Shown here: in pieces, positions 1 through 64,000 of the stretch
How the letters are laid out: every line of letters begins with the position of its first letter
How positions within the stretch are numbered: the stretch's first letter is position 1
Assembly (NCBI GenBank): GCA_002682825.1
Contig: NOKP01000003.1
Coordinates: 992,001 to 1,056,000 of the forward strand
DNA: 64,000 nt
From: Neonectria sp. B-13
Lineage: Eukaryota; Ascomycota; Sordariomycetes; Hypocreales; Nectriaceae
Direction of reading: 5' to 3'
The notes under the pieces: generated by a model
The model's input: the letters and a program-made list of their open reading frames with translations, nothing else
What the model was told of the DNA's origin: nothing
The model's database searches: none
Position numbers and translations under genes: made by a program

Positions 1-3000
1 ACCGTCCCGCGACGAAAAGACGGTCCGAAGCGTCTCGTGACGCTTCTCCACGGCTTGAAGCGCCGCGTGCAAGGCGCCGAGCTGGATCGGCCCGCGGATG
101 CGTGTGGCAAAGGGCATCAGGTACCATGTCTGGCCGGGATACAGCTGGTCCAGGAACCAGAGACGGCCTTGGGCGAAGGATTGCTCTACGGGGCCCGTCT
201 GCTGGATGCTCTTAATGTCTTGTACTCGGCCGTTGGCCGTGGACGCTTGGTGGCTCGCCATCTGGTGCAATCGACGATGACGGAAGACGTCGACGGCAGT
301 CAGTTGAATCCCCGCTTTCTGGGTTTCGGCTGCGAGCTTCATGGCCGCGATTGAGTCGCCGCCGAGCTGGAAGAAGCTGTCATCCAGTCCAATAGTTGCG
401 GCATCGACATTGAGAACTTGCGCCCAGATGGCCCGCAGCAATCGCTCAGCATGCGTCGTAGGCTGCCGCTTTGGCCCTCGCCCAGCCTGAGCTTCAGCAA
501 ACTCTTCCATTGTAAACGAACTTCCAATTTCTCGCAAGGCCTTGCGGTCCATCTTGCCAGAGATTATGCTGGGAAGCTGCTGTATGGAGAAGAAAGCCGT
601 CGGGACCATGTAGCTCGGAAGATGCTCTGCGAGCTTGTCCTCGATTTCTGGGGTCAGTGGGATAATCTTGACCGCAGCAGTGTCTGCACAATTTGCAGCG
701 TGGCTCTCAATTTGGAGGAAGGCTACGAGAGTAGGGCTCGAGTTGTCGCCTTGCGGGACAATGACCTCAGCTACAACTTGCGTCGCCTCTGGCAGACAGC
801 CCTGAATACGGTACTCAACCTCACCGAGCTCAACACGCTGTCCGCGGATCTTGACTTGGGCGTCCTTGCGTCCGACGAACGAGAGAGATCCGTCGGGGTT
901 GTATCGAACCAAGTCGCCGGTTTTGTAGAGTCTGCCGCGGCGACCAGGCTGGCCGGGCGCACCTTGAAGAAGCCAGGTCGGGTTCTCGATAAAGACGGCG
1001 GCCGTGGTTGTTGGTTCGTTCAGATAGCCTCTGCCGACGAGGGGGCCTTCGAGTAGAAGCTCTCCCACACACCCGGGAGGTAGCAGCGTGTCGGTGTCTT
1101 CCGCATCCACAATCCAAGTAAGAGTGCCCACGCCCTTTCCAAGAGTGAGTGCGTCCCCAGGACGCAAGGGATCGCTAAAGCTGGTAAAAGGCGTGCACTC
1201 ACTTGGCCCGTAGGCAATGAGTATGTTGATGCAGTCCCACCAACGGCTCACGTCCTTCTCGTGCAGCATTTCACCACCGAGTATCATGGTCTTGACATCG
1301 GGTATCTGCTCGGGCGAGAGCAGCTGAACGACGGATGGGGTGAAAAAGGTGAAGTCGGCCTTGGACGAAGCAATGCTCGCTGCGAGATTGCTCTTGCGCT
1401 CATCATCGTTGGGCACGCATAGGCACGCACCGGCGGCGAGGGCCATGAAGGCGTTGAGAACGGCGGCATCGAAGGCGTAAGATGAAAAGTCGTATACCCT
1501 GGAGTTGTTTGTCAGGCCCATGGCCGCCGCCTGGTGCATCATGGCTGAAGCGGCGTTGCCGTGGCTGAGAGATGCTCCCTTGGGGGTTCCCGTGCTACCG
1601 GATGTAAAGACAATGTAACTCAACGAGTCCAGGTTGGGCTTTACTACAGGATCGATTGTCACTTGTTTGATATCAGTGAAATACTCTGTCGAGACAGCCA
1701 TGACTTGAGGGCAAAGCTGCAAGCTCAGGTCCTGATTTGAAACGGAAGAAACAATCAGTTTGGCTCTGGCTTGTCGGACAATCGATCGAAGCCGATGTGC
1801 CGGAAGAGACGAGTCAAGTAGAACAAAGGCAGCTCCAGCTTTGAGAACACCAAGCATTGCAACTGTATTCCACATCGACTTCTCGAAGCATAGGGGAATG
1901 ATCATATCTGCTACAGCCCCGGCGCGAACAAGTTGTCCAGCTAGACTGTTCGCAAGCTGGTTGAGCTTCCCGTAGGAGAGCTCGCCATCCCAAGACGAGA
2001 TAGCCATCGCGGTGGGCTGCAAGCGTGCCTGGTCTTGGAATATCTCGTGGACGCATTTCTGGCTTTGCGCCGGGAGGTGCTTGTTCCACTCCCAAACCTG
2101 TGCGAGGTCTTGAGGCATGAGCAAGTTTATGTCTCCTAGAGACGTCTCGGGAGCGGCGTTTGAAAGCTGGTGAAGAACATACTCCAGCCGATGGAGCAGC
2201 TTCTCCACGACAGACGGCTGGATGATCCTCGAGTCGTAGCTGGCCCTCGCCAGGATATCCTGCTGGCCTAGCTCAAACTCTAGCATGAGGGCATACGTGT
2301 TAAATTGCTGCCGCCGGTTGCCATCCTTCCAAACCCCGAGGGTATCTTCGGGGACGCTCATGTCTTGCGGCTGGACGACAAGGAGGGTCTGGAACTTGCA
2401 GGCCTTTCGGGTGTTGGGAGAGAAACGGGCGATTCTGTGCAGGCCCGTCTGCTCGAACGGAATCATCTCGGTGGCCTGCTGGTTGACGGCATCCAGGTAT
2501 GTCAACACAGTCTGTTCAGCGTCTAGGTTGACTCGCACCGGTACCGTCGCAATAGTCGGCGCGGCCACGGTTTCAATGCCGACAACTGGTGCGTTGCGAC
2601 CGTTAACAGTCACGCCAAACAAGACTTGGTTAGAGTTGCTCATCTGTTTGACGACCAAGGCCCAGGCGGCCCGAATAATAATGGCCGTGGTGATGCCGCT
2701 AGACTGCTCCTGTGGGCAAGGCAGATGGTGTTCCAGGACTTGGTCTGCAATGGGCTCCTCGATAGATGGAGGACACGTTGGGAACGCTACTGCTTCGCTG
2801 TCTGGATGGGCGTTGCGCCAATAAGTCGCCGTTTTGTCTTTGTCCTGGTCCGTGATGTACTTGATGAAGGCTTGGAACTGAGGACCTTGCTCGAGGACAT
2901 CGCCGTGGTACACTTGATTGACGGCCTGGGTAAGGATGGGAAGCGACCAGCCATCATACAAAGCATGGTGCAGCGTCAGGACAAAGTATCTAGCACCTGT

Positions 3001-6000
3001 ATTGTCCTCCACGAGGCCATATCGAGCCAAAGGCTGACCGAGACCCATGGGCTGTTGTTTGTCGGCCTCTGTGTACGCTTCTAACGACGTGGCCTTGTGC
3101 CACTTGAACTTATCGTGCAGCACCACCTGCATGAGGCCAAGGTCGTTGTGCTGGACGATCCTGGTGCGCAGGATCGGCATTACTTGCGCGATTTCTTCCC
3201 AAGCATTGCGAAAGTCGTTGAGCTGCACATCAGGCGACAACTGGAGGATATCCTGCATGATGTAGTCTCCCGGTCTCTTGGACGTCAACGACAAGAGGCC
3301 TTCCTGGAGCGGTGTACAAGGAAACATGTCCTGGATGGCGCCAGACGGGAGCTGATAATGCGAGCAAATCTGTCCAACCACAGTATCAACCTTCTTCGAA
3401 TCTCGCAAGAGTGCAAAGGGTAGTATATGCTCCAATGCTTGCTGCGATAACTGCGTCCCCTGGCCAGCCAGATCAGACAGTCTCGGATGCCGAAAGACAT
3501 GCGCGACGGCCAATTCGAGGCCCAGTTTGCGCGCCTGTCCGACCACTCTCATAGCCGCCAGCGAGTCGCCTCCCAACTGGAAGAAATTGTCGTCAATGCC
3601 TATGCTCGTAAGGTTCATCTTGAGCACCTGCCCCCAGATCTTCTGCATGGTGCGCTGCTCGTCCGTCGTCGGCTGCCGCGTCTCGCCGCGAAACGCTGTG
3701 CGCGTCTGCACGCTCGCTGCGAGGACGTTTCGATCGACCTTGCCATTCTGATTCACCGGGATCTTATCTAGGATGTGGATGGCCTTGGGGATCGTGTACG
3801 AGGGTAGTTGGGCCCGCACCGTCTCTTGGAGCTCTTCGCGGACCCGCTGCCTGAGTTGCTGGCGGAGCGGTTGGCTGCTGTAAGTGTGGACAGGCCGGTC
3901 TTGAGGATCAACCGGGAATCGAAATTGGACTCTGTTTTCGCCCTGGGTTGGGTCTCGGTGATGGAACACAGCGTCGAGGCCGCCGCGTTGGACGTGTTGC
4001 CGCGCACAGCTTATCTCAACTCGACAGCCCGCTTCTTGAGCAATCTCTACCAGGTCTAGTGCGGAGAGAGATGGACAAAGACGCGCCTTTTCGGATGCTA
4101 AACGGATCCAGTCGCCATTGAGGCCCTCTTCTTCGGTTCTATCGAGCGACTCAATGACATGTCGTTCAGTAATTGTCTTGCTGTATGGAATATTGCTCAC
4201 TGCGACAATAGCCGACGGCGACGAGTTTTTCAGCACTTGAACAAGAGATTTGCGATCCAACTGATCTACTGTAAAGTCGATCCAGTCACCGTCCACATCG
4301 TAGACTGTTTGCTCCTTCGCCTTAGCATGGATAACAGCCGCATATCGGTAACAGCTCAACTCATTAGTGGCTCTCATGCGCTTGGGGATTATTTCGACGT
4401 GGTCCACGAGATGCGGTAGTCTGATCGGTAGTGCTGTAAAAAAGGCTGGATCGACGAGCAATTCCAGCTCGCTCTGCTCAATCTCAGCCATCTTTCGCCT
4501 GAGGTCGTCCTTGCTAGCGTTCATACCCAGAACGTGCAGTGCCTTGGTGGTGCGGAACTGCCTATACAGGGCATATGAACGCATGTCGCCGCAAAAGACA
4601 GTCCGCATGCTGCCGAGCTCGAATAGGTCCTCGATGGCCTTGAACAAGTAGTCTTGGCTGGGGAAGTACTGAGCGACGGAATTGATGACGGCGAGGTCGG
4701 GCGAGGCAGAGGCAGACTTGGAGAGGCGGCTTATATCGACGGCGGTGCCTTTATGCATCCTGACCTTGGCTGCGAGGCCGGGAATCGTTTTGGCGGCGTT
4801 TATCACGAACGAGACAGCCTTTTGAGCGGGCTCTAGGCCGATGTAGCTATGCATGCCATGTGTCAGGTTGAACAGAATCATGCCAGACCCTGTTCCAACC
4901 TCGAGAATATTCCCCGACGGGCCTCCGTTGAGAATCGTCTCGATAGTGTCATCCAGCCACTCGTTCATCTCCACCTTGTCCATATCGCTCCCGTCGTACA
5001 TAGACGTCCATCTGATGAAATCTCGACCAACCGTATCCGGCTGGACGGCATCAATGCCGACATACAAGTCCTCGTCAAAGGCATCTTCCCAGACCTCCAT
5101 ATGGTCAGTAACCTCGTGGGCGTCTGCCTTGCCGAGACGAGGCTCGGCCACATCCTTGATGGTTACAAAGCTGATGATTTGCGCATCCCTTTCATCTCCG
5201 TGCTTTAAGATTGCCACGGCATCTCTTACAAACTTATTGCTGCGCAAAACATGCTCGACCTCGCCGAGCTCGACGCGCTGGCCACGGATCTTGACCTGCC
5301 CATCCATGCGGCCAAAGAACTCGAGCTGCCCGTCGACCGGACGGTACCGAACGAAGTCGCCAGTGCGGTACGCTCTGATGGCTTTCCCATCGATTGTAAC
5401 GGTCACGAATCGGCCGACGTTACGCTTCGGGTCTAAATAGCCTCTGGCCAAACCATCACCTGTTACGATGAGTTCTCCAACGACGCCCAGAGGCACTAGC
5501 CGCATCTGCGCGTCCATGATATACGCGCCCGAGTTGCGAACGGCCTTTCCGATGGGTACGCCGTTGGTATACTTGTCATCCTCGTTTAAACAGTACACCG
5601 TGCTGGCAATGGTGTTTTCCGTCGGGCCGTACGCGTTGATGACCTTGGACTTGACGAGCTTCAGGGCCTTGACCATGTCTCGCGGATCGGCCCGGTCTCC
5701 GCCGACCCAGAGGACCTCCAGCTGGCGGATCGTGTCGGACGACTCGGCGAGGTATTGCTTTAGAAGAGCAGGCGTGAAAAGGGCAGCCTGCACTTTTTCC
5801 CGGTGGAAGACTTGTCCGAGGGCCTTGCTGTCCAATACGATCATGGTGTCGACACAAATCAGTGTGCCGCCGTTGAATAATGCGGCGTAAATCTCTAATG
5901 TGGCAGCATCAAAGGCAATGTTGGAGATGTGGGCAATAATAGGCGCGCTGGGCAGTAAGTCGATCATGGGACCCTCTCGTACTCGTCGGACAACCGCGTG

Positions 6001-9000
6001 GTGATCTATCATGACGCCCTTAGGCTGGCCAGTTGAGCCAGAAGTGAACATGACATAGGCAAGGCTGTTTGATGTCGGCGAAGGAAGAGAGACCTTGTTC
6101 GCTTTATCTTTCATCATATCTGCAATGCGAACAAATTCGACATGCTGCAATTGAGTGTCTGGGATCTTTGCCTGGAGCCCAAGAAGCACCAGCTTCGGCC
6201 CTTCGATGCACGACAGCACAGTGTCCAATCGACCCACGGGGATTCGAACGTCGAGAGGTAGATACGCCAGATCGGCCTTCATGACGCCTAGAATAGCCAC
6301 AATTGTCTCGCAGGAGCGGGCTGACAAAACCCCCACAAGCGATCCAGTCGGCATTCCCTTTGCCACGAGTGACCGAGCGAGACAGTCAGACTGGCGCTCC
6401 AGCTGTGCATATGTCAAATCTCCCAGAGGGTCCTTGACCGCGAGGCGATTAGGGTGAGCGGTGACTCTCTTACGAAAGACGTCGATGATGCTAGAGTGCT
6501 CAGGGTAGGCAGACTTAGGAACTTTGATCAAGCCCATGTCGTTGAGCTTGGCGTAGTCCGTGTCGGTCAGCAGAGGCAGTGACGCAATCTTGGTGGTAGG
6601 CTCATCCAGCCCACGCTCAAGAACCCGATGGAACACAGACAACATGTTCGTAATGGTTTCCCGGTCATACAGCTCCGTCGAGAATAGAACGTGTCCTCGG
6701 TATGCATCCTTTTCCTGGAAGAAATGCAGCTCGAGGTCGAACCGCGTCGACTCAGCCACGGCCACCGACTCGGCCTCGACGCCTTTCAACGTGAAGCGGT
6801 TCAGCTCCATCTGCGCATGCACAGCAAAGACGATCTGGACCAGCGGATGCCGCGATATATCCCTATCCTTTTGCAGCTTGGACACGATATCCTCAAAGGG
6901 CACGTCCTGGTTAGCGAAGGAGTCGATGGCAACCGAGTGAACCTGCTGGACTAGCTCGTCAAACGTTTCCTCCTCGATCCTGATCCGCAGACACTGCAGG
7001 TTGACGAAGAAGCCAATCATGTCCTTGACTTCAGCCCGGCTACGATTGGCGTTTGCCGTGCCAATCGTACCATCGTCTGCGCCTGTAAGCCGGAAATGCG
7101 TCGCCCGAAACGCCGCGAGGAGCACGATAAAGGGCGTCACTGAGCGGTCTTTGCAGTACCGCTGCAGCTTCTCATATACAAGACCCTCGATCATGGGGAA
7201 TTCCTCGCCGGCTTTGCCTGACGACACGGCTGGGCGAGGCTTGTCGCAGAGCATCTCGGATGGGCGGCTCGTCTGTAGCTGCTCTACCCAGTAGTCGAGT
7301 TGCCGCTGGTGTTCTTCTGCTTGGGCTGGTTGGTGTTGCCAATGGGCGAAATCTTTGAACTGGATGGGTAGCGGATGTGCTTTGGATAATGGGTCTTGTC
7401 CTCGAACGGCCATGGAGTAGAATGAGGCCAGGTCTTTGCGTAGCACATCGACGGACCAGCCATCTGAAACGATGTGGTGCATCACAATAGATAGCATGTG
7501 GCTCTGGCTGTCCATTCGATACAGCTTCACCCTCCATCCAGCTTCCTTGCGTAGGTCAAACGGCGTGATCTGGTCCTGTTCCAACGCACGCATCAATCCG
7601 TCTTCATCACCAAGCGGCATATCCACCACGACCAAATCATTTTTCTGGAATGGCAGGATGTGCTGCAAATTGAGACCGTCTTGAGAGGAAAAGACGGTCC
7701 TTAAAGTCTCGTGACGACGTTCAACGGCCTGCAGTGCTGTGTTGAGCGCGCTGAGTTGCAGCGGCCCTCGAAGACGCAGGGCACAAGGCACGATGTACCA
7801 GCTGAAGCCTGAGTATAGCTGGTCCAAGAACCACAGTCGTCCTTGAGAGAAAGATTGCTCATATGGCGCGGAAGTCCCAGCTACAGTGATTGCTCCTAGG
7901 TCCTCTTGCACGGACTGCTGCTGACTCGCAATGTGCTGCAGCCTGCGCCAGCGAAAGATGTCTGCAACGGACAACTCGAAGCCAGCCTTCCTCGCCTCGC
8001 CCACCACCTTCATCGCCGCGATAGAATCACCGCCCAGCTGGAAAAAGCTATCATCCAGACCAATACTCGTCCCATCGATGCCGAGAACCCGGGCCCAGAT
8101 ACCTTGCATCACGCGTTCCTGCAGCGTCGCAGGCTCACGCTTCGGGCCGCGGGCTTTGGTCTGAATCTCAGCCAGCTGTTGAGCTGAAAAGGCGCTGCCG
8201 ATGTCGCGGAGCTGTTTTCGGTGAATTTTGCCCGTTGCTGTCATCGGCATGGTGGTCATGATGAAGAAAGCGGTTGGGATCATGTAAGTGGGGAGATGGG
8301 CTGCCAGCTTGTCTTCGGCGTTGACGGATATGGGCAGGATCATGGCTGTAGCAGCGTGAGATCCGTTGGTCTCTGTATTCTTGTGGCTCATTTGAAGAAA
8401 CACCACCAAGGTCGGACTGGAAGCCTCTCCCTGCGGCGTGATAACCTCAGCCGCAACCTTGACGACGTCGGCCATGCACTTTTGTACCTGATGCTCGACC
8501 TCGCCCAGCTCGACACGCTGGCCTCGGATCTTGACCTGGGCATCTTTGCGACCCATAAAGGTCAGGCTTCCGTTCTCGTTGTACCGCACCAGATCGCCCG
8601 TCTTGTACATGCGTCCACGCCGCCCTTGTCTTCCCGCAGCACCTCGAAGCAGCCACGGTGGGTCCTCGACAAACGCCTGCGCCGTCTTCTCCGGCTCATC
8701 TATGTATCCGCGTCCCACAAGGGGTCCTTCGAGGAGTAACTCGCCGGTGCATCCGGGAGCGAGCAGCAAGTCATGGTTCTGCGGATCGACGACCCAGGTC
8801 ACCAGACCGGCGCCTCGCCCGATGTGAACGCCGTCTTCGGGACTGCTGATAGTGTCATTGATGGTGCTGACGACGGTACACTCTGCAGGTCCGTAGGCAT
8901 TGACCACGCGGGTTTGTTTTATCCAGCGTGCGACGTCGTCTGCGGACACAGCTTCACCACCTAGCATCAGTGTCTTCAGGCTCGGCACTGCGGCTGGGTC

Positions 9001-12000
9001 GATGATACGAGCCACCGAAGGCGTCAAGTCAGCAAAGGTAGCTTGCAGAGTCTTAATCGCTTTGGCAACGTCGTCTCTGCGGTCCTTTTCAGCCGGGATG
9101 CAGATGCATCCTCCTGAGACGAGAGTGGTGAAAGTGTTGTGGATGGCGGCGTCGAACGCATACGATGCAAAGTCAAAGACTCTCGAGTCCTTGTAAATGC
9201 CCAGACGCTGTGCTTGATACTTTGCCCCAGAGGAAAAGTTGGTATGTGTCATTAGAGCTCCCTTTGGCGTCCCCGTGCTGCCTGACGTAAAGACGGCATA
9301 CATGGCCGTCGAAGGTGAGTACATCTCTCGCCCTGGTCTGCCATGCGGCTTGTACTTGTTGATCGAGTCTCCATCAACCTGGATGACTGTCTGGGACAAC
9401 CGTGCGCTGAGCGCCATGTTTGCCATGGAGGACAGAATCACGTCGGTATTAGTCTGCCGAACAATAATCTGCAGTCGCTGCTCCGGGAGAGACGGCTCAA
9501 GCAGGACAAAGGCGCCACCGGCCTTGAGGACGGCGAGCATGGCCACAGACGTCCACTTGGACTTTTCAAAGCACAGCGGCACGAGAACCTCGGGTTTGAT
9601 GCCGACGCTGACGAGCTGGTCTGCAAGCTGTTCGGCTAGCCGGTCGAACTCGGCATATGTAAACTCGCCGTCCCAGGCGCATACTGCCGGGGCGTTGGGC
9701 TGGCTTTGGACGCGGTCATAGACCAACTCGTCGACGCGTCGTTCAACAGGCTCAGGAACAGCACTGTTCCAAGCCCAGATTTGGGCTAGGTCTTGCGGTG
9801 GTATCATGTCAACCTCATCCAAGGCTTGATCAGGGTTGCATTGATCCAGTTGTTGCATGACATGTTCCAATGCATTGATAAGGGCGTCCACAACCCATGG
9901 CTCGACGGCCCTTGCGTCAAAGCCCGCGGTGACGGCTATGTGATCTTTATGAAGCTGCAGCTGAAGCACCAGCCCGTATGTGTTGATAGCCTCTGCTTGG
10001 TATCCATCTTGAAGCTTCCCGAGCATGCCCACAGCAGCGTCCTCCTGTGGGTGAACGACGAGCAAGGTCTGGAACATGCACGCTTGCTTGCTGTCTGCAG
10101 ATGCCTTGGCGATGCGCTGCAGACCCGTCTGCTCAAACGGAATCATATCTGCTGCTTGCTGCTGTACGGTTTCGAGATAGTCGGCAACCGTCTGACATCG
10201 CTCTAGCCTGACACGCACTGGCACAGTGGTAATAGTGGGAGCGGGCATCTCATCAATCCTGGGAACAGGAGCGTTTCTACCAGAGAGAGTTACACCAAAG
10301 ACGACGTCGTCAGAGTTGGTCATGGATCCAGCTACCAGGGCCCATGCTGCTCGGGCGAGAGTCGACGCCGTAATAGCACGGGACTGTTGAGGCAGTGAGA
10401 GTTGGCGCTGTTTGACGGTATCGGCTGCTGGCTGCTGGACAGAATGCGGTAGAGCCGGAAACGGTGTCGAGTTGCAATCAGCAAGATACTCCTGCCAGTA
10501 CTTAGACATGGCCTGCTCATCTTGCTCGCTGATGTACTTGACAAAGGCGTTAAAGGGGGGAGGACTGGTGATGACCTCGCCGCGATACGCTCGAGTTAAT
10601 GTGTCCATCATCAGACGCAGTGACCAGCCATCGTATACTGCGTGGTGAGCTGTCCAGATGAAGTACTTCTTCCCCTCTTCTTCCACGAGACCGTAGCGCG
10701 TAAGAGGTTGGCCCAGATTCATAGATAGCTTCTGGTCGTGTTGAGCGTACTCATTCAATGAAGTCGCCTCTTTCCATTGAATGTCTTTGTCTAGGACAAC
10801 CTGGAGCAGACCGAGAGAATGCTGCACAATGTGAGTGCGTAGAATCGGGATGGCCTTGACCATGTGCTGCCACGCATCGCGGAACCTCTGGATGTCAATG
10901 TCGATGGGTAGTTCTAGCGTAGATTGCAAAATGTAGTCTCCACTTTGTTTTGATGTCAACGCTACGAGACCCTCCTGAAGAGGTGTGCAGGGATAGGCAT
11001 CTTGTATCATAGCTGCTTCGAGGCCATACTCGGTCGATATATCTTGTATCACGGATGTGATGTCAACTTGACCGCCCAACAGAGCAAATGGCGAGATAGA
11101 CTCTGTAGAGCCGCGTATCAGCCGAACAGCTTGACTCGCCACCGTATCCAGCGTCGGATGGCGGAGAATATTTGCCACAGACAGCTCAGTGCCAAACTCA
11201 CGAGCCTCGCGCACAACTCTCATGGCCGCAATCGAGTCACCTCCAAGCCGGAAGAAACTGTCATCCAGGCCAATCTGTTCCGGCTCTATATCTAGAACCC
11301 GAGCCCAAATCTTTTGAATCTGCTGCTGCATGAACGACGTTGACGGCCTCTTGGGTCCAGCTGCCGTGCGTGCCTCGGCGAGGGAGCGGGCAGAGAAATT
11401 CGCGCCTATTTCTCGCAGCTTTGCCCGGTTCATCTTTCCGTTTCTCGTTACTGGGAGAGTCTTGATGGCGAAGAAGACAGCCGGGACCATGTAAGTCGGT
11501 AGCTGCTCGTTCAGCTTGGCCTCGACGCTTGCAGATATTGGCACTATCGTTGCATCTACTTCATCCAGACTCTCAATCTGGAGAAACGCAGCCAACGTCG
11601 GGCTCTCGTTCTTGCCCCGGGGCACAATTAGTTCCGCCACGACGTGCGAGGCTTTAGGCTCGCACTGCAAGACGCTGAGCTCGACCTCGCCCAGCTCGAC
11701 GCGCTGGCCTCGGATCTTGACCTGCGTGTCTTTGCGGCCCATGCAGACCAAGCACCCGTCGTGGAGAAGACGTCCGAGATCGCCGGTTTTATACAGCCGC
11801 CCGTGGCGACCAGGTCTCGTGGATGTACCGCGCAGCAGCCACTTGGGGTCCTCGATGAATGCCACGGACGTCTTTTCCGCATCGTGGAAGTAGCCTTGGC
11901 CGACGAGCGGGCCTTCGAGGAGGATCTCGCCAATACAGCCGAGAGGTAGCAAACGGTTGTGATTCTCGGGGTCAACGATCCAAGTCGATACTCCGTTGCC

Positions 12001-13647
12001 TATTCCCAGCCGCGTGGCTACGTCGAGGCTGGCCGCTGTGCCGTTCAGATGGCTGAGAGGCGTGCACTCGGCAGGCCCATATGCGGCAAGGACTTGAACT
12101 TTGCCCCACCAAGTCTCAACATCGTTGAGCCGTATCTCCTCGCCGACAAGGGTAATCGACTGTAGGTCAGGCACGTCTTTGGGAGAAAGCGTCCGGGCTA
12201 CCGAGGGGGTGGTGATGAGGACCGTAGCGCGAAAAGCCACCATGCTCTCAGCCAACTTATCACGCCTCTCCTGATCACTCGGCACGCAGAGACACGAGCC
12301 TGCAGTGAGAGCAGCAAAAACGTTGTAGACGGACACGTCGAACGCGTATGCGGAAAAGTCAAAGATGCGCGACTGCGAGGTGAAACCAAGGCTTTGTCTC
12401 TGGTGGTGCAAGGCCGACGCGAGGTTGCGATGCGAGATGACGACGCCCTTGGGCGTTCCAGTACTTCCTGATGTGAAGACGACGTACATAGTCGCTGATG
12501 GATCTACTGCATGTGGTTGTTTTCTTGATCGGTCGTCTAGGTTGGCAAAGAACCCAGCGTCAATGGCGATAGCCTGAGATCCCAAGTGGGCACTCAGAGC
12601 CGAGTTAGAAGCAGAGCACAGTGTAACGCTCGCCTTTGATTGTTGAGCAATAGAGCGAAGCCGTTTCTCGGGCAGGGTATAGTCCAAGTGCAGAAACGAC
12701 CCGCCGGTCTTGAGCACGCCGAGGATAGCGACGGTCGTCCAGACGGACTTTTTGAAACACAGCGGCACCAGCACCTCGGGCCCGATGCCGAGGCCGTCAA
12801 GATGCCCTGCCAGCCTCGTCGCAAGGTTGTCGAGCTCGCCGTACGTCAAGCTGCCGTCCCAGGCGTTCACGGCCGTTGCATTGGGCTGAGCCAGAGCAAC
12901 CTCCTGGACGATGTCGTGAGCGCACCTGTCGACGGCCTCTGGGACGGTGTTGTTCCACGCCCAGAGCTGGTCCAGGTCCTGTGGGACAAGCAGCTCGATA
13001 TTTGATACCGTCTGCTCGGGGCTGGCGAGCTGCAGCTGCTTCATGACGTAGGCGAGGCCCTTCAGGAGGGTTTGTACCGCCCACGGCTCGACGACTCGAG
13101 GGTCGAAACTAGCTGTCACCGTGGGTTTGTCCAGGTACAGCCGTATCTCGAGGACAAGAGCATGATCTTGACACAGGTGTTGTTGGGTTACATCGCTCTC
13201 ATGTGAGTGCATCACAAGCAGGGTTTGAAACGAACAAGCCCGTCGAGCCTCATCTGACAGCGTCTCGATATAACCCAGATCGCCAGCCTGCTCGACATGC
13301 ACCGACTCTTCCGTCTGCCGCTGCACCGTCTGAAGGTATTCCGAAACCTTCTGCTGACGGCCGAGCATTATACGCATCGGAACTCTTGTTCCTGTCGCTT
13401 CCGTGATGCCAAAAACAACATCGTCAGCGTTGCTCATGCTCCCGGCCACCAGAGCCCAGGCAGCACTAACCCAAGCGGATGTTTTGGTTCCATCTCGAGG
13501 CCGTGGTAGCCAGTGTTCGATGGTCGACTTGGCCGTGGGCTTGTCTATCGACGGCGGGAGGGAGGGAAAGGGCACGCCGTCGTACTCGGCCAGAACTGTG
13601 CGCCAGTACTCTGCCAGTTCCATCTTGTTTTCGTTTTCGGCAGGCAT
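1..13647 (-). CDS. Multimodular non-ribosomal peptide synthetase, 3' end cut by window edge
   Basis: An intronless reading frame of about 4,549 codons runs off the left edge. It builds a peptide on phosphopantetheine arms; the product is unknown. Domains, in gene order with rough plus-strand positions: C-terminal half of a condensation domain (13.65-13.0 kb); A1 (12.96-11.44); T1 (about 11.24, GGDSIAAM); C2 (11.0-9.8, HHAVYDGWS); A2 (9.78-8.2); T2 (about 8.03); C3 (7.87-6.6, HHIVSDGWS); A3 (6.5-3.72) with an inserted N-methyltransferase; T3 (about 3.56, GGDSLAAM); C4 (3.33-2.1, HHALYDGWS); A4 (2.1-0.5); T4 (about 0.35, GGDSIAAM); start of C5 (0.19-0). All T domains keep the serine and the A domains keep TSGSTG and YKTGDL/YRTGDF. 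No epimerase or terminal domain is visible. The ATG at 13,647 is the first in frame, but the frame stays open upstream to a possible splice acceptor, so the start is uncertain. The A-domain pockets do not match a code I can name with confidence. Confidence 0.93.
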   Translation of the reverse strand, partial: MPAENENKMELAEYWRTVLAEYDGVPFPSLPPSIDKPTAKSTIEHWLPRPRDGTKTSAWVSAAWALVAGSMSNADDVVFGITEATGTRVPMRIMLGRQQKVSEYLQTVQRQTEESVHVEQAGDLGYIETLSDEARRACSFQTLLVMHSHESDVTQQHLCQDHALVLEIRLYLDKPTVTASFDPRVVEPWAVQTLLKGLAYVMKQLQLASPEQTVSNIELLVPQDLDQLWAWNNTVPEAVDRCAHDIVQEVALAQPNATAVNAWDGSLTYGELDNLATRLAGHLDGLGIGPEVLVPLCFKKSVWTTVAILGVLKTGGSFLHLDYTLPEKRLRSIAQQSKASVTLCSASNSALSAHLGSQAIAIDAGFFANLDDRSRKQPHAVDPSATMYVVFTSGSTGTPKGVVISHRNLASALHHQRQSLGFTSQSRIFDFSAYAFDVSVYNVFAALTAGSCLCVPSDQERRDKLAESMVAFRATVLITTPSVARTLSPKDVPDLQSITLVGEEIRLNDVETWWGKVQVLAAYGPAECTPLSHLNGTAASLDVATRLGIGNGVSTWIVDPENHNRLLPLGCIGEILLEGPLVGQGYFHDAEKTSVAFIEDPKWLLRGTSTRPGRHGRLYKTGDLGRLLHDGCLVCMGRKDTQVKIRGQRVELGEVELSVLQCEPKASHVVAELIVPRGKNESPTLAAFLQIESLDEVDATIVPISASVEAKLNEQLPTYMVPAVFFAIKTLPVTRNGKMNRAKLREIGANFSARSLAEARTAAGPKRPSTSFMQQQIQKIWARVLDIEPEQIGLDDSFFRLGGDSIAAMRVVREAREFGTELSVANILRHPTLDTVASQAVRLIRGSTESISPFALLGGQVDITSVIQDISTEYGLEAAMIQDAYPCTPLQEGLVALTSKQSGDYILQSTLELPIDIDIQRFRDAWQHMVKAIPILRTHIVQHSLGLLQVVLDKDIQWKEATSLNEYAQHDQKLSMNLGQPLTRYGLVEEEGKKYFIWTAHHAVYDGWSLRLMMDTLTRAYRGEVITSPPPFNAFVKYISEQDEQAMSKYWQEYLADCNSTPFPALPHSVQQPAADTVKQRQLSLPQQSRAITASTLARAAWALVAGSMTNSDDVVFGVTLSGRNAPVPRIDEMPAPTITTVPVRVRLERCQTVADYLETVQQQAADMIPFEQTGLQRIAKASADSKQACMFQTLLVVHPQEDAAVGMLGKLQDGYQAEAINTYGLVLQLQLHKDHIAVTAGFDARAVEPWVVDALINALEHVMQQLDQCNPDQALDEVDMIPPQDLAQIWAWNSAVPEPVERRVDELVYDRVQSQPNAPAVCAWDGEFTYAEFDRLAEQLADQLVSVGIKPEVLVPLCFEKSKWTSVAMLAVLKAGGAFVLLEPSLPEQRLQIIVRQTNTDVILSSMANMALSARLSQTVIQVDGDSINKYKPHGRPGREMYSPSTAMYAVFTSGSTGTPKGALMTHTNFSSGAKYQAQRLGIYKDSRVFDFASYAFDAAIHNTFTTLVSGGCICIPAEKDRRDDVAKAIKTLQATFADLTPSVARIIDPAAVPSLKTLMLGGEAVSADDVARWIKQTRVVNAYGPAECTVVSTINDTISSPEDGVHIGRGAGLVTWVVDPQNHDLLLAPGCTGELLLEGPLVGRGYIDEPEKTAQAFVEDPPWLLRGAAGRQGRRGRMYKTGDLVRYNENGSLTFMGRKDAQVKIRGQRVELGEVEHQVQKCMADVVKVAAEVITPQGEASSPTLVVFLQMSHKNTETNGSHAATAMILPISVNAEDKLAAHLPTYMIPTAFFIMTTMPMTATGKIHRKQLRDIGSAFSAQQLAEIQTKARGPKREPATLQERVMQGIWARVLGIDGTSIGLDDSFFQLGGDSIAAMKVVGEARKAGFELSVADIFRWRRLQHIASQQQSVQEDLGAITVAGTSAPYEQSFSQGRLWFLDQLYSGFSWYIVPCALRLRGPLQLSALNTALQAVERRHETLRTVFSSQDGLNLQHILPFQKNDLVVVDMPLGDEDGLMRALEQDQITPFDLRKEAGWRVKLYRMDSQSHMLSIVMHHIVSDGWSVDVLRKDLASFYSMAVRGQDPLSKAHPLPIQFKDFAHWQHQPAQAEEHQRQLDYWVEQLQTSRPSEMLCDKPRPAVSSGKAGEEFPMIEGLVYEKLQRYCKDRSVTPFIVLLAAFRATHFRLTGADDGTIGTANANRSRAEVKDMIGFFVNLQCLRIRIEEETFDELVQQVHSVAIDSFANQDVPFEDIVSKLQKDRDISRHPLVQIVFAVHAQMELNRFTLKGVEAESVAVAESTRFDLELHFFQEKDAYRGHVLFSTELYDRETITNMLSVFHRVLERGLDEPTTKIASLPLLTDTDYAKLNDMGLIKVPKSAYPEHSSIIDVFRKRVTAHPNRLAVKDPLGDLTYAQLERQSDCLARSLVAKGMPTGSLVGVLSARSCETIVAILGVMKADLAYLPLDVRIPVGRLDTVLSCIEGPKLVLLGLQAKIPDTQLQHVEFVRIADMMKDKANKVSLPSPTSNSLAYVMFTSGSTGQPKGVMIDHHAVVRRVREGPMIDLLPSAPIIAHISNIAFDAATLEIYAALFNGGTLICVDTMIVLDSKALGQVFHREKVQAALFTPALLKQYLAESSDTIRQLEVLWVGGDRADPRDMVKALKLVKSKVINAYGPTENTIASTVYCLNEDDKYTNGVPIGKAVRNSGAYIMDAQMRLVPLGVVGELIVTGDGLARGYLDPKRNVGRFVTVTIDGKAIRAYRTGDFVRYRPVDGQLEFFGRMDGQVKIRGQRVELGEVEHVLRSNKFVRDAVAILKHGDERDAQIISFVTIKDVAEPRLGKADAHEVTDHMEVWEDAFDEDLYVGIDAVQPDTVGRDFIRWTSMYDGSDMDKVEMNEWLDDTIETILNGGPSGNILEVGTGSGMILFNLTHGMHSYIGLEPAQKAVSFVINAAKTIPGLAAKVRMHKGTAVDISRLSKSASASPDLAVINSVAQYFPSQDYLFKAIEDLFELGSMRTVFCGDMRSYALYRQFRTTKALHVLGMNASKDDLRRKMAEIEQSELELLVDPAFFTALPIRLPHLVDHVEIIPKRMRATNELSCYRYAAVIHAKAKEQTVYDVDGDWIDFTVDQLDRKSLVQVLKNSSPSAIVAVSNIPYSKTITERHVIESLDRTEEEGLNGDWIRLASEKARLCPSLSALDLVEIAQEAGCRVEISCARQHVQRGGLDAVFHHRDPTQGENRVQFRFPVDPQDRPVHTYSSQPLRQQLRQRVREELQETVRAQLPSYTIPKAIHILDKIPVNQNGKVDRNVLAASVQTRTAFRGETRQPTTDEQRTMQKIWGQVLKMNLTSIGIDDNFFQLGGDSLAAMRVVGQARKLGLELAVAHVFRHPRLSDLAGQGTQLSQQALEHILPFALLRDSKKVDTVVGQICSHYQLPSGAIQDMFPCTPLQEGLLSLTSKRPGDYIMQDILQLSPDVQLNDFRNAWEEIAQVMPILRTRIVQHNDLGLMQVVLHDKFKWHKATSLEAYTEADKQQPMGLGQPLARYGLVEDNTGARYFVLTLHHALYDGWSLPILTQAVNQVYHGDVLEQGPQFQAFIKYITDQDKDKTATYWRNAHPDSEAVAFPTCPPSIEEPIADQVLEHHLPCPQEQSSGITTAIIIRAAWALVVKQMSNSNQVLFGVTVNGRNAPVVGIETVAAPTIATVPVRVNLDAEQTVLTYLDAVNQQATEMIPFEQTGLHRIARFSPNTRKACKFQTLLVVQPQDMSVPEDTLGVWKDGNRRQQFNTYALMLEFELGQQDILARASYDSRIIQPSVVEKLLHRLEYVLHQLSNAAPETSLGDINLLMPQDLAQVWEWNKHLPAQSQKCVHEIFQDQARLQPTAMAISSWDGELSYGKLNQLANSLAGQLVRAGAVADMIIPLCFEKSMWNTVAMLGVLKAGAAFVLLDSSLPAHRLRSIVRQARAKLIVSSVSNQDLSLQLCPQVMAVSTEYFTDIKQVTIDPVVKPNLDSLSYIVFTSGSTGTPKGASLSHGNAASAMMHQAAAMGLTNNSRVYDFSSYAFDAAVLNAFMALAAGACLCVPNDDERKSNLAASIASSKADFTFFTPSVVQLLSPEQIPDVKTMILGGEMLHEKDVSRWWDCINILIAYGPSECTPFTSFSDPLRPGDALTLGKGVGTLTWIVDAEDTDTLLPPGCVGELLLEGPLVGRGYLNEPTTTAAVFIENPTWLLQGAPGQPGRRGRLYKTGDLVRYNPDGSLSFVGRKDAQVKIRGQRVELGEVEYRIQGCLPEATQVVAEVIVPQGDNSSPTLVAFLQIESHAANCADTAAVKIIPLTPEIEDKLAEHLPSYMVPTAFFSIQQLPSIISGKMDRKALREIGSSFTMEEFAEAQAGRGPKRQPTTHAERLLRAIWAQVLNVDAATIGLDDSFFQLGGDSIAAMKLAAETQKAGIQLTAVDVFRHRRLHQMASHQASTANGRVQDIKSIQQTGPVEQSFAQGRLWFLDQLYPGQTWYLMPFATRIRGPIQLGALHAALQAVEKRHETLRTVFSSRDG
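3990..5110 (-). other. N-methyltransferase domain inside NRPS adenylation domain A3
   Basis: The sequence between the A8-type motif QVKIRGQRVELGEVE (near 5,270) and the A10-type motif NGKVDR (near 3,740) is much longer than in modules 1, 2 and 4. It contains the SAM-binding motif I ILEVGTGSGMILFNL (about 4,910-4,860), preceded by the WEDAFDEDLY segment that usually opens NRPS N-methyltransferases. In this family the domain methylates the amide nitrogen of the residue loaded by the same module, so residue 3 should be N-methylated. A3 also differs from A1, A2 and A4 in its core motifs (FDAATLE, NAYGPTENT), which suggests a separate origin. Confidence 0.9.
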
Positions 13648-13693
13648 CGCTGGGGTATTTCTCAATGTTTCTTGTTGAAAGAGAGTGTAGGCG

Positions 13694-13763
13694 CTGTGGG
13701 AAATCGGTCAGCAACTCATATCCTTACATCACACGCTTAGCATCACTCTTCAAGGCAGCGTAC
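13694..13763 (-). other. Candidate 5' intron upstream of the NRPS start
   Basis: On the minus strand, a GTACGC donor (13,763), a TGCTGAC branch-like site and a CCCACAG acceptor (13,694) define a 70-nt intron of normal fungal size. The NRPS frame is open from the acceptor to the first ATG, so either an upstream coding exon exists or this is a 5' UTR intron. I found no condensation-domain motif in the upstream 300 nt, so a UTR intron is more likely. Confidence 0.35.
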
Positions 13764-16243
13764 CTAATGTGTCCGAAAACGCTTGTTTGGTGCGTTTGTT
13801 GTGTAAACAGCGTCTTCGACCGAATAATTCGGTGTTGGGTTACAAGGCTGTATGGTATTCTGAAATCCCAAGTTGACTACCAAGGAAACAGCTTTGTCTC
13901 GCCTCACGAAACCAGTACCCTTTATTAGCAGCCTCCTTTTTCCCGTCCCTCCCATTCTAAGCCGCCTACATGAGCTCTCAGATACGCTGCAAAGCTGACT
14001 AATTCCAATCCGAATGAGTGTCTCTGAAGAGACCCGTGTGACCCTGCCGCATGTTCCGTCGATCCATCGGTTTGACGCAGTGTGGGAGTTCCAATATTTC
14101 TGCCTCAATGACAGGGTACTCTGTGCAAATTACATGATTCAGACTATAACCCAACGGTTTATCCACAGCGGAAGGTCCTTAGTTTGTTCACGCTTCGTGC
14201 CGTGCCGTGATGTGGTATGTCTCATCCTCCCTGCCTTGATCTACCCCGAGCCGGTCCGCTAAAGAGGACCGTTTTCGCTTCCGTCTGCATCGGCGTCCGC
14301 TTATAATTGGGCGCCTTCTGACAGGTTTCGGCTATGACTAGTAGAACATCTCTGCTGTGTTGCCATCTGTTGAGTCGATGACCGTGTCTCGCGTTATAGT
14401 TTCCCGCCCAACTGCATAATGGGTTGAGAAAATGACATGTCCGATACGGTCACATGTCTTACCTTGATACCCATCAGCCCTATTCAGTATTCTCCGGCAC
14501 CTTTTCCGCTTCTGTTTTTCTCTCCCATCACTGCCGCCTGTCTAGCCTTCGTTATTGATTGTTGAGGACCTACGTACATGCTCTATAGAATCCTAAACGG
14601 GTAATTACCTCCACGCCCACTTTTCAGCAAAGAAAACTCAATTTTTCGAATTTCAGCCATCTAGTTGAGGGTTTAATGTACTAGAACATACAGTCTTTGC
14701 CATGGTGTCATATACGGAGAGAACAAGAAACAGCTGCCCATCAACGACGGTCCTTTTAGCATCTCTCTACCTGTTGCAGTAAGAAAACCGGGGTTATCAT
14801 GCTGGTTCTGTGAACTGCAACTATCATGTGGGTCCAAAGGGAGGTCCAGCCACTTAATGCAGTCCGACCATGCTCTTACCTTTCTAGACGATTGACGCCG
14901 ATCCGTTAGAATTTTTCCGGCGACACCAACCTCCCTGTAAGGTAGGGAGTATGCTGTCTCATGCAGATCTTTCCTGGTCGCTAGAAAGTTACTCATTTGA
15001 CAACCCCCTCAACAGCTTCATCGGATTTCAGGCTCCCATGCAATGCGCGGATGCCGGGTCGGCATCGTCTCTCTTGGCGTAAGCGACTCGAAACCCCCGC
15101 GTCCAGAATGTTTCCCAAGGCATTGTTCTGAGCTAGCTACATTTTAATACAAGGATGTATGTCTTGAACTTCCCGCTTTGGTCATTATGGTGTGATTTAA
15201 CGTGTTCCAGAACAATGTGGCTCCTTAGTGAGAAACACATTTTCGACGTCTAGGGTAGGTGCCGAAAGTTGAACAGGAGGTCTTTCAGGGTTCGTAAGAC
15301 GATAGATTAAAAGATGGGAAAAAGTCGAGAAAGCGAGGTGGTGGGCTGAGCTAGCTGCGATCTCCGTGTTTCTTAGTCCCAGAACGCCCGCATCCCCTGC
15401 CTCCTCCTGCACAGCTATTGTGTTCGTCAGGAACTTAGAATGGGGCAGTACCATACCTGACAATTTTTATCTTTCGTCGTAGCGTCGGAGTTGACCTAGT
15501 TGCGGACTTTGTAAGCTGGCTGACAGTTTTCGCCTTTTTAAGCTTAGCCTTCGCATGAGGTCTTGCGGTGACGATGGTAATTCCCGGTCCTGATGTTACT
15601 TGGATTGATTGCATGAAGCACTCGGTCGTTTTATTCGGCCGCCGCCGAGGAAGATGTACCGTGGACTTGACGGTACACGCTGTCGGCGCAAGTCGACTGG
15701 TATCATGACCTCTAGCTGTACCGACCCTCTGGCCGGCCCGATTGGGCCGGCTTTTTCGATGTTGCTTTTACGACTAAAAAGAAATCCAAGGGTTCTTTTG
15801 TGGGGCTCTAGATTTACGAAGTAATGTCTATCCCCCCGGACTTGCTTTTTGCTGTTTTCCCGGCTTTGTCTGTCTTTGACAACGACCACCACCGCCCACC
15901 GCTCCTCCGGGTCCTTCTGCAGCCCCGTAGGTACTCGGCGCCAGTTTTCGAGGTAGAGACCAACGTGATGAAACTAGCCCCTTTTGCTCAAGCCAGCAGC
16001 AACCATGGTCAGGTCGTAGCGGACGAAAGTCTTCCAGTGGGACATGTCGTTTGTAATGGTCTTTTGGATGAACGTTAACCCCTCGATTTATAAGCTCTGT
16101 TGTGGGGAATAACTCATTGGCCCAATGGCTGGTAGCTCGTCTACTAGGATAAATAGCAGAATACCATCCCCTTGGACGGAATATGTTTTGATTCAGGCTA
16201 CTTCATTCCTACACTGATTTGTCTGCTTGTACCAATTTCAACT
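13764..16243. other. 2.5-kb intergenic region upstream of NRPS and the NmrA-like gene
   Basis: No reading frame here resembles a known protein. The region separates the divergent NRPS (minus) and reductase (plus), so it probably carries both promoters. It also contains one inverted copy of the 65-bp repeat unit described at 21.4 kb (15,481-15,563). Confidence 0.5.
15481..15563 (-). repeat. Dispersed inverted copy of the 21.4-kb repeat unit
   Basis: Read on the minus strand, this stretch matches 21,415-21,498 closely. It shares the cores CATGCGAAGG, AAAAAGGCGAAAACTGTCAG and GGTCAACTCCGACGCT, in the same order and with similar spacing. It lies upstream of the NRPS and the NmrA-like gene, whereas the other copies lie between the bZIP regulator and the short-chain dehydrogenase. 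Confidence 0.7.
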
Positions 16244-17188
16244 ATGGCTCCTACCATCCTTGTCGCCGGCGCCACTGGCAATACCGGACGAGGCGTTGTC
16301 AAAACCTTGTCAGAACTTCTGAAAACCACCACCAACTTTTCTGGACACAGAATCCTTGCTCTTACACGTTCCTTGAGCGGAGCTACAGCACAACAGCTCG
16401 CCGAATTGCCCAACGTCGAAGTGGTGGAAAAGAATTGGGCTGACATCACCCCGGACTGGCTCCGTTACAACAATGTTGTGAGAGCTTTCATTGCTTCACA
16501 CGTACACCCGAATCAGTTCGCTGAAGAATCGGCATTTCACCTGGCTGCTCTTACAGCAGGCGTTCAGTATGTTGTACGAATCTCAACAACCGCTGCAAAT
16601 GTACGTCCGGATTGCCCTGCCTACTATCCAAGGATACACTGGGCAATTGAGGCCTTGCTGAGCTCGCCAGAATTTGAGCGACTACAATGGACTTCGCTAC
16701 AGCCCAATGTCTTTTCACAATTCTACCTTTCTCCTGCTACCGAGTTGATCAAGAACTTCCGCAAGACCGGGAAGCAGGATACCCTAAGGCTTATGGCTTC
16801 TGAGGATGCGCCTGTTGGCATCATCGACTCGAATGACGTCGGAGTTTTCGCAGCTCACCTCTTGATCACGGATAATGTTATCCCGCACAACAAGGCTAAA
16901 TACGTCTTGAACGGACCAGAGGATATCACCGGGCGCCAAATTATTACTATGATTGAGGAGTACATTGGCACCGAAGTTGAAGATGTTCGCTTTCAGGACC
17001 TATCATTTATCGACCACCAGGCAGCCCAAAGTCAAGAGTCCAAGAGTCTCATTCTGTCGATCAAGTATGCCCCGAAAACAGCCTGGGAGGGGAAGTGCAG
17101 AGCTTCTACGACTAGCAAGGAGGTCCTTCAGCTAGCTGCGCCGAAACGTACGCCTGCTGAAGTTTTCAAGACAATGCTGGAGGAATAG
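16244..17188 (+). CDS. NmrA-like / atypical short-chain NAD(P)-binding oxidoreductase
   Basis: This is a single-exon protein of 314 residues with an N-terminal dinucleotide-binding motif GATGNTGRG at residues 8-16, right after the first beta strand (PTILVA). It has the overall layout of NmrA/isoflavone-reductase-like proteins, including a middle segment HWAIEALLSSPEFERLQWT typical of the extended fold. Such proteins are either NAD(P)H-dependent reductases or redox-sensing regulators; the substrate cannot be read here. The ATG at 16,244 fits the family start; upstream in-frame sequence has no better start. It is divergent from the NRPS across 2.6 kb, so membership of that pathway is possible but unproven. 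Confidence 0.85.
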   Translation: MAPTILVAGATGNTGRGVVKTLSELLKTTTNFSGHRILALTRSLSGATAQQLAELPNVEVVEKNWADITPDWLRYNNVVRAFIASHVHPNQFAEESAFHLAALTAGVQYVVRISTTAANVRPDCPAYYPRIHWAIEALLSSPEFERLQWTSLQPNVFSQFYLSPATELIKNFRKTGKQDTLRLMASEDAPVGIIDSNDVGVFAAHLLITDNVIPHNKAKYVLNGPEDITGRQIITMIEEYIGTEVEDVRFQDLSFIDHQAAQSQESKSLILSIKYAPKTAWEGKCRASTTSKEVLQLAAPKRTPAEVFKTMLEE

Positions 17189-17341
17189 GAAAATGCTCTT
17201 TCTGAGTCCTTTTTCCTATCTCCTTAGGTAGAAACGTTATGGGGATGAGAAAATAGGCGTGGGATTGCCGAATAAAAGCAATCTCTTAAACACTCAGCCG
17301 GATCTGGTTCATATCTATCTTTACTCTGCAGAAGCCTGCCT

Positions 17342-18393
17342 TTATGTTTTTGCCTGTGAAAGTCGCATGATAGGCTTCGTTAAACGCGATGAAAACTCGA
17401 CCTTGGTGATGTGGTTAACTTGTGACTTGATGAAGTGCTCGATCTGGCGACTATACTCCTCCAAGAAAGTAAAGTACCCAACATCAAGCGGCTGGGTTAA
17501 CTGCGATGAATGCGGCAGCAAGGGTAGTGCAATAATCTTTCTGGCCTTGCAAAACTCGCCAAAGGCAGGGGAGTGATGGCTCTTGTGCCCGTTGAGTACT
17601 AACAACCGATAGGCACCTCTTGCGCGCGACGCAGTGTGCTTGTCGAAGTGCTTGAGCCATTCTAAGCCTTTCTCGTTATCTCTCTACCCATTTCAGGTGG
17701 GTTTTATGGCCCAGTCTGCGGTAGTAGGCCGGTCGCTGTGTACTAGCTGGCTAGGTGGTACTGGCCTTCAACGACGAGAAACGGAGGCTTACTCCAACCC
17801 TCCCCACTGGTGCATGTGATGACCGTTCGCCCATTCCAGATTGCCATCAGACCGTGTGCCCACCATGTCGTGGCAGATAACACCCATCATAAAGCCGGTC
17901 TCGTCGAAATTGTATAGGTCGGCGTCCTGTATATCGTACTTTGTCCTCATATTTGCCACGTGCCGTAACCAATCCTCGAGAAGCTTTGCATCCTCGCAGA
18001 GGACCCTCTAGAATTCGTATACGTAATAAAAGCGCATCTTGAGCTCTTGTCGCCGTTGGACGAACCGGTATGCCCACTGCTTGCCGACCCGACGTGTCCG
18101 ACGCTTCGTGAGGATGTAGTTCGCTATATCTTCCACGTCAGCAATCCGGGGCGGAAATCCTCGCCCGTCTTCGTCCAACATGTATTTGACAATAACATTT
18201 TCCTCTATTGCTTTTAAAATCTGAGCCGCGGGCCGGCGATTGGAAAGTGCAGTTACGCCGTTTGTTATGCTACGCAAGGTCGATTCGGAGACGTGATATA
18301 GCCTTACAGCGATGCGACGGCTGAGTTTTTTTTAGATTTCTGGATAGCGTCAATGGCTGAAATGATTCTTGCTTCTTGTGTTTGAGCAGACAT
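17342..18393 (-). pseudogene. Degenerate pogo/Tc5-type DDE transposase
   Basis: Pieces of one transposase lie in order on the minus strand. The N-terminus begins at an ATG at 18,393. A Tc5/CENP-B-type helix-turn-helix follows at 18,277-18,008 (GRGFPPRIADVEDIANYI, RVGKQWAYRFVQR). Then come a segment near 17,900 (YNFDETGFMMGVI, a DDE-core motif) and a C-terminal DDE part at 17,605-17,342 (LVLNGHKSHHS, PHSSQLTQPLDVG). A frameshift at an eight-T run near 18,325 and stop codons, for example at 18,008, break the frame, so it cannot make an active enzyme. I did not find terminal inverted repeats. Confidence 0.8.
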
Positions 18394-18623
18394 TGTCGTT
18401 TGGGGAGCAAACGCGTGTTGAAGTTGGAAAGGTGGTGGGTCCGGGGGGAAGTGCGCAAAACTCCAGTAAAAACCATAGGATGATATAACCATATCAATTA
18501 TGTCAAGTTTATGATCTAACATGTGTAGCACGTCGGCCTTCTTGGCTCTCCAGGGGCAACCCCTCCCGTCCTCTTTGTTGCGAGGTATTCTGTATCAGCC
18601 GAAACTAGCTGTTTGCAAAAGAC

Positions 18624-19227
18624 TTATTTAGCCGAAGCTTGTCCCACGATTTTCTCCACCGAAGCTTGTCCCTCGAATTGCACCATATCCTCTATATCCT
18701 TGATCCAATCCACTCTATGCTTTACATACTGCTCGATCCTTGGCCTCAACGCAGTCTCCCCAAGCTTGAAATCATCTACCGTGCCGATCCTAAGTATACT
18801 CGCCCCTGGCAGAGTTGCACCTCTCCGGTACATCAATGACCCACAAGTACTGCAAAAGAAGTTGGTCATGAGGTTCCCCTTTTGCTCGATTGTTTGTGAT
18901 TGGCTGAATTGCTTAAGATTTTCTTCCCCACGGACATGTTTTAAGTAAGTGTCAAGAATAACGAAACCAGAGGTAAACATCGAAGCTGTGATTTTGCGGC
19001 AGTCACTGCAGTGGCAGACAAAGGCGACAACGAAGCCTGGTTTAGATAGAGGCTAACAACGATGAGATACATGCGTCTTTGAGGAATTTTAACGAACTTA
19101 CAAAATAAAGTTGCACAGTACCACAATAGCATGTGGCTGTTGCGTCTTCCTTTGTTGACCAGCCATCTTGCGCAACGCCGGCCCGGGGGAAGAATGACCC
19201 TGTCCCATCGATTACTTCCTTAGCCAT
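18624..19227 (-). CDS. GFA/CENP-V domain protein (glutathione-dependent formaldehyde-activating family)
   Basis: Two exons (19,227-19,102 and 19,052-18,624) give 184 residues. The 49-nt intron has a GTAAGT donor and a TTGTTAG acceptor. The three zinc-binding clusters of the family are present: CYCG (residues 33-36), CHCSDCRK just after the splice junction, and CSTCGS in the middle. Relatives bind zinc through these cysteines; most fungal members have no proven substrate. The splice was chosen because it joins TVQLYF to PLSKPGFVVAFVCHC in phase, which restores the family spacing. The gene looks intact although it lies between a dead transposon and a methyltransferase relic. Confidence 0.85.
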
Positions 19228-19659
19228 GCTTATAGGATGATCGAGGTGATAGGTTGAAGAGAGAGGCAATTTCGTTTGTACCTCCGTTAACAAAATATGG
19301 AACCTTTACTCTGATATGTCGTGGTTTCCTGAAGGCTATGGGAATGAAATTTCACTATTTTCTTGGCTGGAAGGCCATTATATATATTTATATACCTACT
19401 GACGGCAATGAGTAATTCGTTTTGCTCGTACTTAGGTCTTGACGGCTGCAACTCCGCAACTCCGCAACTCCACAACTCCACACCCATTACCACTTGTGGT
19501 ATGCCACGCGGGCACTATTACAGAAATGACTCGAGATCGTACGAGAAGCTCTTCTCATCTTGGCATTGCATTGTTCCTACGGAGTAGATCCGTAATGGTA
19601 GCTCATTCCGTATTTCCATAGAGTAACATTCACTCTGACCGAAATCAGCCAATACTAAG

Positions 19660-20041
19660 GTCTGGCCTCTCAGACCTGTCTGGGCTTCGGGTCCTGGATC
19701 TCGGCTGTGGCTTTGGGTGATTTTATCGCTGGGCACGAAGTGCAGGCGCTTCGTCTGTTTACATGATTGATCTGTCGTAAAACATGCTCGACCGAGCGCA
19801 AGCCATGACGGAAGATCCCGGCATTACATACGAGCGGGCAGACTTGGACAGTCTGAGACTCCCTGATTCTGACGAGGGGACATACGACGTGGTGTTCGGC
19901 TCGCTTGCACTTCACTACCTCTTCCACTTCCCAGAACTAGTTAGAGAGGTAAACCTAGTGCTGAAACCCGGAGCTCCTTTCGTACCTCGATGGACGTCTT
20001 GGATGCTAACTGATCAGTTCCAAAACACTCACTATGTGTGA
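19660..20041 (+). pseudogene. Class I SAM-dependent methyltransferase relic
   Basis: The plus strand encodes motif I LSGLRVLDLGCGFG near 19,675-19,715. A TGA follows immediately, and a TAA lies about 60 nt later. The continuation starting at 19,784 contains typical methyltransferase segments (NMLDRAQAM, YDVVFGSLALHYL, LVLKPGAPFV) before ending at 20,041. The N-terminal helix region and the C-terminal half are missing. The TGA sits where relatives commonly have tryptophan, which fits a G-to-A change. This is a truncated and interrupted UbiE/Methyltransf_11-type gene. Confidence 0.75.
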
Positions 20042-20311
20042 TACTGTACGCCAAAGATATCCAATTAGTCCAGTAATTCACCACTATACAGCCACTTTCT
20101 ACAGAATTATCATGATAGTTATAAAGATCTGTATTGAGTCGTGGTCTCTATTTGTGCTCTGTCTAATACCTGAGATAGAAACGTGATTCGGAGGCACGGT
20201 ATGGAAAGGGTGTAATTGAGATGGCCTAAGCATAAGTCACCAACGCCAGTTTAGCCAAGTACTATGTAAGATATGATACAAAGCCAGTTATTGCCCGCTT
20301 TGAGGACGTAT

Positions 20312-21323
20312 CTATAGAGAATATTCGCCCCTCGTAGTTCTCCATTTGTTCGAGATGTCGACAAGTTCACGGCATCCCTCGACAGCCCATGACCACTTTG
20401 TCAAAAAACGAGCAGTAGCTTCCCAATTCTCTTTCAAATGCGGCTCTCCCCATAGAATAAGTCCCTTCCGATCTTGTGCAGATTGGCTGTCATCTTGCTG
20501 CCGATACTGCTGTGAACTTGGTGTTGACACCGGGCCTCTCTGACTCTGTGCAGGCAGTGGAACGAAGTATACAAGATCGCCAACAAGATCCTCTAAAAAG
20601 TGCTTGTGGTTGAACAGATTTTGCCGCCTGATGAGATTGTCCCTGATTTCAGGGAACGGAAGCGTGTCCATCCAGGTAGGATGTGGGTTATTCATTTGAA
20701 GCTGTGTTGGTAAAAGGTCGATTGGCATTGTTCGGTGAGTAGGTCGAAGCACCACGGTTTCGCAACCTGTTGCGAAGTCGGGGGGTAGGGGCGGATCGTG
20801 AACGGCGCTGATGTAACTTGCCACGACTCTCACCACACTTCTGTTATGCATGAGCCCTCGGCATGCGTTGTGGTTGATTAGATGGATCAGAATGTGGTCA
20901 GCAGGTAGAGAAGGCCTGGGATCATGGACTAGTTCGGGATCTAGAGAAAGCAGTGCTCCGCTTGGTATTCTGCGGAGCTTGGTTATCTGAGGCTGGAGTG
21001 GTTGTGTGGTTCCATGGTCAAGAGCCTGTCGGTCGTTGGCAGCGGTCTCCGAAGTGAGAACAATGGGCCGAGAAGTCTGCATTGAGAGGCCAAGACCATC
21101 ATCCAATCGCCAGCGTCCAATCCGAAAAGGGTTCTTTTGAGTCTTGGTATCCGTGTCCTTGTGGTCCTTGATCCGCTGCCCTGATCATTCCATCAGCTAG
21201 GAAGACAGCGTACAGTTAGAGGCATCTTGCAATCTTACTGCGTGCTCTCTGGTTCAGTCGGTTCTGCAATTTCTTGCGCTCTCTCCGCTCCTCCACAGTG
21301 GGCTGTTGGCTAGTGGGCACCAT
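20312..21323 (-). CDS. bZIP-like transcription factor with DUF3425 domain
   Basis: Two exons (21,323-21,239 and 21,180-20,312) encode 317 residues. The 58-nt intron has a GTAAGA donor, a CTAAC branch site and a TCAG acceptor, and it splits the basic region, a common intron position in this family. The N-terminus has the basic segment ERRERKKLQNRLNQRARRQR (residues about 10-29). A DUF3425 core follows (PSLPADHILIHLINHNACRG; WSWAVEGCRELVDISNKWR at the end). Such proteins are nuclear DNA-binding regulators, often linked to secondary metabolism or stress. Its targets are unknown. It is divergent from the short-chain dehydrogenase at 21.9 kb, with repeats between them. Confidence 0.85.
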
Positions 21324-21440
21324 CTTTGCAACAAGCTGACATGAGAGGAACATCAGTCTGAGTAACATCAGGACCGGGACTCGACATTTGGGAATTTCCA
21401 TCATCGCCGCCAAGCGTCATGCGAAGGGCTAAGCCTAAAA

Positions 21441-21657
21441 AGGCGAAAACTGTCAGCCAGCTAGTGGAGCCTGTAACAAGGTCAACTCCGACGCTATGAT
21501 GGAAAGGGCAAAAACGGTCAGCCAGCTTATAAAGCCTATAACTAGGTCAACTCCGATGCTGTGATGGAAAGGGCAAAAACGGTCAGCCAACTTACAAAGC
21601 CTGTAGCCAAGTCAACTCTGGCGCTAGACGGAAAGGGCAAAGACGGTCAGCCACGAT
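21441..21657 (+). repeat. 64-65-bp tandem repeat, about 3.4 copies
   Basis: Units start at 21,441, 21,505, 21,570 and 21,634 (the last partial). Each has the core GGCAAAAACGGTCAGCCA, then a variable stretch, then GGTCAACTCCGA and a GCT. The array lies in the divergent promoter between the bZIP-DUF3425 gene and the short-chain dehydrogenase. One diverged inverted copy lies at 15,481-15,563. Confidence 0.85.
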
Positions 21658-21817
21658 GCTTCAAGAGTTAAAGTTCCGACGGAGACAGCAACCGTGCAGG
21701 AGCGGCGAGAGAACCCGGGGCGCTCGGGGACTAAGAGACACGGAGACAGGAGATAAGGATATCACACTACATAGACAGAATAATGTTTATAGGCGGAGGA
21801 TGTATCTCCGAACCAAG

Positions 21818-21824
21818 TATAAAG
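21818..21824 (+). promoter_or_regulatory. TATA box of the short-chain dehydrogenase
   Basis: TATAAAG lies about 105 bp upstream of the ATG at 21,929, a usual distance for fungal TATA promoters. Confidence 0.5.
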
Positions 21825-21928
21825 ACCTGGGGATCATCCGCTTCCTAGGTCCATCTCCATACTGATCAACTTGTTCCTTGCCTACATCACCTCTCAGCCC
21901 CAATTTTCAATCGACAAAATCACCAACC

Positions 21929-22924
21929 ATGTCTCGCTACGCAGCAGCCCACGCCAATCCTCAGGGTCCCGGCGACGCCAGACCAACCGCCCTGCAGATC
22001 ATCAAAGATGAAGGTGTGGAGGGCAAACTGGACGACAAGGTCATTGTCATCACTGGCACCTCGTCAGGGATTGGAATCGAGACAGTTCGTGCTCTCTCGG
22101 CTACCGGAGCGAAGCTTTTCTTGACGGCCCGAAATCTCGCCAAAGCTAAAGAAGCCCTGGCTGGCATTTTCGACCCCAGCCGCATGGAGCTTGTCGAGAT
22201 GGACCAAGAGTCTCTGGAAAGTGTCCGTCTCGCAGCCAACAGCATTCTAGCTAAGACGGACAAGATCAACATCCTGGTCAACAATGCCGGAATCATGGCC
22301 GTCCAGACCCTTCAGTTCACTAAAGACGGTCACGAACTGCAGTTTGGCACCAATCACTTGTCTCACTTCTTGTTCTTCGAGCTGCTAAAGCCGGCACTGC
22401 TGGCAGCTACTACGCCAGACTTTCACAGCCGTGTTGTCGTTGTGGCTTCTACCGCACACCTGAGAAATGGCATCAATGCCTCGGACAACTATAACTTCGA
22501 AAAGAGCGAATATACAGCTTGGGGAGCTTATGCACAGTCCAAAACTGCCAACATCTACATGGCCAACGAACTGGAGCGGCGATATGGCTCTGAGGGCCTT
22601 CACGGGATAAGCCTACACCCTGGTGGGATCATGACCCCTCTCGCAAAGCATCTCCCACAAGCTGAGTTGGAGAGCGCCGGCAAGGACGGGGAGCTCTTTA
22701 AGCAATTCAAGAGCCCTGAGCAAGGAGCTGCAACCACTGTCTGGGCGGCGATTGGGAAGCAGTGGGAGGGAAGGGGAGGGAAATATCTTGCCGAGTGCGC
22801 TGAGGCGGATCCCTCAGAGGACGAGAGTAACGCTTTTGGCTCGGGGTACGCCAAGCACGCGTTCGATCCGGAGGCCGAGGGTCGACTATGGAGGGACTCG
22901 CTCAGGCTTGTCGGGTTGTCTTGA
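21929..22924 (+). CDS. Short-chain dehydrogenase/reductase, retinol-dehydrogenase/TIC32-like
   Basis: This is a single-exon protein of 331 residues with all classical SDR marks. It has the cofactor motif TGTSSGIG near residue 44, NNAG near residue 118, a catalytic serine in VVASTAH, and the YAQSK active-site motif near residue 210. The C-terminal half follows the fungal WW-domain oxidoreductase/retinol-dehydrogenase-like pattern (HPGGIMTPL). It is predicted to oxidise or reduce an alcohol/carbonyl with NAD(P)(H); the substrate is unknown. The ATG at 21,929 begins MSRYAAAH and follows a CACCAACC context. Confidence 0.92.
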   Translation: MSRYAAAHANPQGPGDARPTALQIIKDEGVEGKLDDKVIVITGTSSGIGIETVRALSATGAKLFLTARNLAKAKEALAGIFDPSRMELVEMDQESLESVRLAANSILAKTDKINILVNNAGIMAVQTLQFTKDGHELQFGTNHLSHFLFFELLKPALLAATTPDFHSRVVVVASTAHLRNGINASDNYNFEKSEYTAWGAYAQSKTANIYMANELERRYGSEGLHGISLHPGGIMTPLAKHLPQAELESAGKDGELFKQFKSPEQGAATTVWAAIGKQWEGRGGKYLAECAEADPSEDESNAFGSGYAKHAFDPEAEGRLWRDSLRLVGLS

Positions 22925-23219
22925 AATCATTGCGACTAGATAATTGTGATCCGACACTTGGTTCTAGGTATCTTCATACATACAAGGAGGAAGACCATCA
23001 ATTTTTCATAGACACCAAACGATCGTATCACAGCTGTTTAGCAGTAAACTCGCCGACCAACAATGATCCAAGTGAGGAACAGGAACGTGACGGCGACGTT
23101 AAGATCTTGCGGACCTTTATTTTCCATCCTTCCAGCCGAACTCGTGTGCTAGCTCGGTTACTGATGGACCCATCCAGCACTGAAACAAGGACACGGCTAT
23201 CTCGCGCTCTCCTCTAGAG
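22925..23219. other. Intergenic, nothing recognised
   Basis: I see no supported gene or repeat in this 3' flank of the dehydrogenase. Confidence 0.4.
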
Positions 23220-23560
23220 TGGTTAGGGGGTCATTCTGTGCGCCCTCATAGATGAAAGCTCTCCACCCAGACAGTCAATGCGTATGATGACAATAGCCTC
23301 ATTCGCATTGATGACAGCCGCCGCGAGCAGCCCGCTGATGACATATTTCTCGATAACTTATTCTCCTCTTGCGACCTCTTTCGACGACTCCGGCAGTGTG
23401 ACCACGGCGCCATGTGTACAGCCCGCAGGAACTGTGGCATCTATAAGCCCCTTACCAAGCTGAAAGTTGCGGATAACACAGCTGCCGGCAGCCTCAAATT
23501 TAATGAAATCAGGGCTATCCTTACAGCTGATAATAAGGGTAACCAGGTCGCTTGGTAAGA
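23220..23560 (-). pseudogene. Degraded small coding sequence of unknown family
   Basis: On the minus strand one frame reads as protein-like sequence with two cysteines (SCKDSPDFIKFEAAGSCVI, then GLIDATVPAGCTHGAVVTLP). It is interrupted by a TAA at 23,358-23,360 and then continues with a hydrophobic alanine-rich segment. Upstream in-frame stops are present and no start codon is visible. I do not recognise the family. A small secreted protein relic would fit, but this is a guess. Confidence 0.35.
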
Positions 23561-23655
23561 CAACGCGCTTGTCTTATTCCTGACAAATCCCTCAGCTTGT
23601 CAAGCTTGTAAAGGAATACGGCTTGGAGAGGGGCGGCCGCAGCCGTTGCGAGCAG

Positions 23656-24185
23656 TCAACGGCAACAGAGGCCTGTCAAATCAAAGGATGACCTTGAGAC
23701 CACGCCGATATGGAAGCCAGGGCCATCATTATAGCCGTAACCACCACCATGGTGAGGATGTCTCCCGTGATGGGGAGGGGGAGGACCGTCGCGACGTCGC
23801 TGCTTGTCTTCCGAGTTGGAATCACTGCTGCTAGTGGAGTCACCAGAGAAAGCTCTAGGGTGCCCATCCTTGTAGTACTTCTTATTCTTCTTGTGCTTCT
23901 TGAACTTGTGCTCAATCACGTTTGCACTCCAGAAGCGGCACCTGCGAGAGTGCCTAAGAAACCTCCTCCAGCCTTATGAGCCGCCCATGCGGCAACGCCA
24001 CCCCCAGCAGGAGTGGCACCTAGGCCTCGCTCTCCATCAGGTCCCGCTTGACCCTGAGCACCGCCGGGATATGCCGAAGTAGCCACGTATTGTCCGCCGT
24101 GTTGTTGGTCGTAAGGTGATTGGCCGCGGTTATCGTGGTTGGGCTGCTGAGGTGCATCGTAGCCAGAGCCTTGCGAGTACTGCGC
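23656..24185 (-). pseudogene. Glycine/histidine-rich protein gene with apparent frameshift
   Basis: From a likely acceptor at 24,186 the minus strand encodes a proline/glutamine/glycine-rich region (QYSQGSGYDAPQQPNHDN), then a glycine-zipper-like stretch (AHKAGGGFLGTLAGAASG), and stops at 23,916. Another frame continues directly with a lysine/histidine-rich tail (HKFKKHKKNKKYY, HHGRHPHHGGGYGYN) to 23,656. Removing two bases near 23,925 would join them, so this looks like one gene with a small insertion. The 5' exon(s) could not be placed. Fungal proteins of this layout are small, low-complexity and of unknown function. Confidence 0.45.
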
Positions 24186-24239
24186 CTGTTTCGTGGGGCA
24201 TCAGTCGTTAATGATATACCCTACTGTCCCAGACTTTAC

Positions 24240-24916
24240 CATAAGAGCGCCTGCTCGCCTGCAAGGGAAATGTCCAAACCACATCCACCCTTGACGCCAC
24301 CAGCACATTTTTGGAAAGTCTTCAGGAAAATGGCGTAAAGGTTGAAATTAAAGAAGTGGTTTGATTCAACTAGGAATTGGTTTGGGATGGGAAGGCGCTG
24401 TATTGAACTGGTAGAGGCTACATCCAACATTCGGTCGTGTATCTATAGTCCAACGGTCTCAACGCCGGAGGATGCAGAAGTTCCAATATTATCTTTGGTA
24501 TGTCCGGATTTAATGGAAGATTCTTTAGCGGGTGAATGTACCAATTCTGAAGCTATTGCTGACTACAATTTCTTTTTGTTCTTGTCTGTTGTATTTCACC
24601 TTTTTATTTCCCTTTCCATTTGCATTCATCGCAACATGGTGAACAATGTCAAAGACACTACTACATTTCCCATGCTATGTTTGAGAAATAAGAAGAAGCC
24701 ACACCAACCTTCACAGTGACAACTATTCTCGACCCTGATGACTGATGCCTTGCTAGCTACCTAGTGGAATGAACAAATGATCTGTCGGACGCCGAAAGTT
24801 ACTGCCTCCCGCTACTCCAAATCTTTGAATCAAGACTAATGTGGGGCAAAAAGACGTGTGCTCAGAAAGACAAAGAGGTAAGACATTCCTATCCTAGTAC
24901 AGGGCCTTCGGGTCTC
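24240..24916. other. Intergenic, nothing recognised
   Basis: Open frames here (for example 24,342-24,719 plus) have no recognisable motif and no supporting splice structure. Confidence 0.4.
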
Positions 24917-26587
24917 CTAATTTCCATGATCACCAGATGGAGCACTTTGCGGCCCTGACCACCAGGTGGAAAGAGTTCCCCATGTATCAATCCAAGAAGT
25001 ACTTCGTTGACCCAAGCCCTTCTTCCTCGCGTTCGCTTGGGCACGCTGACTCTCCATAAAGAATAGCGCGGCTTCCTTTGCGACATCGAGCCACGCAAAA
25101 AGTTGTCCAAACCAGGGACGTTCGGGGCACTTTCTTTCTTGGTTCGGTTTCGGTGTATCAGGAGCTTTCTTGATTTCCGGGGCGCCGGGAGGCGATTTCG
25201 TGTCTAATGTCGCTCCTACTCCCTTTGCATTTAGTGTTGTTTGTGAGTGCTTGACCTCCGAAGCAACGACAGGCGGGGGTGCATTTGAGGCTCGTTCCGC
25301 TTCATCTAGCGGTTCACCGGGTGTTGTTCGTGGCGCCACTGAAACCGAGACACGCACGAGATCATTTTTTATCTCCAGATGAAGATCTGAAGGGTTGTGT
25401 TGCAGGACCTCTGCAGCTTCTGTCATGTCCCAGCGAGTCTTGTTCGCCATTTCGCGAACGACTTGCAGCTTCACTTTTGTTGCCTCCTTATACCGCCTAG
25501 CAATCATGGCCCTAGCCTCCTCTGCTCTTTCATCGAGATGCTCTTCCACCGACAGTCGCTCAATTGGTTGACTCGGGTCATTTGTTGCGGCTTGCTTGAT
25601 GCTATGGTGGTAAACGATGCCTCCGTGATAGCGCCGAGGACCAACAGGCGACGGGTTGAGAATCTCAATGAGCTTGGGGTCATTCAATAGGTCAGGTAGG
25701 TCAACTTCCCAAGATCGCTTGAAAGCACTGTCGCTCATTGAGTCCCACTTGGTTGTCACGATGGTAATGTGCTTGTAGAATTCGGGTCCGCAGAAGCACT
25801 TCACCCACTGGATGGTTGTGGAGTCGTGTTTCATCATTCGACCTTGATTGCCACCGTACACGAACAAAACCCCGGAAATGGTCACAAAGGGACTGAGAGC
25901 ATCCAGGCAAGTGATAATATCATGGAAGTTTTCCATGTCATCGATGTCGGCTGCGCCAAAACCTGCAGTGTCCACAAACAGATACTGCTGGCCATCAATG
26001 ATTGCTGGGCAAACTTGATAGTTCTTGGTTCCTACAGAGAATATGTCAGCTCTTATATTCATTTGTTTGGTATGCTGATGAAACGTCAAACTAACCCGAC
26101 TTGTGGGAATGTCCAATGGTCAGTTCCTGGCCAGAGAGTTCGCTCAGCAGGGTCGACTTTCCTGTTCCGGATTGTCCCACGACGAAAAGGAGCTTGGTTC
26201 CCCCGAGGCTGGATTTTGTTAGAACTTCGATCATCGATCAGGCCGCGTTACTCACTATTTCTTGATGAAATTGGTCACGGGCTTCGATGCGGCCCCCTTG
26301 GACTGTGCAATGAGCTTCTTGAGGCTAAAGTACGCCCCAGTGGCCCAACCATCTGGACGTTCCGAGCCGTCTGCAAGATGAGATACCCCTTCAGCATCAT
26401 CGTCAGAGGCATCATCGCAAGCACCGTCTGAGAGATGGAAGACTTCGGGCACAGGAGAAGCGGCATCCCGACTGGCGGTTTCTGGCTGACCCGCACCACG
26501 GGGGGCTTGGGTGACAGGAACAGGTCTTGCTTCGGGAGAAACGGAGGCTTGGGAGCCTTTGGGGTTGAGATGCTGGATCATGGCCAT
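24917..26587 (-). CDS. P-loop GTPase of AIG1-like type
   Basis: Three exons (26,587-26,256; 26,208-26,096; 26,031-24,917) encode 519 residues. The introns of 47 and 64 nt have GTGAGT and GTTAGT donors. The G1/Walker A motif GQSGTGKST is at residues 122-130, encoded just after intron 1. G3 DTAG is at 169-172, and a G4-like TKWD follows within VTTKWDSMSD. Residues 1-105 are acidic and low-complexity. The part after about residue 300 is a charged tail with a tryptophan-rich end. The protein should bind and hydrolyse GTP. Fungal relatives are uncharacterised; similar domains in plants and animals act in immunity and membrane processes. The family assignment is moderate because only the G motifs are clear. 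Confidence 0.8.
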
Positions 26588-27335
26588 GGTGGCAACAGCG
26601 GTGGTGATGGTGTTTGAATGAAGAGGAGGCTTGTAAAAGAAGAGATCTGAGTGTCTGGTTGATGATGGAGGTTAATGAGAGGGAAGAGACGGGGTCTTTA
26701 TACCCGTCAAGACTCATAAACCCTCGATTCCAGTCCGACTGGTCGTGTCCGTGTAGGACAGAGACTCTCGAGGGCTGTGTTCAGTGATTGGCCCTGCATC
26801 AAGAGCTGATGGATGGTATCCCCACTTCCTTGCACCCGCAGTAAAGTTCACTTTAGACGGTTTGGATAGGTCGAGATAGAGCTGATGGCCGCAACTCTGC
26901 ATATATAGTCTGGTGCTACTCGACATTCTTACCATGTGGGGGCTGATCAGTACGCTGCAATTATTGGTTCAGAGCTGGACCGAACTTTAGTGATTCTACC
27001 AATAGATGTGATGATCGTAGAGGATGCACACAGCAATTGCGTCACCCAGATTCAGGCCGCGTGAAGATTATGGCTGATGAGGGTTTGATTGGCACACTCT
27101 GATGCGTCATTCTGGCACCTCCGCCTTTGGCATCTTGAGACCATAATGATGCCCTATGCAGGTCATCTCGTGTGCTATTGCTGCCCAAAACCAGCTTCTT
27201 TGTACTCGCCGTCGCCCAATCTCCCACCCATGTCTCACTTCTCTCACACATCATCACGTTGGAGAGCCAAAACACGACATCATCCTGTTCACAGTGAAGG
27301 GCACTGCGCGACATTACGCGCGTCGAACCACCAGG
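26588..27335. other. Promoter region between GTPase and Clr5 gene
   Basis: No gene is seen. This divergent region carries the GTPase TATA box; nothing else stands out. Confidence 0.4.
26696..26702 (-). promoter_or_regulatory. TATA box of the AIG1-like GTPase
   Basis: TATAAAG on the minus strand lies about 110 bp upstream of the ATG at 26,587. Confidence 0.5.
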
Positions 27336-29203
27336 ATGACATCTGAGCAACCCAATCCCAGCCTCGTAGACGGTTTAGTCTACATTGAGGGGCTCACAAC
27401 GGGGTTTGTTCGGCCAACGGCACGAAAGACCAAGAAACAAACACGTGAAGAAGAAGAGCGAGACTCGGTACCAGTGTCTAAATTGGGGACTCGACCGGAT
27501 GCTGCAAGATGGAATCAAATGAAAGACCAATTAGTCCATTTGTACCGCTCCCGTGGGTACCAATTACGGCTCGTCACGGATATTGTGTGGTCGTTATATC
27601 AGTTCGGACAAAGGCACGTCTTTTACTCCACCTCTGAACCGCAAAAGTCCACGAGCCTGTCCCCTATCCATACCGCCTCTATGGATAACACAGACTTGAG
27701 CTAACAGGCTATGGTGGTATCAGAGACAGCACCGCGTACAAACGACGTTTCGGCGAATGGAAAGTCATCAAAAATCAGGACACAGGGGGTCAGAATCCTC
27801 GCACGAGAGTAGCTCGAGCAACACCCAGAGCCCCAGATTTACATGTCACAGATTCAGCATTAGAGGATGGCGAATTCGATTTGCATATGCATATGGGCAT
27901 CGAGCTGCCAGAGTCTCTCCGGTTCAAGGAGTTCGAACATCACGAGAGCGTCCTGAAGAGCGTGGATGACTTCATATATGGAGTGTTCGACTCGGGAAAT
28001 CGGGGACGGTCTGTAGACATTGAGGGCTTCATCAATCCGAATCGCGGCAGGAGCGCTGAAGACTACCATTGGCGAGTCCTTTCAGACCAATGCCATGGTG
28101 TTGCTCTGCTGATCCGTGCCAATCTTCATGCCAAGGCAGAAATGACACTGGACAATCTCTTCCACAGTCTGACGACTGTTGATGACTACAGACACCCAGA
28201 GTTCATGGTTGAATTTTGGCGACTGTGCATCCGTGTCCAGGGAGTCGACTGTCACATCCCCAAAGCCAAAGCTATGAGTCGGCTTTTTGCTATCATCAAA
28301 CAGCAGCAGAAAGAGGACAACCCTGTTCGTCGATTAGTCAACTCGCTCAGCTCCGTTGATGCAAAGGACCTTCGAAATGTACTACGCATCGGATATGTAA
28401 AGGCCATAAAGACAATGTCTGTCCTAATTGGAGACGAAAATTTCATGGTTCTCGACATGCTGTCATTCTACTGCAGATTCTTTTCTTCCCGGTTTGTCAT
28501 ACGACTCAATTTGTCCGCCAAGTTTGAGTACGTCTGGCATCAGACGCACGACTTACGCTTGAGAAGTTGCGCGGCCAATGTAGCCATCAGTTATGCTTAC
28601 GCTTATGCTGCATACTACGTTCTTGACCACCCTTATGTCGCCATCGGCGTGGCACAAACTCTCCGAAAAAGTCTTGCGGATGGGCCCTGTCGCACAGGGT
28701 CTTTGAAGTGGACCATTGAGACGGAGGCTTTCTCATTCACATCCAAAGTCGTCGCAGAACTACACAGACAACGAGCGAGGCCAACAAAGGATCGTCAACA
28801 TTATCAAGCATGTTGCGAATCTATGCGGAGCGCCATCTTCATGCTGGAGACTGGCGACAGGGAATGCCGAACGCGAGCAGCCATGTTATCCAAGATACTC
28901 AACAGGTGGCTCGTGGAGTGGGATCTCCAAGACGAAGCCGACGAAGAAGCCTTGCGAACAAGAAGGATCGAGGACAGTATTCCAGGCAAGCCTTGTCGCA
29001 GGTGCGTGCGCCAAAAATACTGCGCCAAGTGTGCGGGCGAAATTGAAAGCGGCAATGCGCGAAATGAGGGCTGCAATCATTGTCAGAGACAAAGGTTCTC
29101 GAGGATGTGCCAGAGATGTCTTCTTCGCCAGAAACATGTCGGATGGAAACCTTCAGACAGGTGGATCCAAGTGAACAAAGGGGAACAAGGCTCGTTACCC
29201 TGA
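27336..29203 (+). CDS. Clr5-domain protein with cysteine-rich C-terminus
   Basis: Proposed exons are 27,336-27,584 and 27,701-29,203 (583 residues). The Clr5 domain is split by the intron: RWNQMKDQLVHLYRSRGYQL lies at the end of exon 1 and YGGIRDSTAYKRRFGEW at the start of exon 2. This pair of segments is characteristic. The intron (116 nt, GTGTGG donor) is the least certain part, but it is the only phase-compatible choice I found. The middle region is helical with no known motif. The C-terminus (residues about 520-570) has several CxxC pairs (CRRC, CAKC, CNHC, CQRC), probably binding zinc. Clr5-domain proteins are mostly uncharacterised; a nuclear or regulatory role is inference. Confidence 0.72.
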
Positions 29204-29744
29204 ACTGCAGTCGAATTCGAGGAGATTTCAATTCATACTGTTTTTCCGTGGCTTATTAGTCTCAAAGCATTTTGTTCCTTTATCATTACCCGACCTTTCA
29301 ATACCACTATAGTTGCTCATACAGCTACCGTATCAATCACAATTAGGTACGCAAACTAACACACCAGTTTTGAGTCGCTTCGACTGCACTGAGCGAATAG
29401 CAGGGAGGACATCCGACTGGTGAGATCTGAAGCAAATTTTCGAGATCCCTCATCACGGCAATGCATCCCACCCCGGCCCATCCTAAATATACACAGTGCT
29501 CAAGTTGGAAAGTAGCACTATGTGGGGCATAGTCTAAATTTGGAAGTGTGTTGTACAGAGGAAGCTAGTTATGCTCATCCCTTTGAGTGTCATAAGGCAA
29601 CACTTCCGTACCGGACCTCACAAGAGGCCAGTCAAAGTAGAGATACATGCAGTGACGTTGAGCAGCCCGCTGATGTTGCAAATTAGCAGCAGAAATAGGG
29701 ATCGCTGAAGTACAGCTATATACATGTCTCCTTCCCGTCGTTAC
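29204..29744. other. Intergenic between convergent genes
   Basis: No gene is seen. It contains one copy (29,553-29,611) of a 60-bp dispersed repeat shared with 31,953-32,011. Confidence 0.4.
29553..29611 (+). repeat. 60-bp dispersed repeat, copy 1
   Basis: The stretch starting with GTACAG and containing CCCTTTGAGTG and TAAGGCAACACTT recurs at 31,953-32,011 in the same orientation and spacing. The nature of the parent element is unknown. Confidence 0.6.
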
Positions 29745-30485
29745 CTAAATCAACTGCTCCTTCTTGAAGTGCAGAATTACAAACAACTCCAAAATCACAC
29801 TCAACTCAAAATCCATGCCCCCTCCCCTCCTAATCTCCACCAAATTGTCCCCTCCGTCAGCAGTCTTCCTCGCCATCGTCGCAAACACATGCTCCGATCC
29901 CCTCTGATCTTGCATAAACATTGACGCCGGCACCAGCGGAAGTGGACCATCCCACCACAGCTGATAAAATGGCTCTGAAAGGCTGCCTGTCCGCCACGAG
30001 AACTGGTGAGGTGTCGCCGCTCGACCAGGCACCGTGACGATCGGTATCGCGCTCTGATAATCCTCGACGGAAAACATGCCCGTGCGAGTTAGGGGGCGCC
30101 ATAGCGCGTCAGGCTGGGTGGGAGAGGAAGTGCATATTGTGGCTGAAGGCTTGCTTTTGCTTTTGAGGTTGGCTGATAGGCGTGCGGCAGCGATGGCGGG
30201 AAGTGTGCTGTCGGATGCCGGGAAGATTTGGATATTGCCGATTTTGGTGGACGAGGAGACGAGTTCGATGCGATATAGAGGTGTAGGGTCAACTGTGAGA
30301 GAGAGGTGGTAGCTTGTGGCGGAATCACGGACGATGGTGAGGTAGTCGACTTGGAAGTCCCGGATCGAGCATGTTTGTACGGTGCCGGCGATGCGGCTGG
30401 CGGTGGTGGGGGCACTAGGCGCCGATGTTTCTTTGGGAGGGTCCTTTTCCGAGTAGGGAGGTAAGTTCGCGGTACTAGACGACAT
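29745..30485 (-). CDS. Conserved-looking hypothetical protein
   Basis: This is a single-exon protein of 246 residues. It starts MSSSTANLPPYSEKDPP, a proline-rich disordered N-terminus. A domain rich in beta strands follows (DYLTIVRDSATSYHLSLTVD, LYRIELVSSSTKIGNIQIF, QFSWRTGSLSEPFYQLWWDG), with an ending LSVILELFVILHF. This resembles a lipocalin- or tubby-like beta fold common among uncharacterised fungal proteins, but I cannot name the family. There is no signal peptide. A TATA box lies about 100 bp upstream. Confidence 0.7.
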   Translation of the reverse strand: MSSSTANLPPYSEKDPPKETSAPSAPTTASRIAGTVQTCSIRDFQVDYLTIVRDSATSYHLSLTVDPTPLYRIELVSSSTKIGNIQIFPASDSTLPAIAAARLSANLKSKSKPSATICTSSPTQPDALWRPLTRTGMFSVEDYQSAIPIVTVPGRAATPHQFSWRTGSLSEPFYQLWWDGPLPLVPASMFMQDQRGSEHVFATMARKTADGGDNLVEIRRGGGMDFELSVILELFVILHFKKEQLI

Positions 30486-30588
30486 TTTGAGTCGTGAGAA
30501 GATTAATGATAATAGTTTGTAAGCTGTAGAATTTGTCGAAGAGGGTATGAGTAGCGTTTGTTGGAGAGAGTATCAGCTTCTCTGAGTG

Positions 30589-30595
30589 CTTTATA
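30589..30595 (-). promoter_or_regulatory. TATA box of the hypothetical protein at 29.7-30.5 kb
   Basis: TATAAAG on the minus strand lies about 105 bp upstream of the ATG at 30,485. Confidence 0.45.
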
Positions 30596-31952
30596 GCGTC
30601 GGTGAGCAGGCTACAGGTATGCCTTTCGGAACGAAAGGTTCCTTCTTCCGCGCCCTCCGTAAACTCGGGCCACTAACCGATCCGTGCTCAACGCCTGCGC
30701 CACTACCTCCCAGATCTCTGAACTTCGCCTCAATCCTCACGCCATATTCGCTTTGCCGATGGAGCGCGCCAAATCCCCTTCACCACAGACGCTGCGTCAC
30801 TACCCCAATCGAACGCTACTGCGCCACTATGCCTTGAGGAATGAAACAGACACTGCGCCGTAAGCCCACCATCTGGCTTGATTGCTTCGGCGTTGAAAAG
30901 GGGGTGTCCTGCTCCAGCATGCTCGTCCTAGAGAGTGGCAGAGGCAAGATTTTCGGCTTGGAATCCGTGGCCATGCTATTCTATCTTGAGCAATCCATAG
31001 TTATGAAGAGCGGTGCAATGTTGACTACCTAAGGAAGACTCAGATTGAAAGAGTTTGGTGCTTTAAAAAAAAGAGATGAGGTCACGAAACGCGGTTAAAC
31101 TGTAATGCCACTGAACGCGGGGTCTGACCCGTAAGCTAGCGCCTGTGCACAGCGTCTCAAACCCCAAAAGGCATAAAACTGGCCTTATACAGATGCCATC
31201 AGCACCGATAGTCACCTGCCAAGGGCCTCCCAATCTCCCATAAAGCTCATTTCGAAAGGCATTGACAGACCCCATAGGGGACTGATCTCTTGTGAATCAT
31301 CTATGGATTCTTCAAGTTGCCTTGGAAAATCCTTAAGCCGATTTGACACTAACTATAATAAGCAACTTGCGCGATACACTCTTGCTGTAGGATTCTTTAA
31401 GTTACCTTGTTGAAATCCTTATCTACTCAGCCTTATAATAAGGTTAATCTTACCTTAAGCACTAAGTGGCGGATTGATCCGTTGGGCTGGTAACCTTACC
31501 TTGAACTTAAAAAGTGCTGCGGGAGCTTGGAATGTAATGTCAGGGAGATGCATAGCATACAGTACTGTAATACTTCAGTTACTACATACTTAATAGAAGT
31601 ACATATAATGGCTAGGATTTCGATATGACATGGCACGGATTACAGTAATTCGTAAATTGGAGCCAGAAATGGACAATAGATCGGATTTGGCTCATCAAGT
31701 ACCATGACTCAGGCAGATGCACTGTGGGGAGCTTGGCTATGAGGTGCCCTACTAGCCAGACGAAAATGTCCGTACAAAGAGATTGAGTCAATAGAAAAAC
31801 TGACGCTGAACACTTGGGCCCCTTATTCACCAGCTTAATTACACTAGAACAGTTCCTCCAGGCTTCCTTTGGCGGGCCGCTTGCCGGACCAGTCCCTCCT
31901 GTTCAATGTTAATAGTTTCCCGCACGGACCATAATTATGTGTTAAATGGCTT

Positions 31953-32011
31953 GTACAGTGCTAAGCTGAATATGCTATCCCTTTGAGTGCGGTAAGGCAA
32001 CACTTTGGTAT
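31953..32011 (+). repeat. 60-bp dispersed repeat, copy 2
   Basis: This is the partner of 29,553-29,611, sharing GTACAG, TATGCT, CCCTTTGAGTG and TAAGGCAACACTT in the same order. Confidence 0.6.
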
Positions 32012-32832
32012 CTATGCCCACAGTACTCCGAGAGATCAGCGGTACGCAGGTTGACTTAGATGCCCTATATAATTGCCAGGAGTGTTATGTACTATGGTGT
32101 AAATCCCTAGGTAGCAGTGACCCGAGCTGGCCGGTTGGCTGACTGACTGACTGACTGACTATATCTGGATTGTGCTTGAAATGAGAAGCAGTGCCGGAAA
32201 TCACGAGCTGGATGTTGTTGCCTGCCGAGGTGGCGCCGCTGTTAAGCCTGCTGCATATTCGGCGGGCTGGTGGTATGCGGTAAACGCGGGCGATATAAGC
32301 CCATTGGGGGGAGTAATTGGTTGCAGGTGATTGGTACCGAAGTGAAGCGCCGTGGCGCATCCTTGCACCGTTTTATTGGGAGAGCAAGGCTGGGTACTGG
32401 GTTTCCGCTTCGCCAAGACGCAGGACGACTCAGCTCCTACCTGACCACTTGTCAGCAATGTTGTCCTGCCCAGTTCTGTCCAACAGCTGCGTACATGGCT
32501 TACGTGTTCACAATCAATCGCAGCCTTATTCACATTTTGACCGCTTCTTCCACCCCTCACCCTCCATTCCCTCGTCAGCACTTCGCATTTCCTCTCAGTT
32601 GCCCTTCTCCTCGCAGAGATGCAATGGTTTAGAGCTCGGTTCTTCTTCGTTTCGCCGGGAATTCTAGCCTTGTGAAGAACATTTTCTTAGTAAGCCCTTC
32701 GCCTTGCTAGCCTGCGGTCAAGCTCCATTCGTCGGCATAACTGCAATTCCTACATTTCCATCCATCCTCAGCCCGTTGGATTCATCCAGCGTGACTCGAA
32801 CGATAAGTGGTGATAGGAGTGTGACTACCGCA

Positions 32833-35800
32833 ATGTCTTCTTTTACAGTCCCTAGGATTATCGCCGGGGTTTTCGTCGGGCTTCGCGGTCTTGTTCGGAA
32901 TGTGTGCTTGATTTGCTGCGGTCTTCTCATTGCATCTATCAGCAGGCCTACTTGGCCGAGATGGATTTCCGGACTCCTTCCCCTGCGCGATCCTGGACCT
33001 CAACCAGCCCCCCGCGGCGAGAATATACCTGACGGCCAGGCCAAATCTTCCAAAGACGGAGATAATATGCCCTCGGGTGATGGAGGCGTTACGTCCGGAG
33101 ACGGAGACCAGAGTCGGTGCTTGGCGTTTCCCTTGTCACTCTCTCGACGACAACGATGCCCGTCGCGCGATAAGAGCTCTCCACCACGTGCAGAGCATCT
33201 AATACAGGTTTTGTATCAAGACAGCAGTGCAACTATTGAGTACGTCTCTGCCCTCGGATGGCCTTGAAATTCCTAACAATCATCTCAGCATCGTGGCTGT
33301 GCATGGGCTTGCCGCGAACCCGGATTATGCTTGGGTTTGGCAACCGAAAAACAACCCTCCGGGTCACCCCGGGTATCCGGCTAAGCATTTCAACTGGTTG
33401 CGGGAATTGCTTCCCACTGAGTTGTTGTCCAAACAATTGTCTTGTCGCGTTATGACCTTCAACTATGACTCGAAGTGGTTCATGAACGCCCCCCAACAAA
33501 GGCTCTCTAACATTTCGGACAACTTATTAGACAGTCTCAGGAACGAGCGCGATAAGGTACGTCCGACGTCACATTTCTAGCTTCATCCAGGCATTGTTGG
33601 GTAACCGTCGACCTTAGCAGGCCACGGGCAGACCGTTGATCTTTATTGGTCACAGTTTTGGAGGCAACCTCATTGAACAGGTTCGTAGCCGTCCACTGTC
33701 CAACTTCCCCTTCAGTTATATCAATTTTCCGGTAGGCTATCGTCTCCGCCTCCCGATACGGGTCTGCGTACACCGACATCGCCAACTCTACCGTCGGGGT
33801 GGTCTTTCTGGGTACGCCTCACCGAGGCAGCGCCGAGGCAACCTGGGGTGGTCTGGTTACATGGCTCACACCGCCTCAGTTTGCCCCCGAAGACAGGATT
33901 TTGAAGGACCTAGAAGAGCAATCGGGTACCTTAACAGATCGTCTACATGAATTTACCCGCTGGCTCTTTGACCAGTCGGTGCCCGTTGTCTGCTTTTTTG
34001 AACAACTTACGACAGACTATTCGTCCAGGGTGGGAGTCGTGGGGAATGTCATCCCCTTCAGGAGACTCGTATGTATCTGTGTACCCTTCCCTGAACACTT
34101 TTGACTGGCTCTCTAGGTCGTACCTGAGACTAGTGCTTGCATTGATGGCCATCATAAGATATCTTTACACGCAGACCATTTCAAGATTAACAAATTCTAC
34201 GGGCCAGACGATCCCTCTTTTAAGCTCGTCTACCCTGAGATTGAGCGAATGGCTCGAAATGCTGAAGACATGCTTAAGCATCGCCGGAACCCAAAATCTA
34301 TTCCAATGGACGAAAGCGCTGCATCTGGCGGTCTCCGAACATGTCTCCAAGAGATGAGGGTGACGAACCCACGAGACATTATATCAGACGTCCAGACTCA
34401 AAAAGGGAAAAGAATAGGGCAAACCTGCAAGTGGATCCTGAAGCAGAAAGACTTCTCCGCCTGGGGAGCCACCGATAGCTCGAAACTTCTTCGCCTCATC
34501 GGCTCCCCGGGCATCGGAAAGACAATGATGTCCACCTTCCTCGTCGAGGTCCTCAAGGGAAAGGTTGAAAAATCTCCTAACACAGCATTTGCATACTTCT
34601 TTTGCGACGACAAACAACAGGAGCGGAGGACGCCAACTGCAATGCTTCGAAGCCTCATCTGGCAACTGCTACTGCAAAGGAGCGAGCTTTTCGAACACAT
34701 TCAGTTGGACTTTGAGAAGCACAAGGATAGTCGTCTTTTCGAGAGTCTTTTTGAGAACTTTTCCGCTCTCTGGCGGATATTTCAAGACATGGTCCGAGAT
34801 GAGCGTGCTGGTGAAGTATTCATTCTCATTGATGCTCTGGACGAGTGCGACAGATCCACCCGCAAGGCTCTGCTCCATGGTGTTAGGGAACTATTTCACG
34901 CATCAGCAGCGCCGGCAGGCAACTTCAAATTTCTCATAACCTGCCGACCTGAGATAAGCGACATTGAGTTTACGCTAGACAAAATTGGCGTGCCTTTGAG
35001 GATGGACTCGAGCGAAGTCAATGCCGATCTTTCTGAGTACATTAACCTCAGAGTTGGGGACCTAGCGCAAAGGAAAAAGTACAGCCAAAGTCTGCAAGCA
35101 AAAGTCATAGAGGCTCTAGAGAGCCAAGCTGGAGGCACCTTCCTCTGGGTGTCTTTGATGATCAATGAGCTAGAAAACACACTGAAACATGAGGTCGAGG
35201 GCAAACTCAAGGATCTTCCCAAAGGGCTTGACGAAACTTACACTAGGATTTTAGACGACAACATTCCGAAAGAGAGGCGGGAGGACGCTCGATTTCTCCT
35301 GCTTAGCATGGTTGCTGCGCGGCGACCTCTGACAAAAAAGGAACTAGCGGCATCATTCGCGTTTTGGAAGACCAAGTCAGTGGTGGGTGACCAGGATATT
35401 CATGACTACATGGACATATGTTTGTCATGCAGCTCCATCATCTATCTTGACGTTGCAAGCAACGACAGGGAGATTACAGCCAACTTCTGCCACCAATCAG
35501 TGAAAGATTTTCTACTGGACGATCACGGTTCAAGAGGAGTATGGTACCACATGTCCTCCGGTGACGCGAATCTTCACATGTTCGAGATATGCTGGCGTTA
35601 CTTGAGCAGCGATGTGTTCTCCAACGGCAGGTTGATTTTCAGGCGCCAGAATAATGTGTTGCTCAACACACCTATACAAGAACTGCAAACTCACTTGCGC
35701 AAGTATTCCTTCTTGGAATATGCATCCAGCGAGTGGGAGGATCACGCAATAGCAAATGATCCTAATTCGTTAAAGGAGTTGAAGATTGACGTTGTGAGGG

Positions 35801-36147
35801 CGCCAACATTACGCGACGCTTGGTTACTACGGACGGCTGGAGAAGGACACGGGCACGAGACCGTTGCTAAGCGGCTGCTCGCTACCGAAGGCGTCGATGT
35901 GAACTTGAAGGATGAGATGTATGGTCAGACGCCGCTATCGTGGGCCACCGAAAAGGGGAACGAGGCCACCGTCAAGCTCCTGATCGCCACCGAAGGCATT
36001 AATGTGAATTCGAAGGATAACTCTGGTCAGACGCCGCTATTGTGGGCCACTCGGAACGGGCATGAGGCCATCGTCAAGCTGCTTCTTGCGACAGGGAAGG
36101 TTGATGTGAACTTGAAGGATGAAATGCACGGTCGGACGCCGCTATAG
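32833..36147 (+). CDS. NLR-like protein: alpha/beta hydrolase, NACHT, ankyrin repeats; ends at an in-frame TAG
   Basis: Five exons (32,833-33,239; 33,289-33,556; 33,621-33,680; 33,736-34,068; 34,117-36,147) give 1,032 residues up to TAG. The introns are 48-64 nt with GTACGT, GTACGT, GTTCGT and GTATGT donors, and all phases agree. Residues 1-130 contain a hydrophobic stretch (IIAGVFVGLRG, LICCGLLIASIS) and a disordered linker. Residues about 134-345 are a lipase-like alpha/beta hydrolase (DIVAVHGL, nucleophile motif GHSFGG at 235-240, FLGTPHRG). The NACHT module follows, with Walker A GSPGIGKT at 485-492 and Walker B VFILIDALDECD. Ankyrin repeats begin near residue 940. Fungal NLRs of this plan act in non-self recognition and regulated cell death. 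The TAG cuts the ankyrin array, so the protein would lack its later repeats and zinc finger. Confidence 0.85.
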
Positions 36148-36730
36148 TGGGCCGCCAGAAACGGGCATGCGGCCACAGTCAAGCTGCTGCTTACTACTGA
36201 AGGCATTGATGTGGACTTGAAGGATAACTCCGGTCAGACGCCGCTATCGTGGGCCTCTGAAAACTGGCATGAGACCATCGTCAAGCGACTGCTTGAGACA
36301 GAGAAGGTTAATGTGAACTCAAAGGACGAGACGTATGGCCTAACGCCGCTATTGTGGGCCACTTGGAACGGGCACGAAGCCGTCGTTAAGCTGCTGCTTG
36401 AGACAGGAAAGGTTAATGTGAACTCAAAGGATGAGACGTATGGCCTGACGCCACTATTGTGGGCCACTCGGAACGGGCATGCGGCTATCGTCAAGTTGCT
36501 GCTTGCGACGGAGAAGGTTGATGTGAACTCAAAAGACAAAAAGTATGGTCGGCCGCCGCTATCGTGGGCCGCCCTGAACGGACATGAGGCCATCACCAAG
36601 CTGCTACTTGAGATAGAGAAGGTTGATGTGGACTCAAAGGATGAGATGTATGGTCGGACACCGCTATCGTGGGCCTCCGGATACGGGCATGCGGCTATCG
36701 TCAAGCTGCTGCTTGCGAAGGGCAGTGCGA
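35880..36730 (+). repeat. Near-identical ankyrin-coding tandem repeats, about 8 units of 102-105 bp
   Basis: Units recur at about 35,894, 35,999, 36,102, 36,207, 36,310, 36,415, 36,520 and 36,625, each encoding a 34-35-residue ankyrin repeat with the frame (D/N)VN(L/S)KD...G(Q/R)TPL(S/L)WA. The DNA similarity between units is far above what ankyrin folding requires, which points to recent duplication or gene conversion. Repeats outside this block are more diverged. Confidence 0.88.
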
Positions 36731-37263
36731 ATACAGAAGATAGTATTGGCCGGACACCGTTATCAATTGCGTCCAAGAACGGACATGATACCGTCGCAAT
36801 CGCATTACTTAACCATGATTCCTCTGGTCCCGATCAGGAAGATCGTTATGGTTCGACACCGCTATCAATAGCTGTACGAAATTGTCGCATAGAGATGGTC
36901 AAAGTGCTGCTGGCTACTGGACAAGTCACCCTCGACTCTCAGGACCGTTTCGGACGGACTTCGTGGTGGTGGGCGAGAAGATGTGAGAATACCGACATCG
37001 AGCAAGCACTACGCGGCTACGCAGAGAAGAGAGGAATAACAGTTTGCGATAACGACGAACCTATCGAGATGATCCCGATATCTAGTGACGGGGCATCCAG
37101 ATGGTGCGATGTTTGCACTTTGGGTATTTCGGAAAATGAGGTCTTCTACAAGTGTGAAGTTTGCAACGGTGGGGATTTTGACATTTGTTCAGAGTGCTAT
37201 ACGATTGGAGGGCGTTGTTTGGGAGATGATCACGAGTTGGCTCAGAGGAAAGACAGCGAATGA
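36148..37263 (+). pseudogene. Orphaned 3' part of the NLR gene: remaining ankyrin repeats and ZZ zinc finger
   Basis: The same frame as the NLR exon 5 stays open for 371 codons after the TAG. It encodes about eight more ankyrin repeats and then a cysteine-rich end (WCDVC, YKCEVC, FDICSECY, then DDHE) with the spacing of a ZZ-type zinc finger. No start codon, promoter or splice site of its own is evident, so it most likely represents the original C-terminus. The stop is a single-base difference: neighbouring units have TCG or TTG at this codon. Read-through or a sequencing error would restore a protein of about 1,404 residues. Confidence 0.75.
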
Positions 37264-38823
37264 TGGGGTTAGCCTGACTTCCGTCATCTGCAAGGATTCC
37301 GGTAATTGAGATGTGCAGGCGTTTGTCTCTTGGGCGACAATTTCAGACACTTCCTGGAGGGCCAAGGCGCGGTGTGAAGTACGTTACGACAGGTTGAAGG
37401 ATTATTGCTGTCCTACGTGGGCAGTAGTATTCCAATCGCGGCAAGTGCTAGGGAAACATTGAGACAGTTCCCGGAGGACTGGGAGCAGTGGCTGGTGTCG
37501 CACTGAATGTGCTCAAAAGAGTAAGAGTCAAATGACTTTTATGACAAGCAGCAATGTTGTATTGTATGGTTGTTTGTCTCGGGTTTGGGGTTGAAACTCC
37601 GGCCCGCAGATTTATATGAAGCACGGAGCTGAATTATGAATGCATTTGTTTCCTAAGGCTCGCTGAGATCATGCCTGGCCTCCAACAACTGGGAGGCGGT
37701 GCTACAGTTCGCATCCTCAAAATCGGGTGCGGAATAATTGGTGCCCAGAGCAGGCTGTAGCCGATATATAACAGCAGCTGGATGGGCAAACCTCCGAGGA
37801 GGCACCTCAGCCACCGCCGGATGATGGTGATGTTCATCCCACTCAGGTACGCTTGGTCGAAGCTTTTACAGCCCCAGAGGCCAGCACAGTGGATAATGAA
37901 CGTCGCCGCCGTAACAATGCCATTCTGGCCGTCATTGCCTACTATCCTATTCAGGACACATCATTACCTCGCGGCAGCAGAAGAACGCCAACGGTAATTA
38001 GCGGAGGGGTGACTCTCTGAAGAGAACTGCCGCAGATGAAGGCCATCAAACGAACGAGGAGCTGGGCACTGCAATTACCTCCGTCTTCGTGACGGAGAAG
38101 ACGGAGCGGACCCAGAGACGCTTCCTTTACATTGGGAGGGCCACCACTTTAGTGCCTTCCGACCTGGCTGTCAAGCGCCTCATTAAACCATTTTAAACTG
38201 GGCGACTTGAACAACCACTACCTCTCAAATTTCTAAAGCGAGTGGGAGTTGCATATCGCCGAATGCAAGCTAAAATGCATTTGTAGAACTGTGCTGAGAT
38301 TATACACGGAACTGTCTCAAGAGGAGGGTAGACCAAGGTAAGTATAGTTGAACTCAGCCTTTATTATTCTTCTCGCTCATGGTGTGTTATTTGAAGATCT
38401 CGAGTACTTACATGGCCATCGCCATTGATGGCTCAACGGTCGAATCTCTGCAGTTAGAGACCCATCAATCCTTTAGCCCTCACTGCGTGAATCATCTTAT
38501 CTATCTTCTCTTATTCGCCGTTCGAGGGGTTGACAAAATGGGTATGCAATCGCTCGGCCTTGGGAGGGGTGTCCCAACAAAGTCCCATTCCGGGCTTCCA
38601 ATTTCTCATGAGCCACTCTATGTACTTGCCCTGGACGATGACGGTTAATCAGAGCCACAATTTGAAGATCTATCCAATGCGGAGCGAGGACTCTCGCACA
38701 GGGTCGGCAATATTTCTACCATTTCTTGACATGCAGTGAAACACGATGTGGAGCCTCGACAATATAATGTGCGGTGCGAATTCTATCAAATACTAGAGAA
38801 ATTGCCTTGACAAGGATCATACC
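37264..38823. other. 1.56-kb intergenic region, nothing firm
   Basis: One plus-strand stretch near 37,800-38,000 reads as protein-like sequence (VRLVEAFTAPEAS, NNAILAVIAYYPIQD), and a second lies near 38,080-38,190. Both lack starts and family matches and may be relics of a mobile element. No intact gene is seen. Confidence 0.35.
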
Positions 38824-40623
38824 CTAATATGTATACCGGAACGACTTGTTTTCCCTATCTGTCATTGTGGACCACGTCTCAGGGGACATGTACGCATCCT
38901 CCATCTGCTTACTGCGAGTCCCGCGCTTCTTGTTTGCGCGGACATAGTAGAGAAACAAAGTAAATGTGGTAATAGCGCAACCAGCCTGCGTGCCCATCAC
39001 AGCAAGCTTGGCTGGTCGAAAGTTTGGCGCGTCTCGCGCTTGGAAAGTCTGTGGACCGATGATGTTTCCTAAAGAAAAGGAGCCGCTAACAATGGCAGCA
39101 GCAAAGGCTCGCTTAGTTGCACCACCAAAGTTTGCTACAGTCCACTGAGAGGCTTGTTAATATAGGGCGGGAGTATAAGGGTGGCTGATAGCCAGAAAGC
39201 TCACGTTGTAGAATATTGTCAATGGCGCAACGACTGCATTGACGAGATAGATGCCAGCAAGTACTCCGGATTTGTTACTGGAATCAAGAAAGGACATGAG
39301 AGCACCGCCGATGATCCTATTAGACTGTTAGCTTTAGACTTGAGATACGACTGCATAAGACTAACGCAGGAACAATGCAGGCAAGAATCCAAGCCCATCG
39401 ATGGGATTGCTTGCGGATACCAAAGCCAACAGCAAGGGTGAAGAATATGCTGACAACACCAGACGGCATGTTCATAAGAGCCGCCTTTTTAGAATCGTAA
39501 TCCAGGTTTCGAATGAGAGTGGCCGAGTACGTGGTGACCACACCGCTGGAGACGGAGAGCTTGGGCAGTAGGTTAGGAACCAAATTTGAAGGAAAAAATA
39601 GGGCCAAGGACCACTTACGAGAACAACGGACACCACCATCAGGTAAAGTTGTGGATCACACAATGCCTCAACAATTTCCTTTGGACGGAATTTACGGCTG
39701 TGAATTCCCGTCTGGTTTACACTGACGTGCTTCAGCAGAGCAACTTTCTCGCTATCAGATAGCCACTTGGCATCCATTGGCGTATCCGGTAAGAAGAAGA
39801 ATGTGCAGATGCCGATAACAACGGTGATGGCACCGAGAGTCAGAAACATTATGCGCCAGCCAGCGAGAGTGGATCCAGGTCCGATATGTTGGAAGCCAAA
39901 GGATACAAGCCCGCCGATAATCTGACCCAGGCCAAGTCCGAGGTACCAAAACGAGAAACGCGGTGCTTGTTCAGATTTGGTGTACCATTGACTACTGATG
40001 AGCATTAAAGATGGTCCAATAGTGGCCTCAAAGATGCCCAGAAAGACGCGGGAGGCCAGCAGGGTGTGGTAGTTGTGGGCAGCTGCACCGGATGCAGTTG
40101 CGATTCCCCATAGTGTGACGTTAGCCCCTAACCATTTTCCGGCGGGAACATCTGGAGAAAGTAGGCTGTGCTCATGTCAGTGAAACTCGTTCTCGGCGTG
40201 CGCTAGACAACTCACTGTTGGGCACCTCAAAGCAAAGCAGTCCAACGAAAAGAAAGGTAGCAATGTTGGAAAATTCGTTGCCCTTCAAATGAAGATCTAC
40301 GGTAAGGCCCATAACAGCGGAGTACTGCAAAATACAAATGTTCGGGTCAACTTTGAAATCCAAGCGTAGGGCAGGTTTGTGTCACGCACATTGAGAATGA
40401 CCTTGTCCAGGAACTGCATTGTGTAGCAGCAAAACATCAGCGGCACAATGTGCCAATCTATCTTGCGTCGAAGTGCGTCAATGTCCACCGACATGTTGCT
40501 TGCCGCCAACTCGCGGTGGTGGTCAAGGAACTTCCAAGCACTATCCACATCGTTGCGGGTACCTTCGGTTGCCGAAACTTGTGTGGTGATAATGTCTTTT
40601 ATTTGGGCGTCTTCGAGCGACAT
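38824..40623 (-). CDS. MFS transporter, Dal5-like anion:cation symporter family
   Basis: Six exons (40,623-40,390; 40,324-40,216; 40,151-39,619; 39,559-39,366; 39,316-39,205; 39,144-38,824) encode 500 residues. All five introns (49-65 nt) are in phase. The N-terminus has the ACS-family start RRKIDWHIVPLMFCCYTMQF, followed by LDKVILNYSAVMGL. The middle has FLGIFEATIGPSLMLISSQWY and FLPDTPMDAKWLS. The second half keeps NFGGATKRAFAAAIVSGSF and GNIIGPQTF. About 12 membrane helices are expected. Relatives move organic anions such as allantoate, nicotinate or pantothenate into the cell with protons. The substrate here is unknown. Confidence 0.9.
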
Positions 40624-41535
40624 TGTGTATGTGAAAATGAAGAATGGATGAGGTGGACTGTGTCCAGTGTATGAAGAGATGGCAATGAGAGGATAAGTAA
40701 TTATTAAGTGGTCGCGACGGGGAACAGCGTGGCACCACAAGAAGGCCAGAATTCAAATGTAACCCAACCCTCACCACATGAGACGGCCCCAGGTTGATCC
40801 ACTTATCTAGGGTCTTCTTCGTCGTGGTTACGCTGCTACTACTGCGACGTGCATCGACCGATGATCTAGATCCAACCTCGGGACGGGCAGTGGTGGCCGC
40901 CCGAGGGGTCGCTAACAGACGTGTGGGTCAATTCTTCACTCATTGGCTTGGATTTATCGGACGTGGGCTGTTTGCGGACAGGAGTACCTATGTTGGTTGT
41001 CGGGGTAAGATCTGTTCGCTGTGTTTGTCAGGGCCTGATCCTTGTCTTTATATGCAGCTGCCTCCCAAATTGCTCGTATCTCCACCAGCATTTGAAAGTA
41101 TGTTGGCGACGACCAACATGAGGCTACATTGGGGAAGGGGTTTCCAGCTTCAGGGGGTTAGGAATCGAATGTGAGAGACAGCCTGCGAACTTGTCACGCG
41201 TCAAATCATCTGTTTGTAGAGTGTCCATTGGGTCGAGCTCGAGAGGTGTGAGCTGAGTATCGTTCCAGGATGATACGCTGCATCATCTCCGAGAAAAAGT
41301 AAGAAAGGCATGTCCTTGTCATTCCAACACGTCCAGGCAACTTTCATTGGCGATTCTGCAATGTATTATGTGCTCAGGTCCACGAATGTCGAGTATGTAT
41401 TTTGCGGCTCACGTGGATTCCTTCCTTGCAGAATTTACAGAGAACAACCAACCCAAAGCCGTTCACCACCAAACACGACGCCGTCTTGGCTTCTTTCTAA
41501 AGTTCCTTATTTTGTCGGGGTCTAGCGTTGTCATT
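40624..41535. other. Divergent promoter region, nothing else seen
   Basis: It separates the Dal5-like transporter (minus) from the first PTH11-like receptor (plus). Reading frames inside have no recognisable motif. Confidence 0.4.
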
Positions 41536-42813
41536 ATGGGTTGGGTCCTAAATGCGACCGCCGCGGTCAACGACGAATCACAATACCCAACCATCATCGC
41601 CATATGCATCGTCTTGTCGGTACTATCAGTAATAATCGTCGGAGCCCGGGTCTATATCCGCTTGCGCGCTCGAAGCCTCGCATCTGATGACTGGATGTCG
41701 ATGTTGTCGGTGGCCTTTGCGCTTCTTTACTCTGCCCTTTGCATAGCCCGTAAGTTCCCGCGGCGAAGAAGTTGAAATGGATGGGGTGTCTAACACGGAA
41801 CACTTGACGACAGAGACACGATATGGCCTTGGACTTTCTATCAAAAAGCGACCGGATAAGAACCTCTTGACGTACACGAGGGTCAATTTCGCTGGCCGAC
41901 CAATATATCAGTTAGGCATCAGCTTTTTCAAGATTGCGCTCCTGATCAGCTACTTGCGCCTTCTTAGGGGTACTGATCATCGAACTTATCGTATCGTCAT
42001 ATGGGTGTCAATTGCAGCTGTATTTCTTGGTCATTTGGGGTGCACTCTTTCACTCATCTTCGCATGCTCTCCGGTAAGAATACATGGGTGAATTCAGGTT
42101 CGGGAGCTGACCGTGTTATTGACCTATAGGTCAGCATGTCTTGGAATCCAACTGTGGTGGGAACCTGTCTGAAACCCGGTCCATCCTTTACGGCGTATGC
42201 GGTAATCACTATCGTGTCCGATGTGGTCGTTGCCTTGCTACCACTTCCAGTCCTCTTAAAACTGGAAATTCGCTTGGGGAAAAAGGTTGGTCTTATTGCA
42301 ATCTTTGGCCTTGGTCTATTTACCACAATTTGCTCGATCCTACGATACCTGCAGATTGATCGAATCCAGAGTGGGGACGGTAACTCTACCATGCTTGTAC
42401 TCTGGGGAACTATTGAGTTCAATGTCGGGGTAAGTACTCACTCGCTCAGATGCGGACTCAGGACTGATTGTGAGATGAAGAACATGGTGTCTTCTCTTCC
42501 GTTCCTGGCACCTTTTTTTGTCAATAAAGCGAAGCAGTATCGTTCAAAGCACTCGCACTCAGACGAATACGGAACACCAAGCGGGAGAAGTCGAAGTCAT
42601 GGACTGAGAAGCGACCATTACAGATTGAGGGACCTGAGCCACGGAAAGGATGGAGCCGTGTTTACCTCGAGAACCACGAAATCGCGGAGCGGGAGCGAAG
42701 AGAACATCTTGCAGGACGGCAGAGGCATCACCAAATCCATGACTTATACAGTGCAGGTGGACGATGCCGGAAAATCAGGGAGCGACAACAGCGCAGCTCC
42801 GAGAGATGTGTGA
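41536..42813 (+). CDS. PTH11-like fungal seven-helix membrane protein
   Basis: Four exons (41,536-41,749; 41,814-42,073; 42,130-42,429; 42,475-42,813) encode 370 residues. The introns are 45-64 nt with GTAAG donors. The protein has the fungal rhodopsin-like layout: a first helix (IIAICIVLSVLSVIIVGARVYIRL), a short loop with DDWM, then TRYGLG, and FFKIALLISYLRLL. A CxxC-free extracellular loop with WNPTVVGTC follows, then helices AVITIVSDVVVALLPLPVLL and ILRYLQIDRI. The cytosolic tail is rich in Ser/Arg. Such proteins are putative G-protein-coupled receptors or sensors of surface and metabolite cues; the CFEM domain of some members is absent here. Confidence 0.88.
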
Positions 42814-43228
42814 TTAATTAGGAGGTTGAGGTCTATGTAGTAGGAAACCGTAATGGATGAACAAATAAATGCAATCGTATAGCTAGCTGTTGAGCAATCT
42901 TCTCAGTATGCTACCGTTCCGTCTGAAGCTCGTCGAGCATGAGGTGATGACGTTTCGGCCACATGCAAAGATGGGTCGAGAAGCCTAATAACAAGCAGGG
43001 ATATTTAGGTGCTCCTCGTGAAGGCGCGCCATGCGCTGAGGGGCGATAATCCCGCACCAAGGGTCCCTTGACACAGCGATCCGCATCCTTCGGGGACGTC
43101 CCGCAGCAAGGATCTCAATGATACACGGCAGGGATGCATGCCAGGCCTCTTCATTTCGTTAAGATGCCTACGGAGCTCCCCGCAGCGTCAATCAGGAATT
43201 TCCCCCGCTACCTCGACAACCATCCAAG
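42814..43228. other. Intergenic, nothing recognised
   Basis: This is the promoter side of the FAD monooxygenase; no motif stands out. Confidence 0.4.
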
Positions 43229-44669
43229 ATGGCGACCCAAACCGCAGCCTCTGCAGAGCAGCCCGTCCTCATCATCGGCGCTGGCATCAGCGGACTAGTT
43301 CTTGCACAGCGACTTCGTCGGGAGGGAATCCCCTATCGAGTGTTTGAGCGTGATGCTGACCTTGCAACTCGTGGCCTTGGGTGGGGTCTGACTTTGCACT
43401 GGTCGCTCCCAGCATTGCGAGCGATGCTACCTGACAACCTCATCCAGCACCTGCCAGATACTTACGTTGACCGTGCCGCTGTCGACGCAGGGGCCTCCTC
43501 AACATTTCCGTTCTTCGATTTGACGACGGGCGAGATGACGGCTGCAACGCCCAAGGCCCCTCAGTCTGAGCGTATCAGGGTAACGCGAGAACGGCTGAGA
43601 CAGCTGCTGGCGACGGAGATTGACATTGAGGTGCGTGCCGTTATCTATGAAAGTGCATTTTGCCTCTCGCTGACACTTGGCCGTACATGAAGTGGGAGAA
43701 GCCTCTCCGAGACCTCAAACTAAACTCCGACTCAGTAACGGCCACGTTCGAAGACGGCTCTTCGGTCGATGGACGCCTCCTGGTAGCCTGTGATGGCGCT
43801 CAATCTCGAGTCCGACGTTTAATGTTCGCAGAAAGATGGGAAACGTACGAAATCCCGGTTCGTGTGTTAGGGGTAAAGCTGCATTTATCCCCTGCACAAG
43901 CGAAACCAATCCAGGACCTAGATCCTTTCTTCTTGCAGGGGACTGCTTCTAAAAACAACTCTTTCGCTTACATCAGTCGTAAGTGCCATGCACCCCCCAG
44001 GAGGTCAGGGTATTAATGACACTTGTGACAGTACTTGATGCCCCTGGAAACAATGCAGAGAGTTCGGAGCAATACACCTACCAGCTTTGCGTGTCTTGGC
44101 CATACCGTAAAGGTTTTCTTGGAGAGTCGGCTCCAATTGAAATCCCTGGTTCGAATGCGGAGAAACTTGAGTTGATTCGAACTCTGGCGGCAACCTGGGC
44201 GGAGCCTTTCCGAACACTTGCCCTCAGTATTCCGGAGAATGAGATCATAAAGGGCTTCGCTCCGCAAGATTTTCCTCCGCCACCCGGCCTTCATTCGACT
44301 GGCCAGGCCGTCTTGATGGGGGATGCATTTCATGCAATGGCAATGTGTAAGCTGGCCTATACAAGCACTTACTTTGAACTACGAGCAAGACTAATATGCC
44401 TAGACCGAGGGGAGGGTGCTAATCATGCGATTGTCGATGTTCTTGATTTTTCTGAGCACGTGGTGCCGCACTTGAAGCATCTCAATGACTCTATAGCATT
44501 GAGGGCAGCCCTGGTTGAGTATGAGGACGTCGTTGCCGATAGGACCCGTCCTGGAGTACTGGCATCTCGACAAGCATGCATGGACGCACATGATTGGCCC
44601 CAGATTACCTCAACAAGCCCCTTGCTAACGAAGAGAGAAATGAACACCAAGTTCGGCGAGACTGCGTAG
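43229..44669 (+). CDS. FAD-dependent monooxygenase (salicylate/zeaxanthin-epoxidase-like)
   Basis: Four exons (43,229-43,630; 43,693-43,978; 44,032-44,346; 44,404-44,669) encode 422 residues. The introns of 62, 53 and 57 nt are in phase. The FAD-binding GxGxxG motif is in LIIGAGISGLVLAQRL at residues 14-29. The mid DG motif is VACDGAQSRVRR, and the second FAD motif GDAFHAM is followed by YRGEGANHAI across the last intron. It should hydroxylate or epoxidise a small molecule with NAD(P)H and oxygen. There is no clear N-terminal targeting signal. Neighbours are a receptor and an amino-acid permease, so the context does not show the substrate. Confidence 0.9.
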
Positions 44670-45062
44670 CTACATGGTCTCGGATATGGCGACCTTGGGT
44701 TTAATGGCACATTGCGTTCTCTTAAGCTGACGTTTTCGTTTCTGAATCTGACAATGACCCATGTATCTAATCTAGGCATCTAATCTAAGCCTCAGTGGCT
44801 TACTGGATGGTAGTTGTGTGAGCTCGGCTTCACGTCTGTAGTTAAGAGGGCCGTATTCATATCATCGGTCAATCGTGATGTTCGCAGTGCCTGTTTCAAG
44901 TCTTCAACTACTTGTCTCTATCTTCATTCAAGTTTACCTGTGCGGTGTTTGCACGATTCCAAGTTGAAGAAAAGCTGTCTGCCACCGCCGGGTGGTCAAT
45001 CACCCCTCTCTAAGCGTCAGACGCCTCGAATTCCTTCGAGGCAACGAAAATCGAGTCATAAA

Positions 45063-45132
45063 CACATGGTGGACACGTTCATATAGAACCATAGCATTTA
45101 ATCCGTCTTTGAATATTTGAATATACGAGCTA
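45063..45132 (+). repeat. 70-bp dispersed repeat, copy 1
   Basis: It shares TTCATATAGA, TTTAAT, TCTTTRAAYATTTGAATA and CGAGCT, in the same order, with 53,068-53,138. This copy lies directly upstream of an ankyrin relic, and the other lies beside an NLR relic, so both may derive from the flank of the same gene family. Confidence 0.6.
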
Positions 45133-45152
45133 TATTCTGAGACTGAAAGGGG

Positions 45153-45287
45153 GGACCGAGCTGCTGCTCGAGACAGGCGCTGACAAAAGACGAACAATAG
45201 TGATAGCCGGACGCTGCTCCCTATGGCCGCCACGGCCGGGCACCAGGAGGCTGCCGCACTGCTGCTCAACAAGGGCGCCGACAAGGA
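45153..45287 (+). pseudogene. Ankyrin-repeat fragment
   Basis: The plus strand encodes TELLLETGADKRR and, after a shift of frame, MAATAGHQEAAALLLNKGAD. Both are typical ankyrin helices. The fragment is too short and broken to be functional and is probably debris of an NLR-type gene. Confidence 0.7.
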
Positions 45288-45449
45288 GTCATTCAAAATT
45301 TGTCCATACTGAGTACAATCGCTGGCGGAAAAGTCTAACTTGGCCACTATAAATACAATAATACTAATATAGAAACCGCCATATAGCGTCGCTTGAGAAT
45401 AATCTTTCATTTCTCTTCTCCCCTATTCTCAATTCCGTGCTTTTGGCAT

Positions 45450-47245
45450 TCAGGTTTCCATAACAGGGCCATTATACTCCTTCTTAGCCCATACAAAGTA
45501 GTAGACAATGCTAAAACTGGCAACAAAGCCAGTCGCCAGCACGCTATAGTTCATCATGGCAGGGGTTGGGTTCAGCACTGGAGGCCAAAAGCTGAAGAAG
45601 CCAATAACGATCAAATAGCATATGGCGAATATGTTATTCGCAATCCCAAGAGCACCAGGAATATGGAAGGGACCCCAAACCAGTTCGGCGCCAGTCGTGT
45701 TAGCCAAGGCAGGTAGATCTGAGGAACCTGGCATTGTGAAACCTTTGGTCGTGCGGCGGTAGAGGAGTAAACTGGCGGTAATGAGGTATGAGGCGTAGAG
45801 GCAGGAGATGGATAGAGAAGTGACGTTCTGGAACGCAACGGGAGACCCAATGTTAATGAGAGATAGAAGCATCGAAATAACAGTGGTAACCGCAATAGCC
45901 CAGACGGGAACTGTGGTGCGATCGTCAACACTCGATAGGGTACGCCAGAAAGGAAGACCGCGGTCACGGGCGAAGGACCAGAAAACTCGGGAAGTCGAAG
46001 CGAGCATGCCGACGGTTGCACAAGCGCCAAGGATCATAATGATGGTGGCCATGATGGTAGCACCGCCCGTGGAGCTTGTTGCCTGCTTGAAGATGTACAT
46101 GTGTGGGAATCCCAACCTGCCGGGACCAGAGTTCATAGCATCGTCAAAGTTACCCATGCAGAAGGCCATTGCAAGGATTATGGCGAAACCACAAGCACCG
46201 TTGAGGACGAGGCTCAGAAGGATGGATCGTGGAATCACAACAGAGGGGTTAATGGTTTCCTCGGACATCTGAAATAAAGTCAGTAATGATAGACCTGGCC
46301 AAGCATATGACAAGCACACTTTCAAAATGGATAAAACGTACGTGGAAAGCAGCATCAGTGCCGACGAAGGCAAAAACATTGCCCATCATTCCGACCATAA
46401 AGGACAATCCCTGAGATGACCAGCCACCATTATTTATAAATGTTGTAAAGATCTCTTTGGTATCTCCATGAGGGCCTAGGGTAACAAGGGGAATAAGAAT
46501 GGCGAAGAACCCTAAGACATGTAGGATCAAGATCAAGCCTTCAAACTTAGGCAGCACCGAACTGACAAGGGTGTTGATAAAGACGGCGAAGAGCAAGATG
46601 AGCCAGAATAGCAGAGTACCCTGCCACAGTTTAGGCTGAAAGCTTTCATCGTTCAAAGAGACTAAACCTAGGATCATGTTTCCAGTGAGAAGAGCGCTGG
46701 AAGCAACAGAGCCTTGCCAGCCGCCAACTGTCAGCATTCCTGTGAGGTAACTTAAAAACTTGGCGCTGGATCGTGGTGCCATCATGGCGACCCAGTGGTA
46801 CTGTCCGCCGGATGTTGGCGCCATGGAGACTAGCTCACACAGGGTAGAGAAGATGCTGAGGTTGCCGACCCAAACGATGAGGAAGCTGTAGATGACACCG
46901 GGAGTACCACCATTGTTGAGGCCTTGAGCGAAAAGAACGGCGACGGCTTCCCAGGTAATTAGGATGGTGCAACTAAAACCAAGAGTCGACATGAAGCCAA
47001 AGTTGCGCTGTTGAAACAATGTTGTCAGCAGCGGAATGAGAGCAATACAAGTTGGGAGTTGGCGATTCTTGATGCTGTACCTTGAGAACCTGCTTCTTGC
47101 CCAGTCGTGCCAATTGATCATTGTCCATGTAGTCGCTCGTGGACTGAGAGGCAGAATTGGGCTCGGGCTCCACGACGACGTAGGTGTCATTGGCCTTGAT
47201 GGTCGCCATGTTGCCCAACTCATAGCTAGAGGTGTCGCTGCTCAT
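45450..47245 (-). CDS. Amino-acid/GABA permease, APC superfamily
   Basis: Three exons (47,245-47,081; 47,007-46,342; 46,268-45,450) encode 549 residues. The two 73-nt introns have GTACAG and GTACGT donors. A soluble N-terminal tail of about 60 residues precedes RNFGFMSTLGFSCTILITWE, the family entry helix. LVSMAPTSGGQYHWVAMM and HMSEETINPSVVIPRSI are family landmarks, and about 12 helices are expected. Relatives are plasma-membrane or vacuolar importers of GABA, choline or amino acids in fungi. Substrate specificity cannot be read. It is convergent with the FAD monooxygenase. Confidence 0.9.
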
Positions 47246-48272
47246 GTTTGCGACGCTAGAAGAGAGAGCTTGGCGAAGGGGGGTTTGCCGATGAATAAAC
47301 TGAAGGGCAAGAATATCAGAGGAGGTGGAAGGGGAATCAAGAATGTTGAGAAACCCAGAAAAAGAAGAAGACGAAAAAGCCAGGAAGAAAGACGATGTAA
47401 TGGCACATGGGATTAGAACGATGGGAGTGGCTATCTGGAAAACGGTTTCATAGATGCCGTCAGCCGGACTTTACATTGATTTGAAACCTGAGGCAAGAAG
47501 TCCAACTTAAGGGGGAGGCTGATGAATTCTCAGTCGGGGCGGAACCAGTTACGTGGCTTGGCTTCAACGGATGAAGCCCTGCTTCCCGGTCCTAGGTCAA
47601 GTGCTATCAGTACAATAGGTAGGCGGTAGTGTCTTGGGCACTACTGAGCGGCAGCTTCGCTAAGGCCCTGACAAGACGCCACATACCTACTTACACGGGA
47701 CGTGCAGCGGCCACAAGGTTCATTCCGTCATGTGCTACTACAGATCCAAAGCCCCATGGGACGGTCTTAACTCAATTGCCTCGTCCTATTATCCCTCCCG
47801 CCTCGGCCTATTATCCCTCCCGCCTTCGCCTATTATCCCTCCCGCCGCGGCCGAGTCGGCACCACCTACGTGTCATCGTGGCGTTCTACCTGCAATGTAG
47901 CTATTTTATTGAATGCTTATCTCCACCAACTACTGCGCCACAACCACCAGAAATGTACAATCCCTGTGACCTGACCCTGCACCAATCACCAATCCGTAGT
48001 TCTTGTTGATTTGATCTACGTGGTGCCACCCCCTGAGGCGCGGGATGCGGGTTTAGCAGTTGCCTCTTCTCTCTTTTGTCTACGATGTACTTTCAATCTT
48101 CACGAGATCGAGGATCTGATTGCTGGATACCTTATAGCTTTTCAATTTACAAGATTGGCCTGTCTGTAATGTCCTAGGCGAATGTAATCCAAAGCGCCCA
48201 CTTCAATCGGGGTCTATGGAGCATAACCGCCGAAAGTAAACAAGAGTAAAGAAAGAAAGGCAATTGCTCTCA
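47246..48272. other. Intergenic with a minisatellite
   Basis: No gene is supported. A three-copy 22-bp repeat lies at 47,785-47,850. Confidence 0.45.
47785..47850 (+). repeat. 22-bp minisatellite, three copies
   Basis: Three head-to-tail units of 22 bp, each beginning CCTATTATCCCTCCCGCC and ending with a variable four-base tail, start at 47,785, 47,807 and 47,829. Confidence 0.9.
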
Positions 48273-49672
48273 TCAATCTTGTCCAATAGCTCTTTCGTAC
48301 ACGCCCTCCACTTCCGCTTGCCACGTCTGCTGGATGAGGATTATTTGACTCGAGTGGCTTGTGCGACTTTGCCCATCCCAAGTTGCACCCTGCTCATCTG
48401 TTATCGCCGTTGCAGCTCCTTGTGCCTCGGATTTGGGCAAGTCAACCATCTCGTGTACGTTGCTGAGCTGAGAATCAGTCGTAGCAGGCATATTGATTAG
48501 CTTGGATGGCCGTGACCTGGAGCCTTGACCACTGCTCTGTGCCGACTTGTAACCAGCATATCCTGCCCTGTTGCTTGCGTACCCATTTCTGCTGGACTTG
48601 CCCTGTCGCCGTAGGTCATCGACACGGATCTGGCCGGATTCCAAACTGTCGAGGAAGGGCTTGAGACTGGGAACGCAAACCGTGACGATGGCAAGACATT
48701 GGACCAGCTGTATGGTGATAGTGGCTGGCCATATGGAGAAGGTGAAATCGGTGGAAGCAAAAGCCCTATTAGCGTAATAGATTTGAACAGCAATTGCGGG
48801 TGTAACGCTTTCACGCCTGTGTTAGTATTTTTATCCAGTAACATGTAGACAGTTCCATAACAATTGCGGCATTGATACGTACAGAATGCGGCTACCAAAC
48901 ACGCACATTACCAGAACCTTCTTGGATAATGATGTTTGGATTCTTAAAACACTTTCGCCCATGATGATAACAATGGCTATATCCGTGACGATATTTGCGA
49001 TAGAATAGTAAGACCAGAAAGCAGTTCGGTTGATGCATTGATCATTATCGGTATAACTCCACGGCGTCGGTAGTCGACACTGAAACAAGTTGACGATGAG
49101 CGCAGTAAGTCCCCAAAAGCCGACAATGACCTCACAACAGAAAATGACCCATTTCTGGTTTCTCTGGCTGATTGTTCGGAGAGTCATAGTGCCTGACAGC
49201 TTGGAGCAGAAAAGGGAGGCGATGAACATGGCGTTGGCGGCGTATTGACTCTACAGTTACAGACTCGGTCAATACTTTTGTCCATGGCTCTGGGGGTTGC
49301 GTTCTACCTTGAAGAAAACGTCGGTGTTTCTTGAGCTCAACGAATTGTAATGTTTTCCTAGTCCATGATCACATCCCATGAGAACAGCGATGGACTGGCC
49401 AATTGCAAAAGCCTGCAGACACGGTCATGAGCACATGGCTGGCGATTGGGGGCGCCGCAGATTCAGCCAGGTAAAATCCACTGGCGCCTATCTCTACTTA
49501 CAGTTGCGGCAATGGTGAGGGCATCATCAACCCTGAGGGCTTTGATCATGTGAATCTTCGTTCCCGTGCGGACAACGCATGCGAGAATAGCGGTGATGAG
49601 GAAGATCAACGTTAAGACCTGGATAAGCGGAGACTTGTTGTTGTCGGTGATTACTTCTTGCGTGGAACTCAT
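48273..49672 (-). CDS. PTH11-like fungal seven-helix membrane protein
   Basis: Four exons (49,672-49,502; 49,412-49,308; 49,250-48,883; 48,816-48,273) encode 395 residues, all in phase. The introns are 57-89 nt. Motifs include LRVDDALTIAAT, GLGKHY, FFKSQYAANAMFIASLF, TDIAIVIIMG and GSRILRESVTPAIAVQI. The tail is long, polar and rich in Ser/Gly/Gln. It has the same overall family as the protein at 41.5 kb but the two are quite diverged. A membrane sensor role is inferred from the family. Confidence 0.87.
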
Positions 49673-50813
49673 TTGGGGCGAAGTAGCAGTTGCTACAATA
49701 ACATAACGTAATAAAAAATGGTCGAAGAGGGTCCAAAGAAACCATCAATCTCGTAACGATGACGATTGAGAGGGATAGCGGGTATTAAAAAGGGCCACAG
49801 TGAAAAAGACGATGGGAGGTCTCAAGAACAAGATTAGGGAATAATCATGATGTGGAAAATCCCATAAGTGTACCTCGCAGAGGCGTATTCTGGAAACGGC
49901 CCGGAAAGAGGGCACGACGGCTTTACTAACCTAGAAAGAGAGTTGTGTCTCATTTCATATCGTGCTTTGACCAGACGGAGTGTGAAAAGACACGTCCATG
50001 CAAGCAGCATTGCGAACCCACGGTCCTCACCTAACCTAGAGTCAAATGGCAATATGGGTGGCGATAATCATTTCCAGGTCCGTTTTCACTTGTTTGACTT
50101 GGTGCAGTCAGACATTGGTTTATGGTCTTAGCCTTTTGGTCAAAAAGGAGATGCGGCTGGAGACATATTGCCCCATCCCCTTGCGACCGAATCCTAATCT
50201 GCAAGTTCTAGGTACTGGGCTGCCGCAAACACGGCACCGGCTCGTCATTAAGATCTCACCAGCTTAATTCTTTGGTAGCCCAAGCATTGACACCGGATCG
50301 ATCCGAAATCTAGCCGGTGGCGTAACGCTTGGACGATTTGACCTTCCCAATGGAATGGACACCAAGCCCTCACCAAGTATCACGCCTTTGCAAGCCACTA
50401 ACAGGCGGATACTCTCACATGACGGAATTGCCCCCTGGGACCCGCTGCCAAGCCCGGGTAGTCCCGTCCGTTTATACAATCACCAACCCTGATGAAAAGA
50501 AAACCAACGCAAGCGCACGGGGAAAACGACAGAATAAGGTTTTGGACGCTTCAGGGGAAGGTCACGGATTTGGAGGCTCTCCTGGTCGGTTCAAGACCTG
50601 TGAATGCGCACCAGTCAACGTACAAAAGCTCGTGTGATGGCTTCGTTCGATACACCCTAAACTCAATATGTTCATGTAGCTAAAACAACGCTGTAGCTAG
50701 GGTAACTTTGCACTAGCTCCTCCACCAATGACGGCACACAAACATCCGGGAGCAAACATGCCTAATACCGCAGCAGGCATGAACCCCCCCTCGGGAGTGC
50801 ATATCAATCCAAC
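49673..50813. other. Intergenic, nothing recognised
   Basis: Several short frames are present on both strands but none has a motif or a plausible intron structure. Confidence 0.4.
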
Positions 50814-51633
50814 TCACTCCCAAGGTTTCACAGTTTTGCCCTCCTCATAGTTGCCTCCAACGGGCCTCCACATCTGCCAAAATGTCATAGGCTGAAGCTC
50901 CTTGTCAATCTTCTTCCACGCCTCACCAGGGCTTGCCTTGGTGGGTTGCAGTCGGTTCACGTTAACGATGACGAAGCCATGTTTCCTATAGACAGGGACG
51001 CCATACTGGGTCGCGTCCAGCCACATCTCGACGCCCATATCGTCGGCCTTCTGCTTGCCCCAGGCCATCATCAAGTCCGCCACGCCCTGGCGCCGGTAGT
51101 CTGGGTGTGTATAGAGGATGTTGAGGTCTTGCATCAATCAGCATCAATCAGCAAAGGTGAATAGGGCCAAACTTTGAGCTCGACGACAAAGGGTATTGAG
51201 GCGTTTTTCTTTGGGCTCTTGACTTACAAACCTGCGGTCTTGCTCCCATCTGACGCCTTGGCGCGTCAAACTGCTGCAAACACTGGCTAACGTAGTCCCG
51301 TGTCTCCCCTTCCGGGTACCAATAGGCCTCCGAATGGTCACCACATCCTTCAAAGGGGTTATTTGGGTACAACTTCCACAGACAAGCACCCACAATCTTG
51401 CCGTTGTCGTCGACCACTTTCCCCCAGTAGCTCGTTGAGTCCGAATTGTGCCAGTCCAGCTGGCGGGCTGTAGATTCCTTGAGGGACTCTGCACGGGCAG
51501 AAGGCTTGTCGCCATGGATTGGACAGAAGAGGTGGAAGAAGCTTTGGTAGGGATTCTCGAATGCAGACCACTGGCAGTCGATGACTTCCTCAAAGTCGAG
51601 GGCGGTGTCCACCTTGAGTAGCTTGAAAGGCAT
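50814..51633 (-). CDS. GNAT-family N-acetyltransferase
   Basis: Two exons (51,633-51,228; 51,127-50,814) encode 239 residues. The 100-nt intron has a GTAAGT donor and a CAAG acceptor, and it joins RPQV to YLNILYTHPDYRRQGVADLM in phase. The acetyl-CoA-binding motif A is YRRQGVADLM (R/Q-x-x-G-x-G/A type), and the end has YGVPVYRKHGF, the usual beta-strand/helix at the family C-terminus. The protein should transfer an acetyl group from acetyl-CoA to an amine. The substrate is unknown. The start MPFKLLKVDTALDFEEV is typical of fungal members. Confidence 0.87.
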
Positions 51634-52019
51634 GATTGTTGGTGTTTTGAGCAAAAATGACAGGAAAAGGAGCGATTCGAGGGAAAGATATAAAAAAGTA
51701 CGGAGAGATAATAAGCACACACTCTAGTAACGGCAACGAATTCAGGGCAATTTTACGATTGTGGTTATAGGAAGAGAGACAGGACGTGACCTCGGGCAGG
51801 GGTCAAGTCCAAAGGTAGGCAGCCCAGACGGGAATAGCTCTGACAGATCAGCGACTACAAGCAACAACTGCAACAGCGGTGGACTAGCTTTGAGGTCAGC
51901 TATTCGTAACACCTCTCCGACAAAACCGACAAAGACTAAGAGTTGGTTGACTGCGAAGCCACCACAGACAAAGACAGACAAAGACACCACTGAGCTGCTG
52001 CGATTCGTGGCGCTTCCGG
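51634..52019. other. Intergenic, low-complexity
   Basis: No gene is supported. The plus strand has a lysine/threonine-rich open frame without a known motif. Confidence 0.35.
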
Positions 52020-52644
52020 CTAGTGCTTGCAGTCGAGGCTCGCATCGATGCAGCAAGTAACCAGCTGCCGTTTCAGCTCGGCGTACGGTGGCACGACGAT
52101 AGTGACCTCAGCCCCAGCCAGCATCGCCAGCTCCATAAAGACCAAGCTCTTACCGCCACCTATAGGCAGGACCGTAACAAGCGGAGTCTCCCTAGCCGCC
52201 GCCAGCCACACGGCGTCTTCCTGCTGTGGCGACCGGAACTGGGCATGGTCATCAGGGCCAGGGCTCTGGGCCGCTTTGACCAGCTTTCCCTTCCCCCCTC
52301 CTGTCCAATCTCACCACCCTTCTTCCGCTACAGCGACGGCGGCGGCGGCGGTGGCTGACCTGCCCGAATATCTCGAGCGATTCGGCCGTCAAGTGGTTCA
52401 GCACGTTGACGGCCACGCCGTAATGGGTGGCTGTCTGGCCGGTATGGGCAGCCGCTGGATCGTCTGGAACCTCGTAGCGCTCGGCGTCGTCGTCGTCACC
52501 GTCCGTGTCCTCAGAGTCAGCATTCGTGCCCCGAAGAGGAGTGCCTAGAACCTCCGGCAAGTACTTGTATTTGTCCTCGTCGTTGGCGTATAGGAGGGCC
52601 TCGACGTTGTAGGTTAGCCAAACGCAGAGCGCGGACAGCCACAT
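52020..52644 (-). pseudogene. RecQ-like superfamily II helicase relic
   Basis: The minus strand encodes an upstream segment (WLSALCVWLTYNVEALLY, KYLPEVLGTPLRG) and then, in another frame, a Walker A region VTVLPIGGGKSLVFMELAML followed by VTIVVPPYAELKRQLV. These are the start of the DEAD-like domain of RecQ-type helicases that are common in repeated or mobile fungal sequence. The Walker A GGGKS is intact, but the frame stops soon after and everything downstream (DEAH box, helicase C domain) is missing. Confidence 0.7.
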
Positions 52645-52930
52645 GAGCCCACATGAACGATGACATTTCCACCTAGACTATGGCCGACGAAGACAATTGG
52701 ACGCTTAGGGGTGCCGCCGCGGAATGAGTGTACGCTGTGTACAAGTCCTCTCCGCAGGGCCGGAGGCAAGTTTTCCGGGCGTCCGCGTGCTATCTCGACT
52801 CGTAATTATACACAATAATCCTTGACTTAGGCACCTTCGCAGGCAGCATGTCGGGGTCTTGAAGCCAGTGGATGCACTTTTCGCCGTCCACCCATGTCCA
52901 GGACCAGTCAACGTTTGACCCAAGGCTATG
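52645..52930 (-). pseudogene. Alpha/beta hydrolase fragment of an NLR-type gene
   Basis: On the minus strand DWSWTWVDGEKCIHWLQDP and MLPAKVPKSRIIVYNYESR match the start of the lipase-like domain found at the N-terminus of fungal NLRs. A TAG then interrupts the frame. After a frameshift, PKRPIVFVGHSLGGNVI gives the nucleophile elbow. The helicase relic follows directly. The order of parts equals that in the NLR gene at 33 kb (HFNWLRELLP, VMTFNYDSKW, PLIFIGHSFGGN), so this is a decayed relative. Confidence 0.75.
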
Positions 52931-53067
52931 TGCAGCAATTATGCTGCTTTGGTTAGATCGACGTTTCTCAAGATCGATTCGAACACTTACTCAACCTTAG
53001 CATCGCAACCAAAGGTAAGTCAGCCACGCTAGTGCCTATCCCAACTCCGCGAGTTGTCTAAGTCAGG

Positions 53068-53138
53068 TAAGATGGAAACACATTCATATAGAGCCGCCGC
53101 CTTTAATATATCTTTAAACATTTGAATACGCGAGCTGT
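53068..53138 (+). repeat. 70-bp dispersed repeat, copy 2
   Basis: This is the partner of 45,063-45,132, with shared cores TTCATATAGA, TTTAAT and CGAGCT. Confidence 0.6.
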
Positions 53139-53799
53139 AAGCCTTCGGTTTAGTCGTGATGATCTAGCAGCTCCGATTAAAGTCAAAGCTGAGCCTCGCT
53201 CCTAAGATTATTGCGGCCGTCAGGCTGGGAAAACACCCAAGTTCGCAGCAAGTTTTGTACTTTCTAGTCAAGGAAAGTGCGCTGGCCAATAGAATGGCAA
53301 ATATCGGCAGCGCTGATCATTCTATGTTGAAATGCTTTTTGGCAATGGGAGGACTACAACTGTAATAAGTGGCTGACGGCGCTGTGAATGACGAGTACGA
53401 CCACGTTAACCATTTTTCCCCTGACAAATTTGGCAGTGGACTGGAGACATTTCAGTCTTCAAATGCGCCAGTTCGCCCCCCTACAACAACGGCTGATCAA
53501 TGTTGACTTTTTCATGTGAATCCTTTTTTATACTATTATATAACCCTCTATGAGGGAACCTAATGTGTAATGATTACTGTGTCACACATCAATTTCTTTG
53601 TCTCGAGCCTGGTTGGTTTTAAAGTTCTTTATTAACCTTTGCATCTGACCTGAACCCATCTACCTTTTCCATCCAGTCTAAGTTTTTCCTTAACACCACA
53701 TGATCCCACCCTTGTTAGTCCTTTTCCCCCCGATTTCACGATGCTAGACTAGCTGGCCATCCGCACTAGCTCTATACACCCTAGCAGCTCCTAGAACCA
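53139..53799. other. Intergenic, nothing recognised
   Basis: No gene or motif is supported. Composition shifts towards A+T at its right end. Confidence 0.4.
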
Positions 53800-54560
53800 T
53801 AGGGCATATTTATCTCTAGATAATTCATTAATAATGACTTTATTATCTTTATTGTCTAACCTAGTCTCTAATTACTTAATAAGAGCTTTAAGTAGTATCT
53901 TCTTCTCTATAATAAAGCTAATATTATTAATCTTAGTAGCTCTATTATTAAGGAATAAATAGTAGCTAAATATAGCTAGATATATTATTTGAATAATACT
54001 AACTATTATATAATTAAACTTAAAGCTATTAAGACTATAGATTCTAGCTTAATAAAGCTATTTTTTATACTTAATAGACTTAATCTTTCTATCTAAAAAG
54101 TAATAATATTCTATTTTATATTTTTTTATAGCTCTATTTCTTACTATTAAATTATAAGATATAATAGATAATAGTAAAAGTAGAATATATTATAATTATA
54201 TTATATTATATTATAGTATATTAAGAAAGAAAAAAAAAGACTAATTAGACTTATTAGCTTAATAAAAGATAATTAAGTTATTTATATATACTATAGTTTA
54301 GGATAAGCTTTTTATAAATTAGATATTAAGGTTAGAAAGAGAAACTTAAATAGATTATAAAAATAGGCTTAAGGTATAATATTAATATAAACTATATTAC
54401 TAGGAAAGCTTACTATATTTAAGTTATTAGGATTAATAGTATTAAGCATAGTATCTTACTATATTAACTATTGTATATTATCTACTGTATTATCTTGATC
54501 TATTAGATAATATTAACTAAGGCTAAAATTACTATAAATACTATTATATAAATCGCTCGA
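53800..54560. repeat. Extremely AT-rich block, likely RIP-mutated repeat
   Basis: About 760 bp consist almost wholly of A and T, with very few C and G and many TA-rich words and short homopolymers. All frames are full of stops. Its edges are sharp: normal composition resumes at about 54,550 (GCTCGAGCCCC). Such isochore-like islands in ascomycetes usually mark transposons destroyed by repeat-induced point mutation. The original element cannot be recognised. Confidence 0.7.
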
Positions 54561-54703
54561 GCCCCTACTTACATTATTTCTCCCGCTAATTTCGCGCCCG
54601 CAGTTACCTCCTAGCCCTGTGCAGGGTTTTCTTTTTAAGTAAAAAGACCCATCTTATCAGAGCTAGACTAATAGACAGATATATTACTGAACATTTACTT
54701 AAC

Positions 54704-56103
54704 TTAGCTCTTAGGTCTCTTTAATCCCACCAATATATAAATCAGACATGCTGCCACCATAGACAGTCCTCCAAATAGTTGTGCATACAAGTAATCCCCA
54801 TCGTGGATAGTAACTAACCACCCCCCAATTGGCGGACCAGTAAAACTTGAAATACTAACCACACCTAGAATCATGCCGACTCTAGTTCCAACACGAGTTG
54901 GATCCGTGCTCAAGTCGCCCACTGCCGCTGGGAATAGACTCTGAGTGGCATTTGCAGCAATACCATAGATAACAGCCCATCCAAAAAGACCCTCAGTAGA
55001 AGAGACACCATTCCAGGCGAGCAGGAGAATACCACTGATACCTACAGCTGGTATTAAGGTATTGATGATACCAAAGTACTTATCTGCAAGCAGTGAAGGA
55101 ATTGTTCGTCCTAGGATGCCCACGCCGTTCATAACAATAATAACAAGTAGGGATTCCGTTAAGGAGAAGTCCAACACAGTGCGTCCGTATATGCCAACCT
55201 TGAATAGTCAGTATTAGATAACTTCCACTTATTAATTGAAATAAGGAATCAAGCGAAACACTCACATAGAAATAAGCAAAATACAGCCCCCAAAGTGACA
55301 GGAACGACCCTACCGCAAAAAGGGTATACCATAGCTCCGCAAAGGCGCTTGTGTCGAAGAGTGAGCGTGGTTTCCGTATAGGGATACGAGTCTTTGTAAA
55401 AGTCAAGATCATAAGAGCATTAAAGGTAATAACAAACCCCATAATAATTACTGTCCATCTGAAGCCGTATCGCGACATACTAGTATATGCAATAGTGGGA
55501 AATATCATACCCCCTGTTGCAGCTCCACAGGTTGCCAGCGAGAAAGCAAATGCCCTATTCCGCTTAAAGTATGTGGGAAGGATGGACACGATGGGGGCGA
55601 AGAGGAATCCATGCCCTAGACCGCTGCACACACCTTGCGCGACGAACAGTTGCCAATACTTGGTAGAGAATGCCGTCGCAAAAACTCCAAGAACCTGGAG
55701 TGTGCAACCGATGAGCAGAGAATACCGGAAGTAACCCAGGTCAACAGTTCGACCTGAGAAGATACCGACAAAGTTCAGTAGGAACATCTGCATTGAACCG
55801 ATCCATGCCACGTCCGAAGCTGACCGTTCAAGTTGCTCCACATAGTACTGTTGGAAGAAGCCGAAGCTTTTCAATGCTGAACGTTAGACATGTCGTCTGT
55901 CCGGATGTGGGAAAGAGAGTAGTGGTGTTGACGTACGACGTGATGTAGCCCCAGCAATTGAAGACGACCAAATGGCCCATGGCAACCTGAGTCCAGGCCA
56001 CGAGACCCCCGTCGGGTATATCATCGTCATAGACTTGTGGAGGACTGTGATGTTCTAACGATTCGACAGGAGCGGTTGCTTGGCTCACGGTGGCCTCGCG
56101 CAT
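54704..56103 (-). CDS. MFS transporter, fungal monocarboxylate-porter type
   Basis: Three exons (56,103-55,937; 55,866-55,266; 55,198-54,704) encode 420 residues. The introns of 70 and 67 nt have GTACGT and GTGAGT donors, all in phase. The start has the typical DIPDGGLVAWTQVAMGHLVV, then NCWGYITSFGFFQQYY and WIGSMQMFLLNFVG. LATCGAATGGMIFP and GVGILGRTIPSLLADKYFG follow. Twelve helices are expected. Family members move monocarboxylates, riboflavin or secondary metabolites, and some are exporters within biosynthetic clusters. It is divergent from the amidase, and its 3' end abuts the AT-rich block. Confidence 0.9.
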
Positions 56104-56656
56104 TGTGATAATTGAAGTTTCCGTAAACTCTTTACAAGAAGTGAGCGAAATGGTCAAACTACTACCACTCTACTAGAACGCTTGGGATGATGAGCTACTC
56201 AGGAGGCTATAAGAGAGAAAGACTCTGTGAAGTCGTCCGGTCCTGGGGATGACGAGATTCACCATCCCTATCACAGACCGTATTCGGCATCGACGGCTAA
56301 GCTTACGCGGATGTCGCCTGATATTAAGTTCCGGTGTTACACGGCTCCGACTTGGCGGTTATCGGCTTACAAACTAGGTAGTACCGTAAAGTCTTGATAA
56401 ATTGAGAAGGTCTAGCGCCGGATTAATTAACTACGGTCTTGGCAACTTGACCAGACTTAACTATGAGTCCGATCGAACTTCCATCCAATCGGCTCAGGTA
56501 CAAGGTAGCCTGACGTTGCGCTAGACCTTCTCAATTTATTGAAACTATATAGTAATACATTTGCTCCACCAACGCTGATGGCGAAAGATGCGGGCGAGGT
56601 TCCACTGCAGACAGAGACTCTTCTCCGAGCAACTCATATCCTTGAAATTCTCAGCC
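56104..56656. promoter_or_regulatory. Divergent promoter shared by transporter and amidase
   Basis: This 553-bp region lies between two divergent start codons and contains the inverted-repeat element at 56,397-56,539. Co-regulation of the two genes is inferred, not shown. Confidence 0.5.
56397..56539. mobile_element. 143-bp MITE-like element with perfect 22-bp terminal inverted repeats
   Basis: ATAAATTGAGAAGGTCTAGC at 56,397 and its exact complement ending at 56,539 frame a 143-bp unit. Pairing holds for 22 bp and continues imperfectly outside. There is no coding capacity. It sits inside a divergent promoter. Confidence 0.75.
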
Positions 56657-58741
56657 ATGTTCCTACGGTACTTGATTCTGAGCACAATCTTCGCAGCCAG
56701 TAGCCCTGTTGCTGCTGCTGCTGCTGCTGCTTCCTTGCGCCTATTCACCGGTGCCACCATCCAACTAGGAAATGTCTCATTCTGGATCCCCCCCGAGCCC
56801 GTCAAGAAGCTCCCTCGGAAAGTCGTCATCGCAAGCATGTCTGATGACTCCGCATCCTCGGGCGGCTACGTGCCAATCAGTGTGGTCCATCTGGCAGCCG
56901 AAACCGATACGACGGAAGCACTTGAACGGCAGTTTTCTCGGTACCAGTCTTCAGATGATGTTTGGACTGAGGACTTTTCATATTGTAATTGAGACCTCTA
57001 CACTTGCCCGCAGTCTCTTCTTGCGCGTTACCTAACAGTTATTAGTCGTCTACATACAGAACACCACCGTTGGCAACGAAGAGCAGATTCCAGATATTTC
57101 CGTCCATGGTTGGGGAATTCGGACCATTTTCCATCAACGTATCAACAGCACGGAAGACAAAGTTCCCGAGGGCCCTTACTTTCTCTCGTTTCAGGGCAAC
57201 CTCCACCGTGCATATCGGCTCTTCCCCGACTTCCAACAAACTTTCACCGAGTCCCTGTATGCTCAACCAGACGGGAACCACTCCGTCCTCCCCGCAAACG
57301 TCGCCGGCCAGAGTCTCGCCATAGCCGTGCCTTCCAGGCTCTACTACGAAAGGACACCCGACAAGCCACTGGCCGGCGTACGCCTTGGGGTCAAGGACAT
57401 ATACGACGTCGCCGGCGTCAAGACTGGCAACGGTAACCGAGCCTGGTACAACGTCTATCCATGTGCCAATGTGACAGCAACCGCTGTTCGGAGGCTCATC
57501 GACGCGGGTGCAGTCGTAGTGGGGAAGCAGAAGACGGCCCAGTTCGCCAACGGAGAGTATGCGACGTCGGACTGGGTCGACTACCACTCGCCCTTTAACC
57601 CGCGCGGAGACGGATACCAGGATCCTAGCTTCTCTTCCGCAGGTGGTGGAGCGGCTGTTGCGTCCTATTCGTGGTTGGACCTTGCGCTTGGTTCGGATAC
57701 AGGGGGGAGTATCCGCGGTCCCGCTCGCGTCCACGGTCTGTATGGTCTGCGGCCATCGCATGGGTCTGTGCCTCTTGATCATGTCTTGCCCCTGGCTCCG
57801 GAGTTCGATACCGCCGGACTTATTGCGAGAAGTGCCTTGCTTCTGCGGGACGCATCTGATGTCTTGTACGGCTCAGTCGGAGATCTGTCAGCTCGATACC
57901 CCCGGCACTTGTTCGTTGACGGGATTCCTCAAGGGCTAAGTCCAGAATCCAGTACCGCAGTGGAGCACTTTCTTGGTGAATTGAAGAGTTTCCTCGGCCT
58001 CAGATCCATTACGTCGTTCAATATGACGGGGTTCTGGCAAAGCTCTCGGCCTCCGCAAACGCCGGAGAACCCTGCAAGTATGCTGAACACGACCTATGCG
58101 ACATTGATCAGCCAACGGCAGGCCAAGCTTGTACGAGACCCTTTCTATGCCCATTATGCACGATTGCATGCCGGCAGGCAACCATTCGTCAATCCGGTCC
58201 CGTTGGCCCGTTGGGCTTACGGAGATGGTCTCCCGCAGCATGCGTTGGCTGAAGGCCTGAGAAATAAGACCATCTTCAAGAACTGGCTTCATGGCCAAGT
58301 TCTGAGATCAGACCCGGAAACATGCTCCTCTTCGATCCTAGCATACATTACGCCGCCAATGACTCAGTACAGGAATTCCTACCGGAGCCCGCCGGCCATG
58401 CCATTCGGCTTTGCAAACTCGTATTGGAGCGTGATGGGAGAGACCCCCGACCTTGTGGTTCCGAGTAAGCAATGCCTCACAATAGCTCTTCCTTTCCCTT
58501 GGCTCTTTTTACCTTGTTATGTTTAAGCAGCTAACGATACGGCAATCCAGTCGGAGAAGTACCATACCACTCTTCCGTAACCAATCATACAGAGCAACTA
58601 CCCATAACAGTTAATCTCTTAGTCGCCAGGGGTTGTGACTCAATGCTCTTGGGGCTTGTGGTCGAATTGACCAAGAAGGGCCTTCTCAAAACATCGGCTA
58701 CCGGGGCGAGCAGCGTAAGCGGTGGAGAGATCTTACTGTGA
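56657..58741 (+). CDS. Secreted amidase-signature family hydrolase
   Basis: Three exons (56,657-56,984; 57,046-58,464; 58,551-58,741) encode 645 residues. The introns of 61 and 86 nt have CCTAAC and GCTAAC branch sites. A signal peptide ([15 protein letters not shown], then an alanine run) is clear. The amidase core has the catalytic lysine in [11 protein letters not shown] and the Ser-cisSer pair in [12 protein letters not shown], with [12 protein letters not shown] just before it, as expected for the Ser-Ser-Lys triad. N-glycosylation sites are frequent. The enzyme should hydrolyse an amide outside the cell or in the secretory path. A role in handling a formamide or amide product of the neighbouring isocyanide synthases is conjecture. 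Confidence 0.9.
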
Positions 58742-59299
58742 ATCTAATTAGGCATCTTGGCTGCGTATTGTGAGGCGTTAGCAGCTGTCGAGTATGAATC
58801 CTTCCACAATAGAGTCGAGTCTCTTCGTAAGGTCGACAGGCTCAACTTCCTCGCCTGTACCTAGCTACTTCTCGCTTTGTCTATCCAAGGATTCTGAGAC
58901 CTCCATCGTTTAAAGTGTTCATCCTTGAAGCGTGTAGCATCCGCCGTGGGCCATGGCCCTCGAAGAGGGGTTATGTCCAGCTGATACCACCTTGCAGATG
59001 GTGACACAATACAGCCAATTGCTGATCTTTCCTATCCGGTGATCCTGCCAGGCCGGCACACTCAGTGGCCCTTTGCCAGTCTGTCTAGCCTTCCAGGACG
59101 GCCTTTTGGAAATTTCAGTCCACAGTACACCAGTGGTGCTTCCACCCTTTTTTTGAGCCTAGTAAGGGTAGGAATATTCGGGAAGTTCAGCCGTAGAGTC
59201 AAAAGCCATAAAATCCACCGAATGTTCGGCGTCTTCCGAACTTCTCTTCATCATCTCCTTTACACACTGGCCAAACACTACCCCCCCACTTTAACAAAA
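58742..59299. other. Intergenic, promoter side of isocyanide synthase 1
   Basis: No gene is recognised; the last 40 bp before the start are pyrimidine-rich, as is common in fungal promoters. Confidence 0.4.
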
Positions 59300-60582
59300 A
59301 TGCCCGTTCTATCAGAGTCAGAAATTCAGGAGATACTCTCTATTCTGCGGCGTTTCTCCCGGTATGGAGACCAGCCTGGATCTGATCACCCGCCAGCATA
59401 CGAGCCCCTTGTTGCTACGAAAATTCGAAAATTCCTCGCCGCTGAAAAGCCGCTGTTGTTGCTCCTACCAGCATTTCCTTGGAAGAACCCGAACACAGAC
59501 AAGGTCCTAAGTGAAAATCCTGACTTTGGTGAGGAGTTAGGCCTGGCTAGGCTGAACCATCTTTGCGAGGAGCTGGCCAAGGTCCACCCCTACGGCGCAC
59601 AGCTGACCATGGTCGCGGATGGCCCTGTATACAATGGTAAGGACTCACTAGATAGAGGACGGGTATGGTATGATCAATTCTGATGGCCGAAAACACAGAT
59701 CTCCTCGGCATTCCCGATGCAACCTTCTACGACTACGGGGTTCAGCTGCGCCAGATGGCCAAGGAGAAAGGCTTTTCGCACATTACGTTTGCCCGTCTCT
59801 TGGACGTGCTCGGGCTTGGCGACGGGGATGCCCTGTCCAAAGCAGACTATCTAGCAACGGCTGACAGTTGCCGACGCGAGATGGAGGCACGGTTCCTTGA
59901 CTCAAACTTTGATCTCAAGCGTCAGATTGAGTTGCACCCGGATACTGCGTTGACGTATCAGAAGTATGTCAAGTCGGCTAAGGAGGACCTTCGATGGGGG
60001 CCGGAAGTCGACCCTACAATCAAGACGGACCCCGAGAAATATGAAGCGGAGGCACAAAGAGTAGCGGAGCGCATGACCGAAAGATTGCTGGTAAGTAGGA
60101 CAAGGGTTCACGTTTCTACTGTATTAGCTGATGACACTGTTTGACAGGCCTACGAAGGAGCCCTGGAAGCAAAGTTTCCTGAAGCCATTAGACTTTCCAT
60201 TCACAGATCAACAAGAAAGTCCAAAATCTCGATTCCATTGATCCCGCAACCCGGCGGCTTCGGCCTTACACCCTGGCACTCCTGCATCTTGGTCACGGCA
60301 AATGGATTGTACCGGACCGGGCCGTCGGAGGGATTCCGTGATGCCGAGAGGTATGAACTGATCGCGAAAGACGGAAAACCTTACTTCTTTCGGGAGAAGC
60401 ACCCTGACTTTAATTGGCCCTCGTATGTACACATTAGCCATAGCTACGGGGGGCATCTCATTGTAGTCAATGTATCTGCGGATGAAAGGGAACAGCGCCT
60501 AGATGAGGACTCAAACCTTCAGCTGGCTAATCTCGCCTTGCGATTTAGGGAACTTGAGGTTCGCGGATTCAAGCTTGAATGA
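59300..60582 (+). CDS. Isocyanide synthase, DIT1/PvcA family (copy 1)
   Basis: Three exons (59,300-59,636; 59,699-60,090; 60,148-60,582) encode 387 residues, with introns of 62 and 57 nt. The first domain has the conserved block [20 protein letters not shown], then [19 protein letters not shown] and a DGPVYN motif at the first splice site. Later parts include [19 protein letters not shown] and [13 protein letters not shown]. In this family (PvcA, IsnA, yeast Dit1, Aspergillus ICS proteins) the enzyme turns an amino acid's amino group into an isocyanide, with ribulose-5-phosphate giving the carbon in studied cases. The substrate amino acid cannot be told here. There is no fused oxygenase domain. 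Confidence 0.92.
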
Positions 60583-61318
60583 TGTTCTGGTATTAGAGAG
60601 GAGTTATGTTTCCCTTAAATTGAGACTGTAAACAAGAATATCTCTGCAACCTCTCTGTGCTCGGCTTTGCTGACCTCCTCTGTCGCCTCGTTTTCACTGC
60701 GCTCTCCTGACCACTTATTGATTTCCCCGCTTACCAAGCTCGGATTCAGCATGAAATCGCGTTATTAAATGCATATATAGAGTTTCCCCTCTGCACCGCC
60801 ACATGTAGGTGGTACCCAGGGAGAGAAATAGATCAAATGAATGCTACCCATCCATCTTCCACCTTCGCCACCTCTTACTTACCTTCCTTTTTAGTCCGTT
60901 GCTCTATACCGACGTGATACACGTACTGCGTAGTAGTCTATGTCGATGAGCTGGTCTGTTTGGCATCAGGGCTATGTTGATGGAGTCGGTGATGTGCACC
61001 CATGTCTAACACCCTGGTCTTACCAGGATACCAAATTCACAATGTCAAAGATACCTCGGAATCCTTACTCCCCAAGGCCGGAAGTCCACCGAATAGAGTT
61101 GATCAAGTTATTTCAGGCATAGTCTTGCATGACTCGGGGCTGCTCAACTGTAGACCTCATGCATTATTGGCGTCCTGGCAAGCCGATTTTCTTTCCAGTC
61201 AGTTCTTGATATATAAGCCTCAACTCTTGTCCTCTGTAGACCTTTCATCATAACAAGCCGTTCCCATCTACACGCTCAGACTATTTCAGCAACCCAAAGC
61301 CATCAAGAAACCACCAAA
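60583..61318. promoter_or_regulatory. Intergenic/promoter region between the two isocyanide synthases
   Basis: No gene is seen. A TATATAAG box lies at 61,210-61,217. Confidence 0.5.
61210..61217 (+). promoter_or_regulatory. TATA box of isocyanide synthase 2
   Basis: TATATAAG lies about 105 bp upstream of the ATG at 61,319, followed by a pyrimidine-rich stretch. Confidence 0.6.
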
Positions 61319-62788
61319 ATGTCTGCCCTGAAGTTTCCACAGATTTCAACATCCCCATCCGCTCAGATCTATACCAGGTCACAGGGACGGGACATGCTTT
61401 CCTGGTTCATTGCAGAGCAACCTCACAGCAAGCAGCCAGCCGTCAATCTCCGAGGCCTCCACGATGAGCACGGCAAAGGAACGGAAGAACCAAAACCAAG
61501 CAAAAAGCCCGGGGTAAAAGACGGGCAGAGCCCGGGAATTGACACTACTGTAACATCGATTATGGACGTGCTCGAAAGTTTCAGCCTCCAGCAGCAGGGC
61601 AACAACATATTCCTTGGCAGAGAAGTATTTTCACCCAGGGTCAGGCGCCATGTCGCCGCAGGACGCAAGATTCCGATGGTTCTCCCGGCTTTCCCGGCAA
61701 AGAGCATCAATCGTGTCGAAAAGGTTTTAGGAACGAGGCCTGACTTGGGTGAAGAACTAGCCTTGGATCGTCTCAACGATCTCTGCTCAGGAATCCAGAA
61801 GGTTTACACACCTGGTGCCATGGTTCTTATTGCAACTGATGGTTCATGCTATAATGGTATGATGGGCCTCACGAAGTATAATAACTTTCATTACTGAGAC
61901 TTGCTTTAAGACCTCACTGGAGTCACCGACAATGATCTATTTGAATACGGAGTAATCCTGCGCCAGATGGTATCTGACAAAGGCTATCGATGCATCCACT
62001 TTGTGCGCATTATGAACCTTCTTGGGCTGTACTCAGACCCTGAGATAAGCAGGGAAAGGTTCATCGGTTTATTGGAACCTAGTCGGAACGAACTGATGAG
62101 CCGTTATTCCGACCCCAATTTTGACGCAACGGCCTGCATCAGGAACGATCCCGACTACAAAATGACATACGACGGCTACGCCAAGTTTTTGAAGAAAGAC
62201 TTGGCATTCGGTGTGGTTAGAGAATCAGTTTCGAGTGGAAAGAAGTTCAAAGCCAAGGTCCACGAGACGGCAAAGGCCATGATCGCCCGAGGTGTTGTAA
62301 GCATACAATTATATCAACCTTGCGAACCCAGAGAATACTAATCATGATTCCTACTTCTCAAGGCATTCGCGGAAGTGATTCGCGAGAAATACCCCGAGCA
62401 TGTGCGACTTTCTATCCACCCCTCGACTGGACTGACCAAGATATCAATGCCCTTGATTCCCCAGCCGGATACCTTCTCCATGACTCCGTGGCATTGTGCG
62501 GTAGCCGTCGACATCTATGGGAACTTCAAAACATTGCACGTTGCTGCTTTGAATAAGTCACATGAACTAGTCCATAGATGTGGTCATCCATACTTCTTCC
62601 GCGAGCGTTCTAGGCTGTGGGAGTGGGATACGGAAGTGGAGTTTGAGCATCTTTACGGAGGTGGACTAGTGGTGCGTAACGCTGCTGGGCTTAAACAGGT
62701 TAAAAAACCTTTGTCCGATGCGGATAAAGTGAAGTTGGCTTCTCTTGCCATAGTGCAGGGTAGACTCATCCTGGAAGGGTTTGATTGA
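61319..62788 (+). CDS. Isocyanide synthase, DIT1/PvcA family (copy 2)
   Basis: Three exons (61,319-61,856; 61,911-62,296; 62,363-62,788) encode 449 residues, with introns of 54 and 66 nt at the same two protein positions and phases as in copy 1. Matching blocks are PMVLPAFPAKSINRVEKVLG, PDLGEELALDRLNDLCSGI, DGSCYNG, LIPQPDTFSMTPWHCAVAV and PYFFRERSRLWEW. The N-terminus is about 65 residues longer than in copy 1, mostly polar and lysine/proline-rich, with no clear targeting signal. The shared intron positions indicate tandem duplication, but the sequences have diverged strongly, so the two may accept different amino acids. Confidence 0.92.
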
Positions 62789-63220
62789 GGATGCCGTACA
62801 TGCAGTTCATTCAAGGGGTCCATATTTCAATAGCTAGCTCATCTTTACTCAACGGTGCTCTTAACCTACATCCCTATTGTCTCTCCCACTTTCGCTGAAA
62901 GTGGTTTTTGTTTCATCATTCTGGGCACATGAATTCCGGGTTGTATTAATCTTAAAGACATATGTATCCGCATGGAAAGGATTTATCTGCTTCATCTTTC
63001 GTGTTCTAGAATACCAGCCGTAGCAACACCGGGGAAAGTATCAACTGAAGATCAGTCATCGCGTTGGACTGGATTAGCATTAGAGTGGATTTGGATGGAC
63101 TGGACTGGACTGAATCGAGAGGTCTGGAGCCTTCTGGTAAGGGTGCACTCTAACACACCTACACCATCAAGTCCTGCATAGACATAGTAGGGCAAGCAAG
63201 CCCACGCCGGTGAGGGTTGT
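62789..63220. other. 3' flank, nothing recognised
   Basis: No gene or family motif is seen. Confidence 0.35.
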
Positions 63221-63308
63221 GTTAGATTATACTGTCAGGCCAAAAACATAGTACACCACTATAATTGGTACCTGCTTGCGTATCTAAGTCTATATACCGC
63301 AATCTAAC
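63221..63308 (+). mobile_element. 88-bp MITE-like element, copy 1
   Basis: The unit starts GTTAGATT and ends AATCTAAC, which are inverted repeats. It has the same length as the copy at 63,439-63,526 and differs from it at nine sites, all transitions. Confidence 0.8.
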
Positions 63309-63438
63309 ACACACCCCCAGCGTGAACGGCTTCCAGAGGCTTTACGCTGGTTTATTAGGTCATTGGGAGATTATTAGCTGCTCTTTCTAACGGTAGTTAC
63401 AGGCAACAGAGTTTTCTCCACCTCCGAGACTCTTAATT

Positions 63439-63526
63439 GTCAGATTACACTATCAGGCTAAAAATATAGTGCACCACTATAATTGGTACCTGCTTGCGTA
63501 TCTAAGTCCATATACTGCAATCTGAC
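63439..63526 (+). mobile_element. 88-bp MITE-like element, copy 2
   Basis: The unit starts GTCAGATT and ends AATCTGAC. The inner 35 bp around ACTATAATTGGTACCTGC are identical to copy 1. There is no coding capacity. Confidence 0.8.
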
Positions 63527-64000
63527 AGGTTGTTAGATCTCGTGACTGCGTAAGTGGGATCTAACGGTCTAAGTTGGGTGCCTCTGGCACCGGGAAATGT
63601 ATGATCAAATGATGCTAATTTAGGCTGATTGAATTGATGATAATTACGACCTTAATAACGTCGTTATGACTAATGGATTGACCGGCGAGGGATTTCCCTA
63701 ATCTACAGTCTCTGAGACCCCTGCTTCCTCAGTCATCCGACGGAACCGGACCCTTCCGTCTAACAAGGGTGCTCCTCACGTGTTGCGGCCGAGACCGAGA
63801 TCTGCTTAAAAAGGTGCTGATCAATCAACCTTTCCCCTCTTTGCTTCTTGAATCTACAGATACCTACACAATAGCAAACTGCAATCTTGGCCTTGTCCCT
63901 TATTACCTCCCAGCGTCGCGGCAAACCAATAAGATGATGCGTTGTAATCTCGCCAATGTATTATTTCCCAAAAGACCTACGGCAGCAGTGTTGCCTCAAT
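63527..64000. other. Right end of window, nothing recognised
   Basis: No supported gene is visible before the window edge. Confidence 0.35.

Follow-up and report, generated by a model that had tools for sequence, protein, structure and literature searches.

Fungal gene clusters built around isocyanide synthases (ICSs) have been described in several forms. In the family GCF 1, the two ICS backbones derive from one ancestral duplication, and across ICS clusters generally about 60% include MFS genes while 21.1% include hydratases (Nickles 2023, PMC10153163). The icsA/icsB cluster of A. fumigatus (ICS4G) also holds two ICS genes at one locus, with IcsB an ICS-dioxygenase fusion, and homologues of the ThiJ/PfpI isocyanide hydratase have been found in ICS clusters of that species (Lim 2018, PMC5974471). 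The xan (xanthocillin) cluster combines an ICS-dioxygenase fusion with the P450 XanG and the hydratase homologue XanA (PMC5974471), the crm cluster has an ICS-NRPS-like backbone, and the dit (DIT1/DIT2) clusters pair a single-domain DIT1/PvcA protein with an adjacent Dit2-type P450. DIT1 homologues can serve N-formyl-tyrosine spore-wall chemistry, for which an isocyanide intermediate has not been established in yeast (PMC5974471).

Here we describe a locus within a 64,000-nucleotide stretch of the Neonectria sp. B-13 genome (hereafter the window) that belongs to a known kind of fungal two-ICS cluster. A first-pass annotation had considered its two-synthase arrangement unfamiliar, a view contradicted by GCF 1 and by icsA/icsB, both of which already have two ICSs. 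The window cluster is likely GCF 1 itself; it shares with that family two monodomain ICSs per cluster, their placement in two clades, and a patchy but broad distribution (Nickles 2023, PMC10153163). It differs from the A. fumigatus locus in that both of its ICSs are single-domain. With the xan cluster it would share ICS chemistry and has in common a hydratase-like gene, while lacking the dioxygenase fusion and, as far as scored, the P450; with the crm cluster it would share ICS chemistry but not the backbone. As in the dit clusters, its DIT1/PvcA proteins have a single domain, but no Dit2-type P450 was listed near the pair (92 of 295 candidates scored). At other sites in this genome, ICS-TauD loci lie on contigs C1 and C80, ICS loci with NRPS-like domains on C44 and C53, and a separate DIT1+P450 locus on C72. 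The C53 locus was considered as crm-like and rejected: its NRPS-like pieces and its ICS are encoded on different strands, so that the pieces belong to a separate gene.

We consider it quite probable that the locus is a small isocyanide (isonitrile) cluster with a conserved amidase-ICS1-ICS2 core, probably flanked by an MFS exporter and a DJ-1/PfpI hydratase for self-protection. Its features, in window coordinates, are as follows.

54704..56103, minus strand: MFS carrier, 420 aa; exons 56103-55937, 55866-55266 and 55198-54704; PF07690 (MFS_1), 104 bits
56104..56656, no strand: divergent MFS/amidase intergenic region, 553 bp
56378-56418 and 56518-56558: arms of a MITE-like inverted repeat within that intergenic region
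56657..58741, plus strand: amidase-signature enzyme, 645 aa; exons 56657-56984, 57046-58464 and 58551-58741; PF01425, 124 bits
59300..60582, plus strand: ICS1, single-domain DIT1/PvcA protein, 387 aa; exons 59300-59636, 59699-60090 and 60148-60582
61319..62788, plus strand: ICS2, single-domain DIT1/PvcA protein, 449 aa; exons 61319-61856, 61911-62296 and 62363-62788
63934..64000 in the window and continuing past its end, plus strand: DJ-1/PfpI gene, isocyanide-hydratase-like, 257 aa; exon 1 63934 to 64054 and exon 2 64133-64785 in window-equivalent numbering

All models were built by hand with GT-AG introns and yield unbroken proteins; the amidase intron acceptor at 58550 was chosen because it restores 15 residues of the protein. 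The DJ-1/PfpI exons beyond the window were taken from contig C50, which carries the window (C50:758024-768023, minus strand; L009). The four genes from the MFS carrier to ICS2 are real, far above chance. The first-pass annotation had correctly described two intact DIT1/PvcA genes lying head to tail, next to an amidase and a divergent MFS gene. It had closed the block at 62788, too early given the DJ-1/PfpI gene that begins at 63934 and runs out of the window. Its proposal that four genes form one pathway stands in part: the amidase/ICS1/ICS2 core recurs in relatives, but the hydratase-like gene at the edge had been overlooked. A 154-bp piece from the MFS/amidase intergenic region was found once in the genome besides the mirror copy. 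Beyond the MFS gene there is an AT-rich block (17% GC at 54000-54500), and the interval from ICS2 to the DJ-1 gene contains short repeats.

Both ICS proteins match DIT1_PvcA (PF05141), their only Pfam domain, over nearly its full length and far above the curated cut-off of 26.4 bits: ICS1 with 279 bits (E 4.5e-83, profile positions 1-271 of 273) and ICS2 with 295 bits (E 6.3e-88, positions 1-272 of 273). Among solved proteins, PvcA (3e59) is matched by ICS1 at E 5.1e-28 and by ICS2 at E 7.3e-30, and both also match 9dh4/9dhm, named as isonitrile synthase family proteins. The two are 36% identical across 381 residues and share a pair of introns at the same positions and in the same phases; ICS2 carries an N-terminal extension of about 100 residues. 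Alignment A1 contains 25 columns without variation across all 42 relatives, including P57, P60, K62, D107, D113, R258, H262, P285 and W286, and both window proteins match every one of them; they likewise keep the invariant residues of a second alignment (A2, 38 rows).

Phylogenetically, ICS1 and ICS2 are old paralogues forming two clades. Trees were built from hand-chosen rows, 77 for a quick tree and 48 for a second, comprising the two window proteins, the genome's paralogues (five in the 77-row tree, three in the 48-row tree), part of the 228 proteins from the ICS1/ICS2 searches, and, from the amidase search, P0239 and P0240 (P0239 without P0240 in the 48-row tree). In the 48-row tree the ICS1 clade has support of 100/100 and the ICS2 clade 96/91, while the branch joining them reaches only 78/74 (91 SH-aLRT in the 77-row tree). 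Eight genera are common to both clades in the 77-row tree. A tandem pair split between two clades agrees with a two-ICS cluster family of the GCF 1 type, with the joining branch weak. Both window proteins were placed away from the genome's C72 DIT1 row, which forms a very long branch.

Relatives of the core proteins were then compared by contig. The nearest relatives among the matches listed come from Nectriaceae fungi. The linkage table holds 110 rows, hand-picked from 3 x 120 listed rows of the ICS1, ICS2 and amidase searches and spread over 81 contigs; the ICS1 and amidase searches scored the 8000 candidates with the most shared words. The table omits general fungal amidases (about 45-49% identity), ICSs falling outside the two clades and the majority of metagenome rows. 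Gene order was inferred indirectly from locus tags, identical contig size and merged gene models, and same-contig rows on chromosome-sized contigs (Penicillium and some others) indicate loose linkage only. On this basis, 28 of the 81 contigs carry at least two of the amidase, ICS1 and ICS2 genes as separate rows, 10 of the 28 being shorter than 150 kb. ICS1 occurs with ICS2 on 17 of the 81 and the amidase with an ICS on 12, and all three share a contig in four cases (Fusarium albosuccineum, F. nematophilum, Colletotrichum sojae and Boeremia exigua), the other 24 of the 28 having two. Consecutive locus tags were seen in NM208_g5974/g5975, NLG97_g5215/g5216, PFICI_08075/08076 and ACJ41O_011914/011915. 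Ten further contigs carry a merged amidase-ICS gene model alone, and the remaining 43 of 81 hold a single gene only, which counts against the cluster reading. In Dactylonectria, the amidase accompanies ICS1 on one contig and ICS2 on another, the third gene being absent in each case among the matches listed. In Aphanocladium album, ICS2 (P0151) shares its contig with a 49% identical amidase (P0277, not tabulated), at a distance of 29 locus tags.

Altogether, 13 gene models merge the amidase with an ICS, and both Pfam domains were found in all of them; four of them were inspected (P0237-P0240) and have an ICS part of the ICS1 type, and a further three, P0014, P0048 and P0069, came up in the ICS1 search. 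We read these as probably annotation merges rather than true fusions, because 558 bp separate the amidase and ICS1 in the window. Lack of a conserved neighbourhood in relatives had been named in advance as an outcome that would count against a cluster. As the core recurs in relatives, with at least two of its genes on 28 of the 81 tabulated contigs, that objection fails.

Sequence comparisons support the amidase as part of this recurring core. All 28 aligned amidases, with the window protein among them, carry Lys226, Ser307 and Ser331, which bears out the complete Ser-Ser-Lys triad first annotated there, the Ser-cisSer-Lys triad of the amidase signature family. The window amidase and most of its 27 relatives, though not P0233 or P0293, have a signal-peptide-like N-terminus as judged by eye. 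Cluster amidases form one clade with support of 100/100; of the 19 rows labelled as linked in that tree, linkage is shown for 14, through a shared contig, a merged model or presence in the window itself, and P0231, P0232, P0241, P0245 and P0246 are so labelled by similarity. A natural-product precedent is ClbL (8es6, ‘colibactin biosynthesis amidase’), which shares the family and triad (E 6.5e-09). Likeness to ClbL and other amidase-signature enzymes is limited to the signature region, and the cluster amidases, unlike ClbL, group in a fungal clade of their own that carries an FSSAGxGA loop.

Within the ICS1 clade, S63 is replaced by N in 19 of 23 rows, and at position 205 all but two of the 23 have S, R or L instead of the F found in all 29 outside rows and all 25 ICS2 rows. 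ICS1 may therefore deviate from a standard synthase, since its clade is altered at residues fixed elsewhere, a point against the favoured reading. ICS1 and ICS2 probably have different jobs. In a rival reading, a single ICS is the enzyme and the other a non-catalytic partner or regulator in a hetero-oligomer. The clade-wide replacements in ICS1 favour such a division, as does the joint occurrence of the paralogues (17 of the 81 tabulated contigs, and the eight genera shared by the clades). Nevertheless, we judge it unlikely: both proteins retain the family-invariant residues, and Bipolaris and Alternaria have the amidase with ICS2 and no ICS1 among the matches listed (best 120 of 133), so that ICS2 may work alone.

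The DJ-1/PfpI gene starts 1.1 kb past ICS2. The 208-aa piece encoded by its main exon matches PF01965 with 51.9 bits and the isonitrile hydratase InhA at E 3.3e-19, in an alignment that takes in the VCTG motif, the Cys of which we take to be catalytic. Against the hydratase reading, its best solved match, ahead of InhA, is the ThiJ protein 3mgk (E 2.5e-36), and all NCBIfam matches fall under the cut-off. The gene is one of about eight distinct loci of its type in the 60.9-Mb assembly, and among those roughly eight loci no hydratase relative lies within 10 kb of the genome's five other ICS loci. The MFS carrier is assigned to the cluster purely from its adjacency. It is conceivable, though rather unlikely, that these two genes are unrelated neighbours and that the functional unit is amidase-ICS1-ICS2 only. 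The AT-rich block beyond the MFS gene and the repeats between ICS2 and the DJ-1 gene point that way, against which stand the 553-bp divergent region shared by the MFS and amidase genes and the frequency of MFS and hydratase genes as companions of ICS clusters (Nickles 2023, PMC10153163).

In a search for oxygenases, all 41 TauD candidates were scored and none of the matches lies on contig C50; for P450s, with 92 of 295 candidates scored, the nearest match listed on C50 is about 105 kb away. As far as scored, the first-pass remark that no P450 or 2OG oxygenase lies nearby thus holds. A gene at 43163-44666, about 10 kb away, matches FAD_binding_3 weakly, with 25.7 bits against a cut-off of 22, and its last piece matched no Pfam family. 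The lack of a 2OG oxygenase on C50 would also suit a DIT1-like role, in which ICS1 and ICS2 supply N-formyl amino acids for a cell- or spore-wall polymer, with a secreted amidase to trim the wall's formyl or amide groups. Such a role has further appeal in that yeast Dit1 leads to N-formyl-tyrosine (Lim 2018, PMC5974471) and the amidase appears secreted, by eye from its N-terminus. We regard it as improbable. Yeast Dit1 partners the P450 Dit2 (PMC5974471), and none was found near the window among the 92 of 295 P450 candidates scored; the C72 DIT1+P450 locus is a candidate for the wall job, and the window ICSs group apart from its long-branch row; and a hydratase-like gene better suits a free isocyanide.

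A search of regulatory sequence was negative. Promoter words of 6-9 bases were shared among the four upstream regions no more often than expected by chance, as judged from 50 first-order resamples (length 7: one word in all four regions against 0.54 expected; length 8: none against 0.02). Cluster motifs have been described around 87.5% of ICS genes (Nickles 2023, PMC10153163), and given that figure the missing shared word counts against the cluster reading. A Mac1-like copper element occurs once, in the MFS/amidase region only, and we draw no copper link from it. No transcription factor was noticed beside the cluster on a non-systematic look.

For the isocyanide cluster that we favour, we infer the chemistry and the roles of the MFS carrier, hydratase and amidase as follows. 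Each ICS would take an amino acid and couple its amine to a single carbon of ribulose-5-phosphate, giving an alpha-isocyano acid whose carboxylate is probably kept, because there is no fused 2OG oxygenase and, as far as scored, neither a 2OG oxygenase nor a P450 was found nearby. The hydratase would convert intracellular isocyanide to the N-formyl compound, the MFS carrier would export the product, and the apparently secreted amidase might cut or form an amide, or remove the formyl group, outside the cell. A more elaborate and highly doubtful version has ICS1 and ICS2 making two different isocyano amino acids, or acting only as a hetero-oligomer, with the secreted amidase joining or unmasking them extracellularly. 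If true, the product would be an amide-linked bis-isocyanide, acting as a copper chelator or an antibiotic, and its route would be oxygenase-free, a type of isocyanide pathway that we did not find described in the literature searched.

Isocyanide clusters make up a large class of natural-product genes in fungi, most of it uncharacterised, and this locus represents a compact conserved core among them. Its amidase suggests a tailoring step found nowhere in the literature searched, including the main texts of Nickles 2023 (PMC10153163) and Lim 2018 (PMC5974471), from which the term ‘amidase’ is absent. Both synthase clades retain distinct residue signatures, and the question of why one cluster keeps two isocyanide synthases thereby becomes directly testable.

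The window corresponds to C50:768024-832023 (minus strand) of the assembly, and both its gene structure and the relatives of the encoded proteins mark it as fungal. Gene modelling gave four genes at 54704-62788, all with unbroken frames:

MFS carrier: minus strand, 420 aa, Pfam PF07690 at 104 bits
Amidase: plus strand, 645 aa, Pfam PF01425 at 124 bits
ICS1, a DIT1/PvcA (isocyanide-synthase-like) gene: plus strand, 387 aa, Pfam PF05141 at 279 bits
ICS2, a second DIT1/PvcA gene: plus strand, 449 aa, Pfam PF05141 at 295 bits

Models, Pfam and alignment together bear out the first-pass annotation's observation of a divergent MFS gene, an amidase with its triad and two intact DIT1/PvcA genes. Lys226, Ser307 and Ser331 of the amidase lie at the expected signature positions, all 28 aligned rows keep the triad, and the amidase N-terminus reads by eye as signal-peptide-like. 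ICS1 and ICS2 are 36% identical across 381 residues and have two introns each, matching in position and phase; introns of four further ICS genes of the genome likewise match (by eye).

The cluster's contig, C50 (centre near 912,012), is mirrored in this 60.9-Mb assembly, as are C72, C27, C38, C105, C114 and others. Their genes are present in duplicate, with equal scores and in opposite orientation on either side of a centre; the DNA was 100% identical in two pieces tested, and C72 is seemingly palindromic along its entire length. This mirroring is probably an assembly artefact, which would inflate both gene counts and assembly size. An AT-rich block (53860-54560; 17% GC at 54000-54500) adjoins the cluster and has the look of a product of repeat-induced point mutation. 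The divergent region between the MFS and amidase genes holds a MITE-like inverted repeat (56378-56558; 41-nt arms, 83% complementary, 99-nt spacer), a 154-bp piece of which was detected just once in the genome, the mirror copy not counted. About 40 kb from the cluster, a single open frame of at least 4555 aa (1-13665, minus strand) runs off the window; by eye it is a multimodular NRPS, apparently with an N-methyltransferase segment embedded in it.

The first-pass annotation had proposed looking for the same neighbourhood in relatives, and the core does recur there. A search of 5.8 billion proteins returned at least 133 relatives of ICS1, 157 of ICS2 and at least 3809 of the amidase, the best 120 of each being listed (8000 candidates were scored in each of the ICS1 and amidase searches). 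Among the matches listed, the closest were from Dactylonectria macrodidyma for ICS1 (87%) and the amidase (88%) and from Fusarium nematophilum for ICS2 (79%); both genera belong to Nectriaceae. Linkage was tabulated across 81 contigs, from 110 chosen rows; 28 of the contigs (10 of these under 150 kb) have two or more of the three genes as separate rows. ICS1 and ICS2 share 17 contigs, merged models being taken as ICS1, and an amidase accompanies an ICS gene on 12. All three occur together on four contigs, from Boeremia exigua and, with merged models, F. albosuccineum, F. nematophilum and C. sojae. Merged amidase-ICS-domain gene models number 13, ten of them on contigs without another tabulated row. 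F. decemcellulare, Lecanicillium saksenae, Pestalotiopsis fici and F. nematophilum have consecutive locus tags. Colletotrichum gloeosporioides, C. camelliae, Alternaria panax and A. dauci have a single tag separating the amidase from ICS2.

Several observations count against linkage. On 43 of the 81 contigs only one gene was tabulated. D. macrodidyma seems to have two related loci on separate contigs, one with amidase and ICS1 (P0229/P0001), the other with amidase and ICS2 (P0230/P0122), a pattern that would fit either the loss of a different synthase from each or incomplete models. Bipolaris and Alternaria have no ICS1 among the matches listed (best 120 of at least 133), and Penicillium no amidase (best 120 of at least 3809). 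Such absences may partly reflect annotation or the extent of the match lists, and partly real gene loss.

In a 48-row tree, ICS1 (100/100) and ICS2 (96/91) form separate clades with a joining branch at 78/74; a quick 77-row tree joins them at 91. In the latter, Fusarium, Dactylonectria, Colletotrichum, Lecanicillium, Boeremia, Stachybotrys, Pestalotiopsis and Penicillium appear in both clades, Talaromyces and Diaporthe in the ICS1 clade only, and Alternaria, Bipolaris, Hyaloscypha, Neofusicoccum and Macrophomina in the ICS2 clade only. ICS1 and ICS2 are thus old paralogues, frequently retained together. The cluster amidases also form one clade (100/100), set apart from nine general fungal amidases, and have in common an FSSAGxGA loop around the cis-serine; 19 rows of this tree are labelled linked, with linkage shown for 14.

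Both synthases align with PvcA (3e59) and the solved isonitrile synthase family proteins 9dh4/9dhm, and both keep the family-invariant residues. Each clade nevertheless has changes of its own at positions fixed elsewhere. Of the 23 ICS1-clade rows, 19 have Asn in place of Ser63 (Ser in 29/29 outside and 25/25 ICS2 rows) and 21 have Ser, Arg or Leu in place of Phe205 (Phe in 29/29 and 25/25). Val177 is Cys in all 25 ICS2-clade rows (Val in 26/29 outside and 23/23 ICS1 rows). These clade-specific changes would fit synthases that differ in substrate, that work only as a pair, or of which one is a partner whose activity has been lost.

The two-synthase arrangement is already known: gene cluster family (GCF) 1 is described as having a pair of ICS backbones that fall into two clades and go back to an ancestral duplication (Nickles 2023, PMC10153163). 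GCF 1 and our window agree on the features compared, two ICS genes and two clades. The first-pass interpretation thus stands for the recurring amidase/ICS core but not for the supposed unfamiliarity of paired synthases. The word 'amidase' occurs in neither main text (Nickles 2023, PMC10153163; Lim 2018, PMC5974471), and literature searches for an isocyanide synthase with an amidase gave nothing relevant; as far as these searches reach, the association is therefore undiscussed.

The genome has six ICS loci, the other five being:

C1 and C80: ICS with TauD matches and a FAD_binding_3 neighbour
C44: ICS, then AMP-binding, PP-binding and transferase domains, same strand
C53 (227000-236999): single-domain ICS divergent from an NRPS-like gene with AMP-binding, PP-binding and acyltransferase-like domains, opposite strand
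C72: DIT1 with a P450

The C44 domain make-up is that of CrmA. At C53 the NRPS-like domains form a separate gene, since they lie on the strand opposite to the ICS, as is described for GCF 8 (Nickles 2023, PMC10153163). C44 and C53 are possibly joined and split ICS/NRPS-like forms within one genome. The dit role has its own candidate locus in C72. In the 10-kb stretches seen per locus, only C50 has two ICS genes and an amidase; an amidase search of the assembly gave no match near the other five.

A DJ-1/PfpI gene lies at the window edge, with exon 1 starting at 63934 and the stop at window-equivalent 64785, in the adjoining DNA (C50:758024-768023, minus strand). Among solved proteins, its 208-aa main exon best matches ThiJ-family 3mgk (E 2.5e-36), followed by isonitrile hydratase InhA (E 3.3e-19), the latter with the VCTG motif aligned. 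With about 8 distinct loci of this type in the assembly (11 candidates scored), we estimate that an unrelated one would fall within about 2 kb of the cluster only rarely, with odds of the order of 1/1000 or less. ThiJ/PfpI isocyanide-hydratase homologues are reported in A. fumigatus ICS clusters (Lim 2018, PMC5974471). Of fungal ICS clusters, 21.1% are reported to have hydratases and about 60% MFS genes (Nickles 2023, PMC10153163). Given the rarity of chance adjacency and these known hydratases, we count the gene as a probable cluster member. Between ICS2 and this gene lie two 90-bp copies (63220-63309 and 63438-63527), 90% identical and each with inverted ends, without other matches in this genome besides the mirror copy. 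Elsewhere (C32:1350206-1355024), a further MFS relative has a further DJ-1/PfpI relative within about 3 kb of it, on a contig with no DIT1/PvcA match.

The established ICS family chemistry combines an amino-acid amine with one carbon of ribulose-5-phosphate (PMC7949033), and by it ICS1 and ICS2 would each yield an alpha-isocyano acid. C50 has no TauD oxygenase, and no P450 match is listed within about 105 kb of the cluster on it (92 of 295 candidates scored), so the locus supplies no such enzyme for an oxidative decarboxylation. The hydratase-like DJ-1/PfpI enzyme would convert an isocyanide to an N-formyl compound, as proposed for XanA (Lim 2018, PMC5974471), and the amidase may act extracellularly on an amide or formamide. 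The value of the finding lies in a well-bounded, recurring core, which poses a testable question: why there are two synthases, and what role the amidase has.
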